Part shown: piece after piece, positions 1-63,012 of the stretch | Layout of the letters: the number at the start of each line of letters is the position of its first letter | How positions within the stretch are numbered: position 1 is the first letter of the stretch | Source: Candidatus Nitrotoga sp. CP45 | GTDB taxonomy: Bacteria; Pseudomonadota; Gammaproteobacteria; Burkholderiales; Gallionellaceae | Reading direction: 5' to 3' | Length of the DNA: 63,012 nt | Assembly: GCA_003402375.1 (NCBI GenBank) | Contig: QFXJ01000054.1 | Span: forward strand, 1-63,012 | Program-made: the position numbers and the translations under genes | The notes under the pieces: generated by a model | What the model was told of the DNA's origin: nothing | Database searches by the model: none | Seen by the model: the letters and a program-made list of their open reading frames with translations, nothing else

Positions 1-1
1 G

Positions 2-409
2 ATTGCGACGGTCACCAACCAGGGTAAAACGCGCTGGATGATTATTGATGAGGCATTTAACTCCGACAAGCTCATTGAATTTCTGGAGGCGCTCGTCAAG
101 GATACAGGCCGCAAAGTGTTTTTGATACTAGACAATTTGAGAGTTCATCGCAGTAAACCTGTAAAGGCTTGGGCTGCCGAGAACGCACAGACAATCGAGT
201 TGTTCTACTTGCCCAGCTACAGCCCTGAACTCAACCCCGAAGAAAGACTGAATGCGGATCTCAAGCACGTCATCACTTCAAAGGTGCTAGTACGCACCAA
301 GGCAAAACTCAGAGCTGCTGCAACAGATCACATGACGATGCTTGAGCAAAACCCCGAACGCGTACGCCGTTATTTCGGCGACCCAAAAGTCGTCTATGCG
401 GCTTCATGA
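2..409 (+). CDS. IS630-family transposase, C-terminal part (cut by window start)
   Basis: The frame is open from base 2, so the gene begins outside the window; only about the last 135 residues are present. They match the DDE_3 catalytic half of IS630/Tc1-mariner-like transposases: the second catalytic Asp lies in LILDNLRVHRSK and the Glu in YLPSYSPELNPEERL. The stop falls just inside an inverted repeat (about 404-428) resembling the one at the right edge of the window, where the N-terminal part of a related transposase begins. The part seen has no frameshift. It abuts the broken end of an IS30 transposase remnant, which suggests insertion into that older element. Confidence 0.85.
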   Translation: MATVTNQGKTRWMIIDEAFNSDKLIEFLEALVKDTGRKVFLILDNLRVHRSKPVKAWAAENAQTIELFYLPSYSPELNPEERLNADLKHVITSKVLVRTKAKLRAAATDHMTMLEQNPERVRRYFGDPKVVYAAS

Positions 410-428
410 ATAATTCGTGCCGGATCAA
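404..428. repeat. IS630 terminal inverted repeat
   Basis: The reverse complement of this end contains CGGCACGAATTAT, which also occurs at 62804-62816 upstream of the second IS630 transposase fragment. A TA dinucleotide, the usual IS630 target, follows at 429-430. The exact boundary is uncertain by a few bases because the outermost bases differ between the two ends. Confidence 0.65.
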
Positions 429-430
429 TA

Positions 431-1247
431 AGTGCATGTGTTTGCTCATCTCGCGCCCCTGATCATAGGTGAAGGTCTTGCGTAGTTCTGGCGGAATTTA
501 CACTGGGCGCTTCACTGAAACCGTCCAGGGCCGATTGCACCGTGCAATCAGCCATTTAGGCTAACACCACCATTAATGTGGTGCGTTCGATCAGCATGCC
601 GACTGAGGAACGGTTCATAGCGCCGTTGATCATGTCAGCTTCCCAGTGCCCGGTATCAAACGATCCGCCACTTCCGGCGGACGCAGGTGGATGCTCTGCA
701 TTTGTGCTATATGTCCGCGACCATCTGGAGCACGAGTCTTGGAACGGCGCTTATCACGGGTCCAGCATAAGCTGGCAATCAACTCACGGCGCAGTTCACC
801 ACGAGGCATGGCGTAAAGCGTATGGTAAATCGTTTCATGGCTTACACGTTCTGAGGGCTGATCGGGGTGCATACTTTTAAGTGTGCCTGCAATTTGCTCA
901 GGTAACCATTTCTTCTTGAGATGCTCCTTCAACTTCAAACAACGGATTCTCTTCCACGAGCTTCAATGACCTACGGGGCTTGATTCGCGACGGTGTACCT
1001 GTTTCGCCAGCCAAGGATGCACGTAGCCAGACTCACACCCCCAATCCCGTGCAATCTCGTTTGAGATGGTGCTCGGAAAGCGTTTCAAGAATCGTCCAAG
1101 TTCCCTAAGTCCACTTCCTTCTCGTTTCATTTTAGCATAATCGTCGCGCGCTCTTCAGCATTCAACTGCTTGTAATGCTTTCCTGATTTATCCATTCCAA
1201 CACCTTAACCTCTCCAAGGTGTTGCGGTTGGTTCTTGAGTGCGCCCT
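431..1247 (-). pseudogene. Decayed IS30-family transposase, truncated by IS630
   Basis: Read on the minus strand from an ATG at 1195, pieces of an IS30 transposase appear in shifting frames: an N-terminal helix-turn-helix segment (LNAEERATIM, then FPSTISNEIARDWG), a middle block at 938-630 with WLPEQIAGTLK and VSHETIYHTLYAMPRGELRR, and a catalytic piece FTYDQGREMSKHMHL near 490-430. In-frame stops and frameshifts show it is dead. The reading stops at the IS630 end, so the younger element interrupts it. A terminal-repeat-like sequence (GTTGCGGTTGGTTCTTGAG) lies at about 1222-1240. A second decayed copy lies at 58.4-58.8 kb. Confidence 0.75.
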
Positions 1248-1431
1248 TCCATAACCGCGTTTTCGATAGTCTTGTACACTGAAGGATCAACTCAAAGTGG
1301 CCCTGCATACCTTCGAGAACAATGCACCAATGGTTAAATCCATTGTGGCTTGGGAATGGATTATTAACGCTTTATTGAATTAGAAATGGAATATGATGCA
1401 CATAAAAATCAACGAAAATACTTAAAAAGTC

Positions 1432-1749
1432 TTGCGGGGGATGCTCGAGTCTGTCAAACTTTCCAACAATACTGATTGTATTGAAAAACTTGAGGACATT
1501 GTTGCCCCATACCTCGATCCACCCGAGCACACGTTGGTGCTGTATTACCATGAAAAATACAGATTCAAGCACTTGACCATACACAACCTAGCCTATTCAT
1601 CAAGCGCGGACAAGGCGGAGCAAAGCGCACGACTTACAAACGCAACGACACTGCTTGCTGCACTGAATATGCTGAATGGTGAGGTGCTCTCAATGGCCAA
1701 CTCACCCTATCTGACACCAGGCATCGCTGACTTAAGGCGCCGACCTTAA
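1432..1749 (+). pseudogene. Decayed IS630-family transposase fragment
   Basis: This 105-codon open stretch resembles the middle of IS630 transposases: KLEDIVAPYLDPPEHTLVL corresponds to the usual segment before the first catalytic Asp, and TNATTLLAALNMLNGEVL to the segment after it. The expected VDEKSQ motif has become YHEKYR, so the first catalytic Asp is gone. No start region or C-terminal DDE half can be followed. It differs from the IS630 element at the window ends. Family assignment is moderately sure; function is lost. Confidence 0.6.
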
Positions 1750-1877
1750 GAGAATAGCTGAGGTATTTACGGTTTACTAACTTCAACTAGCCTTGATCCC
1801 ACCAAGAAGTGAAGAATTAAACGCGTAATGAATATAAACAATTTGGTAGATAGCCGTAAGATACCTCTACGGCAATT

Positions 1878-2282
1878 TCATTTCACTATTCTAAGCCTAG
1901 GCTTACCAGAAGGATCAGATTTATCAGGCGAAACAGCAGTACCACTATCCATTGAAAGTGTTGGTATGGAGTCATTTCCCTCAAACATAAGTCCCTGCCC
2001 CGTTTCCTTAGCAAAAATGCCTCTCACTGCAACTATCGGCACTACTAAACCATGTGTCACACCACCAAAGCGCCCACCGCAAGTAATTTTCTCATTACCT
2101 ATATGCAAATTACGCACCGCATCCATACTAAGGTTAATCACAATTTCACCATCCTTAACATACCCGTTTGGAACTCGCGTTTGCTCATCTACTTTCACTG
2201 CCAAATAGGGTGTTAAAGCACTATCGGAACACCAATCATAAATAGCACGTATTAAATATGGCTTTGTAGAAAAATCGGTCAC
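1878..2282 (-). CDS. sspB: SspB, ClpXP specificity-enhancing factor
   Basis: SspB is an adaptor that tethers ssrA-tagged proteins from stalled ribosomes to the ClpXP protease. The 134-residue product starts with the family's STKPYLIRAIYDWC segment, followed by LTPYLAVKVDEQTRVP and a substrate-binding Sm-like fold (VNLSMDAVRNL-type core, here INLSMDAVRNLHIG). A flexible tail ends in PRLRIVK, fitting the ClpX-docking motif at the C-terminus. It starts at a GTG overlapping the sspA stop (GTGA), so it is translationally coupled to sspA. It is the last gene of the act-ssp gene string. Confidence 0.93.
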   Translation of the reverse strand: MTDFSTKPYLIRAIYDWCSDSALTPYLAVKVDEQTRVPNGYVKDGEIVINLSMDAVRNLHIGNEKITCGGRFGGVTHGLVVPIVAVRGIFAKETGQGLMFEGNDSIPTLSMDSGTAVSPDKSDPSGKPRLRIVK

Positions 2283-2878
2283 TTTCGCATTACTTTCTCT
2301 GCCGCCGCCATCGCTTCAATATATGCTGGACGCGAAAATAATCGTTCAGCATATTTCATAAGCGGCGCGGCGTCCTTAGTAAGCTGAATATCATAATATT
2401 CTAATCGCCATAGCAATGGAGCGATTGCCACGTCAAGCATAGAGTATTCATCATTCAGCATAAATTTTTGTTTGGCGAACACTGGGGCAATCTGAGTCAG
2501 GCTGTCGCGTACCAATTGGCGCGCTTTATCTGCGGTTTTTTGCACGCCACTTTCTAGTGCACCAATGTGACAGAACATCTCACTCTCGAAGCGATGTAAA
2601 AATAATCGCGCTCGTGCTCGCATAACCGGGTCAGCAGGCATCAACTGTGGATGTGGAAAACGTTCGTCAATATATTCGTTAATAATATTAGACTCATACA
2701 GCACTAAGTCGCGCTCAACCAAGACTGGCACCATATTATATGGATTCATAACAACGAGATCTTCAGGCTTGTTGAATACGTCAACATCAATGATCTGAAA
2801 ATCCATTCCTTTTTCATACAATACGATACGGCAGCGCTGGCTGAACGGGTCTGTTGTTCCCGAGTAAAGCGTCATCAT
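2279..2878 (-). CDS. sspA: SspA, stringent starvation protein A (GST fold)
   Basis: SspA is a glutathione-S-transferase-fold protein that binds RNA polymerase and helps cells through starvation and acid stress; it is not an active GST. The N-terminal thioredoxin-like domain shows MTLYSGTTDPFSQRCRIVL, then NPYNMVPVLVERD and the ESNIINEYIDERFPHP segment typical of SspA; an all-helical domain follows. ATG at 2878 is preferred because family members begin MMxLYSG; a GTG at 2890 overlapping the actF stop is the alternative. In many betaproteobacteria sspAB follow the bc1 genes petABC; here they follow an Alternative Complex III operon. Confidence 0.93.
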   Translation of the reverse strand: MMTLYSGTTDPFSQRCRIVLYEKGMDFQIIDVDVFNKPEDLVVMNPYNMVPVLVERDLVLYESNIINEYIDERFPHPQLMPADPVMRARARLFLHRFESEMFCHIGALESGVQKTADKARQLVRDSLTQIAPVFAKQKFMLNDEYSMLDVAIAPLLWRLEYYDIQLTKDAAPLMKYAERLFSRPAYIEAMAAAEKVMRK

Positions 2879-2886
2879 AGCGCGAC

Positions 2887-3900
2887 TCACACCTTTATTA
2901 GATGGTTACGGGCCATCGTACGCCGCACCAGCAAATACCCGATAACGGCTAATACTGGAGTGACAATTAAAACGGCAAAAACAGGTAAAGTGCCAGTTCC
3001 ATTCACACCAGAAATCCAAATATACCTTTCAAACAAAGTACCAACAATAATACTAGCAGCCACTGTCAAAATAATGGGCGGTGAGTGCCGTGACCTACGC
3101 ATAGCCAGCACTGTAAATGGAATAATAAATTTAAGAGTTATCATTGACCACCATAGCACGCTATAGTCGCCATTCTGCATCCCCATCACGCGATCTACTT
3201 CATTGGGGAGATTGGGATACCAGATGACTAAATATTGTGCAAAGAAAGTGTATATAAATAGTAAAGTGAAGGCGAACATCATCTGCGCGAGATAGTTGTA
3301 AACATAAACTTCAACGGGGCGCACCAATTTTCCACACGTATTCAATACGTAAATCCACGCCACAAGGAAAGCCATGAACATGTTGAAATTACTAATAAAA
3401 TGCTGCATGCCATAAATCGCACTATGCCAAGATGGCACCAGCGTCATCTCAAAGTCCCACGCTATCATAGTGCCGTATAATACAAAAGTATAAGGAATCC
3501 AATTTGCAATATTATGAAAACGTTGCTGATCTTCCTTGCTGCGATCACTTACTTCTTGTCGCTTGATAAATATCCAAAAAATAGTCATTACTGCCAGCAT
3601 ACCAAGCACCTGGCGGGCCACCAAAAATGTGTAGTTATGCCAAGCAGGAAGATGATGCCCATGCTCAGTAGCCGTGCTCAACCAAGGAAAAGTATTTTCG
3701 CCGCCAACCAATAATATAAGCAATAATATAAATGCCAATGGAAAAAGCGCAAACAAGGATACCGCTAACCGGCGAACCTCATAGCGCCATTGAGCGCCTA
3801 CCAAGTGCAACACCGCACTTAATGTTACCCCTCCCAGTGCTAGATAAAGCACCACCAAAAAACTAACTGTCAAAACTGACCAATTGCTATACGAAATCAT
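2887..3900 (-). CDS. actF: ActF, Alternative Complex III membrane subunit
   Basis: ActF is one of two large NrfD-like integral membrane subunits of Alternative Complex III, a quinol:cytochrome c/oxidase oxidoreductase that replaces bc1. The product (about 337 residues) has around ten hydrophobic helices and resembles ActC from the same operon, though shorter. Family-like features include FPWLSTATEHGHHLPAWHN in the first large loop and FNMFMAFLVAWIY. The ATG at 3900 is chosen because a GGGGG Shine-Dalgarno stretch lies 8 nt upstream; a GTG at 3909 is also open. Last of seven act genes; its stop is next to the sspA start. Confidence 0.9.
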   Translation of the reverse strand: MISYSNWSVLTVSFLVVLYLALGGVTLSAVLHLVGAQWRYEVRRLAVSLFALFPLAFILLLILLVGGENTFPWLSTATEHGHHLPAWHNYTFLVARQVLGMLAVMTIFWIFIKRQEVSDRSKEDQQRFHNIANWIPYTFVLYGTMIAWDFEMTLVPSWHSAIYGMQHFISNFNMFMAFLVAWIYVLNTCGKLVRPVEVYVYNYLAQMMFAFTLLFIYTFFAQYLVIWYPNLPNEVDRVMGMQNGDYSVLWWSMITLKFIIPFTVLAMRRSRHSPPIILTVAASIIVGTLFERYIWISGVNGTGTLPVFAVLIVTPVLAVIGYLLVRRTMARNHLIKV

Positions 3901-3913
3901 TTGCTGCACCCCC

Positions 3914-4450
3914 TTATTTGGCTGTAGGCGTTACTGCCACGGCAGATTGCCCATTTTGCAGCACCTTGCGCACATAGTTGATTACATTCCAGCGTTCAGT
4001 AGCTGACAGATCATTAGCATACGATGGCATGACCGCACCACCGAATGTCATATAGCCCCAAATGAAACCATCAGACCGTCCTTTTGTTTGTTCAGCTGTC
4101 AAATCAAACGGCTTTAATAATAATTTCGCTCCAACTAGTCCATCCCCTTTGCCAGAATATCCGTGACAAGGAGTACAATAAATTTGAAACAACTTCCCGC
4201 CAAGAGCCACTGATTTGTCATCTGCTGGAATTGGATTCAACTGCTTCTCAGATGCAGCCATATCCTTTACTAAAGATGTAGTACCAGGAATTGGAACTGA
4301 ATTTTTTGGGTAAGGCCTCATACCAGGATTTTTCAAATCCGCACTTTCCTGCGGTTTAATACTAATCTGATTCGCCATGTCATTCGACCATGGCCAAGCT
4401 TGCGCAAATGCAGGTATCAACTGCAATACAATTACTAAAAATAATCTCAT
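3914..4450 (-). CDS. actE: ActE, monoheme cytochrome c of Alternative Complex III
   Basis: A 178-residue exported cytochrome c. A signal peptide occupies residues 1-18 (MRLFLVIVLQLIPAFAQA). One heme-binding site, C92-TP-C95-H96, is followed by GYSGKGDG, and the likely distal methionine is in GGAVMPSYAND. ActE is thought to pass electrons from the Fe-S/pentaheme path to a soluble cytochrome or the oxidase. The start codon overlaps the actD stop by one base (TAATG) and actF follows within a few bases, so the genes are co-transcribed. Confidence 0.9.
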   Translation of the reverse strand: MRLFLVIVLQLIPAFAQAWPWSNDMANQISIKPQESADLKNPGMRPYPKNSVPIPGTTSLVKDMAASEKQLNPIPADDKSVALGGKLFQIYCTPCHGYSGKGDGLVGAKLLLKPFDLTAEQTKGRSDGFIWGYMTFGGAVMPSYANDLSATERWNVINYVRKVLQNGQSAVAVTPTAK

Positions 4451-4977
4451 TATTTTCTCGCCTCTTCTTGGATCTCAAGTGCCTTATGCTTGACAAAAAT
4501 CGTCTTGAAAGCAACTAATGCCGACTCATCCCCTTTCACCAAAATTCCAATTTGATCTTCCGATACTTTAGCGCTATATAACGGTGACCGCTTAGCTGGT
4601 AAACCTGCGCAAATCAAAAAACCCAAAATGGTGATAAATACGCCACCCAGGATAAACATTTCATACGTCAGCACAAAATCAGGCGGCAATGGCACAATTG
4701 GTTTACCACCTTTAATTTGAGAAAAAAAGTTGGCCTGCGCGCTCGCAACAAGAAAGAACGCAAGCAAACCACCCATACAGGCCCCAACCAAAGTAAACCA
4801 TTGAACATTAACTGGCTTGTCGCCCAACACCTCTTCAACTTCAGGATGCTCAATGGGCGACTTAAGAATCATGTCGTCTATGTCAAACCCCTTGATATTA
4901 GATCCGCGTAATTCGGCAATTGCAGCCACGGCTTCATCAAAATCGTTAAATAATGCAAGTAAATGACGTTTGCTCAT
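4450..4977 (-). CDS. actD: ActD, small membrane subunit of Alternative Complex III
   Basis: A 175-residue DUF3341-type protein. A soluble N-terminal part (LLALFNDFDEAVAAIAELR, resembling a ferredoxin-like regulatory fold) precedes two transmembrane helices (about residues 62-82 and 105-125), and a short soluble C-terminal domain follows. ActD carries no cofactor and sits beside ActC in known structures. It lies directly after actC and overlaps the actE start by one base. Confidence 0.88.
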   Translation of the reverse strand: MSKRHLLALFNDFDEAVAAIAELRGSNIKGFDIDDMILKSPIEHPEVEEVLGDKPVNVQWFTLVGACMGGLLAFFLVASAQANFFSQIKGGKPIVPLPPDFVLTYEMFILGGVFITILGFLICAGLPAKRSPLYSAKVSEDQIGILVKGDESALVAFKTIFVKHKALEIQEEARK

Positions 4978-6342
4978 TTAATAATCTCCCTTCACTGCAG
5001 GTTTGTGCTTCAATGCCAGACTGCGGTGATACACCATTTCTTTAACTTCATACATAGACACGGATGGGAATACCTTACAGAACACCATAAACAATAAAGT
5101 GAACCAACCAAAGCTACCAAACACGATGCCCCACTGCACTAAGCTTGGCCATTGATCATGATCCCAAGTCCATGGATAGTGGCCGTGCGCAAAACTCGGC
5201 GCGATGATCATCCAACGTTCCAGCCACATACCCACGTTAAGCAAAATCGACACTATGAACAATATCGGGAGGTGCGTTTGGAAGCGTTTGAATGCTAGCA
5301 TCAATGGCAAAATAGAGCCGAAGAAAATCATTGCCCAGAAGAATGGGGCATAAGGACCGGTCGCCTTAAAAATTAATTGATCCTTGGCTGTCTGATCATG
5401 TCCATACCACACTGAAGCGAACTCAATCAGGTTGAGGTAAGTCCACACCATCGCAATAGCAAAGGTTAGGCGTACCAGTTTCTTCATTATAGGCAACGTC
5501 ATGTACTCTTCAAACTTGAACACATATCGTAGAATGATAAAAAGCGTGATAATCGCCGCACAACCGGAATACAAGGCACCCGCAACAAAATACGGAGGGA
5601 ACGACGTTACGTGCCAACCCGGCATATTCGACATTGCAAAGTCAGAAGCCACGATGGAGTGAACAGAAACCGCCAGCGGAATCAGGAAACAAGCTATTGT
5701 TAAATATGTGATCCGGAAGTTGCGCCACTGGCGATCAGTTCCTTCCCAACCAAGTGACATAACAGTATAAAGTTTCTTACGCCAGCCCGCGTGGATATTA
5801 TCACGGCAAATTGCCAGATCAGGGATCATGCCAACATAAAGAAAAAGAACGGAAGAACTTAAATAAGTGGCAATCGCAAACATATCCCATACAAGCGGCG
5901 ACTGAAAGTTTGGCCACACCCAGCGCTCATTAGGATAAGGCATCACATAATAGACCATCCATAAACGACCCAAGTGCACCAAAACGAACAAACCCGCCGT
6001 CATCAACGAGAAAGTTGTCATTGCCTCGGCAAAACGGTAGATCGGTTTACGCCAATCAGCATGCATTAAATGCAGAATCGCTGACAACAAAGTTCCGGAA
6101 TGGCTCATACCTATCCAAAAAATGAAAGTAGCGATATACAAACCCCATACATGAGAATTATTTTTATTGGAGACACCCATGCCGGTCTGATACTGATAAA
6201 CCTCACTTCCCACCGCCACACCTATCATGGCAATTGCGATAAATAAAATTACCCAATACATCCTTCTTGGACTCTCTAAACTCTTAAGCACATCTTTGTT
6301 AATCTGTGCCCAAGCTATATCTTCGCGTATATCTTTTCCCAT
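4978..6342 (-). CDS. actC: ActC, NrfD-like quinol-oxidising membrane subunit
   Basis: A 454-residue integral membrane protein of the NrfD/PsrC family with about ten helices. ActC holds the quinol-binding site of Alternative Complex III next to the Fe-S subunit. Recognisable stretches are FWIGMSHSGTLLSAILHLM in an early helix and the AEAMTTFSL loop. A strong AGGGGAGG ribosome binding site precedes the ATG. It follows actB2 after a 77-bp spacer with no visible terminator and is followed directly by actD. Homologous to actF in this operon. Confidence 0.92.
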   Translation of the reverse strand: MGKDIREDIAWAQINKDVLKSLESPRRMYWVILFIAIAMIGVAVGSEVYQYQTGMGVSNKNNSHVWGLYIATFIFWIGMSHSGTLLSAILHLMHADWRKPIYRFAEAMTTFSLMTAGLFVLVHLGRLWMVYYVMPYPNERWVWPNFQSPLVWDMFAIATYLSSSVLFLYVGMIPDLAICRDNIHAGWRKKLYTVMSLGWEGTDRQWRNFRITYLTIACFLIPLAVSVHSIVASDFAMSNMPGWHVTSFPPYFVAGALYSGCAAIITLFIILRYVFKFEEYMTLPIMKKLVRLTFAIAMVWTYLNLIEFASVWYGHDQTAKDQLIFKATGPYAPFFWAMIFFGSILPLMLAFKRFQTHLPILFIVSILLNVGMWLERWMIIAPSFAHGHYPWTWDHDQWPSLVQWGIVFGSFGWFTLLFMVFCKVFPSVSMYEVKEMVYHRSLALKHKPAVKGDY

Positions 6343-6419
6343 TGCTCTATTTCCTCCCCTTGTGCTTGCGTGAAAGTAGCTTCAATGCCGCTTCCCACAC
6401 GGCCTCCCCATTGCGCTGC

Positions 6420-7274
6420 TTAAATAGCGCTTTCACGCAACTGCTCCAGATACATCACCGACGGATAAGTGCGCAACTCTTCCAAAATGCGATAGCCACG
6501 CAGTTTAACCGCCTTTTCTTCCGCGTCTTTTGCTTGCTTATCCTTATTCAGTTCAACCTGTTGTGTCATCCACTGTTTACCAACCTTGGCCAAGGGGTCA
6601 ACCAGATTACCAAAGGATATAGCTCCAGTCGGACAAACTTGCTGGCAGGCAGTCTGCACTTCACCATCAAGTACACTTCGCCCTGCGCTACGTGCGTTGC
6701 TCTTGGCGACAGTCAATCGCTGCACACAGAACGTACATTTCTCCATCACACCCTTGCCGCGCACGGTCACGTCTGGATTGAGCTGCTGATTCATCGGCTC
6801 CGGCCACACATTATCAGTAGTTGGATAATCATACCAGTTGAAGTAGCGAGCCTTGTACGGGCAGTTCGCGTTGCAGTAGCGTGAACCGACACAACGGTTG
6901 TAAACCTGCGAGTTCAGACCATCCGCCGTGTGGTTAGTAGCACCTACAGGACAAACCGTTTCGCACGGTGCAGACTCACAATGCTGACACAGCATAGGCA
7001 AGAACTGCGCCCCCTGGTCGGCAAATTCGCGGCCATCATTATCCCAATAACGTTCAATGCGTATCCAATGATGGGAATGTCCATGTGCAAATTTCTCCTT
7101 GCCAACCACGGGCAGATTGTTTTCTGCATAACACGCCACGCTACAAGCATTGCAACCCGTGCATGAATCTAAGTCTATACTCATCGCCCATTTGTATTCC
7201 CGGTGCGGCCTCTCATCCGACGGATGCTGCTGGCGGAAGTCCGACCAGTTTTCTAATAAATTAGTGATGGACAC
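6420..7274 (-). CDS. actB2: ActB2, four-cluster iron-sulfur subunit of Alternative Complex III
   Basis: A 284-residue ferredoxin-type protein with four cysteine groups: C38-x2-C41-x2-C44-x3-C48; CQHCESAPCETVCPVGA; a CVGSRYCNANCPY group; and CTFCVQRL paired with CQQVCPTGA. This is the pattern of NrfC/PsrB-like subunits and of the C-terminal domain of ActB, which holds three [4Fe-4S] and one [3Fe-4S] cluster. In characterised complexes this is fused to the molybdopterin-like domain; here the two are separate genes 3 bp apart. A GTG start at 7274 fits a GGGGAGG ribosome binding site. Confidence 0.9.
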   Translation of the reverse strand: MSITNLLENWSDFRQQHPSDERPHREYKWAMSIDLDSCTGCNACSVACYAENNLPVVGKEKFAHGHSHHWIRIERYWDNDGREFADQGAQFLPMLCQHCESAPCETVCPVGATNHTADGLNSQVYNRCVGSRYCNANCPYKARYFNWYDYPTTDNVWPEPMNQQLNPDVTVRGKGVMEKCTFCVQRLTVAKSNARSAGRSVLDGEVQTACQQVCPTGAISFGNLVDPLAKVGKQWMTQQVELNKDKQAKDAEEKAVKLRGYRILEELRTYPSVMYLEQLRESAI

Positions 7275-7277
7275 CTT

Positions 7278-9488
7278 TTATACCTCCCCCGAAAGATTCA
7301 CTTTATTCGATGACATCCTAACCGCAATTTTTCTACCCATCTGATTGCCACCAGCAGGACCCTCATCTTTAACTATAACTACACGCTGCCCAGCCTTGCT
7401 AACTTTAACGCGCGTCTCGTGCATTGCCAACTCTCCAGTTTCTTTGTCGAATACGGAATCAAGAATTTTGAAGGCATTAACACCGATACCCTTTGCATAA
7501 CGCCCCAGCGCTTCATGGCCATTACCGAGCGGCACTGAAATTACGTCTGGGTGTATGCCGGTAAACACATAGGCCTGCGCCTTAATAGCGCCACTTCTCG
7601 ATGCCACTTCGACAATATCGCCCTCCACAATACCCAACTTAGCAGCAGTCTTAGGATGCATCTCTACCCAACTATCCCACACGATAGTAGTCAGTGGATC
7701 TGGTGATTCCTGCAACCAAGGTTCATTGGCATTGCGACCATCGCGCAAACTAGCGCTCACTGCCGGAATCAGGTGGAACGGATACGCACTATCTTCCGCA
7801 AATGGGCCAGGCACGACTAAACCTTTGGCAGATGGACTGCCAGACATATTGACAGGCGTACCTGCCAATTTGACCACGCCATGGCTTAAAGTCGCATCCC
7901 AAAATGTATCATCATCCGTAGCCAAACCGCCCAATGCGCCCTTGTTTGACACCATCGCACTACGTAAGTAGGAATAGAAGTCTTCATAACCTTTGTACTC
8001 ATCTGGTCGGCGCTGCTTAAGCAACGCAAGCAAGATATCGCCCATACCAAGCGTACCGGGGTACAACTTTTCCATCAGCGGCTGCTGGATATTCAGCTGA
8101 GCACCTTCGGCAACATATTCAGGCATCGCAGTTGCCCAATCCTCCAGCGCAGAATTCAACGGCAATACCAAATCAGCCTCTAGTGCGGTTTCATCCATGT
8201 AATGAGCAAAAACCACCTTAAACGGTACTTTCTTTAAGTTTTCTTTCAGTTTCATGGATGCAGGTGCGGTGAACACTGGGTTTACACCATAGGTAAACAA
8301 CACTTTAACCTTATCTTGCGCCACATTGTCATTGAGCGACTGTAGCGCAAGGCGGTTGCCCGTAGCTGGCGCCATTTGCGGAAACGGCACGCTGGACGGA
8401 GCCTCTACCGTCTTACCGACATTACCTAATACTTGATTCAACAAAGCAATAGCAGTGGCATTTTGCGAACCGTGCGCATAGCCTTCTGCGGCACTACCGG
8501 CAATCACTAAGCTAGGACTGCGCTCCTTCAGTAAGGCTGCGAGCCTGCCTATATGCTCAGTAGACACTCCGGTATCTTTGCTTACCCGATCTGTGGTGTA
8601 TTCCTTCACAACAGCAGCAACATCTCCAGGAACAGACAACCCTGCCGCAGCTAACGCATTGATTAATCCCAATGCTAGAATGCCTTCGGTACCAGGACGT
8701 ATAGCCAACCAACGATCCGCATTCGCACCAGTTAGTGTCATCTTGGACTCAACTTGTACCAGCACCCCGCGCTCGCCATTATCGGCCTTACGGAAGCGAG
8801 CATACTGCTGGGAAAAATGCACTGGCGAGATCCACGCACCAAGAAAATCTGCTCCGAAGGAAACGATAACCTTGGCCTTGTCCAGACGTAATCGCGGCAT
8901 TTCTATGCCATAAGCCTTCTTATTAGCTGCACGCATAATTGACGGTGCAACTGCCTCATAAACATAATGATGGCCGGAACCCAGTGCATCCAGATAATTT
9001 TTCAATAATGCTTTGACATGTCCACTGACACCACCTGTCAGGAAGGCGATATTCTCTGCTTTCACACCGCCAACCTTTTCGTTGATTAACCCCAACGCTT
9101 TTTCCCATGTTATCGCTTCGCCTTTATCACCATTGCGCAACAACGGCTCTCGGATGCGATCTGGGTTGTAATGCGCCTGCACTCCGGCCTGCCCTAAACC
9201 GCACATTTTGCCGTTATTAATGGATGATTTTGGATTACCTTCCAGCTTAAGCACACGCCCCTCCCGCACTCGCCCCATAATGCCGCACCCAGCATCACAC
9301 TGCGCACAAGTCGAGTTAAAGTATGTACCAATACTAGGAATTATATAGTCCGCCGTCTGGACATATGAAGTTACAAATTCCTTTCCATCCTCAACTGAGG
9401 TATTGCCACAACCGCTTAACGCGACCGTCGCACCACCCCACCCCAGTACCTTCAGAAAACCTCGCCGATTAAAACTATTTTCAATCAT
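7278..9488 (-). CDS. actB1: ActB1, molybdopterin-oxidoreductase-like subunit of Alternative Complex III
   Basis: A 736-residue DMSO-reductase-superfamily protein. The N-terminus has a Tat motif (NRRGFLK, residues 7-13) and a lipobox ending at C27 (ALSGC). Four cysteines (C61, C64, C68, C96) follow the C-x2-C-x3-C-x27-C spacing of a [4Fe-4S] site usual in true molybdoenzymes. Characterised ActB proteins bind no molybdenum cofactor. Later blocks include SFGADFLGAWISPVHFS and the C-terminal aspartate-decarboxylase-like domain. Separate from actB2, unlike the fused ActB of Rhodothermus or Flavobacterium. Whether a cofactor is bound cannot be told from sequence. Confidence 0.88.
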   Translation of the reverse strand: MIENSFNRRGFLKVLGWGGATVALSGCGNTSVEDGKEFVTSYVQTADYIIPSIGTYFNSTCAQCDAGCGIMGRVREGRVLKLEGNPKSSINNGKMCGLGQAGVQAHYNPDRIREPLLRNGDKGEAITWEKALGLINEKVGGVKAENIAFLTGGVSGHVKALLKNYLDALGSGHHYVYEAVAPSIMRAANKKAYGIEMPRLRLDKAKVIVSFGADFLGAWISPVHFSQQYARFRKADNGERGVLVQVESKMTLTGANADRWLAIRPGTEGILALGLINALAAAGLSVPGDVAAVVKEYTTDRVSKDTGVSTEHIGRLAALLKERSPSLVIAGSAAEGYAHGSQNATAIALLNQVLGNVGKTVEAPSSVPFPQMAPATGNRLALQSLNDNVAQDKVKVLFTYGVNPVFTAPASMKLKENLKKVPFKVVFAHYMDETALEADLVLPLNSALEDWATAMPEYVAEGAQLNIQQPLMEKLYPGTLGMGDILLALLKQRRPDEYKGYEDFYSYLRSAMVSNKGALGGLATDDDTFWDATLSHGVVKLAGTPVNMSGSPSAKGLVVPGPFAEDSAYPFHLIPAVSASLRDGRNANEPWLQESPDPLTTIVWDSWVEMHPKTAAKLGIVEGDIVEVASRSGAIKAQAYVFTGIHPDVISVPLGNGHEALGRYAKGIGVNAFKILDSVFDKETGELAMHETRVKVSKAGQRVVIVKDEGPAGGNQMGRKIAVRMSSNKVNLSGEV

Positions 9489-9530
9489 TGCTGATACCTC
9501 TTGGAAATCTTTATCTTGTGAATGCGTCGA

Positions 9531-10136
9531 TTACTTATGACACTGCCAGCAGTCGTTCGGACCGTGGGTCGTTTTTGTGGATGTTGCATCTACCGGGTGA
9601 TCTTTCTGATGACAGCTCACACACCAACCCATGGAAAGTGGCTTTTGGCGACGCGCAACCGTCATTGTTTTCACATCACCGTGACAATATCCACAAGCTT
9701 CTTGCACCGGCTTGTTCTGCGCAAAAACAAAACGCTGAATGTGTCGTTCATGGTTGAAACGCACGAAATCAGGAAGATCATGCACCTTTTTCCAAGGCAC
9801 TGCTTTTTTAGCTTCCCAATATTCGAATAGTTTCTTGATACGCGGAGTTTCCCGCACCGACTCGATGTTTTGATGGCAACCAATACATTTCTGCAATGGT
9901 GGAATACCAGCCACAATACTACGACGCGCATAAGTGTGGCAGTACATACAATTTATCTGCATACCACCTTTTGCAGCATCACCAGCGTGACGATCATGGG
10001 GAAACTCAATTGGCTGCTCAACTTTAGGGCCCAAGTCGTCAGCTGTAGTGAGAGGCTGCGCCGCACTAACGGCATAGCTGCCAGCGGAAACAATCAATCC
10101 AACAAGCAGAATGGAAAAACGTAAAAAACAATACAT
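9531..10136 (-). CDS. actA: ActA, pentaheme cytochrome c of Alternative Complex III
   Basis: About 201 residues with five CxxCH sites: CMYCH (residues 63-67), CIGCH, CGYCH, CVSCH and CWQCH at the very end. ActA is the membrane-anchored pentaheme subunit that relays electrons from the Fe-S clusters of ActB. The first gene of the operon. The frame is open further upstream to 10190, but the ATG at 10136 has a GGGGGAG ribosome binding site 9 nt before it and yields a hydrophobic N-terminal signal or anchor (FLRFSILLVGLIVSAG). Confidence 0.92.
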   Translation of the reverse strand: MYCFLRFSILLVGLIVSAGSYAVSAAQPLTTADDLGPKVEQPIEFPHDRHAGDAAKGGMQINCMYCHTYARRSIVAGIPPLQKCIGCHQNIESVRETPRIKKLFEYWEAKKAVPWKKVHDLPDFVRFNHERHIQRFVFAQNKPVQEACGYCHGDVKTMTVARRQKPLSMGWCVSCHQKDHPVDATSTKTTHGPNDCWQCHK

Positions 10137-10304
10137 CGTAAGTAGCTCCCCCAACAAACAATTAGACTGCCGACGGGACAACATCGACATGCATTATCAC
10201 ACTCAATAACTGGTAATTTAAAACGACACAACATCGCTTTAAGCATTCACACGCTTAACTTGGTGCGGACCAATCCACAAGGAATAGACGCGATGAAACG
10301 ACGG

Positions 10305-10334
10305 CATAATGTCCAGTTTGGAAAATAAAGTCAA
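10305..10334 (-). promoter_or_regulatory. Possible promoter of the act operon
   Basis: On the minus strand, TTGACT (10334-10329) and ATTATG (10310-10305) are separated by 18 bp, a fair sigma70 match. It lies about 170 bp upstream of actA in AT-rich DNA. No other nearby pair is better by eye, but this is untested. Confidence 0.4.
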
Positions 10335-10339
10335 CAGTA

Positions 10340-12119
10340 CAAAATAACAAAATTAACATTAATAAAATTATGGCAAGCTAATTCGTACATAATTTTTTTC
10401 AATTTTCACAAATTTATGTACATAAATATATATATAAACATTATGCTACGTACTTTGCATATATCACGCCTCTAAACAACACAAAATCTTAATCTTTAAA
10501 ATTTGCAATCGGTAATGGACTTTTAGCAAAGCTCCAAAAAATATAAATTCACCACAGTAAATTTCATGAGTATTTTTATATAGAGACCTACTTTCCTTCG
10601 TTACCGCGTCAGTATCGAGGTTAAAACGACATGACAATCGACGGTTGGCGGATGAATTTCGATACAGCTTCAATGAGTTTCGTCGCAATATAACACCCCA
10701 ACGCCACCCAACGTACGTGACCTAAGCTTTCGTCACTGCGTACCCACTTCATTCCAAGCGCCTACAGAACCAAATATCCCAAACTCCCGCACGTTGGTAG
10801 CATAGGTCAACAGACAGCTTTGCGCCCAGCGTTCAAACAAGCCAACAACTTCAAAAACTCGGCAATAACGCGAGTCACTCCAATAGCACTACCATTCTTG
10901 TCTCAACACACTTAAATCGCCCACTGGCTATCGTGACACAATACTTCTACGCCGTGCCTGCTAACCCGATGACCAATTCTGCCGTACCCTTAACCATGGC
11001 GTCTTGCGTAAATATTTTCCTGAATTATTAATTTGGCCAGATTATGTTTGAAGTCCGCTCGCCTTGAGTATGATATTCGCCCGCAGGCCGAAAGGCGTTG
11101 GCAAGAAACTGATTTCTCAGATAATCGGGGGCTGTTTGGCCATTTTTCATATTTATTAACCCATTGATATATATGGCTATAAAAAGCTGTTTCTTGAGAG
11201 CCTGTCATAAAGATGAACAGGCTTCGACAAGTTCAGCCCAAACGGGGTTCATACTTCACCATGCCGGATCAATAGTTACATACCCCAGCCGCCCGAATGG
11301 CAATTTCGTCGCTTGGAAGGTCGTACCGACAGTGGCCGATCTGGTAGCGGTACGCTTGGCACTGCCAGTGCTGCCTGCCGTCGTGAATAAACGCCTATTA
11401 TTAATCCCTCAGCGGCTCACCGTATCAGCCTGTACGTAAAAAATCACACCCAACTGAGGTACGTAATTAATCAGGAATATTTTCACTCAATTAAATAATT
11501 CTCCCCAATTTAATGCACCCCGCACCAGAGCTAAATTAGGCACAAATTTTGAGCAAACAACAAAAGAAAATAGGTCTAAAACCAACCTTTCGCCACTGTC
11601 CCGACTACGGAATGTTAGCTAGCAGTTCGCCCACACTCACCACAACGAATATGGTCACGATTTTCTCATCACTTTCTCGTGCAAAGAATACGGCGCGCGT
11701 TCTTCTTCGTACAACACACGACGCACGACCCTCCGCTGTAGCAAGGATAACAATAGCTTCAGAACACTCGTGCTCTACGACGCGATCCAAATCACCAACG
11801 GGGCCAATATGGAGCCACAGCCAAACGTATCGCACGTGTGGGCCCTATGCATGACTACAATCACCGTACACCTGACTGATCACATCTTTCCATGTTGGCG
11901 CAATCGCTTTCGGTCACCGCTTCGATTCAAGCTTGAATGAACACACCCATTTCATGGCTGCATCGTCGATGAGGTGTTTCAACTTGCTGCAAATTCAAAC
12001 GCAGATGCGGATCATTGCTTTCATCACGGATGAAATTTGGTGCGGAATACTCTGGATCACCTCGATAAATCCACGCAACCACTGAAATCGTCCCGGCACA
12101 TGATTCTTATCGTGGGAAT
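10340..12119. other. Gene-free, decayed region
   Basis: About 1.8 kb without a convincing gene. Open frames here are short and lack ribosome binding sites or family likeness. The stretch 10340-10450 is very AT-rich. From about 10700 to 12100 codon-like composition returns but stops occur in every frame, as in dead mobile or host genes whose family I could not name. A 13-bp match to the IS630 terminus (TGCCGGATCAATA) occurs at about 11268, which may be a relic end. Confidence 0.5.
11218..11245. repeat. Dispersed-repeat-like sequence
   Basis: The stretch containing GCTTCGACAAGTTCAGCCC resembles a short sequence found scattered in many proteobacterial genomes (GCTTCGACAAGCTCAG type). Only one copy is seen in this window, so the call rests on recollection of that family. 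Confidence 0.35.
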
Positions 12120-12128
12120 AGGCAAAAT

Positions 12129-13446
12129 CAGAAATGTCCGGACTTTTAATTGAATAGATTCAATTGGTTGTTGTTTTGCTGTATAGTCATTTGTATCTCC
12201 GAATTTTTAAGCAATTGATCGAACGGTATTTTATCGAAAAGAGTCAGGCTCAAAATCTGTAGGATTGTGTAAAGCGAAGCCTCGGTTTTGAGCCGTTTTT
12301 TCACGATGGCGACCAAGACGTAAACCGAAACTGCAATCCATATTTGTGTCTTCAACTGCATTTTCGGTAGTGCCATAGAACCGTTTGATCCGAAGATGCT
12401 GTTTGATCCATTTGAAGAATCGTTCGACCTGCCAGCGGCAACGATAAAGCTTGGCGATGGTCAGCGCAGGCAAATCGAAGTTGTTGGTCAGGAAGACCAG
12501 ATGCCTGCCGTGTTCGGCATCGTAGAACTTGATGCGTCGCAGGTGCTGCAGGTAATCCTTACTGGCCTTCGGCGCGGTCAATATAATGGATTGATCGCAG
12601 CAAAGCCCCGTGGACTTGTCCACGGGACGAGAGTAGACGCGACGAAAGAGCAGATTGGATTTGCCACGAATGACAAAAAATGCCTGCGCTTGATGCAAGG
12701 TGAACCAGCGTGCGAAGTCGGTGAAGCCACGATCCATGATGTAAAAGCTGCCAACCTCGGGTATCAAGATGTCGAGCACACTGACCTCGTGCATCTTGCC
12801 ATCGGTGATGTGAATGAAGGTTGGAATGTTGCCGCGCAGATCGAGCAGTGTATGCATCTTGACGGCAGCTTTTGCTCGGCGAAAATGTGCCCATGGAAAG
12901 ACGCTCAAACACAAGTCGATGGTCGTGGTGTCGAGTGCATAGGCCATCTGCTCCAGTTCCAACGCAAAGCGGTCGCATGCGTAAAGCTTTCGGGCGATCT
13001 GAATGAAGCTTATCGCAAAATCCGCGTGGATGTGGCAGTCGCGTTGCTCGTTGGCATCGGCCAGTGTGCTCTTGGCTATGTTGCCTCGTATGCCCAGGTG
13101 ATAGAGCTTGGCTTGTTGGGTGCGCAAACAGGTTTCGATGTCGCGCAGGCTCTCGCGGTAAGTCAACTGCGCGAATGCCATGCAGAGAAATTGATCGAGA
13201 TGCGAGAACTTAAGCGTTGGATATCGACTTGGATATTTGGCCACGCACTGACGAAACGTGTGCAATGGTAGGTGCTCCATTAGTTGAACGAAAACCAGTT
13301 TCCCTGCGTGCATATGCATATGCGGACTCCTGACAAAAGTCAGAAGCTTGGTGCAAGTTGAAATTGGTTACAGAGAAATATGCCACTTAATTATGGTTGC
13401 TCAAAGGGTTGTCATGCGGTATCTATCCAATCTCCGGACACTACTG
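12129..13446 (-). mobile_element. IS4-family insertion sequence with 9-bp target duplication
   Basis: Imperfect 14-bp terminal inverted repeats (CAGAAATGTCCGGA at 12129-12142; reverse complement of 13433-13446 reads CAGTAGTGTCCGGA, 12 of 14 matching) bound a 1318-bp element. It is flanked by identical 9-bp direct repeats AGGCAAAAT at 12120-12128 and 13447-13455, the mark of a simple insertion that has not recombined. One transposase gene on the minus strand fills it. It sits in decayed DNA upstream of the act operon and 3' of lgt. Confidence 0.85.
12146..13319 (-). pseudogene. IS4-family transposase, frameshifted near the C-terminus
   Basis: The main frame (13319 to about 12355) carries a DUF4372-like N-terminal domain and the DDE catalytic domain: first Asp in ALDTTTIDLCL, second in YIMDRGFTDF, and the IS4 Y-2-R-3-E-6-K signature in YRCRWQVERFFKWIK. 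After FYGTTENAV, at about 12350-12356, the frame shifts by one base; the true continuation (KTQIWIAVSVYVLVAIVKKRL to NNNQLNLFN) is in another frame and ends at 12146. All catalytic residues precede the shift. Either a recent inactivating mutation or a sequencing error in an otherwise well-kept element. Confidence 0.85.
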
Positions 13447-13502
13447 AGGCAAAATACAGAATCTGTCATGGCCTTGACGATAAAAACTGAGGAGGAGGGC
13501 GA

Positions 13503-14291
13503 CTAGGTACCCGCTTTTCGCCTTCCCCGTAACAAGAATATTAACCCCACAATCACCATTGGTAGGCTGAGCCATTGGCCCATGCTAATTCCAAAACTCA
13601 TTAGGCCAAATATGCCGTCATCTGGGTTACGTGTATATTCGACAAAAAAACGGAAACTACCATAGCCGATAAGAAACAAACCAGATATTGCGCCCACTGG
13701 ACGAGGCTTGCGTGAATATAGCCACATAAGCGCAAACAGGACCAAACCTTCCAACACAAACTCATAAAGTTGAGAAGGGTGACGCGGCAGATCATCCACA
13801 TTGGGAAACACCATCCCCCAAGCCATATTTGTAGGCCGCCCCCATAATTCAGCATTAACAAAATTGCCGATACGTCCTGCGCCCAGCCCTAGGGGCACCA
13901 AAGGAGCAATAAAGTCCATCAATTGTAGCCAGGGCAATTTATGTTGACGTGCAAAAAGTGCCATCGCCACAAGTACGCCAAGAAAACCACCATGGAATGA
14001 CATACCGCCCTGCCACACCGCAAGAATTTCAAGCGGGCGAGACACGTAGTAACCGGGGTTGTAAAACAGAACTTCGCCCAGCCTTCCGCCCAGTACAACA
14101 CCAAGAATGCCGTAAAATAAGAGGTCATCCATCATTTTTTCATCCCACCCAGGGCGATTGAGGGTGCGAATGCGCAATTTTCCCAGCCATAGAAACAACA
14201 TAAAGGCAACTAAATACATCAATCCGTACCAATGCACTGCAAGGGGGCCAAGGTGGATAGCTACGGGATCGAACTGGGGATGAATGAGCAT
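13503..14291 (-). CDS. lgt: Lgt, prolipoprotein diacylglyceryl transferase
   Basis: Lgt transfers diacylglycerol from phosphatidylglycerol to the lipobox cysteine of prolipoproteins in the inner membrane. About 262 residues with seven hydrophobic segments. The family signature [17 protein letters not shown] is intact, as are HWYGLMYL near the N-terminus and [11 protein letters not shown] with the conserved histidine. ATG at 14291 is preferred over a TTG three codons earlier. Monocistronic; its substrates here would include the liv solute-binding lipoprotein and the FixH-like and thioredoxin-like lipoproteins. Confidence 0.95.
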
Positions 14292-14465
14292 ACTGAGCAA
14301 GTATTTTAATGATATTTCCAGATCGATTATTATACGTGATTTAGTTACAAGCCTATTCTGCCTTCCGGCGCGTAGCAGATTTCATCTGTTACGCGCCGAA
14401 ATAGGCTTTGTCAACGACAAGTTAGCGGTATGCGTTATTATCAACACTGTCTAGTGCCTTACAGT

Positions 14466-14493
14466 TTGCAAACAAGACGGAGTTGGTTAAAAT
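14466..14493 (+). promoter_or_regulatory. Possible promoter of the small cytochrome c gene
   Basis: TTGCAA (14466-14471) and TAAAAT (14488-14493) are 16 bp apart, 65 bp upstream of the cytochrome start. A reasonable sigma70-like pair; not tested. Confidence 0.4.
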
Positions 14494-14557
14494 GGCATAG
14501 GCAGCAATGTCTAATAGTTTAATTGTAGGAAAACTTAATTTAATGGAGCTTAAAAAA

Positions 14558-14932
14558 ATGAAATCTATCATCGTTAGCGTGGTTGCAGCAGCAGGCCTGA
14601 TGGCAGCAGGTAGCGTTTTAGCAACTGATATGCCGGAATTGGCTAAAAAAAGCGGCTGTACTGCTTGCCACAAAATTGATTCAAAATTGGTCGGCCCCGC
14701 TTGGATGGATGTTTCCAAGAAATACAAAGGCGTTAAGGAATATGCTTATTCACCCACTGGCAGTGCTGCTGCTGGCGCCAAGAAAATGTCATTGGAAGAA
14801 GGCCTGATGATGAAAGTGGCCAAGGGTGGTACTGGCAACTGGGGTAGCGTACCAATGACTGCTAACTCTCCTAAAGTAAGCGATGCAGACATCAAGACAC
14901 TGGTTCATTTCGTACTGGATCTGGCGAAGTAA
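14558..14932 (+). CDS. Small class I cytochrome c (c551/c552-like)
   Basis: A 124-residue precursor with a signal peptide cleaved after about residue 22 (SVLA), leaving a mature protein of about 100 residues. One heme site, C34-TA-C37-H38, and the likely distal Met in SVPMTANSPK. The WGSVPM and MSLEEGLMMKVAKGG surroundings match soluble periplasmic cytochromes c551/c552 that carry electrons to terminal oxidases. ATG at 14558 has GGAG 9 nt upstream; the frame is open further up but without such a site. A strong terminator follows. A plausible shuttle between Alternative Complex III and the cbb3-like oxidase. Confidence 0.88.
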   Translation: MKSIIVSVVAAAGLMAAGSVLATDMPELAKKSGCTACHKIDSKLVGPAWMDVSKKYKGVKEYAYSPTGSAAAGAKKMSLEEGLMMKVAKGGTGNWGSVPMTANSPKVSDADIKTLVHFVLDLAK

Positions 14933-14952
14933 TCAAGGGGTTAATTTCTCTT

Positions 14953-14986
14953 AGCAGAAATCGGCATTAGCCGATTTCTGCTTTAT
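14953..14986 (+). terminator. Intrinsic terminator after cytochrome c gene
   Basis: A perfect 13-bp stem (AGCAGAAATCGGC paired with GCCGATTTCTGCT, loop ATTA) followed by TTTAT, 20 bp after the stop codon. Confidence 0.85.
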
Positions 14987-14989
14987 CTG

Positions 14990-15511
14990 TATAACAATTC
15001 AATTAATTACCTAATAATATTAACCATGTACAAGCAGAGCAAACTATAAATTAGTTTACGCTGGCTTTAATTGATTGGCATTTCAATTACAATTTCCGAC
15101 ATCCAACAAATTGACACTAATGACTATGCGACGCATATCACGTAAATTACGAATACAGTATTTTACGTTTTAAGATTTGATAGCTTCTGCTCCACATGAT
15201 GCGTTGGTGCTAGCAGCAATAATAATCATCTTTTTAGATCTAATTACTGCCAACATGCTTGTCTTAACAGGCCTGATGACTACAAACAATACTTACCAGC
15301 TGGCTATTGCTATTACCAAATAGTGTTCGTGTTTTATGACTAACACCCAATTGGCAAAAATAATTAACCACATACCGATGAACGCCTCCAGAAAGTATAT
15401 GAGCTGGTTAAATTATTACATCCAAGTCCGGTTCGAAATATGCCAGACTGACAAAAATATGGCATGCCAAACATAATCCATTCAATAGCTTGATTATTCT
15501 CTAAATCCATC
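14990..15511. other. Gene-free spacer before the liv genes
   Basis: About 520 bp of AT-rich DNA with no open frame that looks real. It probably holds the liv promoter, but I could not single out a convincing pair of boxes. Confidence 0.4.
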
Positions 15512-16693
15512 ATGCCGCATAATCAGTCATTTCTGCTTCTCGCCTTGTCCATTGCTATTCTTTCGGCTTGCGGCGAATCAAAAAAACCCGTTAACAGTAG
15601 CATTGATGAACTAGTGGTAAAAATCGGTGCCGCTGCCCCACTCACCGGGCCGCAAGCTCATATTGGCAAAGACAATGAGAACGGTACACGCATGGCGATC
15701 GAAGATGCCAACACCAAGGGAGTCATCATTGGCGGACGTAAGGCCCGTTTTGAATTAATCAGCGAGGATGACCAAGCGGATCCGAAAACTGCGACTATCG
15801 TGGCACAAAAGCTAGTCGACGCAAAAGTGAATGGCGTGATTGGCCATCTCAATTCCGGCACCTCTATCCCTGCGTCTAGGATCTACAGCGATAACGGCAT
15901 CCCCCAAATTTCCCCTTCCGCAACAGCAGTGAGTTACACTGCCCAAGGCCTTAAGACCGCCTTCCGCGTGATGTCCAACGACGGGCAACAAGGCAAGGCA
16001 CTGGGCGAATTCGCAGCAAAGATCCTGAATGCTAAAAAAGTCGCGGTTATAGACGATCGCTCCGCCTATGGCCAAGGACTGGCCGATGAGTTCATCAAAT
16101 CTGCACAAACTAACGGTGCGCAGATCGTAACGCGTGAATATACCACTGACAAAGCGGTTGACTTTACTGCAGTGCTGACTTCCATCAAGGGTAAGCACCC
16201 CGATTTGCTATTTTTTGGCGGTATGGATCCGCAAGGCGTACCGATGGCCAAACAACTTAAAGCTCTTGGTTTAAATATTAAGTTTGTAATGGGCGACGGT
16301 GGTTACACGCCGAAATTATTGGATCTGGCCGGCGATGCCGCCAATGGGGTTTATGCTTCACTGCCCGGCGTACCACTGGAACAGATGCCCGGCGGCAAAG
16401 ACTTCTCCCAGCGCTATGAAGCAAAATATAAACAACCCATTCAACTGTATGCACCCTATTGTTATGATGCAGTGAACGTGATGATCGCCACGATGCAGAA
16501 AGCCGCTTCAGCCGATCCAGCGAAATACCTGCCCGAACTCGCCAAGATTACTCATGGTGGCGTGACCGCGAACATCGCCTTCGACGAAAAGGGTGACATT
16601 AAGGGCGGTGCAGTGACGCTGTACCAAGTACAGCAAGGCAAGTGGCAGCCGCTGCAAATCATGGGCGGAAACACCGCGATATCCGCGCATTGA
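15512..16693 (+). CDS. livK: Branched-chain amino acid/amide ABC transporter, solute-binding lipoprotein
   Basis: 393 residues. A lipoprotein signal peptide ends in the lipobox LSAC (Cys20). The rest is a type I periplasmic-binding fold of the LivJ/LivK group: IGAAAPLTGPQAHIGKDNENGTRMAIEDAN at the start of the mature protein, VIGHLNSGTSIPASRIYSD and VAVIDDRSAYGQGLADEF. The ligand may be Leu/Ile/Val, another amino acid or an amide; sequence alone does not decide. First of five transporter genes, separated from the permease genes by a hairpin with a T-run. Confidence 0.9.
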   Translation: MPHNQSFLLLALSIAILSACGESKKPVNSSIDELVVKIGAAAPLTGPQAHIGKDNENGTRMAIEDANTKGVIIGGRKARFELISEDDQADPKTATIVAQKLVDAKVNGVIGHLNSGTSIPASRIYSDNGIPQISPSATAVSYTAQGLKTAFRVMSNDGQQGKALGEFAAKILNAKKVAVIDDRSAYGQGLADEFIKSAQTNGAQIVTREYTTDKAVDFTAVLTSIKGKHPDLLFFGGMDPQGVPMAKQLKALGLNIKFVMGDGGYTPKLLDLAGDAANGVYASLPGVPLEQMPGGKDFSQRYEAKYKQPIQLYAPYCYDAVNVMIATMQKAASADPAKYLPELAKITHGGVTANIAFDEKGDIKGGAVTLYQVQQGKWQPLQIMGGNTAISAH

Positions 16694-16713
16694 CCGTGAT
16701 CGAATTAAAAAAT

Positions 16714-16740
16714 AAAGCGACACATTGCGTGTCGTTTTTT
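16714..16740 (+). terminator. Hairpin between livK and livH, likely partial terminator
   Basis: CGACAC pairs with GTGTCG around an ATTGC loop, extended by A-T pairs on both sides, and is followed by a run of T. It lies between the binding-protein stop and the permease start, where partial termination would give more binding protein than permease. Confidence 0.7.
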
Positions 16741-16755
16741 GTTTGTGAGTAACCA

Positions 16756-17679
16756 TTGGACACATTACTACAACAAATCGTCAACGGCTTCGTGCAAGGC
16801 AGCGTGTATGCCATGGTTGCATTGGGTTACACCATGGTGTACGGCATTCTCGGTCTGATTAATTTCGCGCATGGCGAAGTGGTGATGGTAGGGGCAATGG
16901 TAGCGCTGTCAGTAATCCAGTTGCTCATCGATTCTGGCTTTCCGCCGCTGCTGATATTACTGATCAGCCTAATAATTTCGGTTGTGGTTTGCATGGCATT
17001 AGGTTATGGCATCGAGCGCATCGCCTACCGTCCATTGCGAAACGCCCCACGTCTGGCCCCGTTAATCACTGCGATTGGCGTGTCCATTGTGTTGCAAAAT
17101 CTGGCGATGATGTTCTGGGGACGCGAATACCATGCTTTTCCGTCTTTACTGCCAAACAACTCACATATGTTATCTGGTGCAATCATTACGGAAGTGCAAA
17201 TCCTTATTGTATTAATCGCGTTGGGAATGATGGGGGGCTTGCTGCTGTTGATGCATCGCACTCGTCTGGGCCGCGCAATGCGCGCCGTAGCGGAGAATCC
17301 CTCCGCTGCCGTTCTGATGGGGGTGAATATCAATGTTGTGATTGCTGTTACTTTCATGCTGGGTTCCGCGCTGGCTGCAGTGGCAGGTATCATGGTCAGT
17401 GCAAACTACGGCATCGTACACTATTACATGGGTTCCATTCTTGGACTCAAAGCATTCACTGCCGCTGTATTAGGCGGTATCGGCAACATGCGCGGGGCTA
17501 TGGTGGGTGGTCTGCTGCTGGGGTTAATTGAAAGTTTAGGAGCAGGTTATATTGGTGATCTCAGTGGTGGCTTTCTCGGTAGTCATTATCAAGATGTATT
17601 TGCCTTCTTTGTGCTGATTTCCGTATTGATCTTCCGTCCATCCGGCTTGCTAGGAGAGCGTGTTGCGGAACGCGCTTAA
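16756..17679 (+). CDS. livH: Branched-chain amino acid ABC transporter permease LivH
   Basis: 307 residues, about eight transmembrane helices. It opens with the family-typical MDTLLQQIVNGFVQGSVYA and continues GYTMVYGILGLINFAHGEV; the EAA-like loop region AVAENPSAAVLMGVN is where the ATPases dock. The start must be TTG at 16756, since no ATG or GTG fits the conserved N-terminus; the ribosome binding site is weak. Its end overlaps the livM start by 20 bp. Confidence 0.92.
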   Translation: MDTLLQQIVNGFVQGSVYAMVALGYTMVYGILGLINFAHGEVVMVGAMVALSVIQLLIDSGFPPLLILLISLIISVVVCMALGYGIERIAYRPLRNAPRLAPLITAIGVSIVLQNLAMMFWGREYHAFPSLLPNNSHMLSGAIITEVQILIVLIALGMMGGLLLLMHRTRLGRAMRAVAENPSAAVLMGVNINVVIAVTFMLGSALAAVAGIMVSANYGIVHYYMGSILGLKAFTAAVLGGIGNMRGAMVGGLLLGLIESLGAGYIGDLSGGFLGSHYQDVFAFFVLISVLIFRPSGLLGERVAERA

Positions 17680-18760
17680 ACATCTGTCATCTAAGGGCAA
17701 GCGCGGCGCATGGATTGCGTTTGTCATGCTCGCCATTGTGCTGCTGGCGTTACCCTTCTTTACCGAAGAACTGTTCGGGCGCGGTTGGGTACGCATCATG
17801 GATTTCGCATTGCTATACATCATGCTGGCGCTGGGGTTGAACATCGTAGTCGGTTACGCAGGCCTGCTCGACCTCGGTTACATCGCCTTCTTTGCGGTAG
17901 GCGCATATTGCTATGCCTTACTTGGCTCGCCTCAATTAGGCTTGCATTTGCCATTTTGGATAATCTTGCCGCTGGGCGCACTGCTGGCCTGTTTATTCGG
18001 CGTGCTGCTAGGAGCACCAACTTTGCGCTTACGTGGTGATTACCTCGCCATCGTCACCTTAGGATTTGGCGAAATCATTCGCATCTTCCTCAACAACCTG
18101 AACGCGCCGATTAACATCACCAATGGCCCGCAAGGCATCAGCATGATAGATCCCATCCGTTTCGGCGAATTCTCATTAGGCAACACGCACGAGTTGCTTG
18201 GCCTCACTTTTCCCTCTGTGCATCTACATTACTACCTGTTCCTTTTCTTCACATTACTAGTAATTTTTATTTCACTACGCTTGGAAGATTCACGCATCGG
18301 TCGCGCCTGGATGGCAATTCGCGAAGACGAAGTGGCCGCTGAAGCGATGGGCATAAATACCCGAAATATCAAACTGCTGGCATTTGCCATGGGGGCAACT
18401 TTCGGCGGTTTGGCGGGTGGCTTGTTTGCTGGTTTCCAAGGTTTTGTCAGCCCGGAAAGTTTTGGCCTAACTGAATCCATCTCAGTCTTATGCATGGTGG
18501 TACTAGGTGGTATGGGCAACATCAACGGCGTGCTGTTAGGAAGCATGCTGCTAGTAGTATTGCCCGAAGCTTTGCGCCACGGCTCAGGGCCGGCACAACA
18601 ACTACTGTTCGGCAAGACGCTTATCGACCCGGAAAGCCTGCGCATGTTGTTATTTGGACTAGCGCTGATCACGGTCATGTTATGGCGACCTGCCGGATTA
18701 TGGCCCTCTAACCAACGCCGACGCGAACTGGTTGCCGAAAATGATGCAGCTCAGCTGTAA
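17660..18760 (+). CDS. livM: Branched-chain amino acid ABC transporter permease LivM
   Basis: 366 residues with about nine helices; partner permease of LivH. Conserved stretches are YIMLALGLNIVVGYAGLLDL and GINTRNIKLLAFAMGA. GTG start at 17660 with TAGGAGA upstream, inside the livH end, so the two are translationally coupled. livG follows after 15 bp. Confidence 0.93.
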   Translation: MLRNALKHLSSKGKRGAWIAFVMLAIVLLALPFFTEELFGRGWVRIMDFALLYIMLALGLNIVVGYAGLLDLGYIAFFAVGAYCYALLGSPQLGLHLPFWIILPLGALLACLFGVLLGAPTLRLRGDYLAIVTLGFGEIIRIFLNNLNAPINITNGPQGISMIDPIRFGEFSLGNTHELLGLTFPSVHLHYYLFLFFTLLVIFISLRLEDSRIGRAWMAIREDEVAAEAMGINTRNIKLLAFAMGATFGGLAGGLFAGFQGFVSPESFGLTESISVLCMVVLGGMGNINGVLLGSMLLVVLPEALRHGSGPAQQLLFGKTLIDPESLRMLLFGLALITVMLWRPAGLWPSNQRRRELVAENDAAQL

Positions 18761-18775
18761 TTAGGATACCTGGGC

Positions 18776-19594
18776 ATGACAACACCCCTTGAACTCGACA
18801 TCAATTTACTCGAACTGTCTGGTGTAGCCAAACGTTTCGGTGGCCTATCTGCACTGAGCGATATTTCGCTACACATTCGACGTGGTGAAATCTATGGCTT
18901 GATCGGCCCAAATGGGGCGGGTAAAACGACACTCTTTAACATTTTGACTGGGCTGTATCAGGCGGATAGTGGGCGTTTCACGTTTAACAACATGGAGTAT
19001 AGCGGCCGCTGCAAACCACATGTGTTAGCGCAAGCAGGAATTGCGCGCACCTTCCAGAACATTCGCTTGTTTGCGAATATGACTGCACTAGAAAACGTCA
19101 TGGTCGGTCGTCACCTGCGCACCAGCAGCGGCATCTGGGGCGCGTTGACTCGCAACGCTACAGCACGCGCCGAAGAACATGCAATCGTGCAACATGCACG
19201 TGCCTTACTGAGCTATGTTGGAATAGACCGCCCGCACCAAACTTTGGCCAAAAATCTATCCTACGGCGAACAACGTAGGCTGGAGATTGCCCGTGCACTG
19301 GCTACCGATCCAAAATTACTTGCGTTAGATGAACCAGCGGCGGGCATGAATGCCACCGAAACTGAAAACCTGAAGGAATTATTACTATCCATACGTGCCA
19401 GCGGCATTACAGTGCTGCTCATCGAACATGACGTAAAATTTATTCTCGGACTGTGCGACCGCGTGGCAGTTCTCGATTACGGCAAAAAAATCGCCGAGGA
19501 CGTGCCGGAAAAAATTCGATGCGATCCTGCGGTGATCACGGCTTATTTGGGAACAGAACCCATAATTCCCGCGCAGGCAGGAATCCAATCATAA
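18776..19594 (+). CDS. livG: Branched-chain amino acid ABC transporter ATPase LivG
   Basis: 272 residues. Walker A GPNGAGKTT (residues about 42-50), ABC signature LSYGEQRRLEIARAL, Walker B LLALDEPAAGMN and the switch histidine in LLIEHDVKF. It energises uptake with LivF. The last residues, PIIPAQAGIQS, do not belong to the family: they are encoded by a sequence resembling a widespread short palindromic repeat (ATTCCCGCGCAGGCAGGAAT), which appears to have extended the reading frame. Confidence 0.93.
   Translation: MTTPLELDINLLELSGVAKRFGGLSALSDISLHIRRGEIYGLIGPNGAGKTTLFNILTGLYQADSGRFTFNNMEYSGRCKPHVLAQAGIARTFQNIRLFANMTALENVMVGRHLRTSSGIWGALTRNATARAEEHAIVQHARALLSYVGIDRPHQTLAKNLSYGEQRRLEIARALATDPKLLALDEPAAGMNATETENLKELLLSIRASGITVLLIEHDVKFILGLCDRVAVLDYGKKIAEDVPEKIRCDPAVITAYLGTEPIIPAQAGIQS
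19567..19586. repeat. Short palindromic repeat inside the 3' end of livG
   Basis: ATTCCCGCGCAGGCAGGAAT has self-complementary ends (ATTCC/GGAAT) and resembles REP-like repeats common in proteobacteria whose translation reads IPAQAGIQ. Only one copy was noticed in this window. Confidence 0.5.
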
Positions 19595-19629
19595 AAACAG
19601 ATGCTTCATATCGTTAGCATAACAAAACC

Positions 19630-20358
19630 ATGACTGCATCTACATCAAGCTCACTGTTGCGGGTACGCGATCTGAAAGTAGCTTACGGCGGCATTCAGGC
19701 ACTAAAAAGCATCGATCTCGACGTAGCACCGGGCGAACTGGTCGCAATCATCGGCAGCAATGGGGCCGGTAAAACCACAACGCTTAAGGCATTAGCTGGC
19801 TTGCTACAACCGTCTGCAGGCGAAATACATTACCGCGGCATATCTTTACAAAACCACGCAGCACATCAACTTATACAAGAAGGATTAGTATTAGTGCCGG
19901 AAGGACGTGGTGTATTCGCGCGGCTGACGGTGGAAGAGAATTTGCAGATGGGTGCATATTGCCGCAACGACAAATCCTCCATTGCGCAGGATATGCAACA
20001 CATCTACAAGTTGTTTCCGCGCTTGGCCGAGCGCCATATGCAACTGGCCGGCACGCTGTCCGGCGGCGAACAACAAATGATGGCCCTGGGGCGCGCGTTG
20101 ATGAGCCGCCCCAAACTATTGATGCTGGATGAACCCAGCATGGGACTGGCGCCGATGATGGTGGTCAAAATTTTTGAAACCATCCGCAACATTTCTGCTC
20201 AAGGCGTTTCAATTCTGCTGGTTGAGCAAAATGCTAAGCTTGCCCTCGAAGTGGCGCAACGCGGTTATGTGATGGAAAGCGGCCTGATTACATTATCCGA
20301 CAGCGCGGCCAATCTTCTGGGGAGTGCTGTGGTACGCCGCGCCTATCTGGGCAGTTAG
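19630..20358 (+). CDS. livF: Branched-chain amino acid ABC transporter ATPase LivF
   Basis: 242 residues. Walker A GSNGAGKTT (about residues 38-46), signature LSGGEQQMMALGRAL, Walker B LLMLDEPSMGLAP and the switch histidine position replaced by Gln as usual in LivF (LLVEQNAKLAL). The last gene of the transporter unit, 35 bp after livG. Confidence 0.93.
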   Translation: MTASTSSSLLRVRDLKVAYGGIQALKSIDLDVAPGELVAIIGSNGAGKTTTLKALAGLLQPSAGEIHYRGISLQNHAAHQLIQEGLVLVPEGRGVFARLTVEENLQMGAYCRNDKSSIAQDMQHIYKLFPRLAERHMQLAGTLSGGEQQMMALGRALMSRPKLLMLDEPSMGLAPMMVVKIFETIRNISAQGVSILLVEQNAKLALEVAQRGYVMESGLITLSDSAANLLGSAVVRRAYLGS

Positions 20359-20498
20359 CTTTATCGGATTACCAATGCTGGACACCCACAAATTAACATT
20401 ATTGATATAAATCAATAACATGAAGTGCGGTCACACCGTATCCTGCGCTACTTAAAGATGCGGGGAATGGTGCCCTACGAAGAGTTAGTGCAACACAT

Positions 20499-20906
20499 TC
20501 AAATATCAGGCGGTGGACTGTAGTGTGCACCCGGACTTATCTTGAATTCAGTAAATACAGCGTTGGAATACTCATCCGCCATAGCCAAATCAAGCTTACG
20601 CAAAGTCTGGTAAATTTCCCGTACTTTTTCCCGCTTATCTTGAAAATAATAAGCCACGCCCAGATTAAACCAAGCACTGGCTCTCTCTGGCTCAATACGC
20701 ACTGCCTCCTCATATGCCAGAGTCGCCAGGCCATATTTTTTAAGATTGCCATAAGCAATGCCTAGGTTATACCAAGCATCGGCATACTCTGGCTGAAGAC
20801 GCAGTGCTTGCCGATACGCCTCAATTGCCTCCTCGTATTTCTGAAGATTGTCACAAGCTACGCCTTGGGCAAACCAAGCATTAACATAAAAATTTACTGC
20901 GTCCAT
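20499..20906 (-). CDS. Small TPR-repeat protein
   Basis: About 135 residues, made of roughly three tetratricopeptide repeats: YVNAWFAQGVACDNLQKYEE, ADAWYNLGIAYGNLKKYG and ASAWFNLGVAYYFQDKRE, each with the A/G/Y/A spacing of TPR helices. No signal peptide or other domain. Likely a protein-protein interaction scaffold; the partner is unknown. ATG at 20906 is chosen because AGGAGA lies 4-5 nt upstream; an ATG at 20927 is also open. It converges with livF. Confidence 0.75.
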   Translation of the reverse strand: MDAVNFYVNAWFAQGVACDNLQKYEEAIEAYRQALRLQPEYADAWYNLGIAYGNLKKYGLATLAYEEAVRIEPERASAWFNLGVAYYFQDKREKVREIYQTLRKLDLAMADEYSNAVFTEFKISPGAHYSPPPDI

Positions 20907-20929
20907 GGTTTCTCCTAGATAGTGCAATA

Positions 20930-21385
20930 TGAGTATTTTATTTCAGGGCAAAAGAATCCGGCCAATTTGCAGTTTGCTATACCCTTCATTCTTTCTTCCA
21001 TGATTCCAATTGAATTAGTTGATCCAAATCTAACTTTGGATCAACTAATTACTTTGTAATAACAACAGGGAAATTGTGGCCTGAGTAATTCAAGATTGGT
21101 TTTTAGCATTTTATATTAAATTTTTATTTGAATTCATCAAAAAATTTACCAGCCTCCACCATTTTTGTACCAACGAATAAATGGTCTACATTGTTAATAC
21201 ATAAATTGCCCTCAAGCATAGGGTGGCCTGCTTATTTAGTTGTTCCTATCCCCAGCGTCTTCCAATACCAAATAAATATTCCCAACATGGCATAAATCTC
21301 AAAAACTTAGAATAATATTACTGAATCAGTGCGCTCCACCTGATCTATTTCCCGAGACGATTCTATACCGTGGTAAACTCACCTC
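20930..21385. other. Spacer between TPR gene and rnpB
   Basis: About 450 bp, AT-rich, no convincing gene. TTAGTTGATCCAAATC and GGATCAACTAATTA (21015-21051) form an inverted repeat, which could serve as a terminator or operator. The rnpB promoter should lie at the right end. Confidence 0.4.
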
Positions 21386-21738
21386 GAAGCTGGCTAGGCA
21401 GTCGCCGCGTCCGCAAACAAGGGCGGGGAGGAAAGTCCGGGCTCCATAGAGCAAGATGCCGGTTAATGGCCGGACACCGTGAGGTGATGAAAAGTGCCAC
21501 AGAGAATAGTCTGCCTAAGTTCCACAAGGAAACGGCGATGGTGAAACGGCGGGGTAAGAGCCCACCGCGGACGTGGTAACACGGACGGCACGGTAAACTC
21601 CATCTGGAGCAAGACCAAATAGGCAGGTAATGACGTGGCTCGCGTCGCCTGCGGGTAGGTCGCTTGAGCGTCAGGTAACGAAACGCCTAGAGGAATGACT
21701 GTCCACGACAGAACCCGGCTTATCGGCTGGCTTCACTT
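21386..21738 (+). ncRNA. rnpB: RNase P RNA (class A)
   Basis: The catalytic RNA of RNase P, which trims tRNA 5' leaders. Conserved landmarks of bacterial type A are present in order: GAAGCTGGC P1 strand, GGGCGGGGAGGAAAGTCCGG, CACAGAGAATAG, AAACGGCGGGGTAAGAGCCC, GGTAAACTCCATCTGGAGC and the 3' block GACAGAACCCGGCTTATCGG with the closing P1 strand. Ends are placed by P1 pairing and may be off by a few bases. It lies directly upstream of the dcw cluster on the same strand. Confidence 0.95.
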
Positions 21739-21827
21739 AATTTCGATAACGATTCAAAACGTAACGACCTTGGTAAAACGACTTTAACGATAAAGCCGCC
21801 ATAAAAATTATCGCTGCCTAAAATACG

Positions 21828-21848
21828 CCTCCTCCAGGGAGGTTTTTT
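21828..21848 (+). terminator. Intrinsic terminator after rnpB
   Basis: CCTCCT pairs with GGGAGG around a CCA loop, followed by six T. About 90 bp after the mature rnpB 3' end. Confidence 0.75.
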
Positions 21849-22054
21849 CACTTAAATAAAACAAAAACAACCTCAAATAACTTGTCCAATCCCGCAGGCT
21901 TAACACCACCACGCTCCTCCCTCGGCAAGCCACCCAAATATCATAAATAGCATTAGCCTTTTTGTGCAATCCATTATTTTTTATAAGAAATTAATCCAAC
22001 ATCAATTTTCAACCCTAACTGCTTGTCGCGCAAAGAAAAATCTTATTTTATTGC

Positions 22055-22083
22055 TTGACCCAGCCTAATTTTTTCAATATAGT
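22055..22083 (+). promoter_or_regulatory. Sigma70-like promoter of the dcw cluster
   Basis: TTGACC (22055-22060) and TATAGT (22078-22083) are separated by exactly 17 bp. The first MraZ box overlaps the -10 element and the next three lie over the start site, so MraZ binding would block transcription. The 180 bp upstream, back to the rnpB terminator, hold no gene. Confidence 0.7.
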
Positions 22084-22116
22084 GGGAAAAGGTGGGGGCA
22101 GGTGGGTTTTTGTGGG
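22082..22116 (+). promoter_or_regulatory. MraZ operator: four GTGGG boxes with 10-bp period
   Basis: GTGGG occurs at 22082, 22092, 22102 and 22112, each separated by 5 bp, placing every copy on the same helix face. MraZ is known to bind tandem TGGG-type repeats with 5-nt spacing upstream of its own gene; E. coli has three. Four regular copies in 35 bp cannot reasonably be chance. Probable autorepression site for the whole cluster. Confidence 0.85.
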
Positions 22117-22139
22117 TTAGCGAGTACAGGGTTGCGATA

Positions 22140-22586
22140 ATGTTTCAAGGAGCTACACAACTCAGTCTGGATAGCAAAGGCAGGCTCGCGATACCGGCTC
22201 GGCATCGTGATATCTTGCTTGCACATTTCGCCAGTCAGTTGGTGTTAACTGCCGACGCGGATGGTTGCTTATTGTGTTATCCGCAGCCCGAATGGCTACC
22301 AATACGTGACAAATTACTAAAACTATCCTCTCTTAATCCGCGCATACGCGCGCTACAGCGCCGCCTGGTTGGTTACGCCGAAGACGTAGAAATGGATGCG
22401 GCGGGACGCGTACTAATTTCTCCGGCCTTGCGCAACTATGCGATGCTGGACAAGCGCGTCATGCTGATTGGCCAAGGCAATAAACTCGAATTGTGGGATG
22501 AAGCAAAATGGACAGCGCAGCAGGAAATGGCGTTGTCGTTTGCCCATGGCGACCTTCCCCCGGAACTGGAGGGATTCACGTTGTGA
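22140..22586 (+). CDS. mraZ: MraZ, transcriptional regulator of the dcw cluster
   Basis: 148 residues with two AbrB-like (SpoVT/MraZ) halves: [17 protein letters not shown] at residues 7-23 and [17 protein letters not shown] in the second half. MraZ forms a ring-shaped multimer that binds the tandem boxes just upstream. The frame is open earlier, but ATG at 22140 ([11 protein letters not shown]) matches the family start and lies 24 bp beyond the last box. The stop overlaps the rsmH GTG. Confidence 0.94.
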
Positions 22587-23542
22587 GTGGTTGCCTATCC
22601 CACACACCCACATTGCTGCATGAAACAGTTTTATTGCACGAAGCCATTGAAGCATTGCAGATTAAACCAGGTGGCATCTATGTGGACGGCACGTTCGGGC
22701 GAGGTGGGCACAGTCAACTGATACTGCACAAGTTGGGCGCGATGGGTCGTTTGATTGCATTGGATAAAGACCCCGCTGCAGTAGCTGCGGGGCAAGCAAT
22801 TACTGATCCACGTTTTGTCATGGTGCATAGTGGATTCGCGCACTTGGCCGAGTTACTGGAAAAACTGGCGGTTGAACAAGTAGACGGGGTATTGCTTGAT
22901 TTGGGCGTGTCTTCGCCGCAACTGGATGATAAGCAACGCGGCTTCAGTTTTCGTTTCGACGCGCCACTGGACATGCGTATGGATACCAGCAGCGGACAAA
23001 CCGCAGCGGAATGGCTAGCCACCGTAGGTGAAAGTTTGCTTGGAGAGGTAATACGTGACTATGGCGAGGAACGGTTTGCTACACAGATTGCAAGAGCGCT
23101 TGTTGCTGCACGCCAAGAGAAACCTATTACCACTACGCGTCAGCTCAGCGAAATTGTTGCCCAGGCCGTGCGCACACATGAGCCCGGGAAAAATCCGGCG
23201 ACACGTACCTTTCAAGCTATACGGATTTATCTCAACCAAGAACTCGAAGAAATTGCGCGGATTCTCCCGCAATGTGTAGATTACCTAAGACCAGGAGGAC
23301 GTATCGTGGTCATCAGTTTCCATTCGCTTGAAGACCGCATAGTGAAGCATTTTCTGCGCGACATGGCGCAGGGCGATACGTTGCCACGCAATTTACCGAT
23401 TCGCGCTGCAGATATACCCAAAGGTAGGCTGCACCTGGTCGGTAAAGCAGTTCGCGCCACCTCGCGGGAGGTAGCAACCAACCCACGGGCACGTAGTGCA
23501 GTAATGCGCGTAGCGGAACGTGCGGGGGGAACAAATGGCTAG
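22583..23542 (+). CDS. rsmH: RsmH (MraW), 16S rRNA m4C1402 methyltransferase
   Basis: 319 residues. It methylates N4 of C1402 in 16S rRNA using S-adenosylmethionine. SAM-binding motif [42 protein letters not shown] and the C-terminal [15 protein letters not shown] are all family hallmarks. Start is GTG overlapping the mraZ stop (GTGA), giving the usual short leader before [13 protein letters not shown]; the longer open frame into mraZ is rejected. Confidence 0.95.
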
Positions 23543-23825
23543 GACACATCTACTTTTCTTACTGATGGTGATCATTTGCGCGCTGAGCGTTGTGACCTCA
23601 CAAAACAAGGCGCGCAAATTATTTGCGGAATTGCAAAAGGAAAGGGACCGCGCGCAACAGATGGAGGTGGAATGGGGGCAATTACAGCTTGAACAAAGTA
23701 CCTGGGCAATGTCGGCAAGGGTGGAAAAAATCGCTGTCGACAGGTTACAAATGCAGCTACCGAAAAGTCAACAGATCCAATTTATTCGTGCTGAAGAGCT
23801 GAATAAACCTTCAGCACAACCATGA
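23535..23825 (+). CDS. ftsL: FtsL, cell division protein
   Basis: 96 residues: a short cytoplasmic end, one transmembrane helix (about residues 5-22) and a periplasmic coiled coil rich in Leu, Gln and Glu ([20 protein letters not shown]). FtsL forms the FtsQLB complex that activates septal wall synthesis. ATG at 23535, inside the rsmH end, has GGGGGAAC upstream. Its stop overlaps the ftsI start. No ftsB is in the window, as is normal. Confidence 0.9.
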
Positions 23826-25552
23826 ATTATCCCAGCAATATACAGGCCGCAAAGCTAGCAACATTACCGTTGTGGCGTTCTCGACTGTTATTTGTGCTGC
23901 TGTTATTGGGCATGGGTGCATTGATCGTACGCACAGTCTATTTGCAAAGCATCAACAATAGTTTCTTACAACAGAAAGGGAATGCACGTTCCAGCCGTGT
24001 CATAGACATTAGCGCGCACCGCGGCATGATTACCGACCGCAATGGAGAGCCGCTCGCCATCAGCACGCCTGTAGAATCCATTTGGGTTAGCCCGCAAGAT
24101 GTAGAAGCGACACCGCAACAAGTGAATCAGTTAGCGCGGATCATGGGCATGAATATCACCGAAGTGAAGAATCGTTTATTCGACACTACACGCGACTTCG
24201 TTTATCTCCAGCGCCAGTTACCACCCGAACAGGCGGAAAAAATCGTGAAGCTAGGCATGCCCGGTGTTTCGCTACGGCGTGAGTATCGCCGCTATTACCC
24301 AAGCGGGGACATAACGGCACACCTGCTCGGTTTCACTGACGTAGACGACAACGGTCAGGAAGGGCTGGAGCTGGCATTACAGAATCAGCTTGGTGGCAAA
24401 GCGGGCAGCCAACGCGTAATCAAGGATCGCAAGGGCCATATCGTCGAAGACGTCGCCAGCATTCGCGCGCCTAAGCCGGGCAGCAATCTGGCGCTAAGTA
24501 TCGACAGCAAGATCCAATATTTGGCTTACCGGGAAATAAAGCTGGCGGTCGAGCAACATCATGCCAAAACCGGCTCCATTGTGGTGCTGGACGCTAAAAG
24601 CGGCGAAGTGTTGGCGCTGGCCAATTGGCCAAGTTACAACCCTAATAATCGTGCCAAGTCCAACCTTCAGGTACTGCGCAACCACGCTGTGACCGACCTA
24701 TTCGAACCGGGTTCCACGCTCAAGCCTTTCACCGTGGCAGCGGCGTTAGAGACGGGTAATGTAACGCCACAAACCATTATCAATACCGAAAATGGAACAA
24801 TGCTGGTCGGCAAACACAAGATTCATGACACCCATCCCGAAGAAACACTCACGGTGGCACAAGTAATTCAGAAATCCAGTAATGTAGGCGCGGCTAAAAT
24901 TGCACTATCGTTGCCGCCGGAAAAAATCTGGCAAAGCCTGAACGAAAGTGGTTTTGGCATTCAGGCCGGCAGTGGCTTCCCTGGTGAGGCGGCAGGTAAG
25001 TTACACGATTACAAGAAGTGGCGGCCCATTGAGCAAGCTACCCTTTCCTATGGCCACGGTATTTCCGTCAGCCTGTTGCAACTGGCACGCGCCTATACCA
25101 TATTTGCAAACAGGGGTGAATTGAGGCCAGTGTCATGGCTTAAGCTGGATGCACCTGTGACCGGCAAGAAAGTATTTTCGGATGCCACCGCACGCGAAAT
25201 ACTCAACATGCTGGAAATGGCGGTTCTGCCAGGCGGCACCGCACCGTTGGCACAGATCAATGGCTACCGCGTAGCGGGCAAGACTGGCACTGCGCACAAG
25301 CTAGAGGGTGGGCACTACATCAATCGTTATATTTCTTCTTTTGTCGGGTTAGCACCCGCGTCCGGCCCACGATTGATCGTGGCAGTGATGATCAATGAGC
25401 CCAACAACGGTCAATATTACGGCGGGTTAGTCGCAGCACCCGTATTTAGTAATGTGATGGGCGCTACGCTGCGCCTGCTCAACGTACCTAACGATACGCA
25501 GCTCGGAAATATATTAATGCCGCCTGCCGATATCGTGAAGGAGGAAGTGTGA
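23822..25552 (+). CDS. ftsI: FtsI (PBP3), septal peptidoglycan transpeptidase
   Basis: 576 residues. One N-terminal transmembrane helix (about 20-40), a PBP-dimer domain (AHRGMITDRNGEPLAIST) and the transpeptidase domain with the three penicillin-binding motifs: S298-T-L-K301, S352-S-N354 and K487-T-G. It cross-links septal peptidoglycan in the divisome with FtsW. Overlaps ftsL and murE by 4 bp each. Confidence 0.96.
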   Translation: MNYPSNIQAAKLATLPLWRSRLLFVLLLLGMGALIVRTVYLQSINNSFLQQKGNARSSRVIDISAHRGMITDRNGEPLAISTPVESIWVSPQDVEATPQQVNQLARIMGMNITEVKNRLFDTTRDFVYLQRQLPPEQAEKIVKLGMPGVSLRREYRRYYPSGDITAHLLGFTDVDDNGQEGLELALQNQLGGKAGSQRVIKDRKGHIVEDVASIRAPKPGSNLALSIDSKIQYLAYREIKLAVEQHHAKTGSIVVLDAKSGEVLALANWPSYNPNNRAKSNLQVLRNHAVTDLFEPGSTLKPFTVAAALETGNVTPQTIINTENGTMLVGKHKIHDTHPEETLTVAQVIQKSSNVGAAKIALSLPPEKIWQSLNESGFGIQAGSGFPGEAAGKLHDYKKWRPIEQATLSYGHGISVSLLQLARAYTIFANRGELRPVSWLKLDAPVTGKKVFSDATAREILNMLEMAVLPGGTAPLAQINGYRVAGKTGTAHKLEGGHYINRYISSFVGLAPASGPRLIVAVMINEPNNGQYYGGLVAAPVFSNVMGATLRLLNVPNDTQLGNILMPPADIVKEEV

Positions 25553-27078
25553 GCTTCCATCCCGACCTCATTGCCTCCCTCGGCATAAAGATCACAAGGT
25601 TAGTGACGGATAGCCGCGCGGTTGCGCCAGGCGATACATTCATCGCCTATCCCGGCAGCAAGGCGGATGGACGTCAGTTCATTAAGCAAGCTATCGCAAA
25701 TGGCGCCAATGCGGTGATCTGGGAAGCGCGCGGCTTTAGCTGGAACGAAGCATGGCAGCTCCCCAATTTGGCAGTCGCCGATCTGCGCCATCATGCCGGA
25801 GAGATTGCTGACTATGTTTATAGCAGCCCTTCGCAAAAATTGTGGACAGTCGGTATCACCGGCACCAACGGTAAGACATCCTGCTGCCACTGGATTGCAC
25901 AATCATTTTGCGCGCTAGGCAAAAAAGCCGCACTGATCGGAACCCTAGGCAACGGCTTCCACCCTGCTTTGCAGCCCACCCTGAACACCACACCCGATGC
26001 CATCCGCCTGCATGAATTGTTAGCCGATTATCTCGCACAGGGCGCGCAGGCTGTAGCAATGGAAGTATCCTCTCATGCGTTGGAACAGGGACGCGTGAAT
26101 GGGGTGCAATTTGATGTAGCGCTGCTTACCAACCTCAGCCGGGACCATCTCGATTATCACGGCGACATGCATAGCTATGCGGCGGCCAAGCGCCGCTTAT
26201 TCGATTGGCAACAGCTTAAATACGTTGTACTCAACTTGGACGATGCATTTGGCGCCGCGATTGCAGAGCAACTTCAGGACAAAGGCGTGGAAGTGGTGGG
26301 CTACGGCCTAAACGATGCCGCCTTGGCCCTGGCCGAGCACCTCGGTTTACGCATGGTTTACGGTGGCGCATTACGCATGGATGCGCATGGTTTCAGCCTG
26401 CAAATACATTCCAGCTGGGGCGGTGGAGAGCTGCATAACACACTAATCGGGCGCTTTAATGTTGCCAACCTGTTGGGCGTTATGGCGGTGTTGCTGGTGA
26501 GCGGAGTGACATTAAGCAATGCGCTACACGAATTGTCACTTATCAGCGCAGTGCCCGGACGTATGCAGACTTTTGGTAATGGCGGCGACCGCCCCACTGT
26601 GGTGGTGGACTATGCACATACCCCGGATGCACTGGAAAAAGTGTTGCAGGCCCTACGTGACGTGGTCGGACGTAAACCCGGGACTTACGGCGGCAAACTG
26701 ATGTGTGTGTTCGGTTGTGGCGGCGGCCGTGATCGCGGCAAACGCCCGATGATGGGAGCTATCGCAGCCAAATTAGCAGACGTCTCTATTATTACCAGCG
26801 ACAACCCGCGCAGTGAAGCGCCACTCGACATTATCGCAGCCATTATCTCCGGCATTACATCTGGAACAAAGAAAACGAACGGCACATACCAAATCATCGA
26901 AGATCGCGCCTCGGCCATCGCACAAGCAGTGCTCAGCGCGCATGCGACGGATATCGTATTGATTGCCGGCAAAGGGCACGAGTCATACCAGGAAATTAAG
27001 GGTGTGAAATATCCATTCAGCGACGCCGAGGTTGCACAGCGCGCGTTGTTGGCTTGGCGCGATGGGGTGCGGACATGA
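25549..27078 (+). CDS. murE: MurE, UDP-MurNAc-tripeptide ligase (meso-DAP adding)
   Basis: 509 residues. It adds the third residue to UDP-MurNAc-L-Ala-D-Glu. ATP-binding GITGTNGKTSCCHW, LSRDHLDYHGDMHSY and the DNPRSEAP motif that selects meso-diaminopimelate, so the wall is Gram-negative A1-gamma type. GTG start at 25549 with AAGGAGGAA upstream overlaps the ftsI stop. Confidence 0.96.
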   Translation: MSFHPDLIASLGIKITRLVTDSRAVAPGDTFIAYPGSKADGRQFIKQAIANGANAVIWEARGFSWNEAWQLPNLAVADLRHHAGEIADYVYSSPSQKLWTVGITGTNGKTSCCHWIAQSFCALGKKAALIGTLGNGFHPALQPTLNTTPDAIRLHELLADYLAQGAQAVAMEVSSHALEQGRVNGVQFDVALLTNLSRDHLDYHGDMHSYAAAKRRLFDWQQLKYVVLNLDDAFGAAIAEQLQDKGVEVVGYGLNDAALALAEHLGLRMVYGGALRMDAHGFSLQIHSSWGGGELHNTLIGRFNVANLLGVMAVLLVSGVTLSNALHELSLISAVPGRMQTFGNGGDRPTVVVDYAHTPDALEKVLQALRDVVGRKPGTYGGKLMCVFGCGGGRDRGKRPMMGAIAAKLADVSIITSDNPRSEAPLDIIAAIISGITSGTKKTNGTYQIIEDRASAIAQAVLSAHATDIVLIAGKGHESYQEIKGVKYPFSDAEVAQRALLAWRDGVRT

Positions 27079-28502
27079 TGCTGCTATCGCAGGCCGCGCA
27101 GGTATTAGGCTGCGAGCTTGTCGGCCACGATGTGTTGTTTACCTCCGTGTCCAGCGATAGTCGAGCGATTAATGCAGGCGATCTATTCGTAGCGTTGCAG
27201 GGGGAAAATTACGACGGTGCCGCATTTGTTGCCGGTGCTACTCAAAGCGGCGCAGTGGCTGCATTGGTAAAAACCACAAATTATCGGGGCGTTGATTCAC
27301 CATGCCCCTTGCTGCTGGTTGACGACACGCGCCTGGCATTAGGCCACCTGGCAGCTCATTGGCGCGCGCAGTTTAACATCCCCGTGATAGCAGTGACCGG
27401 CAGCAATGGCAAGACCACGGTAAAGGAAATGTTGGCAAGCATATTGCGCGCGGCAACGAATGATGATGACGCAGTGTTAGCGACGCTTGGCAATCTCAAC
27501 AATGAAATTGGTATGCCACTTACCTTGCTTAAGCTGCGGGCCGTTCATCGCTATGCGGTGATCGAGATGGGTATGAACCATACAGGAGAAATTGAATACC
27601 TGACCCGGCTTGCACGGCCGGATGTCGCCATCGTCAACAACGCGGGCAGCGCACACTTGGCCGGATTGGGCTCGGTTGAGGCGGTGGCGCGCGCTAAAGG
27701 AGAAATTTTCACAGGGTTGTCGCCTCAAGGCACTGCGGTCATTAATGCCGATGATGCTTATGCGCCACTATGGCGTGAATTGGCAGACGGCCATACGATT
27801 ATTGAATTCGGCCTGGGAAAAAATGGGACGGTACATGCGCAATGGCAGGTGAAGGACTATGGCGTGCGTATCGGAGTGGGTATGCCGCAGGGTAGCTTCA
27901 GTGCGCAGTTGCAAGTACCGGGAGAGCATAACGTCCGCAACGCGTTGGCCGCTACTGCGGCAGCGCTAGCCTTGCATGTGCCCTTGTCAGCGATTGCAGC
28001 GGGACTGGAAAAATTTTCTGGCGTGGCCGCCCGTTTGCAACGTAAAACGGCACTGCATGGTGCGATGCTGATAGATGATAGCTACAACGCCAATCCGGCC
28101 TCACTGCAGGCCGCGCTCGAGGTATTGGCGCAGAGCGCCGGTAAAAAAATCCTGGTACTGGGCGACATGGGAGAGTTGGGAGAGGACGCCGTACACCTGC
28201 ATAGCGAAATTGGCGCAGAAGCCCGCCGTTTTGGAGTGAACCAGCTATTGGCACTGGGCAAATTGACGCCTCATGCAGTACATGAGTTTGGCAAAGGCGC
28301 CCATCACTTTGAACACATTGAGGATTTATTCGCCGTTCTGGATAAAAATTTAGATATTGATAGCACAGTATTAGTGAAGGGTTCGCGCTTCATGCGCATG
28401 GAGCGGGTAGTGCAGCACTGCACTGAAATAACTAAGGTAAGAGAGGAAACATACAAAAAAGAATCTGCGCACAAGCTCCATCATCCTTCATTGACCCCTT
28501 AA
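27075..28502 (+). CDS. murF: MurF, UDP-MurNAc-tripeptide:D-Ala-D-Ala ligase
   Basis: 475 residues. It completes the UDP-MurNAc-pentapeptide with D-Ala-D-Ala made by Ddl. P-loop [13 protein letters not shown], central [16 protein letters not shown] and C-terminal [12 protein letters not shown]. Start is the ATG of ATGATG at 27075, overlapping the murE stop; upstream TTG codons are rejected. The tail after ERVVQH is longer and more charged than usual, of unknown meaning. Confidence 0.95.
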
Positions 28503-28525
28503 TCGACCGGCCGAAAGAAACAAAA

Positions 28526-29611
28526 ATGTTACTTAAATTCGCGCAATGGTTATCGCAATATATCAGTGTATTCAGTGTATTCAATTACATCACACTGCGC
28601 GCCGTGCTGGCTGCAATGACTGCGCTGTCTATTTCCTTCCTGGTCGGGCCAATGATGATACGTAAACTGACCGCCTATAAGATAGGCCAAGCAGTTCGGG
28701 ATGACGGTCCACAGACGCATCTGGTAAAAGCTGGCACACCAACCATGGGTGGCGCATTAATTCTCACCTCGATAGCCATCACCACATTATTGTGGGCCGA
28801 TCTGAACAATAAGTATGTATGGGTGGTGTTGCTGACCACATTGAGTTTCGGCGCGATCGGCTGGGTCGACGACTACCGCAAAGTAGTACATCGCAACCCC
28901 AAAGGCTTATCTGCCAAAGCCAAGATATTCTGGCAATCCATCATTGCGATCATCGTAGCGGCGTACCTGTGGCAACACGCCAGCCTGCCTGCGCATACCG
29001 AACTTATCGTGCCCTTCTTCAAGCATCTAGTATTTCCGCTAGCGGCATTCACTTTCATTTTGCTGGCCTATCTGGTTATCGTTGGCACCAGTAACGCAGT
29101 AAATTTAACCGATGGCCTAGACGGCTTGGCGATTATGCCTACAGTGATGATCAGCAGTGCGCTGGCGATCTTCGCTTATGTTGCGGGCCATGCGGTATTC
29201 GCCAAATATCTTGGCATGCCGCATGTTCCTGGCGCGAGCGAATTGGCGGTGTTCTGTGGCGCAATTGCGGGCGCGGGGCTAGCTTTTTTGTGGTTTAACG
29301 CTTATCCAGCAGAGGTATTTATGGGCGACGTAGGTGCGCTGGCGCTGGGCGCTGCACTTGGCACAGTGGCGGTGATCGTGCGCCAGGAAATCGTACTGCT
29401 TATCATGGGTGGGGTATTTGTACTGGAAACGCTATCAGTGGTCATTCAGGTGGCCTCTTTCAAACTTACTGGCAAGCGTATCTTTCGCATGGCACCACTC
29501 CACCATCATTATGAATTGAAGGGCTGGAAAGAGAATCAAGTGGTTGTTCGGTTTTGGATTATTTCGATGATGTTGGTATTAATCGGATTGACGACACTGA
29601 AATTGCGATGA
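28526..29611 (+). CDS. mraY: MraY, phospho-MurNAc-pentapeptide translocase
   Basis: 361 residues, about ten helices. It makes lipid I by transferring phospho-MurNAc-pentapeptide to undecaprenyl phosphate. Catalytic and signature stretches: MGGALILT, the Asp-rich [32 protein letters not shown] and the HHHYELKGW loop. 23 bp after murF; overlaps murD by 4 bp (ATGA). Confidence 0.96.
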
Positions 29612-31008
29612 TGACATTGACAAACAAATCGGTACTGGTGCTTGGTCTCGGCGAAACCGGGCTGTCGCTCGTGCGTTGGCTTAGTGCGCAGGGTGCGCGG
29701 GTGCGCGCTGCCGACAATCGTGATTTCCCCCCATCTCTGGATACATTGCGCTCGCAGTTTCCCGGGATGGAATTGCACTGCGGTGTGTTTCGCGGCGAAT
29801 TACTTAATAATATCGACTTAATTGCCATCAGTCCCGGCATCCCATTGAATAACCAGCTCATCGTGCAAGCAGCAGCACGTGGTATTCCAATAATGGGAGA
29901 TATTGAATTATTTGCGCGATCATTGCCGCAAGACCGGCGTCCGAAAATTATTGCCATCACCGGTGCCAATGGTAAGACCACGGTCACCAGCATGGTCGGT
30001 GCGATGTGCCGTGCGGCAGGTTTGGACACGGAAGTGGCTGGCAATATTTCGCCCGCAGTGCTGGATGTGCTATTACAGCGCCAAGGACAGCAACCGGATG
30101 TTTGGGTGCTTGAACTTTCCAGCTTTCAGTTGGAAACCACTTCCTCACTCAGTGCGGATGCAGCAACGGTGCTCAACATCAGCGAAGACCATCTCGATCG
30201 TTATTCCGACATAAACGAATATATAGCCGCCAAGGCGCGCATCTTCCGTAACAATGGGCAGAGAAGCGTGCAAGTGCTCAATCGCGATGATGAATTTAGT
30301 GCTGGCATGGCGTTATCAGGACGCATACTCAATACATTTGGATTGAATACCCCACCTCCCACCGATAGTGACTGGGGCATAGATAGCAGCAGCGAGGATG
30401 TATGGCTAATGCATGGCCAGCGGCGTGTGATGAATGCCAATGAGCTGCGGGTAGCGGGACTGCATAACGTAGCCAACGCATTGGCTGCCTTGGCCTTGTG
30501 CCATGCCGTAGGTTTGCCGCTGACACCATTGCTGAGTGCGTTACGAACTTTCAAGGGTTTGCCGCATCGTGTGCAGCCCATCGCAGAAATCAACAACATC
30601 GTTTATTACGACGACTCCAAAGGAACTAATGTCGGCGCTACCATAGCGGCGCTACAGGGTTTAAGACGGCCTGCCGTGTTGATTGCGGGCGGAGAGGGCA
30701 AAGGACAGGATTTTGCGCCGCTCTATCCGGTAGTAATGCAGTACGCGCGGGCAGTAGTGCTCATCGGGCGCGATGCTGACAAGATTGCAGCGGCGCTGCA
30801 AAATTGCGGCGTGCCTGTGGTTCATGCACAGAATATGGTCGAGGCAGTGCGTCAGAGTGCTTCTCTGGCGCAACCGGGTGACGCAGTGCTGTTATCGCCA
30901 GCCTGCGCCAGCTTTGATATGTTCCGTAATTACAGCCATCGCGCTGAAGTATTTAACGCTGCAGTGCATGCGTTACAAGGGGATATGGCATGCTCGCCGC
31001 AAGCCTAA
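29608..31008 (+). CDS. murD: MurD, UDP-MurNAc-L-Ala:D-Glu ligase
   Basis: 466 residues. It adds D-Glu to UDP-MurNAc-L-Ala. N-terminal Rossmann [18 protein letters not shown]-loop [15 protein letters not shown], and [11 protein letters not shown] near the C-terminal domain. ATG at 29608 overlaps the mraY stop. Confidence 0.95.
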
Positions 31009-32153
31009 CCAGCCGTCACCATGCATTGGTGGAATACGACGGGATACTGTCGTGGATAACCATCGCGTTGCTGGCGTTCGGACTGATAATGGTGTATTCG
31101 GCCTCTATCGCCACTGCCGAAGCAAGCAAGTTCACAAACTTTCAACCGACGTATTATTTGGTGCGGCATGGCCTGTATATTTTCGTAGGTATCGTGGCCG
31201 GGGTAATGGCGTTCCAGGTATCGCTAGAGAACTGGCAAAGGCTGGCGCCATACCTGTTTCTGCTTGGCGTAGCACTACTCATTCTAGTGCTTATCCCCGG
31301 CATCGGGCGCGAAGTGAATGGCAGTCGCCGCTGGCTTTCATTGTTCGTCATTAATCTCCAACCATCTGAGCTCATAAAATTATTTGCCGTGCTGTATGCA
31401 GCCGATTACACCGTGCGCAAAGGTTTTCTCAAAGATCATTGGGGCCAAGCATTTCTGCCGATGTTCGCGGTGATGGCGCTGGTCGGAGGCTTGTTATTGC
31501 TAGAGCCGGATATGGGTTCATTCGTGGTGATTTGTATTGTCGCGATATCCATCCTGTTTCTTGGTGGTTTTAATATCAAAGTGTTCGCCGGATTAGTGAT
31601 TGCCCTACCTATCGCGTTTGCAGCCCTTATTTTTTCATCACCCTATCGCATGCAGCGCGTAATCGGCTTTATGGATCCATGGTCTGACCCTTACGGCAAA
31701 GGTTACCAGTTAAGCCATGCGCTGATCGCATTTGGTCGCGGCGAGTGGTTCGGCGTGGGGCTGGGCGGCAGTTTGCAAAAATTATTCTACTTGCCAGAAG
31801 CACACACAGATTTTCTACTCGCGGTCATTGCTGAAGAGCTTGGCCTCATTGGTGTATGCATGGTTATCCTGTTATTTGCCGGACTGATCATTCGCGCCTT
31901 CACCATCGGCCGTCAAGCCGCCAATCTCGACCGCCAGTTTGCCGCGTTGGTGGCACAGGGTATTGCCGTGTGGCTGGGCGTGCAAGCGATGATAAATATT
32001 GGTGTAAACACGGGCGTATTGCCCACCAAGGGGTTAACCCTGCCCTTTCTTAGTTTTGGCGGCAGCAGCGTGGTAGTGAGTTGCATTGCGGCAACGCTGC
32101 TACTGCGCATCGATTGGGAAAACAGGCGAATACTAAAAGGTCTGCCAATATGA
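30990..32153 (+). CDS. ftsW: FtsW, septal peptidoglycan glycosyltransferase
   Basis: 387 residues, ten helices, SEDS family. It polymerises lipid II at the septum with FtsI. Conserved segments: MVYSASIATAE, the INLQPSELIKL motif, GYQLSHALIAFGRGEWFGVGLG and GLTLPFLSFGGSS. Overlaps murD by 19 bp and murG by 4 bp. Confidence 0.95.
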   Translation: MLAASLTSRHHALVEYDGILSWITIALLAFGLIMVYSASIATAEASKFTNFQPTYYLVRHGLYIFVGIVAGVMAFQVSLENWQRLAPYLFLLGVALLILVLIPGIGREVNGSRRWLSLFVINLQPSELIKLFAVLYAADYTVRKGFLKDHWGQAFLPMFAVMALVGGLLLLEPDMGSFVVICIVAISILFLGGFNIKVFAGLVIALPIAFAALIFSSPYRMQRVIGFMDPWSDPYGKGYQLSHALIAFGRGEWFGVGLGGSLQKLFYLPEAHTDFLLAVIAEELGLIGVCMVILLFAGLIIRAFTIGRQAANLDRQFAALVAQGIAVWLGVQAMINIGVNTGVLPTKGLTLPFLSFGGSSVVVSCIAATLLLRIDWENRRILKGLPI

Positions 32154-33211
32154 CTCGTAATATCCTGATCATGGCTGGCGGAACAGGTGGCCATATATTT
32201 CCGGCTTTAGCCGTAGCTGACTACCTGCATTCAAAAAACTGGCACATCATTTGGCTGGGCGCACCCAGAAGCATGGAAGCAGAATTGGTTCCCCAACATG
32301 GCTATGAAATGGCCAGTGTGCGTTTCTCCGGCCTGCGCGGAAAGGGGTTGATGCGCAAATTAATGCTGCCACTCAATCTGCTGCTGGCATTGGGACAAAG
32401 CGGTGCGGCATTGTTGCGTCATCGTCCCGACGTGGTGCTGGGCATGGGGGGCTATATCACCTTCCCTGGCGGAATCATGGCTGCCTTGATGCGCCGTCCC
32501 TTGTTGATTCACGAACAAAACTCAATTGCCGGACTAAGCAACAAAGTTCTGGCGCGATTGGCCGCACGGGTGCTGAGTGGCTTTCCGCACGTACTGCCCG
32601 CAGCTGAATGGTGTGGCAATCCAGTACGTGACAGCATTACTGCCTTACCTGAGCCGCATGTACGTTACGCCGCACGTAGCGGCGTGCTTAACCTATTAGT
32701 ACTGGGTGGCAGTTTGGGTGCACAGGCAATCAATGAATGCGTGCCGCAAGCATTGGCCTTATTACCACAGGCCACGCGCCACAACGTGTTACACCAAACT
32801 GGCAAACAGCATTTAGAAACTGTGCGCACCGCCTACCAGCAGGCAGCAGTAAATGCCGAATCTCGGCCATTCCTAGATGATATGGCGCAGCACTATGCGT
32901 GGGCAGACATAGTCATTTGTCGTGCTGGTGCCTTGACTATTGCCGAATTGGCAGCCGCCGGCGTCGCCAGCATATTAGTGCCATTTCCATTTGCAGTGGA
33001 TGATCACCAGACCGGTAATGCGCGCTTTCTAAGCGAACGCGGCGCAGCCACCCTGCTACCGCAGACCGAATTGAAACCACAGTCCTTGGCAAATTTATTA
33101 CAGGGAATAACCAGGGAACACGCTCTGAACATGGCACAAAGCGCGCGCAAACTGGCCAAACCGGAAGCAACACAGTGTGTTGCGCAGGTATGTATGGAGT
33201 TGGCTGGATGA
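32150..33211 (+). CDS. murG: MurG, lipid II-forming N-acetylglucosamine transferase
   Basis: 353 residues, GT-B fold, family GT28. It adds GlcNAc to lipid I on the inner face of the membrane. N-terminal [43 protein letters not shown] and the C-terminal [18 protein letters not shown] at 32150 overlaps the ftsW stop; the longer upstream frame is rejected. Confidence 0.95.
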
Positions 33212-34623
33212 AACACAAGGTTAAACACATCCACTTCGTTGGCATAGGTGGCTCCGGCATGAGCGGAATCGCCGAAGTATTACTTAATTTGGGTTATCAA
33301 GTAAGTGGTTCTGATCTGGCTAACAATGCAATCACACAGCGCATGAAACAACTCGGTGCGACAGTATATTTGGGACATGACGGTAGTCACTCGGCGAATG
33401 CCAATGCAGTGGTAGTGTCTTCCGCAGTGACCCCAGACAACCCGGAGATAGTGGCCGCGCGCGCGCGCAATATTCCAGTGGTGCCGCGCGCAATGATGTT
33501 GGCGGAGCTGATGCGTTTACGCCAGGGAATCGCCGTGGCCGGTACACATGGCAAGACCACCACCACCAGCCTGATCGCAAGCGTGTTAGCCAAAGGCGAT
33601 TTTGATCCGACCTTTGTTATTGGCGGCAAGCTTAACAGTAGCGGCACCAACGCCAAACTGGGAACTGGCGAATTTATCGTAGTGGAAGCCGATGAATCGG
33701 ATGCTTCGTTTTTGTACCTGCAACCCATCTTGGCTGTGATTACCAACATAGATGCCGATCACATGGAAACATACGAGCATGATTTCTCGAAGCTGAAGCA
33801 GGCATTCGTGGATTTCGTAGAACACTTGCCATTCTATGGCATGGTCATGGTGTGCGCGGATGATGCCAACATACGCGACATTCTACCCAGTATCAGCAAG
33901 CCCGTTACCACTTACGGTTTTGCCGAAGACGCGCAAATCCGTGCGGTGAATGTGCGCCACCAGGATGGCAAGATGCGATTCACCGCACTGTGCCGACAAA
34001 ACGGCCAGCCACGCGATCTGGATATCATACTCAATCTGCCCGGGCAGCATAACGTACAAAATGCGCTGGCGGCAATCGCCGTAGGGCTGGAAGTTGGTGT
34101 AGCGGATGATGCCATCGTTAGCGCGCTAGGCGAATTTGAGGGGGTTGGTCGGCGTTTTCAGCGCTATGGCGAGATTCCACTGGGTAATGGCACCTTTACC
34201 CTGATCGATGATTACGGCCATCATCCCATCGAAATACTGGCGACAATCAATGCTGTGCGCGGGGCATTTCCGGGGCGGCGTTTAGTGCTGGCGTTTCAGC
34301 CCCATCGCTACACGCGTACGCGTGACTTATTTGAAGATTTCGTCAAGGTGTTAAGCGGGGTGGATGTGCTACTGCTGGCCGAAGTATATGCCGCAGGCGA
34401 GGCCCCCATCGTAGCAGCAGACGGGCGCGCACTGACTCACGCGTTACGTGTAGCCGGGCAAAGCAAGGTGCTATTCGTGGAGCAAATTCAAGGTATGCCG
34501 CAGGCCATTCTGAACATGGCACAAGCTGGTGATGTGATCGTAACCATGGGAGCGGGTTCAATCGGTGGCGTAGCGAGCATCCTAAAAAATATAGCCACAA
34601 ATATTGGCGTATCTCCTAAATGA
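33208..34623 (+). CDS. murC: MurC, UDP-MurNAc:L-Ala ligase
   Basis: 471 residues. The first amino-acid ligase of the pathway. N-terminal [19 protein letters not shown]-loop [23 protein letters not shown] and [10 protein letters not shown] are intact. ATG at 33208 overlaps the murG stop; it overlaps murB by 4 bp. Confidence 0.96.
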
Positions 34624-35603
34624 ACATGATCGAACCAGTACAATTTATTACAGAAGCGTTGCGCGGAATGCTACGCAGTAACGTTGCTATGAGCCGCCAC
34701 ACTAGTTGGCGTGCTGGTGGCTATGCTGAGCGAGTCTATCAACCCGCTGATCTGGCCGACTTGATTGTTTTCCTGCGTACCTTGCCCGCAGATGAGCCGG
34801 TAGTCGCGGTGGGGTTAGGCAGCAACCTATTGGTGCGTGATGGCGGTCTACGCGGCACGGTGCTGCTATTACATGCGGCGCTCACCGAAATGCGTATCAA
34901 AGCGGATGGATCGATCTATGTGCAGGCTGGTATATCCGGTGCCAAGCTGGCCCGCTTCGCTACCAAGCATAACTTTAGGGGTGCGGAATTCTTCGCCGGA
35001 ATACCCGGCACACTGGGCGGAATGTTGGCAATGAACGCAGGCTGCTACGGTACCGAAACGTGGAATGTGGTTGCAAATGCCCAAACGATAATGCGTAGCG
35101 GGAAACTATTGGAACGTGAGCCGGGTGATTATGAGATTGGCTATCGGCATGTTGTGTTGCGAAAGACGGGTACATATCTTGAGCACGACGACGCCCGCAT
35201 CCCTAATTCCTTGCCTGTTCACCAAGAGGAATTTTTCGTCGGGGCGAGATTGCGCTTGCCAACTGGTGACGGCGAAGTCGCCCGCCGCGAGATTAAGGCG
35301 CTGCTATCCAAGCGCATTGCCTCCCAGCCCTTAAACCTGCCAAATGCCGGCTCAGTGTTCCGCAATCCGCCAAGTGATTATGCGGCACGTCTGATCGAAC
35401 AGTGCGGGTTGAAAGGCTTGCAGATCGGCGGTGCGCGCGTATCGGAACAGCACGCCAACTTTATCGTAAATGTTGGCCGAGCCACGGCGACAGACATTGA
35501 AAATCTGATTAGCGAGGTGCAGGCAAGCGTGCAGCACAAGACCGGTATTTGCCTGCATCCGGAAGTGCGAATCATAGGCGAGTACGCAAGTAATCATGAA
35601 TAA
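34620..35603 (+). CDS. murB: MurB, UDP-N-acetylenolpyruvoylglucosamine reductase
   Basis: 327 residues, FAD enzyme that reduces enolpyruvyl-UDP-GlcNAc to UDP-MurNAc with [19 protein letters not shown], the FAD-binding [44 protein letters not shown] and NAGSVFRNP with the catalytic serine. Starts ATGA over the murC stop. Confidence 0.95.
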
Positions 35604-36543
35604 CCAATACCTTTTCCCACGCTCTTTGCCCCCTGCACAACATGGGAAAGTTGCAGTCTTGTATGGCGGGCGCTCCGCCGAGCGCGAAATCTCACTCAAG
35701 AGCGGAACAGCAGTACTGACCGCGCTACTAAAAAGTGGGGTTGATGCCCAGCCATTTGATCCTGCAGAACAGGATTTACATAAACTACTGGAGGGTGGTT
35801 TTCAACGCGCCTTCATTGCACTGCACGGACGCTTTGGCGAGGACGGCACGATGCAAGGCGCACTTGAATTGATGAACATACCCTATACCGGTAGCGGAGT
35901 ATTAGCTTCAGCGCTAGCCATGGACAAGTGGCGCAGCAAACTGGTGTGGCAGGCTGCGGGACTGCCTATTCCGGCTTATGAGATGCTCAATGCAGCCAGC
36001 GATTTAACTACAGTAGTGAAGCGGCTGGGATTGCCACTATTTATCAAGCCAGCCAATGAAGGTTCCAGTGTGGGCATCAGTAAAGTAAAAAAAATCAGTG
36101 AACTGCAAGCTGCCTATGCAGAAGCAGCGAAACACGACAAATCAGTAATTGCGGAGACATTTATTAGCGGGGGCGAATACACGGTCGCCATCCTTGGTGA
36201 GCAAGCGCTACCAGTAATTAAGATCGAACCAGCCAATGAATTTTACGACTACGAGGCAAAGTACTTACGCAACGATACACGTTATCTGTGCCCCGCTGGC
36301 TTGTCGCAAGAAAAAGAAGCTGAGATGCAACGCCTGGCACTACAAGGTTTTGCACTGATCGGAGGTGCTGGCTGGGGACGTGTGGATTTTTTGATGGACG
36401 AAGCTGGACAACCGTATTTGCTGGAGGTCAATACCGTACCAGGCATGACCGATCATAGTTTGGTACCGATGGCTGCACGTCAGGCCGGAATGAGTTTCGA
36501 ACAACTGGTGCTAACCATACTGGAGTTGACCCATGTGGGATAA
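35596..36543 (+). CDS. ddl: Ddl, D-alanine-D-alanine ligase
   Basis: 315 residues, ATP-grasp fold. It makes the D-Ala-D-Ala used by Mur[55 protein letters not shown] and [14 protein letters not shown] hold the ligand and metal residues. Overlaps murB by 8 bp and ftsQ by 11 bp. Confidence 0.96.
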
Positions 36544-37321
36544 GCCGGAGTCACTACACATAATTTCCAACACGCTGTTCGGCATTTGCTTCGTACTGAT
36601 TTTATATGGCGCGTTGCACTATGCGTTGCATTTACCAGTGTTTGCGCTTCGCGTCGTATCTGTTAGTACCGCGCCGAATCAAGTGGTTCCTGCTCACATT
36701 GAGGCCATGGTACGCAATGAATTGCATGGTAATTTTTTCACTGTGGATCTTGAACGAACGCGGCGGGCTTTTGAGAGCATCCCCTGGGTGCGTAAAGTAA
36801 GTATGCGGCGCCATTTCCCATGGCGGCTGGAAATAAGCCTGGAAGAGCATGTAGCGCTGGCGCATTGGAACGAGGCAGGGTTGGTGAGCACCCACGGCGA
36901 AATATTCTCGGCTGAGACAGACAAGCTATTGCCCAATTTCATCGGGCAACCCGATAGCGCAGCCGAAGTGACCCAAATGTATGCCGCATTTACTGAGCAA
37001 CTTGCCCCGCTTAAGCAAGAAATTACAGAAATCAGCTTGTCTCCCCGCCGTTCATGGCGGTTGCGCCTGAACAACGGCATGCTGCTGGAATTGGGGCGCG
37101 AACAGTCAAAGCAGCGCTTGGCGCGCTTTGTGGCGGTATATCCATACAGCGTGATGCCCATACAACAAAATTATGAATTTTTTCATGCAGGAAAAGCTCC
37201 GCATAAAAATGGACTACAGCGCAGAGCAGAGTATGTGGATTTGCGTTATCGCAATGGCTTCGCCGCTTACCTGTCGAGTACAGCAAACGGTCTGGGCATA
37301 ATCGGAAAAAAAGCGATGTGA
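36533..37321 (+). CDS. ftsQ: FtsQ, cell division protein
   Basis: 262 residues: short cytoplasmic end, one transmembrane helix (about residues 12-35), POTRA domain ([20 protein letters not shown] to [18 protein letters not shown]) and the beta domain with [14 protein letters not shown]. FtsQ recruits FtsL/FtsB to the divisome. It overlaps ddl. Confidence 0.92.
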
Positions 37322-37425
37322 AACGAAGCTAAAATTCCACAGAGGATTTATCTCGTAATAGAACACGTATGTTAGGCATGCATCGTCCATACAACGCAAA
37401 AAAGTTTAGGCAGTGGAGAAATGCA

Positions 37426-38661
37426 ATGAGTAATAGCAGGGAAAACAAGAATTTGATCATAGGACTGGATATCGGCACGTCCAAAATTGTCGCTATCGTC
37501 GCCGAGATCAAGTCTGAAGGAACGATGGAAGTAATTGGCGTAGGAATGTATGAATCCTCCGGCATGAAAAAGGGAATGGTAGTCAATATTGATGCGACAG
37601 TAGCGGCGATCCAGCGTGCACTGGGTGATGCCGAGTTAATGGCTGATTGCAAGATTCGTGAGGTTTACACGGGTATCGCGGGCAGCCATATAAAAAGTTC
37701 CAATGCCAATGGCATGGTCAAAATTAAAGACCGGGAAGTTGCGCAGGCCGACATCGACCGAGCGGTTGAAACCGCCAGCTCGCTAAGCTTACCTGGCGAC
37801 CAGCAGATATTGCACATTTTGGAACAAGAATTCAGCATTGACGGGCAAGGAAATATCAAAAAGCCGTTGGGTATGAGCGGAATGCGCCTTGAGGTTGAGG
37901 TACATATCGTTACTGGTGCGGTCGCAGCGGCACAAAACATCATGAAGTGCGTGCACCGCTGCGGGCTGGAAGTACGGGAAATGATCCTGCAACCGCTGGC
38001 ATCCAGCAAGGCGGTACTGTCGGATGATGAGAGAGATTTAGGCGTGTGCTTAGTGGACATCGGCGGCGGTACGACCGATGTAGCGATTTTTACGGGTGGC
38101 GCAATCCGTCATACCGCCGTCATTCCGATTGCAGGTGACCAGATTACGAATGATGTCGCAATGGCTTTGCGCACCCCAACTACTGATGCTGAAGACATCA
38201 AGATCAAATATGGCTGCGCGCTGCGTCAGCTCGCTGACGATGGTTCGATCAGTGTCCCTGGAGTCGGTGAGCGCGGTATTCGTATGTTGTCACGGCAAAC
38301 CTTAGCGGAGGTTATTGAGCCACGCGTGGAGGAGCTGTATATGCTGGTGCAGGCTGAGCTGCGCCGCAGTGGATTTGAAAATTTACTGTCCTCGGGCATC
38401 GTCATCACTGGAGGCAGCAGCGCAATGCAAGGGATGGTAGAACTGGGTGAGGAAATATTCCATATGCCGGTGCGTTTAGGACTGCCGCGCTATATAGGTG
38501 GGCTGTCTGATGTAGTGAAAACCCCCCGTTTTTCCACCGGCGTTGGTTTGCTGCTCTATGGGTTGGAACAATACCAACATAATCAGGCGGCGCGTCAGCG
38601 TTCGAATTCTTTCAGCGAAGTACTAAATAGTATGAAAGCATGGTTCAAAGGAAATTTTTAG
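37426..38661 (+). CDS. ftsA: FtsA, actin-like membrane anchor of the Z ring
   Basis: 411 residues. It binds ATP, polymerises and tethers FtsZ to the membrane through a C-terminal amphipathic helix (SEVLNSMKAWFKGNF). Actin-type motifs: IIGLDIGTSKIVA, GVCLVDIGGGTTDVAIF and SGIVITGGSSAMQG. ATG at 37426 has GGAG upstream and fits the family; ATG at 37369 is a poorer choice. 105-bp leader from ftsQ. Confidence 0.95.
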   Translation: MSNSRENKNLIIGLDIGTSKIVAIVAEIKSEGTMEVIGVGMYESSGMKKGMVVNIDATVAAIQRALGDAELMADCKIREVYTGIAGSHIKSSNANGMVKIKDREVAQADIDRAVETASSLSLPGDQQILHILEQEFSIDGQGNIKKPLGMSGMRLEVEVHIVTGAVAAAQNIMKCVHRCGLEVREMILQPLASSKAVLSDDERDLGVCLVDIGGGTTDVAIFTGGAIRHTAVIPIAGDQITNDVAMALRTPTTDAEDIKIKYGCALRQLADDGSISVPGVGERGIRMLSRQTLAEVIEPRVEELYMLVQAELRRSGFENLLSSGIVITGGSSAMQGMVELGEEIFHMPVRLGLPRYIGGLSDVVKTPRFSTGVGLLLYGLEQYQHNQAARQRSNSFSEVLNSMKAWFKGNF

Positions 38662-38740
38662 CAAAATAGTTTCTAGCTGGGCACAACCAAACGGCTCATT
38701 AGGTGTTTGAATTTATATTGTCAACAACAAGGGGAAAACA

Positions 38741-39898
38741 ATGTTTGAAATCGAGAACGTACAACTTCAGGACGCGGTAATTAAAGTTATAGGCGTGGGC
38801 GGCTGCGGCGGCAATGCAGTGGACCATATGATTGAGAAAGGCGTACAGGGTGTAGAGTTCATCGTCATTAATACCGATGCCCAAGCACTCAATCGCAACA
38901 AAGCGCGCACTCAATTACAGATAGGTGCCACTATTACCAAGGGGTTAGGTGCGGGGGCAATTCCGGATGTTGGACGAGCCGCTGCCGAAGAAGACCGCGA
39001 GCGCATTGCCGATTTGATCCAAGGTGCCAATATGATATTTATCACTGCAGGAATGGGTGGTGGCACGGGTACCGGCGCGGCACCCGTAGTTGCCCAGATA
39101 GCCAAGGAAATGGACATCCTCACCGTGGCCGTGGTAACCAAACCATTTCTTCACGAAGGCAAACGCATGCGTTTGGCACAAACTGGCATCGAAGCACTGT
39201 GCGAGTCTGTAGACTCACTCATCATCGTACCAAATGAAAAGCTGATGACCGTGCTAGGCGAAGATACTAGTTTACTGGATGCATTCAGCGCCTCCAACAG
39301 TGTGTTACAAGGCGCGGTGGCGGGTATTGCCGAGGTAATTAATGTACCCGGCCTGATGAATGTGGACTTTGCCGATGTACGCACTCTTATGTCTGAAAAC
39401 GGTATGGCGATGATGGGATCGGCTACTGCCTCTGGATCGGATCGCGCTAAAGTTGCGGCAGAACGCGCCATGTCCAGCCCTTTGTTGGAGGACGTTAATT
39501 TAGCAGGCGCACGCGGTGTATTGATCAATATCAGCTCCAGTAGCAAACTCACCTTGAGGGAATTTAGGGAAATTACCAATAGTGTGCAATTTGCAATAGA
39601 AGAAGCCACCGTAATAGTTGGCTCTGTGTTTGATGAGAGCATGGGTGACGAACTGCGAGTGACCATTGTGGCAACTGGCTTGGGCTCACCACTGGAACGC
39701 AAGCAAGCTAAGCCGGAACTTGTTTATGGGAAACGCACAGGCACGCATAATGAACCAATCTTCGTGGGCAATTTTAAAGAGCTTGAAATGCCTGCAGTAA
39801 TACGTAATGGCCGTCACCGCGAAGCAGTCGAGGCGATGAAGCAATCCGGTGTAGACACGCTGGACATTCCGTCCTTTCTGCGCAAGCAAGCCGATTAA
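38741..39898 (+). CDS. ftsZ: FtsZ, tubulin-like division GTPase
   Basis: 385 residues. Forms the Z ring. GTP-binding GVGGCGGNAVDHM and GMGGGTGTGAAPVVA, the T7 catalytic loop NVDFADVRTLM, a variable linker, and the conserved C-terminal peptide LDIPSFLRKQAD that binds FtsA and ZipA. AAGGGGA precedes the start. Confidence 0.97.
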   Translation: MFEIENVQLQDAVIKVIGVGGCGGNAVDHMIEKGVQGVEFIVINTDAQALNRNKARTQLQIGATITKGLGAGAIPDVGRAAAEEDRERIADLIQGANMIFITAGMGGGTGTGAAPVVAQIAKEMDILTVAVVTKPFLHEGKRMRLAQTGIEALCESVDSLIIVPNEKLMTVLGEDTSLLDAFSASNSVLQGAVAGIAEVINVPGLMNVDFADVRTLMSENGMAMMGSATASGSDRAKVAAERAMSSPLLEDVNLAGARGVLINISSSSKLTLREFREITNSVQFAIEEATVIVGSVFDESMGDELRVTIVATGLGSPLERKQAKPELVYGKRTGTHNEPIFVGNFKELEMPAVIRNGRHREAVEAMKQSGVDTLDIPSFLRKQAD

Positions 39899-39911
39899 TA
39901 CCGTTCTGGGT

Positions 39912-39999
39912 GTGCGAACCCCATCCTTTTCAGCCGTTGCAATCAAAGGGCAGCAGGGTAGCGGACGGCAAATTTGTTTCAATGAAAAGGGGTACGCAC
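39912..39999. repeat. Long imperfect inverted repeat between ftsZ and lpxC
   Basis: GTGCGAACCCC plus CCTTTTCA (39912-39932) mirrors TGAAAAGG plus GGTACGCAC (39983-39999), with a smaller inner GCCGT/ACGGC stem. It could fold as an RNA or cruciform of about 88 nt. No T-run follows, so it is not a classical terminator. Confidence 0.55.
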
Positions 40000-40104
40000 C
40001 TTGCGGTTTGCTTCAAAAACCCTGCACAACATCAGTATAATCAGTGCCCGAATGAACTATGTTAAAATCGAAAACGAAATTATTTATAACTTTCTTAAAG
40101 CAAC

Positions 40105-41016
40105 ATGGTTAAGCAACGTACATTAAAAAACTCGGTGCATGCTACTGGGGTAGGACTGCATACTGGTGAGCGGGTTAATCTTACTTTGTCTCCCGCACCG
40201 GCAAACAGTGGTATTGTATTTCGCCGGGTGGATGTTATACCAATGGTAGTAATACGCGCTGAAGCGCATACGGTACATGATACCCGCCTGTCCACCTGCC
40301 TGGAAGTAAACGGCACCCGTGTAGCCACTATTGAACACCTAATGTCCGCTTTTGCCGGGCTTGGCGTGGACAACGCCTTTGTTGATTTGACTAGCACAGA
40401 AGTGCCCATTATGGACGGAAGCGCCGGGACATTTATTTTCCTTTTGCAATCTGCGGGCATCATCGAACAATCTGCGGCAAAGAAATTCATCCGCATCAAA
40501 AAAATAATAGAAATCAAGGATGGTGACAAGTGGGTACGCTTCGAACCATTCAACGGTTACAAACTTAACATTACTATTAATTTTTCCCATCCTGTATTTA
40601 CCTCTACCAAACAGCATGTCACGATAGATCTAGGGGAACACTCTTATATCAAAGAAGTGAGCCGCGCCCGCACCTTCGGTTTCATGCATGACGTTGAGAA
40701 TATGCGAGCTCAAGGATTGGCACTGGGTGGCAATTTAGACAATGCCATCATGATGGATGAATACCGCGTCATCAACCCAGATGGGCTGCGCTTTGAGGAC
40801 GAATTTGTCAAACACAAAATTTTAGATGCTATTGGCGACCTATATTTGCTCGGACATCCATTGATCGGCGCTTTCTCTGGTTATAAGTCTGGCCATGCCC
40901 TCAACAATGCCTTGCTGCGCACCCTGCTTGCTGATGAACAGGCGTGGGAATTCGTGACTTTCAACAAGGCTGAAGAAGCACCGGCATTCCTGCGCTTACA
41001 ATTGCAAACTGCCTGA
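40105..41016 (+). CDS. lpxC: LpxC, UDP-3-O-acyl-GlcNAc deacetylase
   Basis: 303 residues. The committed zinc-dependent step of lipid A synthesis, deacetylating UDP-3-O-acyl-GlcNAc. First zinc histidine in [16 protein letters not shown]; second histidine and Asp in [15 protein letters not shown]; catalytic His in [12 protein letters not shown]. The presence of LpxC fits a lipopolysaccharide-bearing Gram-negative. It closes the dcw cluster; a TATAAT at 40036-40041 hints at its own promoter, though no clear -35 is in place. Confidence 0.96.
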
Positions 41017-41031
41017 TTCGTCATCAGGCAG
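41009..41031 (+). terminator. Hairpin overlapping the lpxC stop
   Basis: CTGCCTGA pairs with TCAGGCAG around the stop codon. No T-run follows, so a weak or rho-assisted site at best. Confidence 0.35.
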
Positions 41032-41114
41032 CCACTTCCCAACTCATCTTCAGCAAGCGCAACAAGGATTAAAGGGCGTTAAATTCACCTACTCAACTGC
41101 TAAAGGTAAATACT

Positions 41115-41315
41115 TTGCTCATTCTGCGTCTGCTACTCGTCCTAGTCGCTCTTTTCATTATCTTTTCCGTCGGGGCGTATATGGTTACCCGCAATCGCCG
41201 CTATCTAAATCTAGCCTGGCAAATAGTGCGCTTCGTAATTTTCATGCTGTTGATATTTGTCGTGCTATTTTTATTGGAACGTTATGTTTTAACAGGTTGG
41301 CACATTTTTGTTTAG
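41115..41315 (+). CDS. Small hypothetical membrane protein
   Basis: 66 residues, starting at TTG, with two strongly hydrophobic segments (LLLVLVALFIIFSVGAYMV and a C-terminal IFMLLIFVVLFLL) joined by a basic loop (TRNRRYLNLAWQ). Family not recognised. The hydrophobic pattern and in-frame integrity support a real gene; the ribosome binding site (AAAGG) is modest. Confidence 0.6.
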   Translation: MLILRLLLVLVALFIIFSVGAYMVTRNRRYLNLAWQIVRFVIFMLLIFVVLFLLERYVLTGWHIFV

Positions 41316-41558
41316 AATTAGTCAGCACCACAAAACCACGTAAATTTGAGCAAATTTCCCAAAAACACATGCTTCGGCTGAAGCCAGATCAAAAACTAAT
41401 CCGGGTAAACAAAAGTTACCAGAAGCGCCAAGCAAGGTAGCATTACTCTGTTGAAATACTACAAGCGCATATTAAAACTATTTTTTCTATGAGAAAAATC
41501 GTATACTTAAAGTTGGAATTAGACCGATGCTCGACATGAAAGTCAAGATTTAGAGAAC

Positions 41559-41960
41559 TCAATGTACGGAGCTTTCAGAATCCTTATCGAGATGTTGCAC
41601 AAACTTTGCAGCAGCCTTTAGCACGTCGTCGAGAGGAATGATAAATGTTAGTTCAACCTCACCCATAAATACCCGCACAGCACATTCAGTAGCGGTTCGG
41701 CCAATGGCTAATTCGATATGCTGCGCAGGAAGCGCACTTTTAGGTCCAGACCAAGACTTTACTTTTAAATCCGGCTCTTTTGCCCATTTCGATGCAAGTC
41801 CAAGAACTGGATATATCAGAGCATTCAATCCTTCCGGATTAATAATAAATTCTGTTTCAGCGCCATTAGTGTCTGTTAATGCAAGACAAATTACATTGCT
41901 TGCATCGGTAGGGTATGTGCGAACTGAAGCTATTGGTCTTAATGGTTTTTCGTTTGACAT
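41559..41960 (-). CDS. Hypothetical protein
   Basis: 133 residues, no signal peptide or membrane segment. Contains ASNVICLALTDTNGAETEFI and VRVFMGEVELTFIIPLDD, suggesting a beta-rich fold. Family not recognised. An AGGA lies upstream of the ATG. It faces away from the genes on either side, so no operon context helps. Confidence 0.65.
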   Translation of the reverse strand: MSNEKPLRPIASVRTYPTDASNVICLALTDTNGAETEFIINPEGLNALIYPVLGLASKWAKEPDLKVKSWSGPKSALPAQHIELAIGRTATECAVRVFMGEVELTFIIPLDDVLKAAAKFVQHLDKDSESSVH

Positions 41961-42215
41961 TTTTTTCCTAAAAACAGAAATAATAATTTAAGTTTTAATA
42001 TTTAGTTGAATAACGCCTCGCCACGAACGCAACCGCGAATAGAAACCACTAGGAGTGACATATTCAAACCAAAATTGAAGCGTTAGTATTATATTGTCTC
42101 TACGCTAGGCACACAATGCTGTTAGTAGGGAAGACTTGCATAAGAACGGTCTTTTGGATATACTTTGCAAACAGGTAATAATGGTTATTTTAAATAACGA
42201 CAAAGGAGTAATACC

Positions 42216-42326
42216 ATGGAAGTATTGGTTCCCATAGTGATTTTCGGCATTGGCATTATTATCGCCACGACTTTGGCTGGTTTAGGTATTCAGCGGGTTG
42301 TAGAGAGTCAAAAGGGTAATAAATAA
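42216..42326 (+). CDS. 36-residue membrane peptide
   Basis: MEVLVPIVIFGIGIIIATTL followed by AGLGIQRVVESQKGNK: one transmembrane helix and a basic tail. AAAGGAG stands 8 nt before the ATG, and an intrinsic terminator follows at 42393. Size and shape resemble small oxidase subunits such as CcoQ or CydX; this is inference from a respiratory neighbourhood. Confidence 0.65.
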   Translation: MEVLVPIVIFGIGIIIATTLAGLGIQRVVESQKGNK

Positions 42327-42392
42327 ATATTACCCAGCTTCTATAATATAAATCTCAAAACGACAAGAACACTTCTCCTGTTATTCGCATAG

Positions 42393-42425
42393 GCACGGCC
42401 CCGTATGTAGCCGTGCTTTCGTTAT
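42393..42425 (+). terminator. Intrinsic terminator after the 36-residue gene
   Basis: GCACGGC pairs with GCCGTGC around a 10-nt loop, followed by TTTCGTTATT. Just before the next gene on the same strand. Confidence 0.65.
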
Positions 42426-42449
42426 TGAAGCATCACGCCAACACTTCCC

Positions 42450-42968
42450 ATGCATTTAAACAACACTGAATTCTCCCACTTAATTAAGTTCTTAGTGGTT
42501 TCCACAATTTCTTTTTTTTTCGGTGCAATGCATGGCATGTTGCAGGTGATTCCATCCATACGAGCTTGGCTGGATTCTATTGGCAGCCCTTACGGTGGTC
42601 CTGGGCACATGATAGATCCCTTGGCACATGCACACATAAACTTAATCGGAGGACTAGTAATATTGGCAATGGGAACCATGTATTATTTGTTACCCATTAT
42701 TAGCGGAAAGACAATTTACTCTTTGCGCTTGATAAATCACTCGTTTTGGTGGACAACGATAGGCGTGTTTTATTTTTATACTACGCAAGTGGTATTCGGC
42801 ATATTGGAAGGTAATTTATTATTAGAAAATAACCTACAAGCCATGGCACAAGTGCACCGCTTTTATGGACCTATCGTAGCCAGTGCAGGAATGATTATGG
42901 CCACGGGTTTTTGCATCTATCTTGCTAACGTCTTATTCACACTTAAAAATAACGACCGGAATCCTTAA
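42450..42968 (+). CDS. Stand-alone CcoN C-terminal-half-like membrane protein
   Basis: 172 residues, four hydrophobic helices. H60-A-H62 in LAHAHINLIGGLVILAMGTM and YYLLP, then TIYSLRLINHSFW, align with helix X onward of the full-length CcoN in this window (AHAHLALLGF, KLYSLTLGNLHFW). In CcoN those two histidines ligate hemes b3 and b. The CuB and tyrosine part is absent, so it cannot be an oxidase by itself; it may bind heme or act as an accessory subunit. A paralogue lies at 59.9-60.4 kb. Confidence 0.7.
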   Translation: MHLNNTEFSHLIKFLVVSTISFFFGAMHGMLQVIPSIRAWLDSIGSPYGGPGHMIDPLAHAHINLIGGLVILAMGTMYYLLPIISGKTIYSLRLINHSFWWTTIGVFYFYTTQVVFGILEGNLLLENNLQAMAQVHRFYGPIVASAGMIMATGFCIYLANVLFTLKNNDRNP

Positions 42969-42981
42969 GAGCGATCTATTG

Positions 42982-43410
42982 CTAAAGCGATAATTTCAAC
43001 GGAAAGCGCAGAACTCCTTCAACGCCGTTGCGTTTCATCTGCACCTGTAACACGGATCTGGTTCCTGGAGCAACTTTCGCCGCCCTGCGATAAACACCTA
43101 CTTCCCCATCTTGTATTGCCTGTATCCATTGATCTTGGTCATCAGTGCGCACCGAAACCATAACGTCATGGATCGGTCCACGTTCACCAGTCACTATCAC
43201 CAAAAACTCATTCACCCCAGGACGCGGTGGGCTGGGTCTAGATTCGACTCGTACCTCCGCATCCTGCCATTTTTGCGGTTGCGTATCAGCAACTCGGTCT
43301 CCACCACATGCTACTAATAGCACCAAAAAAAATAGCTTAATGTGTTTTACATTTGTATGCCGCAATAAGTTAACCCGGGGATGCAAATTATTTTTCTGCA
43401 TTGAGTTCAT
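42982..43410 (-). CDS. FixH/YtkA-like lipoprotein
   Basis: 142 residues. A hydrophobic stretch ends in the lipobox LLVAC, so the protein is probably a lipoprotein, with a rather long n-region if ATG at 43410 is used (43401 is an alternative). The mature part has the FixH/YtkA pattern: PRPGVNEFLVIVTGERGPI, then DGEVGVYRRAAKVAPG, a beta sandwich found in oxidase copper/assembly accessory proteins (CcoH/FixH). It overlaps the gene before it and follows ccoG, as fixH follows fixG in many genomes. Confidence 0.65.
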   Translation of the reverse strand: MNSMQKNNLHPRVNLLRHTNVKHIKLFFLVLLVACGGDRVADTQPQKWQDAEVRVESRPSPPRPGVNEFLVIVTGERGPIHDVMVSVRTDDQDQWIQAIQDGEVGVYRRAAKVAPGTRSVLQVQMKRNGVEGVLRFPLKLSL

Positions 43411-43819
43411 GGGATTGTTCTTTATTATTTTTGTCTGAATCTAACGTACCGCCAATCGACGATCCATATAGATTAACCATAAACCGAACAAAAGCGCTTC
43501 CGGCTGCAACATAAAACAAAGCAATGATGAACCCCCAGTCTACCCAAGGGCGCTCATCACCCGGGCGGAGACCCCAAAAAGGAAAACTCAAACCTACCGC
43601 AACCAGTAACACCGCAACAGTCACTCCTATAAACCAATAGGGTATCTTTTTTTGCGATTCCGGAATGGTTTCTACCAGCTCCCAATCTTCAAGCCCACGT
43701 TTAGCCATACGTTCTTCATCAGAAGCATAGCCAAAATGATCATCCGGCTTCTCGCCCCAGCGAGGCTCATCTACTTTCGATAAACCTTGAATTTTTTCAC
43801 CAATATCGCTGGCGATCAT
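43388..43819 (-). CDS. Small membrane protein related to a heme-less CcoP-like protein
   Basis: 143 residues: soluble acidic N-terminal 50 residues, a first helix ending SFPFWGLRPGDERPWVDWG and a second helix FIIALFYVAAGSAFVRFMV. The first-helix ending and the W-D-x-G entry to the second resemble the 221-residue protein of the oxidase cluster (IPLWGQRPTAAIYV and PWWDKGYTIDLFYL). No heme site. Starts ATGA over the ccoG stop, with AGGAGG, so coupled to ccoG. Confidence 0.65.
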   Translation of the reverse strand: MIASDIGEKIQGLSKVDEPRWGEKPDDHFGYASDEERMAKRGLEDWELVETIPESQKKIPYWFIGVTVAVLLVAVGLSFPFWGLRPGDERPWVDWGFIIALFYVAAGSAFVRFMVNLYGSSIGGTLDSDKNNKEQSHELNAEK

Positions 43820-45156
43820 AGCTTCCTCCTTTGTTCGGAAAAATGTTGAACAGCGAATCGCTTCATCCAGGTGTCACCTGCAGAAACTTCCACCACAACA
43901 GAATATAACCCTCGTGGCAAATCCTGCGTGATGGAAAGCATAAGCGATTCTCGCCCGACTGGTGATAATTTAATGTCCTTGGCGCTAAGCTGGTAACTAC
44001 CCGGTGGCAAACCTAACACACGCACATGTAGCTCCGCTGAACGGTACAATTTATTGGAAAGTGCAATGCGATATTCTTGAACCGTGCGGCCTTGCTGGAT
44101 ATCCGCATTACCCACTGCTACATGATAAGGTTGATAAGACCATAATCCCCAAATAAACATCGCCGCACCCAATACTACAAAGGGGGTCGTCCAACCCATT
44201 CGGGCAAACAAAGAAATTGCAACGCCACGAAATTTATTTACACTTTTATTCGTACGCTCAAGCATATCAAAACGTAATAACCCATGGACTCCTTGTTTGT
44301 TATGCAAGCGATTACAAGCATCAACGCAATCTCCGCAATTAATACAACTGTCATAAATATCGGTTTTGCGCGGATCCAAATCGATAAAACAAGAAGTAAC
44401 ACAATAATTACACTTAGCGCATTCATCGCTCCGACTGGCATCGTATGCTATATGCAAAGTCTGCTTGGTTTTAAACGAATGCATCCAAACCCTGTAAATG
44501 CAGGCGTAGCGGCACCAGAAATGCCTTATTAACGCAATATCTATAAAGACGATTACGACACATACCGCATAAATCCAATGCAATGATCCCGCGAGCTTGG
44601 CGTTTTCTTGCAGTGTTACAAAAGACCACACCACACTTGGCGGATAGAAATAAAATAATGGAATTAGCGCAAAAAACATAGCCGCCCCCAAAAATGCAAC
44701 CCCGAGTAGCATCCAATTTATAATCTTATTCTTGGCACCCGCCACGCGCAGCGCTTCACCAGTTAAACTTACTTCGGCATGCTTACCTAATAGTTTGTGC
44801 GTAAGATTGTTGGCCCACTCGGCCATACTATTTTGAGGGCAAACCCAACCGCAAAACACAGTACCTGCTGTCGAGTACAGTAACACCAAACTACTCGCCA
44901 AAAAAAGCCATGCCCCGGTTACCAAGGCAAAATCAGCTAACCATATCTGCCTATCAAGCACAACAAAAGCGGCCGCACCTGGATCGATTCGGAATAGGCC
45001 ACTCGCCGGAATTAATACAACAAGGATCAAGGCCAGCATCTGCACCAACCGCCGCTTCCAACGGAATTCAGAATAAACGGGCTTGGAACCTACGGCCGTA
45101 CTGATAACCTTGACCGGGATACTGGAAATGGATTTATATTTGACGCCGCTGGCCAT
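43816..45156 (-). CDS. ccoG: CcoG/RdxA/FixG, oxidase accessory ferredoxin-like protein
   Basis: 446 residues with about five membrane helices, a GTVFCGWVCPQNSMAEWANN motif and two [4Fe-4S] groups, CAKCNYCVTSC and CINCGDCVDAC, then a C-terminal Ig-like domain (PPGSYQLSAKDIKLSP). CcoG reduces copper during cbb3 oxidase assembly. The Pro of the usual CPTGID after the first cluster is replaced (CFIDLD). Lies 8 bp after the MFS/spermidine-synthase gene and overlaps the next by 4 bp. Confidence 0.92.
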   Translation of the reverse strand: MASGVKYKSISSIPVKVISTAVGSKPVYSEFRWKRRLVQMLALILVVLIPASGLFRIDPGAAAFVVLDRQIWLADFALVTGAWLFLASSLVLLYSTAGTVFCGWVCPQNSMAEWANNLTHKLLGKHAEVSLTGEALRVAGAKNKIINWMLLGVAFLGAAMFFALIPLFYFYPPSVVWSFVTLQENAKLAGSLHWIYAVCVVIVFIDIALIRHFWCRYACIYRVWMHSFKTKQTLHIAYDASRSDECAKCNYCVTSCFIDLDPRKTDIYDSCINCGDCVDACNRLHNKQGVHGLLRFDMLERTNKSVNKFRGVAISLFARMGWTTPFVVLGAAMFIWGLWSYQPYHVAVGNADIQQGRTVQEYRIALSNKLYRSAELHVRVLGLPPGSYQLSAKDIKLSPVGRESLMLSITQDLPRGLYSVVVEVSAGDTWMKRFAVQHFSEQRRKL

Positions 45157-45164
45157 AATGTAAG

Positions 45165-47780
45165 TTAATTCCCCGTCGCATTTGCTTCACGGTCAAGCGG
45201 GCTCAGCTCCAGCAAATGTACACGGCTCAATTCCGCGTGTGCATCACCAGATTTACGCTCAATTCGCCACAATGCCCGCACCGCCTCTACGTGATATGGA
45301 TTAAGACGCAAAATTTTCTGCAACGCCTCTTTCTCGCTCAAACCATGCTCGCGCGCTTGCGCTAAAGATGAAAACATATTATCAGCCAACGCATAAGCAA
45401 TCCAGCGATCTTTTGCATTCGCCTTATAAGCCAAGTGCGTCAGCTGGTTAGCCTGTTGAGTTGCGCCACGCGCAGCCGCAAGCCAGCTACGCGTCATCAG
45501 CTCGCTTGCTACGTAGGCGCGTTCAAAAGCATCTTTATCGTTGTCTCGAATGCCAAGCAAATTTGCAGCGGCTTCCATTTTCGGCCTGGTTTTCAGCAAA
45601 AGCTGTAATAACTTTGCCACATCTAATTCACCAGCGTAGCGCGCGCGGGGCAGTCGAAACTCAATCACTGGCGACCACTCGTCTTGCACCTGTTCCTGGC
45701 TAACCGGCAGTGGCCCCCAATAGCGTCCGAGCCAAGTCCACCCCCCTTCGCCCGCAGTCGCCTCATCCTGTTGCTCCAAGGACAAACGCTGCAAATTAAG
45801 CAGCAGCCCCTGCGCGCCCATAAATTTCTGCCGTGGGCCGACCAAGGCTAAATGCATTCCATCGAGAAATATTTGCGCATCTGGAAAAACCCGTCGAAAG
45901 CTATTAAAAATTACGTTCAAAGATTTATTGTCAAATTGATTGAGCGCCAACCACTGAACAAATAGCCCATTTTCACTTAAGCGATTACGCACACGCTGAA
46001 ATTGCTGTACTGATAATAAAGAACTTGAACCTGCCAAATCCGGATGAAACACGTCGCCGATTATGACGTCATACTGATCCCGACTCGCGCTTAAGAAATG
46101 CCGTACGTCGTCACGTTCCACTTTAGTTTGGCGCAACACGTTGCGATTTAATGGAGCAAACCAGCTCGTTGCGGAATTAATCGCGCCTTGCGACAACTCA
46201 ACAGCACTACGCTCTAAATCAGGAAATGCCAGGGAGCCAGCCACAGAAATTCCGGTACCTAATCCGAGAAATAGTACCGAGCGAGGCTGCTCATGCAAAA
46301 GCAATGGAAGACGCGCTTGATTGGACTGCACGAACACCGCTGTAGGATCAGTTGAAGCATCCATTCTCTGCAAATCGGTCAGTAACACACGCTGCCCGTC
46401 TTGTTGCTCCACCACGTGAGTCATCGAAATGGCGTCTTCATAAAAATATAAATCCCTGCTCCCCGCTTGCGCCTGCGGTAATAACATATTGACTGGCGGT
46501 AACTTTACAACTGGCCACGCTGCCATTAAAAAAAGCGGTACAGCAAGCCATGCGGTACGCGACTGCGCCCAAGTTAAACCCAAGATCAACAATGCCGCAG
46601 CCGCCACCACCACCGTAGCAGCGCTACCCCAAACCGGAATCAGTACCACTCCCGCAACTACCGCGCCGAGCGCGGCACCCAGTGAATTAGCTCCATATAA
46701 CCATACCCCACCGCCATTGGAGCGGCTGTTTAATAAAGGCAACCACGCTCCAAGCGCCAGAGTAACTGGCAAAGTTACCAGTGCGAGAAGTAACCCTTGC
46801 ATTCTCAATGCTTCAAATAAAGAAGCAAACTCAGCTCGCTCCACCCACGCCGAAAGCGCAGGAAGCAACCATAAACTTAAGATAGTGAATCCTCCAGCGA
46901 CAATGGGCAAGATTACAAACCACGCTTGTCTGTGCTGGCGCGGCGCGATCAAGCTGCCTATACCAATACCCAACAGAAATGATGCCAAAATCACTGTCAG
47001 CACATACTCGGTGCGTAGCATCACCATGCCGAACAAGCGCGTCCATGCTATTTGCAAGATCAGACTTGCCGCACCGATTCCGGCATAGGCGACCAGAAAA
47101 GCTAAACGTGGTCGACTTGCCCTAATGCTTTTCTCAGTAACCTGCGCTGTGGTGTAACGCGATGAAAGCAGCAACAGCGCAATAACTCCAACACAACCAA
47201 TCGCGGCAACCACTCTAACCGCCCAGATCCAGCCCAAAGCCGGCAGCAACCAAAGTGGTAACAGTGCGCCGCAAGCAGCGCCTAGCGTGTTTAAACCGTA
47301 AATCTTCCCCAGTTGCTCCGGCCTATTTCCCACGGATGCTAAAATTAATGGAAACCCTGCCCCCATGATAAAAGCCGGGAATAACAGTAAACACAATGCG
47401 ACACTCGCAATAAGACCATACCATTGAAATAGCGAAAGTTGAGCCGCCGCGCCTTCCATTCCCGCCGACGTCATTTGCAAAATCAGAGGCAAGAATAAAG
47501 CGTAAACAGCAATACCACCTTCCAATGCAGCAAGCAACAACAACGGTCTTTTGATTTGGGAAGCCCGGCGTACCGCAAACAAACTTCCCGCCCCCAACCC
47601 CCCCATAAATACAGCGACGGTCAGCACTACCGCAAAAATACTCACACCGAATTGCAAAGAAAGTATGCGCGCCCACAATACCTCGTATGCCACGCTAGTC
47701 AGACCAAATAATCCATATAGCGCTACCAACGGCCAATAGCTACGCTTTGAAATTATTGATTGTGACTCTTTCACTAGCAT
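45165..47780 (-). CDS. Fused MFS-like/spermidine-synthase-like membrane protein
   Basis: 871 residues. The first half has about a dozen hydrophobic helices (Gly/Ala-rich transporter-like). The second half, about residues 440-650, is a spermidine synthase-type Rossmann methyltransferase fold: LFLGLGTGISVAG, VELSQGAI, DDVRHFLSASRDQYDVIIGD. A helical C-terminal region of about 200 residues follows. Substrate unknown; fused proteins of this kind are widespread and mostly uncharacterised. First of four tightly packed genes with ccoG, which hints at a respiratory or membrane-redox role, but this is inference. Confidence 0.8.
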   Translation of the reverse strand: MLVKESQSIISKRSYWPLVALYGLFGLTSVAYEVLWARILSLQFGVSIFAVVLTVAVFMGGLGAGSLFAVRRASQIKRPLLLLAALEGGIAVYALFLPLILQMTSAGMEGAAAQLSLFQWYGLIASVALCLLLFPAFIMGAGFPLILASVGNRPEQLGKIYGLNTLGAACGALLPLWLLPALGWIWAVRVVAAIGCVGVIALLLLSSRYTTAQVTEKSIRASRPRLAFLVAYAGIGAASLILQIAWTRLFGMVMLRTEYVLTVILASFLLGIGIGSLIAPRQHRQAWFVILPIVAGGFTILSLWLLPALSAWVERAEFASLFEALRMQGLLLALVTLPVTLALGAWLPLLNSRSNGGGVWLYGANSLGAALGAVVAGVVLIPVWGSAATVVVAAAALLILGLTWAQSRTAWLAVPLFLMAAWPVVKLPPVNMLLPQAQAGSRDLYFYEDAISMTHVVEQQDGQRVLLTDLQRMDASTDPTAVFVQSNQARLPLLLHEQPRSVLFLGLGTGISVAGSLAFPDLERSAVELSQGAINSATSWFAPLNRNVLRQTKVERDDVRHFLSASRDQYDVIIGDVFHPDLAGSSSLLSVQQFQRVRNRLSENGLFVQWLALNQFDNKSLNVIFNSFRRVFPDAQIFLDGMHLALVGPRQKFMGAQGLLLNLQRLSLEQQDEATAGEGGWTWLGRYWGPLPVSQEQVQDEWSPVIEFRLPRARYAGELDVAKLLQLLLKTRPKMEAAANLLGIRDNDKDAFERAYVASELMTRSWLAAARGATQQANQLTHLAYKANAKDRWIAYALADNMFSSLAQAREHGLSEKEALQKILRLNPYHVEAVRALWRIERKSGDAHAELSRVHLLELSPLDREANATGN

Positions 47781-47964
47781 GAACCAACCTTAAAAATAAA
47801 GCGTATATAACTAAAACAAATACTAATAACAGCGCATGAATGTGTAATCTACATTTGTGACTGTAAAGCACAGTATTACCCGCATAATTTCCTTCAGGCT
47901 TTATACAATCGGCAATATCTTTAGCTTTCCACAATAGAGCAGCATGCGGATACAATAGCGCTAG

Positions 47965-48278
47965 AACCTACGAAAACGGCGTGCGTTTGCTTTAATTATT
48001 TGCATGTAGGAATTAAAAGCCTCGGCGGCGGCATTGCCGGTAATGGCAATGCGCAATTGTACAAACTCTGCAAGTGCGGCATGCAATTGTTACTTTGACT
48101 GGCCCTCTAATCGACTACACATAGCACTGGCCACCCACACTTCAAGTAACGCTGAACGGTTGTGATGTTGCGATAACGCCATAATTTGATGAAATCTTCT
48201 TTGATGCTCCAAACCCGATTGGTCTTAAAATTCATCTGATGCAAGGAACAAAATACTAACCCTTCAGCACTGCGTCCA
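47965..48278 (-). pseudogene. Decayed ISL3-family transposase fragment
   Basis: On the minus strand MNFKTNRVWSIKEDFIKLW and YRNITTVQRYLKCGWPV match the ISL3 block that usually reads LKT.RAW.IKE.....W.Y. Frameshifted pieces of the following domain (SRLEGQS, ITGNAAAEAFNSYMQIIKAN) follow. Stops occur throughout. The rest of the 47.8-48.4 kb gap holds no gene. Confidence 0.6.
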
Positions 48279-48397
48279 AACAAATAAATTTTGTAGTAAA
48301 CGTTTTCCGTTTAAGTTAAGCGAGAATGCATCTACTATCACGACAGTTTCATCGAAGAGCCGACTAAGCGGACAATGGAGGAGCGGTATGTAATCAA

Positions 48398-48787
48398 TTA
48401 GAAAGGATAAAACCAAATAACGCCCACAATAGCATGTACGAAAGCCAACGTGACAGTAAGCCCGGCAGAAATCATATGCAACACAAATACTTGTTTACCA
48501 TATATTCCCATAGCAATGCCCAATGCCCCGGTAATTAAAAGCAAGATTAACAAAGGTACGCCCAATAAAAACATAGTTAAATGCTTCTTTTGTATAGTTG
48601 AAGGCCTATCTATTTTAATCTGGCTGGCTTGCTGTTCAAATGCCTCCATCACCCTAGTACTATCACCCTGCTGAACGTTATCATCAGCGCGCACAGTTGG
48701 TATCACACAAAATAAAAACAACATCGCTGTAATCAGCCAGCACACTATTAAATTTGGGTAGAAGATACCCCTTACATTCGCCATCAT
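48398..48787 (-). CDS. Hypothetical membrane protein of the oxidase cluster
   Basis: 129 residues with an N-terminal signal-like helix (about residues 13-33), a polar middle and two C-terminal helices (LTMFLLGVPLLILLLITGAL and a His-containing LHMISAGLTVTLAFVHAIVG). Family not recognised; the paired His in the last helices could bind heme, but that is speculation. Starts ATGA over the stop of the preceding gene. Last of the oxidase-cluster genes. Confidence 0.65.
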   Translation of the reverse strand: MMANVRGIFYPNLIVCWLITAMLFLFCVIPTVRADDNVQQGDSTRVMEAFEQQASQIKIDRPSTIQKKHLTMFLLGVPLLILLLITGALGIAMGIYGKQVFVLHMISAGLTVTLAFVHAIVGVIWFYPF

Positions 48788-49038
48788 TTCTCACTCTCAA
48801 CTGAAATTGTCTGTTGCTCTTCCTGAGCAGCTTTGCTTTCCGCATAATGCCATGTCAACACCGCCATCAAAATAAAGGGAACAAAAAGAACACCCAACAG
48901 GAATAAAAAAATAAACCAGAGCGTATCAATATGCACGTGAAGAAAGCGATAACTATCCACTGCATAACTCATTTTCACCAAAGACAATGAGAAAGCAAGA
49001 ACCATCCCCAAGTGCCGCAAGATCTTGAGCACTTTCAC
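48784..49038 (-). CDS. Small hypothetical membrane protein
   Basis: 84 residues from a GTG that overlaps the stop of the SUMF1-like gene (GTGA). Two hydrophobic segments: LGMVLAFSLSLVKMSYA, looking like a signal peptide, and LWFIFLFLLGVLFVPFILMA, then a Glu/Gln-rich tail. The frame is open further upstream, but that stretch lies inside the previous gene. Family not recognised. Confidence 0.6.
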   Translation of the reverse strand: MKVLKILRHLGMVLAFSLSLVKMSYAVDSYRFLHVHIDTLWFIFLFLLGVLFVPFILMAVLTWHYAESKAAQEEQQTISVESEK

Positions 49039-50099
49039 TCTTTTGTGTCCTTTACGCCGGAATTGTTTACACAGCGAAATCCAAAAAAATCGGAAGCATA
49101 ATTTGCAAAAGCAAAATTTCGATGAAATACTGCGGAAGAGAACGGATCCCCCTTCCATGAGCCACCACGCAATACCTTGTAGCTTCCTCCAGTCGGCACA
49201 ATGTCAATCTCTTTGTTATTTGTCGTCCTCACGATTTTTCCTTTAAACAAATCTGACGGCGCGTCAGACCCTGGATAAGGCGTAAAATCATCCGCTGTCC
49301 ACTCATTCACGTTACCCGCCATATCCATTACTCCATATGGACTAACGCCATTCGGATAAGCATTTACGTTGGTTGTAGAACCAACATTATAATAAGCATT
49401 CAACCGCTCCGGCTCCATCTTATTACCCCACGGCCAGCGCCTACCATCTATTCCACGACCAGATTTTTCCCATTCCGCTTCAGAAGGAAGTCGCTTGCCT
49501 GCCCACTTGGCGTAAGCTGTTGCATCATACCAAGACACCATGGTAACGGGGCGCAACATTTCGCCTTGAGGAATTTTGCCTTTTTTCCAGTTCAGCGGCG
49601 GACGATGTGAAGTAGCGACTACAAATTTGGCATATTGAGCATTAGTTACAGGATATTTGTCTATCCAGAAGGCGGGTAATTTAACTGAATGCTGGGGACG
49701 ATTTTGTACATCTGCACGTTCTAAATCTGTACCCATTAAAAAAGCTCCCTCAGGAATTAAAACCATACTGTCTATTTCAAGCCATTCCTCTTTGGAGAGC
49801 AAGCTTTCAATTTCTATAGCACTATATCCTGCCGCATGATTTTTTTCGGCCTCATGCGCACTATGCAACACTAAATCTTCCCCTGCAGCGCGTATGTGGG
49901 ATAATTCATCTTTTAATTCGTAAGTTGCACGCGTGCGCATTTCACCCATACGTTCGAATCCCTGATTCACCACATACAAGGTAATACCAATCGCTAACAA
50001 AACTAGGCAAATTACAAAAGTAGCCGACAAATAACGTTTGCGACGTGCATAATCTACAGCAGAATGTACAGTTTTTCTGTTTGCAGAAGTAACTGCCAT
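49035..50099 (-). CDS. Membrane-anchored SUMF1/FGE-fold protein without catalytic cysteines
   Basis: 354 residues. A transmembrane anchor (about residues 23-45), a helical linker, then from about residue 108 a formylglycine-generating-enzyme-type (SUMF1, C-type-lectin-like) domain: MVLIPEGAFLMGTD, WIDKYPVTNAQYAKF, VSWYDATAYAKWAGKRLPSEAEWE, NVNEWTADDFTPY and RGGSWKGDPFSSAVFHRN. True FGEs have a cysteine pair in the RGGSF-x-C region; here none is present, so sulfatase-type activation is unlikely. Embedded in the oxidase cluster between membrane genes, suggesting a structural or assembly role. Confidence 0.85.
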   Translation of the reverse strand: MAVTSANRKTVHSAVDYARRKRYLSATFVICLVLLAIGITLYVVNQGFERMGEMRTRATYELKDELSHIRAAGEDLVLHSAHEAEKNHAAGYSAIEIESLLSKEEWLEIDSMVLIPEGAFLMGTDLERADVQNRPQHSVKLPAFWIDKYPVTNAQYAKFVVATSHRPPLNWKKGKIPQGEMLRPVTMVSWYDATAYAKWAGKRLPSEAEWEKSGRGIDGRRWPWGNKMEPERLNAYYNVGSTTNVNAYPNGVSPYGVMDMAGNVNEWTADDFTPYPGSDAPSDLFKGKIVRTTNNKEIDIVPTGGSYKVLRGGSWKGDPFSSAVFHRNFAFANYASDFFGFRCVNNSGVKDTKE

Positions 50100-50570
50100 C
50101 TAAATATCTCTTTCTCTGTTGTCGGAACGTTGCTTATATAAAAAAGCTCGCGGACTTCTTCCGTATGTTCCTTTCACAATGGTTTCACCCATGACGCCAC
50201 CGAATGCTGCCGCAGTCATAACTACAGTCACAAACAAAGCCCACATACCAAAAGGAATTAGCGATGCATTTTCCGGAATTCCACTTAAATAAACGCTATC
50301 CAGATAACTAACCAATTTAACTATTAATGGCGGGAAATAACACAGCCATTTTCCACCAAGTCCAAAAATAACAGAAACCAATACACCCACAAAAAAAGGG
50401 AGCGCCAACATATCTATGACCCACAGGCTATTAAAATCAAGGATACCGTGAAATAACTCGATTTTTACTCCAAGTAAGCGGTCGCCAAAATAGTTCAATG
50501 CACAACCCATGGTTACTGCCACTACCCCGCTAAAAAACCGAGCCCCGGTTAAGGGTGGCAATTTGCTCAT
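50100..50570 (-). CDS. Hypothetical membrane protein of the oxidase cluster
   Basis: 156 residues with about four hydrophobic segments, including FFSGVVAVTMGCALNYFGD, LALPFFVGVLVSVIFGLGG and ALFVTVVMTAAAFGGVMG. No recognised domain. ATGA overlap with the upstream cytochrome gene; the SUMF1-like gene starts next to its stop. Probably a subunit or assembly factor of the oxidase, by context only. Confidence 0.65.
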   Translation of the reverse strand: MSKLPPLTGARFFSGVVAVTMGCALNYFGDRLLGVKIELFHGILDFNSLWVIDMLALPFFVGVLVSVIFGLGGKWLCYFPPLIVKLVSYLDSVYLSGIPENASLIPFGMWALFVTVVMTAAAFGGVMGETIVKGTYGRSPRAFLYKQRSDNRERDI

Positions 50571-51055
50571 GGGCGGTACTCATGGCCAGTAAGCATCTCA
50601 TGCTCAGCTTTACGAGTTTCTTCTAAATACCAATCTTTCACCTTTAAGCTTGCCATATAGCGTGCCAGAAGTCTCCGCTCATTTTCCGGTAGTTGCGCAT
50701 AAGACGGCATCTGATATTCTTTCTTTAAGCGGGATGGTAATATTGCCTGAGGATTGCTAGCTGAAAAATATTGATAAAACCAATCTTCACTTCGCAAAGA
50801 ACCCATACCGTCCAATATTGGGGCTGGGACGGCTTTTATAAGATCACGCACCGTCCACAATGAATGGCAACTTTTGCAATTTTGCTGGCGATATATATCC
50901 GTAGCAGCGCGCTCTAGGGTAGCAGATGCAGTGCTGAAATAAGGAATACCTTTATCGACTTCCTGAATAGTATTAAGGCGCCATAGATTACGCCCCATAA
51001 AACCTATAACCACAATTGCAATCACTACAAAAACAATTTTTTCGCCTGATTTCAT
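50567..51055 (-). CDS. Membrane-anchored monoheme cytochrome c
   Basis: 162 residues: N-terminal anchor (about residues 7-22), heme site C60-KS-C63-H64, and a likely distal Met in EYQMPSYAQLPENERRLLARYM, the same M-P-x-Y-x-x-L pattern found in CcoO and CcoP heme domains. Overlaps its neighbours by ATGA on both sides. May stand in for a CcoP-type electron entry. Confidence 0.85.
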   Translation of the reverse strand: MKSGEKIVFVVIAIVVIGFMGRNLWRLNTIQEVDKGIPYFSTASATLERAATDIYRQQNCKSCHSLWTVRDLIKAVPAPILDGMGSLRSEDWFYQYFSASNPQAILPSRLKKEYQMPSYAQLPENERRLLARYMASLKVKDWYLEETRKAEHEMLTGHEYRP

Positions 51056-51330
51056 TGGTCCTGTTGCTTTTCTTTTTCCTGACGCTTTAATACACGCTCC
51101 CGGCTTTGTATCTGTGCGGCAACCACCTCGCGACTTTTAGCATATTCCTGAGCTGACATTTTTTCTTTGTCGTCTTCATCAAATACTAGGTACTTGATAT
51201 CTTCATCGAATTGCTCATTCTTCACCCCCCATCTAATCCAATAGATAACAGCAATAATTATCATTCCTCCGACAATAAGCCAAAGGTAAATAGACCATCC
51301 ATCATCCAACGATTGCAAGTAGTTTTCCAT
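51052..51330 (-). CDS. CcoS-like small oxidase assembly protein
   Basis: 92 residues: one helix (about residues 14-33) followed by WGVKNEQFDEDIKYLVFDEDD, which resembles the CcoS pattern W-x-V-x-x-G-Q-F-D-D-L-E with an acidic end. CcoS is needed for cofactor insertion into cbb3 oxidases. The C-terminal tail is longer and charged (KRQEKEKQQDQ). Overlaps the cytochrome c gene by 4 bp. Confidence 0.6.
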   Translation of the reverse strand: MENYLQSLDDGWSIYLWLIVGGMIIIAVIYWIRWGVKNEQFDEDIKYLVFDEDDKEKMSAQEYAKSREVVAAQIQSRERVLKRQEKEKQQDQ

Positions 51331-51372
51331 GTTTTCTCCGTTGATCGTTAGAGAACCATCCTAGTAGATAAC

Positions 51373-51693
51373 CTAGAAAAGATTTCCGCCCAGCATTTGC
51401 AACCCGCCAAAAATGACTGCAACAACGATTCCTGTAATTATCAGGCCAAACATAACTTTCTCACCAAATCTCATTTTTTTTGGCGCATGGCTCCCAAATA
51501 TCACCATGTATACAATGCCTGAAAACACCAATACACCCAACAACATAAAAAAAAACACACCAGTACTAAATTGCTGGCTACGCATCCCTTCTATGCTTAG
51601 GTCTAACTTCGGTGAATATACTGGGTTAGCTAACACATTTAAAACACTATCTATATTTAGGCTTTCAAGAAATGAATAAATAATTATCTCCAT
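51373..51693 (-). CDS. Small hypothetical membrane protein
   Basis: 106 residues with two C-terminal helices (VFFFMLLGVLVFSGIVYMVI and VMFGLIITGIVVAVIFGGLQ). Family not recognised. First gene after a strong terminator, 43 bp before the CcoS-like gene, so it may begin a second transcript of the cluster. Confidence 0.65.
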   Translation of the reverse strand: MEIIIYSFLESLNIDSVLNVLANPVYSPKLDLSIEGMRSQQFSTGVFFFMLLGVLVFSGIVYMVIFGSHAPKKMRFGEKVMFGLIITGIVVAVIFGGLQMLGGNLF

Positions 51694-51714
51694 TCATTCC
51701 AAATAAATTCTTGT

Positions 51715-51747
51715 AAAAAAGAGTATGCCGCCCTTACGGCGGCATAC
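51715..51747 (-). terminator. Intrinsic terminator inside the oxidase cluster
   Basis: A 10-bp perfect stem (GTATGCCGCC with GGCGGCATAC, 5-nt loop) followed on the minus strand by CTCTTTTTT. It separates the ccoN-ccoO-like group from the cytochrome/SUMF1 group. Confidence 0.85.
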
Positions 51748-51776
51748 CTTGTGAACTAAGTTTGCAACCAGCAGCT

Positions 51777-51911
51777 CTAGGATTTATTCGACCTTATTTG
51801 AGGACTTTTCTTATCGTAGTTATCCACAAAGAAGCTATAAAAAAATGGAGCCAGAAATCCAATCGCCACCACTACCGCAAAACAAGCAGGTCCATAATCG
51901 AAATCTATCAT
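51777..51911 (-). CDS. 44-residue CcoQ-like membrane peptide
   Basis: MIDFDYGPACFAVVVAIGFL continues into APFFYSFFVDNYDKK: one membrane helix and a polar tail. AGGAGG lies 6 nt before the ATG, one of the best ribosome binding sites in the window. Placed right after the catalytic and cytochrome subunit genes, where small subunits such as CcoQ are found. No sequence-family match is claimed. Confidence 0.7.
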   Translation of the reverse strand: MIDFDYGPACFAVVVAIGFLAPFFYSFFVDNYDKKSPQIRSNKS

Positions 51912-51941
51912 TTGATGCCTCCTGAATGTAGTTACTATAAA

Positions 51942-52607
51942 TTAAACGTTATGCCGTCTATCACCATGACGAGGATCATTATCGTGATGACGAGGTTGCC
52001 AATGATAGGGCGGCAACCGTTTCACAGTAATTGTCACGCCAAGAAAAAACATCGTAAGATAAAACAAATCAATCGTGTATCCCTTATCCCACCAAGGCTG
52101 TTGACGCTCTCGTTTACCATTCGGACGATAATTGCCCTCAAAATTAGCAATTTTCACCTCTGGCCCCACAACAGTGTAATCCTTAAGATCCACATCCGGA
52201 AGCTTCATAATCTCCTCAATTTGAGGTTTGATAACACGCAGGTCATTCATACTCACTGGATGTCGTCCCTGCTGAGCCTTAAATGGGCTGTCTTTATTAA
52301 TTTCAACAATTCGTTTCATTGCCGCATCATCACCCTGAGTTTCTTGTATCGACTGAATTTCAGGGGTGTCCATAGCTTTAATATAGTCAACGTAAATAGC
52401 AGCTGTTGGACGCTGCCCCCAAAGAGGAATTGTAGTCAGGAATGCCGTTGCGACCGTTAACAAGACCAGAACAACAACAGGTACAGGCAAACGATTGTTA
52501 TCCTCCGTCATCCCACCAAGATCCTCCGCCTCCCAGAGCTGTTTGGATCGAGCTACAGTCTCTTCATGCGTCAAAGTTACCAACGGTTCATTAAATACCC
52601 AAGGCAT
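51942..52607 (-). CDS. Heme-less CcoP-like membrane protein with His-rich tail
   Basis: 221 residues. The N-terminal segment EDLGGMTEDNNRLPVP then a helix (LVLLTVATAFLTTIPLWG) recalls the CcoP start (D-G-I-x-E-x-N-N-P-L-P before its helix), but no CxxCH follows; instead there is a soluble middle of about 110 residues, a second helix (IDLFYLTMFFLGVTITV) and a tail with five histidines in the last 21 residues. A shorter relative is encoded beside ccoG. Possibly the third subunit of the oxidase. Confidence 0.65.
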   Translation of the reverse strand: MPWVFNEPLVTLTHEETVARSKQLWEAEDLGGMTEDNNRLPVPVVVLVLLTVATAFLTTIPLWGQRPTAAIYVDYIKAMDTPEIQSIQETQGDDAAMKRIVEINKDSPFKAQQGRHPVSMNDLRVIKPQIEEIMKLPDVDLKDYTVVGPEVKIANFEGNYRPNGKRERQQPWWDKGYTIDLFYLTMFFLGVTITVKRLPPYHWQPRHHDNDPRHGDRRHNV

Positions 52608-52625
52608 ATCATCGTCCCCCTTAAA

Positions 52626-53588
52626 TTATTTCAGGTTTATAACAAAATCAATTAAGTTTCGAATTTCGCTATCTTTAGCATACATGGGCACATCAGGAGG
52701 AGTAGTGATTTTACCTTCCCGATACTCATCATACTCAGAACGCCATTTTTTGAAATCAATTTTTTTGCCATCAGCGTCGACCTCGCCCCATAAATAATCA
52801 AAACGTGGCATGATGGAATGCGGTTGCACTAAACGTGGATTAAAGAAATGCAGCATCATCCACTCTCTCGACGCATTGCGTGACCCCACATGCAATAAGT
52901 CTGGTCCTTTGCGGTCAGATCCAAATGCTGTCGGAGATTCCCCATTAAAATCACCTAGCATAGGGGGCGCTCCAAACACTTGCCAATCTTGCGTTTGTTC
53001 AGGCAACAATGTATGACACCACCAACAACCCTCTCGTACAAACATGGTTTTTCCAGAGCCAGCATGTAATATATCTGAATCTGCAGCTTGCTTTAAAACC
53101 TCATCTGGAGTCCAACCTTTCGTGGCCGTCGCATTCTCCATATACGAAAGTGGCTTATCCTCAAAAGTCAGCAATTGATCGCTCTTTTTAATCAAAAAGA
53201 CAGCACCGCTTTCCTTCCTTGCTTCTGTTATACGGCCTTGTTTAACACTAAGCTCCTCAACGCCCTTACCCAAGTTAGCAGTATGAGTCACCCCATTCGG
53301 CAATGACGTCCCTGCTGGATATACATAGGCGTACACTGGCTCCATCGGCTCACCGCTTTTCGGATCTTTTCTGACCAACACTTTCAATGGCTTATTCAAA
53401 CCATTCAACAATGGATCTGCAAGCTGCCAGCCTGAATCCCACCCTGAAGTCAACTGCTTGTCCAAGCCAACCTCAGAGCTGATTGAAGCCGCAAGATCAA
53501 AGCTTGGGAAAAACAAGGTTATACTCATTGACAGCCCAAATGCAAGTCCAAACGCCCTGGAACCAATCCTATACTCTCTAAAATTCAT
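52626..53588 (-). CDS. ccoO: CcoO-like monoheme cytochrome c subunit
   Basis: 320 residues. N-terminal signal or anchor (about 12-34), roughly 140 residues of unusual sequence, then a CcoO-like heme domain: C188-WW-C191-H192, GSDRKGPDLLHVGSR (CcoO: GSKRTGPDLARVGGR), HFFNPRLVQPHSIMPRFDYLW (CcoO: YNPRDVVPESKMPSYPWL) with the distal Met. In normal CcoO the heme follows the anchor closely, so the 150-residue insertion is notable. Next to ccoN, as expected. Confidence 0.82.
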   Translation of the reverse strand: MNFREYRIGSRAFGLAFGLSMSITLFFPSFDLAASISSEVGLDKQLTSGWDSGWQLADPLLNGLNKPLKVLVRKDPKSGEPMEPVYAYVYPAGTSLPNGVTHTANLGKGVEELSVKQGRITEARKESGAVFLIKKSDQLLTFEDKPLSYMENATATKGWTPDEVLKQAADSDILHAGSGKTMFVREGCWWCHTLLPEQTQDWQVFGAPPMLGDFNGESPTAFGSDRKGPDLLHVGSRNASREWMMLHFFNPRLVQPHSIMPRFDYLWGEVDADGKKIDFKKWRSEYDEYREGKITTPPDVPMYAKDSEIRNLIDFVINLK

Positions 53589-53624
53589 TATTTTCTCCTC
53601 AGATCCTGGCTTAAAGTTTTAAGT

Positions 53625-55034
53625 TTAACGTTCGTAGGCCAATTCATGTGGCATACGTCCGACCGGAATAACAGTGCCTTCACGCGCAGTCATCCACATG
53701 TTGTATAACCAAAGAATAGTTGAAGAAAATACCATGGTCCCACCCAACCAACGGGCAATCATATAAGGATGCTCGGCGATCACAACATCGATGTATGGCA
53801 CCTCATAAATTTTACCTGCGCCCTGAATTAATCCAGCAATCGTCATTGATATCCAGTAAGTGCTGAATCCAATCAACAACAACCAGAAATGCAGATTTCC
53901 TAACGTCAACGAGTACAATTTGCGCTTCATCAATGTTTGCAGACCAAGATATACGGCCGCAGCCTCAAGAAACGTTGAGAACCCCAACAAAGCAAGATGT
54001 GCGTGCGCCACCATCCAACCTGTACCATGAATGTACCAATTGATTGAGCGCGTTTGCTGAAAACCACCCTGCATATTGAGCGGGATAGCCAGCAACACAC
54101 CAACCACAGTAAAACGCACCTCAAGATTCTCAACAAACATGTTCCATTTACCCTGCATAGTCAAGAGTATATTCGACACAAATGCAATCGCTGGCACCAG
54201 AATCAGAACACCCTCCACTGAAGCGAAGGATTTTAGCCACTCAGGCAAGGGAGCCGACATTAAATGATGCGCGGCAGGCGTTGAATAAAACACAACAATC
54301 GACCAAAAGTGCAAGTGTCCTATACGGTGAGAATACAATGGATTACCAGTCACCTTTGGAATAACATAATAGGCAATCGCTGCAGCAACGGGAGTAATCC
54401 ACAACCCCAAAACGTTATGCGCAAACCACCACGTCATGTAGGCCTCTGTCAGGCCAGTAAGATGAAAATATTCTGGTAGATTTCCAACCAAAAATACGAT
54501 AATCAACATGAAAGTTGACGCCGCAAAAAACCAGTTAGTCGTATAAATACCTTGGGTGCGGCGTTTTATTATGGTCATCCATACATTAACCGCCAATGGA
54601 ATAGATATAAATGCTGCGACAGCAAGATCCAGCGGCCAAGGGAAGTCAGAATATTCGCGCCCGGAGGTCACTCCCATCCACAATAGTGTCAAACCCAAAG
54701 CCAGGGAAACATTCCACATCATGCAATTCCACAAACCAAGCTTCTCTGACCACAACCTTGTGTTCCCCAGTATCGGTGTGATATACATCATGGCCATTGC
54801 AAACGCCATCGAAATCCAGCCAAAGATTACCGCCAGCACATGCACCTGACGCATATGACCGAATGCAAACATCTCGGTCCCCGTCACAAAATCAGGGAAA
54901 GCAAGCTTGGCCGCATTGAATGACCCCAATCCAGTTCCGATCATAAACCAAATAATGGCAGAAAAACCGAAGAAAATCGCCGCCGATCCGACCGGGATAG
55001 CCTCATTTTTAGCAAACAAATACTTAAGAATCAT
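53625..55034 (-). CDS. ccoN: CcoN, catalytic subunit I of a cbb3-type (C-family) oxidase
   Basis: 469 residues, about twelve helices. Ligands are where C-family oxidases have them: low-spin heme H65 (RQVHVLAVIFGW), CuB H206 (FAHNVLGLW), H256-H257, the cross-linking Tyr Y250 six residues before H256 (YSTPAAHH), and H344-A-H346 for hemes b3 and b. The tyrosine separates it from NO reductases. The helix IX region (MQGGFQQTRSINWYIHG) is divergent from the canonical EGPMMSIKTVN. Strong AAAGGAG upstream. Followed by the CcoO-like gene. Confidence 0.88.
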   Translation of the reverse strand: MILKYLFAKNEAIPVGSAAIFFGFSAIIWFMIGTGLGSFNAAKLAFPDFVTGTEMFAFGHMRQVHVLAVIFGWISMAFAMAMMYITPILGNTRLWSEKLGLWNCMMWNVSLALGLTLLWMGVTSGREYSDFPWPLDLAVAAFISIPLAVNVWMTIIKRRTQGIYTTNWFFAASTFMLIIVFLVGNLPEYFHLTGLTEAYMTWWFAHNVLGLWITPVAAAIAYYVIPKVTGNPLYSHRIGHLHFWSIVVFYSTPAAHHLMSAPLPEWLKSFASVEGVLILVPAIAFVSNILLTMQGKWNMFVENLEVRFTVVGVLLAIPLNMQGGFQQTRSINWYIHGTGWMVAHAHLALLGFSTFLEAAAVYLGLQTLMKRKLYSLTLGNLHFWLLLIGFSTYWISMTIAGLIQGAGKIYEVPYIDVVIAEHPYMIARWLGGTMVFSSTILWLYNMWMTAREGTVIPVGRMPHELAYER

Positions 55035-55112
55035 GCTGCATCTCCTTTTTTAGCTCTAGGCAGACAAATCGGCTGCCACTACTAGCCTTAATTCCACTAT
55101 AATTTTAAAGGG

Positions 55113-55316
55113 TTATTTTTTTGACGATTTATGCGGAGCCACCGAAGCTATCTCTTCTTTAACTATATCGCTCACTGAACCGCCCACCACCTCACCCAAC
55201 GTATCAGTACCATCCGCCAAGTGAATACGCTTGTGCGGCATCAATACATACCACGACAACCACATACTAGAAAACGCCAAAAGCAAGCAACACGTCCCCG
55301 CTATTATTGGAAGCAT
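55113..55316 (-). CDS. Small hypothetical membrane protein upstream of ccoN
   Basis: 67 residues: one N-terminal helix (about residues 4-26) and a soluble tail with Ser/Lys-rich end. Family not recognised. AGGAGG-like site (AAGGAGG region) before ATG at 55316. Together with the 93-residue gene before it, it leads the oxidase genes. Confidence 0.6.
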   Translation of the reverse strand: MLPIIAGTCCLLLAFSSMWLSWYVLMPHKRIHLADGTDTLGEVVGGSVSDIVKEEIASVAPHKSSKK

Positions 55317-55396
55317 GTTTTTCCTCCTTAACTTAAAGTTGCCAGATTTTAATTAGTTGCCAGATTTTAATTAGTTTAAACAAACCAACTCACGAC

Positions 55397-55678
55397 TTAA
55401 GCATGACGCGCATTTTCAATTGCATCATGGCGCGTCAAACCGAGCGCCAGCATCAACATAAATACAAAGCCAAACGCAAGCATCCAGAACGTCATAAACC
55501 CATTAAATGTCGTAGGTATATACGAACCTGCACCGTAACCACCCCAATCTTCAAATCCTCCTCGTCCCATCCAACACATCAAGGCAGCCCCAAACACGCT
55601 ACCATTACCCATGCCCGTTACAAATCCCGCAACTAAAGTAATCCAAAAGGATTTAGATTGTATCGACTGTTTTTGCAT
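55397..55678 (-). CDS. Small hypothetical membrane protein, first of the oxidase genes
   Basis: 93 residues with two hydrophobic segments (SFWITLVAGFVTGMGNGSVF and MTFWMLAFGFVFMLMLALGL) separated by a Gly-rich loop (GRGGFEDWGGYGAGSYIP). Family not recognised. First gene on the minus strand here; the divergent gene to its right reads the other way. Confidence 0.65.
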   Translation of the reverse strand: MQKQSIQSKSFWITLVAGFVTGMGNGSVFGAALMCWMGRGGFEDWGGYGAGSYIPTTFNGFMTFWMLAFGFVFMLMLALGLTRHDAIENARHA

Positions 55679-55915
55679 TTTGCATTCCCCCGGTTTTTAT
55701 CTAAAACATTTAGATATCTTTATGTATCTTTTGCTAATTTTAAGCGGAACTTAGATGTTTTCAAACAAATTTACTCTGCAACCAAATTCTTTTTAGCAAT
55801 AGATAGCTTGAACTACCAACAATTACTAAAATTCAGTGATCTAAAAATGCAGTGGTATAATAAAACCCTACGCTTAACCTTGTCAAGGCATAGTACACCT
55901 AAAAACCAAACAATA

Positions 55916-57391
55916 ATGCTGATTATGAACATTAATACCCTCTTGTCACGTATCCCCGTTCGTTATTGGGGATATCTTTCGTTATCATTATGGGGTGTAG
56001 CGATCCTTTTTTTGTTGCGCCCAGACCTTTACAATTTAAATGAGGGTTCTGCCAAATCACTTTTATTAGTATGGTCAATTGCTGATCAAGTGGCAGCTTC
56101 AGTTGTAACTTTTGGCGCGCCCGATTTGCGCGCATTGTTGTTTTTACCTGTGGCATTTCTTTGGACAGGCAATGTTTTTGCTGCGAAAGTTTTCACTACA
56201 CTCTTGCTAGCCTTTGCCATTTGGTTACTTTACTTATGGAACCGACTCAACGTTAATGCTGAAAGTGCGTTAATTGCTAGTGGGTTGCTAATTGTATCGC
56301 CGTTGATGCTGGAACAAATTGATACGCTTTCTCCCGGCATTTATTTGTTGCCGGCATTTGCATTTGGCGCTTGGTTGAATTCGGAATACCGCTTAAATCC
56401 TCGCCCAGGTGGCGGTTGGTATTTTTCCCAGTTACTGGTCAGCGCTTTTAGCGTCAGTTTGCATCCCATTGGCCTGGCATACCCATTAGCCCTACTATGG
56501 TCATGGTATAAAGAACCACTAGACAACAAGCAGCAGAAGTACTTTTTTATCGGGGTCAGTTTTGCTGCTCTCTTTACCTTACTTATGTTAAGAGGTTGGA
56601 GTTACGTCGAATGGTTCCAAAATCCTATTAAAAGTCTTTCAATTACCGTGCTCGGATCATCTTTAGGCAGTGCAATATCGGCCGTCAGCTGGGTAATAGG
56701 AGGGCTCATGCTTGCGGGGCTTCTAATCGTCGTGATTAAACAATACCGCATTTTATGGTCAGATTTTACAGGGCGCATCTTACTTATTGGCTTGACGCTG
56801 GGAATTACGACCAGTGATTCGGCGTGGGGCATAATTGCGTTATGCCTTATTTTGTATTTTGGAATTCCTTTGTTGTTACAATTACATCATGTTCGTGCAG
56901 GCAAGGGGTTTGTTCAGCAGCGTGGCTTAATGATGCTATTTATTATCATTCTCTCCACAGTATTTATGCGGGCAGATAAAAGCTACTACGAAATTCGGCA
57001 GTCCGGATTTTTATCTGACGAGGATCAATTAATTCATATTCTTGCTGAAGAGGCTGAAAATGCCCGTAAAATCGCTGAAGAGGACAAAAGCGAAAAAAAT
57101 CCAGTTCTTTTACGTGTGGCCAGCCAATGGCCAAGCCGTACTATGATTGCGTGCAAATGCGACACCTTGCCATTACCCCCTGCAGCGCAGGATCCGCAGA
57201 CTCAGCTTATTATGCTGCGCAGCATAACCCACTTATTATTCAATCCACGGCAAGCCAACAATGCAGCGCTCGCCCGAAACCTGTCTATTCTTGGCGGAGG
57301 GGTTATTGAAACTATCGCGTTACAACCCGGCGGGGTGCTTTTACATTTCAAGAACGTAGATACTCAGGCCAACCTGAAGAATGGTAAGTAA
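55916..57391 (+). CDS. Polytopic membrane protein, glycosyltransferase-C-like
   Basis: About 491 residues from ATG 55916 (55925 is as good). Ten or more hydrophobic helices (for example VAILFLLRPDLYNLNEGSAK, FLPVAFLWTGNVFAAKVFTT) then a soluble domain of about 150 residues. The layout resembles GT-C/dolichyl-mannosyltransferase-like proteins, but no catalytic motif is certain. The frame opens at 55658, but that part overlaps the divergent gene and lacks hydrophobic order. Function unknown. Confidence 0.65.
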   Translation: MLIMNINTLLSRIPVRYWGYLSLSLWGVAILFLLRPDLYNLNEGSAKSLLLVWSIADQVAASVVTFGAPDLRALLFLPVAFLWTGNVFAAKVFTTLLLAFAIWLLYLWNRLNVNAESALIASGLLIVSPLMLEQIDTLSPGIYLLPAFAFGAWLNSEYRLNPRPGGGWYFSQLLVSAFSVSLHPIGLAYPLALLWSWYKEPLDNKQQKYFFIGVSFAALFTLLMLRGWSYVEWFQNPIKSLSITVLGSSLGSAISAVSWVIGGLMLAGLLIVVIKQYRILWSDFTGRILLIGLTLGITTSDSAWGIIALCLILYFGIPLLLQLHHVRAGKGFVQQRGLMMLFIIILSTVFMRADKSYYEIRQSGFLSDEDQLIHILAEEAENARKIAEEDKSEKNPVLLRVASQWPSRTMIACKCDTLPLPPAAQDPQTQLIMLRSITHLLFNPRQANNAALARNLSILGGGVIETIALQPGGVLLHFKNVDTQANLKNGK

Positions 57392-57511
57392 GTTAAATCT
57401 GAACTGCAAAGCAGTCCAGAAATAATTTTCCGACAATCCTAGGCGAAAGTGAATGGTTAGCCTGATTTATTCGGCTCATGCCGCAATTGGCGAAAAACTT
57501 ACTTCTAATAT

Positions 57512-57721
57512 ATGAATAAGCTTATACAAGAAATTATTATTTACTTGGTTGTGGCTCTCAGCTCTCTGTTCATCATGAGCTATGCTGTACACATGCTAGT
57601 TGGTGGCTTGGTTAGCAAGGAAACTGAGCATTTGCTGATTATAGTCACTTGCCTCATTGGTGTAGTGGCTATAGGATTCATGGCTTGGGATGTAACACAA
57701 CGCCGCAAGGGCATTAAATAG
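57512..57721 (+). CDS. Small hypothetical membrane protein
   Basis: 69 residues with two helices (IIIYLVVALSSLFIMSYAVH and LLIIVTCLIGVVAIGFMAWD) and a basic C-terminus (TQRRKGIK). No family recognised. Same strand as and 120 bp after the polytopic protein. Confidence 0.6.
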   Translation: MNKLIQEIIIYLVVALSSLFIMSYAVHMLVGGLVSKETEHLLIIVTCLIGVVAIGFMAWDVTQRRKGIK

Positions 57722-57744
57722 CGGCCTCCCGTACCGCTAAAATG

Positions 57745-58131
57745 CTAGGACTCTACAAGTAGAGCACCGGTGAAAATGACCAAGGCTCGCACCAGCAGCA
57801 CAGCCCGACCTTGAGCACGATGATCGATGCGCACGCTGTTATCACAACGCAGCAAACGCAGAGCAGTTTTAATTTGCATTACATATAACGCATACATCAT
57901 CACAAGCATCATGAAATGTATCCATACTAAAAATGAGGTCAATTCGCTCTCCACAATCAAACGCCGATACCAGTCCTTATAAAGATAGAGATAAACCGGC
58001 ATTCCCAAATCAAATAAAATTACTGAAGTCATTCCTAGCACATGAAATGCGCGTTGCTTAGCGTATCGAAACGCAACTAACATTACTGCGTAGGTCAACA
58101 TTGCAGCCCACACTGTAGCTGCTGTCAGCAT
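57745..58131 (-). CDS. Hypothetical four-helix membrane protein
   Basis: 128 residues, about four hydrophobic segments (for example MLTAATVWAAMLTYAVMLVA and FLVWIHFMMLVMMYALYVMQ). Two histidines lie in or near helices. No family recognised. It converges with the 69-residue gene. Confidence 0.6.
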   Translation of the reverse strand: MLTAATVWAAMLTYAVMLVAFRYAKQRAFHVLGMTSVILFDLGMPVYLYLYKDWYRRLIVESELTSFLVWIHFMMLVMMYALYVMQIKTALRLLRCDNSVRIDHRAQGRAVLLVRALVIFTGALLVES

Positions 58132-58389
58132 ATTATGTTTAGTCCACGCACCTTATTTTCATTCCCCATCAGTTTTTCTAAAGAACTCCAATTCAATATG
58201 TTCCGTAACCATTTATCCACTACACTTTGGGGCGGATTCAAAAACCAACTACAACAATTAATGTTTAGTCGCGGCTTCAAGCGGGTTCCATATTATAAAG
58301 TCGGCTATCAAATAGATTGATACAACATCCGGGATTTGAGCCTCCGCAGGTATAATTAATCGTATTATTTAATGGACTCTATAAGCAGA
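58132..58389. other. Spacer without a supported gene
   Basis: About 260 bp up to the IS30 remnant. One short open frame (58135-58320, plus strand) has no ribosome binding site or family likeness and is left out. Confidence 0.4.
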
Positions 58390-58832
58390 AGCTCGTTGTA
58401 AACGGCTAAGCGTGTGTAAATCGTTTCGTGGCTACACACCGTTGGAGGGCTGGGTGTATACTTTTAGGCATGCCTGCAATTTGCTCAGGTGACCTTTTTT
58501 CTTGAGATGCCCTGTCACCACTTCAAACGGCTGGTAGCCTACCACAAGTTTCAGTGTTCTACGGAACTTGATTCGCAAACGGTGGCCTGTTCGCGAGCTA
58601 AGGAGGTAGCGTAGCCAGACTCACATCCGAAATCCCGTGCAATCTCGTTTAAAATGATACTCGGAGAGCATTTCAAGAATCGCCCAATGCCCTCCGTTCT
58701 ACTTCCATCTCATTCCATCAGCATAATCGTTGCGCGCTCTTCAGCATTCAGTTACTTGAATGCTTTCCAAAGCTTTCCATCCTAGCGCATCAGCCTCTCC
58801 AAGGTGTTGCAGTGGGTTATTAAGCGCGCCGC
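58390..58832 (-). pseudogene. Second decayed IS30-family transposase copy
   Basis: Nearly the same sequence as the N-terminal half of the remnant at 0.9-1.25 kb, on the same strand: GCCAGACTCACATCC..AATCCCGTGCAATCTCGTTT and CTCCAAGGTGTTGCAG have close counterparts at 1027-1062 and 1213-1228. It is shorter, ends near 58390 inside the SHETIY block, and has more substitutions and stops. The terminal-repeat-like end is at about 58808-58830. Confidence 0.65.
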
Positions 58833-58911
58833 CTTAAAACTCCACAAGAGTTTTAAGGCTACTAAACAATATAGATCAACTATACTTAAGCGAATTTTAG
58901 TAAATAGATGC

Positions 58912-59361
58912 CTAACTAGTTTTAAGCATTTCTTGAATTGCTTGATAATTTTCTTTGCTAGGAAATTGTCCTTTATGAAATACAAATTGCAAGCGCTGGT
59001 CTAATTTATCCAGCCCTGCCAGACCGAACGAACGACCTGAGTAATCCCCGTAAACTCGCAAATTTTTCACCAACTCCACATGCTTTCCATTACGCATAAT
59101 GATTCGCGTTTCCTGCTTACCGACTTCAATTGCGATGGGCGCAGTAGGCAATAACATTAACCGAGTTTTCAATATACGGTTCGCACCCGCGATAAAAAAG
59201 AAACTGGCCAGAAACGAAAATAAATATGCCAAACTGACATCACCACCATACCAAAATTTGACTACCATTGACAGTAAAGCTACGACTGTAGGAACATATA
59301 ACAACAAATCCCACATCATGCCTTTGCGGTCTTGCACTAAACTGAAACGCGTAACACTCAT
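58912..59361 (-). CDS. Hypothetical membrane protein with C-terminal soluble domain
   Basis: 149 residues: two N-terminal helices (MWDLLLYVPTVVALLSMVVK and SLAYLFSFLASFFFIAGANR) then a soluble half (EVGKQETRIIMRNGKHVELV, YGDYSGRSFGLAGLD) that looks beta-rich. The layout resembles small PH-like membrane proteins, but no family is certain. 6 bp after the thioredoxin-like gene, so probably in the same transcript. Confidence 0.6.
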   Translation of the reverse strand: MSVTRFSLVQDRKGMMWDLLLYVPTVVALLSMVVKFWYGGDVSLAYLFSFLASFFFIAGANRILKTRLMLLPTAPIAIEVGKQETRIIMRNGKHVELVKNLRVYGDYSGRSFGLAGLDKLDQRLQFVFHKGQFPSKENYQAIQEMLKTS

Positions 59362-59367
59362 ATTAGA

Positions 59368-59907
59368 TCAACCCGCACGACTTTCTGTTCCTGCCTTCAG
59401 AATTTTCGCAATTCCCGCTTCCATTTCGCCATGCAACATGCGTCCTGGTTGTACACCGCTAACGACGCCTTTATCATTGATAAAGAAAGTCCAAGGATCA
59501 CCCATCACACGGTATGCCTTGAATGCTTGCGGATTTTGGTATTGATCCATATGCAAAAAGAGCACCTGGGTTTGATATTTTTCCATTAGCGCTTTCATTA
59601 TTTGCAACTGGCCATCGCACACAGTGCAATGGCCAGGTGTAGCAAACTCCAAGACAATAGGTTTGCCCAGCGCCAACGCTTTATCTAAAGAGTATTGGTA
59701 CATGCGTGCATCTGGCTGACGATATGTCGTCATTTTGCTCATATCTCCACCGACATCTGCCAGTGTTTTGGTGGGCAAACTAGGTGCAAGCATACCCTTC
59801 TGCAGCACTCCCATTGAAGCTCCACCTATGCCCCATGCAGAAAATTGCTCACCGCAGCCACTAACAAGGCCGATGGTAACAAAAAGCCATAATATTCTTA
59901 TTTTCAC
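59368..59907 (-). CDS. Thioredoxin-fold lipoprotein
   Basis: About 179 residues. The GTG at 59907 overlaps the stop of the upstream gene (GTGA) and gives a good lipoprotein signal ending LVSGC (Cys18); ATG at 59922 is possible. A thioredoxin domain with the redox motif C94-TV-C97 in ATPGHCTVCDGQL, LFLHMDQYQN, and the cis-Pro segment GDPWTFFINDKG. Could keep cytochrome heme-site cysteines reduced or handle copper for the oxidase. Coupled to the CcoN half-protein gene. Confidence 0.78.
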   Translation of the reverse strand: MKIRILWLFVTIGLVSGCGEQFSAWGIGGASMGVLQKGMLAPSLPTKTLADVGGDMSKMTTYRQPDARMYQYSLDKALALGKPIVLEFATPGHCTVCDGQLQIMKALMEKYQTQVLFLHMDQYQNPQAFKAYRVMGDPWTFFINDKGVVSGVQPGRMLHGEMEAGIAKILKAGTESRAG

Positions 59908-60416
59908 TTGAGCCGGTTCCATCCATTACAAGTGCGGTATATATTATATCCCCAGATAATATTAGCCAGCAAAACCACACTACCGAAAATTCCTGCAAGC
60001 GACATAAATCGTGATGCCGCCAATTCTCCATCGTCATCAATGAAAATACCAATCAACCCTGCCGCACTAAAGAAAACTACGACCCCCAGCAAACCAAGGT
60101 TGTGCATCCAGAAGTGAACTTTGACCAAACGCAAACTGTAGATGGAGCGACGCACCAATCGTGGTATCAGATAATATACCGCGCCGAAAATAGCCATTTC
60201 CACCCATCCCAGCAAATTAATATGCGTATGCCCTAAAACGATCCTATGGCCAGGTATCCCGCTATTAACAAAATGCCTAAAGGTGGGAACTCCCCCCATC
60301 AAAGCCCCCCAGGAAAAACCAATTATGCTATAAATGATACATGCATAGATAAACCACAATGTATATTTGGTGTATTCTTTGTCCTGAGTCCAAGGTTCAT
60401 TTAGTTCCTGCATCAT
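59904..60416 (-). CDS. Stand-alone CcoN C-terminal-half-like membrane protein
   Basis: 170 residues, four helices. H63-T-H65 in LGHTHINLLGWVEMAIFG, YYLIPRL, SIYSLRLVKVHFW: the same layout as helix X onward of CcoN (canonical GHVHSGALGW). It has no CuB histidines or tyrosine. Overlaps the monoheme cytochrome gene by 20 bp and the thioredoxin-like gene by 4 bp, so all three are coupled. Related to the 172-residue protein at 42.5 kb. A membrane heme b protein is a reasonable guess. Confidence 0.72.
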   Translation of the reverse strand: MMQELNEPWTQDKEYTKYTLWFIYACIIYSIIGFSWGALMGGVPTFRHFVNSGIPGHRIVLGHTHINLLGWVEMAIFGAVYYLIPRLVRRSIYSLRLVKVHFWMHNLGLLGVVVFFSAAGLIGIFIDDDGELAASRFMSLAGIFGSVVLLANIIWGYNIYRTCNGWNRLK

Positions 60417-60993
60417 GCTGATTCTCTTTCGTTTTTAATTTCACTTCTTCACGTACATCTTTATACTCCGATTTCCAACCATCTGGCGCCCACATCCTAA
60501 CCATCTCATCAATAAACTTGGACTCTCCACCCACAGGCGGGAGTCGCGACGCATTAGACCCTGGGTTGGCTCGCAACTCAGAAAGAAACTGAGCAATCGC
60601 CTGCAAGTCTGCTGGAGGCAATTTCGCTACAAAAGCAGCTCCTTTAGAAGGACCGTGATCCATCGTCGTTCCAGAGTACGATGCTTCTGGATCTTTTAAA
60701 AATTTATTAAGATACTCAAGAGTTCGCTTGGAACCGATACCATCAAGAACCAGCCCCATATTTGTACCATTGCGCATTGCGCGGTGGCAAACAGTGCATC
60801 CCGCTGTACGAAATAATTCAGACCCGCGCAAACCTTCTGTTGAAAAATCATACTGAAGCACTGGGAACATCGGCTTATCCAAACGTGACCTGACTACTTC
60901 TAACACCAACCAACTGCCCAAAGCCATAATGCCAATTAGCGCAAACCCCCCAAATAGCAATTTTTCTCCAAGCTTCATATTGCTAATTGCCAT
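60397..60993 (-). CDS. Membrane-anchored monoheme cytochrome c
   Basis: 198 residues: anchor at about residues 13-33, heme site C66-TV-C69-H70, and a soluble rest with possible distal Met in TTMDHGPSKG. The last 50 residues (KFIDEMVRMWAPDGWKSEYK) are charged and unlike standard cytochromes. The pairing with a CcoN half-protein mimics NorC with NorB or CcoO with CcoN, but without a catalytic subunit in this transcript. ATG at 60993 follows GGGGT at 8 nt. Confidence 0.85.
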   Translation of the reverse strand: MAISNMKLGEKLLFGGFALIGIMALGSWLVLEVVRSRLDKPMFPVLQYDFSTEGLRGSELFRTAGCTVCHRAMRNGTNMGLVLDGIGSKRTLEYLNKFLKDPEASYSGTTMDHGPSKGAAFVAKLPPADLQAIAQFLSELRANPGSNASRLPPVGGESKFIDEMVRMWAPDGWKSEYKDVREEVKLKTKENQHDAGTK

Positions 60994-61035
60994 ATTGAAT
61001 TACCCCCAGCCACATAATGTACTTTTCCAATAGAC

Positions 61036-61073
61036 AAAATCCCCGCGCCTAAATATCTTGGCGCGGGGATTTT
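61036..61073 (-). terminator. Intrinsic terminator between two cytochrome c genes
   Basis: A perfect 14-bp stem, AAAATCCCCGCGCC with GGCGCGGGGATTTT, 10-nt loop. The A/T ends make it work on both strands. It ends the diheme cytochrome transcript and makes the monoheme gene start its own. Confidence 0.9.
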
Positions 61074-61104
61074 CAAACAACATCAATCCAATCTTTACGA
61101 CTTC

Positions 61105-61884
61105 CTATCGAACCAGGACTTCCTTTAAAACGGTTTGGTTGTCAATAAGCAGACCGTCCCGCACATTAACTGGTGGAGCAGTAGTCAAATATGCAGCAAC
61201 ATTGTAAATATCGTCATCTGTAAGCGTTTTCGCCACCGCCTGCATCATTGAAACCCCTCCAACTACAGGATCATTATTCCTTGTGCCATCACGCCAACTT
61301 TTTAATTGATTAACCAAATATACATACTTTTGATTGCCAATTGCTGGAAATATAGGATCAGCACCACGCCCATTAAACCCATGGCATGAGTAACAAGAGG
61401 CCACCTTACCCTTTACCCCACTGTGAACTAAAAGCTTCCCCAAATGCGGCTGACCAACTTGCTGCCCCTCCGCTTTAAGAGCCTTCAAATCGGACGGTTC
61501 AAACTTTCTGGGTAAACTGTCTACAAATGCAGCCACATCACGGCGGTCTTGCTCGCTTAATGCTTTAGCAAACCCGTTCATTACCGCGCCCAGTCCAGAA
61601 GGAACACGCTTGTCCGCAGCAAAATTAGTGAGTTGTTTAACGATATACACGTAACCAATATTAGCCAAGCGAGGCGCACCCATGGCATCATTACCTAATG
61701 CGTTTTCTCCATGACAGGATAGGCAGGCAGGAACATCCCCCTTTCCCTGGGTAAAAATGACCTTGCCGTTAGCAGGATTTGCACTAACTTTTCCAACTTC
61801 CGCAGAAACAGCCGTTCCCGATACAAACACAGTAGCAGCTATAATTGTAAGCCATGACGACAACATGGATGTAGATTTGCGCAT
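61105..61884 (-). CDS. Diheme cytochrome c (c4-like)
   Basis: 259 residues: signal peptide (about 1-28, ending AVSA), two class I domains with C54-LS-C57-H58 and C164-YS-C167-H168, each with GENALG/GFNGRG after the heme and distal Met in VMNGFAKAL and SMMQAVAKTL. This is the cytochrome c4 plan; c4 proteins donate electrons to cbb3 oxidases. G-rich ribosome binding site before ATG 61884. Transcribed alone, ended by a strong terminator. Confidence 0.9.
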   Translation of the reverse strand: MRKSTSMLSSWLTIIAATVFVSGTAVSAEVGKVSANPANGKVIFTQGKGDVPACLSCHGENALGNDAMGAPRLANIGYVYIVKQLTNFAADKRVPSGLGAVMNGFAKALSEQDRRDVAAFVDSLPRKFEPSDLKALKAEGQQVGQPHLGKLLVHSGVKGKVASCYSCHGFNGRGADPIFPAIGNQKYVYLVNQLKSWRDGTRNNDPVVGGVSMMQAVAKTLTDDDIYNVAAYLTTAPPVNVRDGLLIDNQTVLKEVLVR

Positions 61885-62037
61885 TTCCCCCCCTTATTTC
61901 TCGAAATTCTTCAATTTATCTTCCCCCAACAACCTTACAAGTGCTGATCGTTCAAACGCTGTGAAATCACACCATATTTTCGGAAGGCCGCCAAAAACAA
62001 CATTTTTACTGCTTAGAGTAATATTCAGCCTTGCTTT

Positions 62038-62139
62038 TTAAGAATTCTTTTTAAATAAGATTGCAGCCATACCAAAAATAAATCCAAAAATACATACGTA
62101 CATCAAAAGAACTTGGCCGGTAGTCACATTTTCAAACAT
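62038..62139 (-). CDS. 33-residue membrane peptide
   Basis: MFENVTTGQVLLMYVCIFGF followed by IFGMAAILFKKNS: one helix with a basic end. AAAGGAGGAG stands a few bases before the ATG, very strong. Too small for family assignment. Its size class matches the 36- and 44-residue peptides of this region, suggesting small oxidase or cytochrome accessory subunits. Confidence 0.65.
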   Translation of the reverse strand: MFENVTTGQVLLMYVCIFGFIFGMAAILFKKNS

Positions 62140-62159
62140 AACTTCTCCTCCTTTCCAAT

Positions 62160-62798
62160 ACTGCCCAGTTAAAAAACTTTACATGCTAACGTCCTTCTAT
62201 ACTCACCAATTCTAGCATTGCCAATTTATATTACGCAAGCTTTTTTGGCTGATCCTTAAAGAAGCAAATAAACTTCAACTTCTTGAAAGCTAATCCAAAC
62301 ATCTGCTTATGCTATCTTCACTGCACATGCACACATTCTATAAAGAATGCTTAAATCCAAACTTCACTATTAATTATATTCAGTATGCCACATTGTGTGA
62401 GTTGCACACCATGATAATAAACAACCTATTACTAGGTGCATATACCGATTATATTTAATTCAACAGGTATTTTAGCTTTTTAGGACCGTTTCAGATGAAT
62501 TACATTCATTTTTCAGGCGTAAAGTCAGCTCTACAAACCCATAATTTTCAAACTCTCTAAGCCTGGGCTTTATGAATGCGGCCAAAGGCAGTCCATATTT
62601 TTCGATAGACCGCATGTTTTTGCGCAATTTCACCCTGCCTTTACCGAAATCGCCCATTTTTTAAACGATTCAGCCTGCTATGAACGTCAAAGACCTTATT
62701 CTAGCCAGTTTGAAATAAACCAAACGTTTAAAGCTGTAGCTAACAATCATTATGAACATAGCAAAATTCGTCCGTACCTGACCAACAGTGTGAATTAT
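62160..62798. other. Gene-poor AT-rich region
   Basis: About 640 bp. A 61-codon open frame on the minus strand (62472-62657) lacks a ribosome binding site and family likeness and may be a relic. Promoters for the 33-residue gene should lie near 62160-62250. Confidence 0.4.
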
Positions 62799-62799
62799 A

Positions 62800-62823
62800 G
62801 ACTCGGCACGAATTATCCGTGAT
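62800..62823. repeat. IS630 terminal inverted repeat, right window edge
   Basis: GACTCGGCACGAATTATCC at 62800 onward shares CGGCACGAATTAT with the reverse complement of 404-428. A TA at 62798-62799 precedes it. Confidence 0.65.
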
Positions 62824-62852
62824 TTTTTTGAGCAAGACATGTATCATTGCGT

Positions 62853-63012
62853 ATGGAAAAAGACGACGCAAGAAAACAAACAAGGGAGGTGCTCCACGAG
62901 AGGCGCAAGCAAGTTATTCGCATGCACCGCAAGGGAATGCCAGTCATGCAAATAGTTGAACACTGTGGTCTCAGTTGGTATGCCGTAAACGCAGCGATCA
63001 AGCGCTATGCAG
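62853..63012 (+). CDS. IS630-family transposase, N-terminal part (cut by window end)
   Basis: 53 codons from ATG 62853 to the window edge. A helix-turn-helix DNA-binding segment (KQVIRMHRKGMPVMQIVEHC and LSWYAVNAAIKRY) begins an IS630 transposase. About 150 residues of the usual length separate this piece from the C-terminal piece at the other end of the window, so they do not join directly even if the molecule is circular. Confidence 0.75.
   Translation, partial: MEKDDARKQTREVLHERRKQVIRMHRKGMPVMQIVEHCGLSWYAVNAAIKRYA

Follow-up and report, generated by a model that had tools for sequence, protein, structure and literature searches.

Does a gene cluster that encodes the catalytic subunit of a cbb3-type oxidase, with no CcoP beside it, specify an ordinary member of the family or a distinct enzyme? 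Two key questions are: (i) where the CcoN-like subunit falls among the C-family heme-copper oxygen reductases; and (ii) what takes the place of CcoP, and how the many small genes alongside relate to the oxidase. The window considered here is the whole 63,012-nt stretch analysed from contig QFXJ01000054.1 of Candidatus Nitrotoga sp. CP45 (Gallionellaceae; GCA_003402375.1). A preliminary description had placed the cluster at 48398..55678, and all of its genes (93, 67, 469, 320, 221, 106, 92, 162, 156, 354, 84 and 129 residues) are present where it put them, on the minus strand. Its gene content stands; the extent of the unit does not, being wider, approximately 42.4 to 61.9 kb. The small membrane proteins, which it had left without a family, are all in place, and their Pfam matches are absent or under cut-off. 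Protein matches to these reading frames turn up at as many as 101 other loci, so the frames are not due to chance. In the two lists that follow, fractions refer to loci with room for the gene, presence being a tblastn match anywhere in the locus. The first covers the range originally given.

55397..55678, minus strand: p93, small membrane protein with a TGMGNGSVF motif (99/99 loci)
55113..55316, minus strand: p67, single-TM protein of no assigned family (97/101 loci; conservation line from n=8 sequences)
53625..55034, minus strand: CcoN-like catalytic subunit, 469 aa (PF00115, 261 bits; 3mk7 chain A, E 5e-61)
52626..53588, minus strand: CcoO-like cytochrome, 320 aa, with one heme motif (CxxCH at 188) and a long N-terminal extension (FixO domain starting only at residue 178)
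51942..52607, minus strand: p221, heme-less protein with two predicted TM helices, probably related to the N-terminal anchor of CcoP (FixP_N similarity; recurrence across loci)
51373..51693, minus strand: p106, small membrane protein of no assigned family, two hydrophobic segments (87/91 loci)
51052..51330, minus strand: p92, CcoS/FixS-like maturation protein (FixS E 0.005, under cut-off; 86/89 loci)
50567..51055, minus strand: cyt162, membrane-anchored monoheme cytochrome c (PF00034 over cut-off; CxxCH, MPS in most members)
50100..50570, minus strand: p156, small membrane protein of no assigned family (80/89 loci)
49035..50099, minus strand: FGE/SUMF1-fold protein, 354 aa, N-terminal hydrophobic anchor, without the Cys pair (PF03781, 191 bits; 80/84 loci)
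48784..49038, minus strand: p84, small membrane protein of no assigned family, GTG start (80/84 loci)
48398..48787, minus strand: p129, small membrane protein of no assigned family (77/81 loci)

The second list gives the genes that lie beyond that range.

61105..61884, minus strand: diheme cytochrome c (c4/Cyc1-like, named by resemblance), candidate soluble electron donor (two Cytochrom_C stretches)
60397..60993, minus strand: cyt198, second membrane-anchored monoheme cytochrome c (PF00034, E 2e-8)
59904..60416, minus strand: mini-COX1 (c1a), matching only the final portion of the COX1 model, HxH kept (PF00115 positions 299-406; 50/61 loci)
59368..59922, minus strand: thioredoxin-like protein, conserved CTxCD (PF13192 over cut-off; 50/61 loci)
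58912..59361, minus strand: p149, two-TM protein of no assigned family (50/61 loci)
57512..57721, plus strand: p69, small membrane protein (42/61 loci)
45165..47780, minus strand: 871-aa multi-TM protein with a spermine-synthase-like domain (PF01564 over cut-off; 72/77 loci)
43816..45156, minus strand: CcoG/FixG-like ferredoxin membrane protein, 446 aa (Fer4_18 and Fer4_5 over cut-off; 47/52 loci)
43388..43819, minus strand: p143, membrane protein related to the p221 N-terminus (HHalign probability 93%, E 4e-7 against p221; 39/47 loci)
42982..43410, minus strand: 142-aa protein in place of FixH (no Pfam match; matched in a minority of loci)
42450..42968, plus strand: mini-COX1 (c1b), matching only the final portion of the COX1 model (PF00115 positions 310-418)

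The arrangement is conserved: 12 genes occur in strict order in 68/80 loci and 15 genes in 35/46, and about ten further genes recur with CcoN, CcoO, p221 and the cytochromes. The c1a, thioredoxin-like and p149 genes are missing nearby in 11/61 loci, and p156 is not detectable in 9/89.

Alignment to 3mk7 chain A bore out the claim that CcoN keeps its metal ligands and active-site tyrosine. The 101 variant loci count some genomes twice; a clean CcoN was obtained from 92, and 85 of these are distinct. The histidines that bind heme b, heme b3 and CuB are kept in 92/92 of these sequences, as is the active-site Tyr, which lies on the helix preceding the HH pair. Q322 of the host protein aligns with E323 of 3mk7 chain A, and Gln occupies this position in 92/92 variant sequences versus Glu in 14 and Asp in 2 of 16 canonical ones. 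As a mark of the lineage this substitution was rejected, being common to two other C-family clades. Relative to canonical CcoN, the variant also has Gly for S240, Gly for D340 (91/92) and His for Y237, where we assume the numbering of these three residues; that of E323 and Y251 agrees with the 3mk7 alignment.

Identity to canonical CcoN is approximately 30-33%, and the host protein scores 225.8 bits against NCBIfam ccoN TIGR00780, under its cut-off of 583. A tree of 49 hand-chosen rows, from which sister rows L135, L139 and L141 were left out, sets the variant apart from ordinary CcoN, with canonical and variant rows each on one side of a branch supported at 100/100. The join of the variant with its sister clade received 93/97 (not starred), and the tree tool gave a long-branch warning. 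Among Gallionellaceae-like, gamma- and zetaproteobacterial genomes, identity between variant CcoN sequences is mostly 75-100%. A plasmid search returned 11 records, with 30-34% identity among the best 10 of 11. By sequence comparison, then, this CcoN falls in a branch of the cbb3 family that is both distinct and tightly conserved.

The CcoO gene is found in 97/97 loci and encodes a membrane-anchored, monoheme protein with a FixO domain, a feature of the C family. The N-terminal insertion described earlier is real, at about 120 residues rather than 150 (the counterpart of residue 178 in 3mk7 chain B is residue 55). Its structure model has a pLDDT of 65; the extra stretch is beta-rich and the heme-domain part is poor.

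With respect to CcoP, FixP_N, its N-terminal domain, was not found anywhere in the host genome, in agreement with the reported absence of the subunit. Within a family sample of 120 genomes, FixP_N occurs in 0/25 genomes that have only this CcoN versus 80/81 with canonical CcoN; the same sample holds 2 genomes with FixP_N and no CcoN match and 12 with neither. A normal ccoP elsewhere in the genome, named in advance as a finding that would count against a distinct oxidase, was thus sought and none was found.

The p221 gene is present in 94/94 loci, and its product has a structure model with pLDDT 82. With E values as high as 5 admitted, FixP_N is listed for 21/30 members of its family (best 8.4e-5); the member encoded in the window has no Pfam match. 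Against whole canonical CcoP the HHalign probability is 7%, and p221 was rejected as a full CcoP homologue. What remains of the earlier claim of a heme-less CcoP-like membrane protein is the likeness to the anchor domain alone: p221 is probably a heme-less relative of the CcoP membrane anchor. For p143 the HHalign probability against CcoP is 0.7%, weaker than for p221.

The separate monoheme cytochrome of the preliminary description is confirmed in cyt162, which is present in 86/89 loci; the raw count of 89/89 is inflated by three cross-hits to cyt198 (L132, L197 and L208), because presence means a tblastn match anywhere in the locus. The genomes behind these three (G556 and G576) have cyt162 on another contig, within a p106-p92-cyt162-p156-FGE block of unchanged order. 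Gene loss in some zetaproteobacteria, where this second half is absent beside CcoN, was accordingly rejected for G556 and G576. Contig ends explain the gap in G548 and G690; these explanations do not extend to G615.

The second cytochrome, cyt198, lies within 2.5 kb of c1a in 61/61 c1a loci with room, and the diheme cytochrome within 3.5 kb in 53/61. Because this second monoheme cytochrome falls outside the range first given, the loss of heme is smaller than it had seemed, and the variant may have as many c hemes as ordinary cbb3. The cyt198 gene is not part of the core operon, and its product could be a donor in its own right. CcoP looks as if it has been split into separate proteins, since p221 is a probable heme-less anchor and cyt162 and cyt198 are near-constant neighbours of CcoN. 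The phrase is best taken as a description of parts rather than proven descent, because cyt162 matches FixO in addition to the general models for cytochrome c.

The accessory genes follow the oxidase closely. In genome-wide comparisons, which cover p221 and p93, the former occurs in 38/38 carriers of this CcoN versus 0/82 non-carriers, and the latter, in a class sample, in 31/31 carriers versus 0/338 others; the other small genes were compared inside loci. Small genes apart from this CcoN had been the other finding named beforehand as telling against a distinct oxidase, and none appeared in these samples. Neither that search nor the CcoN tree and ccoP search overturned the proposal, which is supported. 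We consider it probable that the cluster encodes a distinct lineage of C-family oxygen reductase with CcoP split, a reading drawn from sequence comparison.

In the host, a genome search found one full COX1 and no other full heme-copper oxidase. An NXR alpha homologue (770 bits to 7b04) indicates a nitrite oxidoreductase. As the only heme-copper oxidase found in a nitrite-oxidising host, the enzyme is likely its terminal oxidase of nitrite respiration; the search covered heme-copper oxidases. The presence of nitrite oxidoreductase led us to reject the oxidase as a marker of iron oxidation, and the sole Porin_O_P protein of the host genome has no heme motif and so is not a Cyc2. Among 69 variant loci (L166 and L192, both included, are one MAG), 27 are named after groups noted for iron oxidation (Gallionella, Gallionellaceae, Sideroxydans, Ferrovum, Ferrovaceae, Mariprofundaceae/-ales and Zetaproteobacteria), and the remaining 42 have broader or other names, e.g., Gammaproteobacteria, Chromatiaceae, Nitrosomonadales and Thiotrichaceae.

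Comparison with known systems places the variant among its relatives. It shares with canonical cbb3, CcoNO(Q)P (3mk7, 5djq), the CcoN fold, the heme b/b3-CuB ligands, the active-site Tyr, a monoheme CcoO, and CcoS- and CcoG-like neighbours; it differs in its approximately 30-33% CcoN identity, the lack of a diheme CcoP, Gln for E323, the extra CcoO stretch and about ten extra recurring genes. The sister clade (L133-L142; Arenicellales and other MAGs) has 56-61% CcoN identity, Gln at E323 and mini-COX1, and a cytochrome resembling cyt198 (27-40%) occurs in 10/10 of its loci. Two of these, L136 and L142, pair a FixP_N-only protein with separate monoheme cytochrome(s), two of which follow it in L142; both FixP_N-only proteins tested (121 and 122 aa) are over the Pfam cut-off. 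Unlike the variant, the sister clade has a short CcoO (173 aa in L136 and L142), and p93, p67, p106, p156, the FGE-fold protein, p129 and the 871-aa protein were undetected in its ten loci. The '540-residue' (L102-L105) and 'fused' (L101, L246, L247) clades are also C-family with Gln at E323, but form separate deep clades in the tree, and the small genes were undetected at those of their loci compared, L101-L105.

The strongest alternative holds that the enzyme is no more than the 'distal' (or 'proximal') cbb3 form of Gallionellaceae and Zetaproteobacteria as already described, with nothing new in it, an alternative that we find almost as easy to believe as to doubt. Both forms are recorded for these groups in passages of PMC7029218 and PMC10734462. 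According to a passage of PMC8788666, the two forms of Sideroxydans ES-1 differ in subunit composition, with the distal form up on thiosulfate and the proximal on Fe(II)-citrate. All three sources, in the passages concerned, credit the division to Ducluzeau 2008. The likeness to our locus lies in the same bacterial groups, two CcoN forms and differing subunit composition. However, those same passages make no mention of p221, the separate cytochromes, the FGE-fold protein or the small genes.

A second alternative, which we regard as unlikely, accepts an ordinary CcoNO-type cbb3 core and makes the small genes mostly dedicated assembly factors for copper and heme insertion rather than subunits. 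The resemblance of p92 to CcoS and of the 446-aa protein to CcoG is what it would predict, as is a thioredoxin-like protein with a CxxC motif; p92 itself lies where the preliminary description reported a CcoS-like protein. A CcoG-like gene also follows canonical operons (L099, L100 and L106-L109; 21-25% identity). On the other hand, p93, p67, p106, p156, p84 and p129 have no over-cut-off match to a maturation family and were undetected at those six canonical loci, and it would, in our judgement, be unusual for a single enzyme to have such a number of lineage-specific assembly factors. The SUMF1-fold protein had been recognised correctly, its FGE domain being confirmed by PF03781. It does not have the copper-binding Cys pair of formylglycine-generating enzyme: at the presumed position of the pair, the catalytic segment contains no Cys in 73/75 members, and the other two do not have the search motif.

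That the enzyme is mainly a nitric oxide reductase or detoxifying oxidase rather than an energy-conserving terminal oxidase is very improbable: C-family enzymes are close to NO reductases, which have lost the active-site Tyr and have Glu residues near FeB, and the Gln at the E323 place and a host that oxidises nitrite, judged by its genes, could be read in this way, but 92/92 sequences retain the Tyr and the three His of CuB, and no other full-length COX1 was found in the host genome.

For a distinct oxidase with a split CcoP, a soluble cytochrome, either the diheme protein or cytochromes of the nitrite or Fe(II) chain, would pass electrons to cyt198/cyt162, then to CcoO, heme b and the heme b3-CuB site, where O2 would be reduced to water with protons pumped as in cbb3. 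p221 would occupy the CcoP helix site, and the small membrane proteins could be either additional subunits or assembly factors devoted to the oxidase. The FGE-fold protein may be a structural pseudoenzyme, and p92 and the CcoG-like, thioredoxin-like and mini-COX1 proteins might aid heme and copper insertion. A fuller version, doubtful as a whole and offered tentatively, would be a cbb3-derived complex of at least 10 polypeptides in which CcoP has become a heme-less anchor and two monoheme cytochromes, joined by small lineage-specific subunits and a dead FGE-fold subunit. The Glu-to-Gln change beside heme b3 would have retuned it for high-potential donors, of which nitrite and Fe(II) are examples, and the genes would have moved between Gallionellaceae, gamma- and zetaproteobacteria as a single cassette.

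Finally, we note what these properties could mean for nitrite and iron oxidisers. Passages of genome papers (PMC6050957, PMC4643136) score such organisms as having high-affinity cbb3, from which an oxygen niche is inferred. The strict co-occurrence yields a short list of uncharacterised candidate subunits. If the subunit plan and the residue beside heme b3 differ, then oxygen affinity, electron donor and pumping would not be transferable from Pseudomonas or Rhodobacter, and textbook assumptions about cbb3 may fail for these microbes.

The oxidase cluster of the Nitrotoga window is a variant of the C-family oxidases, not a canonical member. The host genome comprises 2.8 Mb in 59 contigs at 47% GC, and every gene that the preliminary description placed at 48398-55678 was found there, on the minus strand. 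Along its length the CcoN-like catalytic subunit matches PF00115, and it aligns (E 5e-61) with a structurally resolved canonical CcoN; its score of 225.8 bits is far below the NCBIfam ccoN cut-off of 583. The heme and CuB histidines and the tyrosine are all retained in 92/92 sequences of variant CcoN (the window protein and its close relatives). Other positions are altered: at the E323 site (canonical numbering), the canonical rows comprise 14 with E and 2 with D, whereas Q is present in all 92 variant sequences, 10/10 of a sister clade, a Nitrospirae row and 7/7 of two other deep clades. As a guess from sequence, this change could modify heme b3. The variant also has S240 replaced by G, Y237 by H and D340 by G (91/92).

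In a tree of 49 rows, as had been called for in the preliminary description, variant CcoN separates from canonical CcoN; the variant, canonical and sister groups each form one side of a branch, with supports of 100/100, 100/100 and 95/98, respectively. The two additional deep C-family clades differ in open-frame length, at ~540-564 residues (L102-L105) versus ~960-1033 (L101, L246, L247).

Variant CcoN is carried by 38/120 genomes of the family sample (84-100% identity), where the remaining C-family CcoN proteins are 29-33% identical to that of the window. Carriers make up 31/369 genomes of the class sample, own genome counted; the 30 others are at 78-84%, one of them being fragmented. Besides the own genome, 41/299 genomes of the phylum sample are carriers (best match 75-81% in 40, 69% in one), 37 of which belong to a family (f201) taken as Mariprofundaceae. 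Among the matches listed for the three samples (E limits 1e-20 and 1e-72), the sole genome in the identity gap between 34% and 69% is G154, at 60%. In a scan of named records, the best 80 of 269 relatives comprised 69 of the variant lineage, 1 Nitrospirae MAG and 10 of the sister clade, the last from Arenicellales, other gammaproteobacterial MAGs and one named Comamonadaceae.

The preliminary description held that CcoP is missing, and this is borne out: FixP_N, the domain marking CcoP, was not found in the host genome. In the family sample the domain tracks canonical CcoN, being found in 80/81 genomes with that form, including 13/13 that have both forms, and in 0/25 with variant CcoN only; because of this, no ordinary CcoP seems to serve the variant. 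The 221-residue protein p221 is a probable heme-less relative of the CcoP anchor. With E values no higher than 5 (8.4e-5 at best), FixP_N is listed in 21/30 members of the p221 family, the match to CcoP over the whole length is weak, and p143, near a CcoG-like gene, shares the p221 N-terminus. Two FixP_N-only proteins tested from the sister clade are both over the Pfam cut-off, and in L142 such a protein is followed by two separate monoheme cytochromes. We read these data as a putative splitting of CcoP into an anchor and two cytochromes. The sister clade (L133-L142), as read in L136 and L142, pairs the FixP_N-only protein with a short CcoO.

The two candidate cytochromes are the membrane-anchored monoheme proteins cyt162 and cyt198. 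The former adjoins variant CcoN in 86/89 loci with room (89/89 before removal of three cross-hits to cyt198, judged by position); in the two genomes behind the exceptions (G556, G576) it is on a different contig. The latter lies beside c1a, a mini-COX1, in 61/61 c1a loci with room, of which 53 have a diheme cytochrome nearby. Near variant CcoN, c1a itself is present in 50/61 loci. CcoO, cyt162 and cyt198 would together hold three membrane c hemes, equal to the number in the canonical cbb3 enzyme. COX1 proteins in the host genome are one full-length and two short. Relevant features are:

42450-42968, plus strand: c1b, a mini-COX1 whose match to the COX1 model is confined to the final part, HxH motif kept
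59904-60416, minus strand: c1a, a mini-COX1 whose match to the COX1 model is confined to the final part, HxH motif kept
45165-47780, minus strand: multi-TM protein (~12 segments) of 871 residues (spd) that carries a spermine-synthase-like domain, after p129
L262 (elsewhere in the host genome), 94-3603, minus strand: nitrite oxidoreductase alpha homologue, 1169 residues, twin-arginine-like signal

The last scores 770 bits against subunit A of Kuenenia nitrite oxidoreductase. The window also has a gene cluster read as a candidate alternative complex III (2279-10190, minus strand) and, judged by eye, transposase-like ORFs at 38-409 (plus) and 12231-13319 (minus).

The small genes follow variant CcoN closely. 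Neither p221 (38/38 carriers, 0/82 remaining genomes of the family sample) nor p93 (31/31 carriers, 0/338 others of the class sample, among them G154, from the sister clade, and three genomes whose relatives are at 32-33%) was seen without it, in agreement with the co-occurrence proposed earlier. The strict 12-gene order 93-67-N-O-221-106-92-cyt-156-FGE-84-129 holds in 68/80 loci long enough, and its continuation by spd, the CcoG-like gene and p143 in 35/46; spd itself is found in 72/77 variant loci. Exceptions to the 12-gene order include six loci without detected p67 or p156 and three rearranged ones (L128, L161, L204). In L132, L197 and L208 (G556, G576), the block from p106 to FGE is on another contig with its order unchanged, and since co-inheritance thus persists without linkage, it argues for joint function. 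Cys is absent from the catalytic segment of the FGE-fold protein in 73/75 members, so this protein probably makes no formylglycine; we guess that it is structural.

Excerpts of published work describe two cbb3 clusters, proximal and distal and unlike in subunit composition, in ES-1 (PMC8788666), both forms in Zetaproteobacteria (PMC7029218), either form in most Gallionellaceae (PMC10734462) and a predicted cbb3-type oxidase in Nitrotoga fabula (PMC6050957). The variant clade has probably been seen in trees already, as one of the two named forms. The excerpts also associate a Cyc1 homologue with a cbb3 cluster of ES-1 (PMC8788666) and state that an interaction of Cyc1 with the PV-1 cbb3 oxidase has been suggested (PMC5513912). 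G050, taken for Sideroxydans ES-1, has two cytochromes upstream of variant CcoN on the opposite strand, a diheme one at 1.9 kb and a monoheme one at 2.6 kb, and the cluster tied to the Cyc1 homologue may be the variant one. Other literature cited, likewise as excerpts, is PMC4643136, PMC3179512, PMC3770913, PMC5492636, PMC11412304, PMC10654088 and PMC6443915. Titles and abstract openings surveyed, a scope outside which subscription papers such as Ducluzeau 2008 and Barco 2015 fall, do not mention the small genes as oxidase parts; what seems to be new is the splitting of CcoP, together with the strict cassette that the small genes form.

The metal ligands, component genes and co-inheritance are established from sequence. 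The original observation is upheld, and its interpretation as a distinct oxidase survives the tests named for it. We infer an electron path through the variant oxidase, proton pumping by it and subunit status for the cluster proteins. We consider it probable that the cluster represents a distinct C-family oxidase lineage with a split CcoP, whose enzyme would most likely reduce O2 with electrons from cytochrome c.
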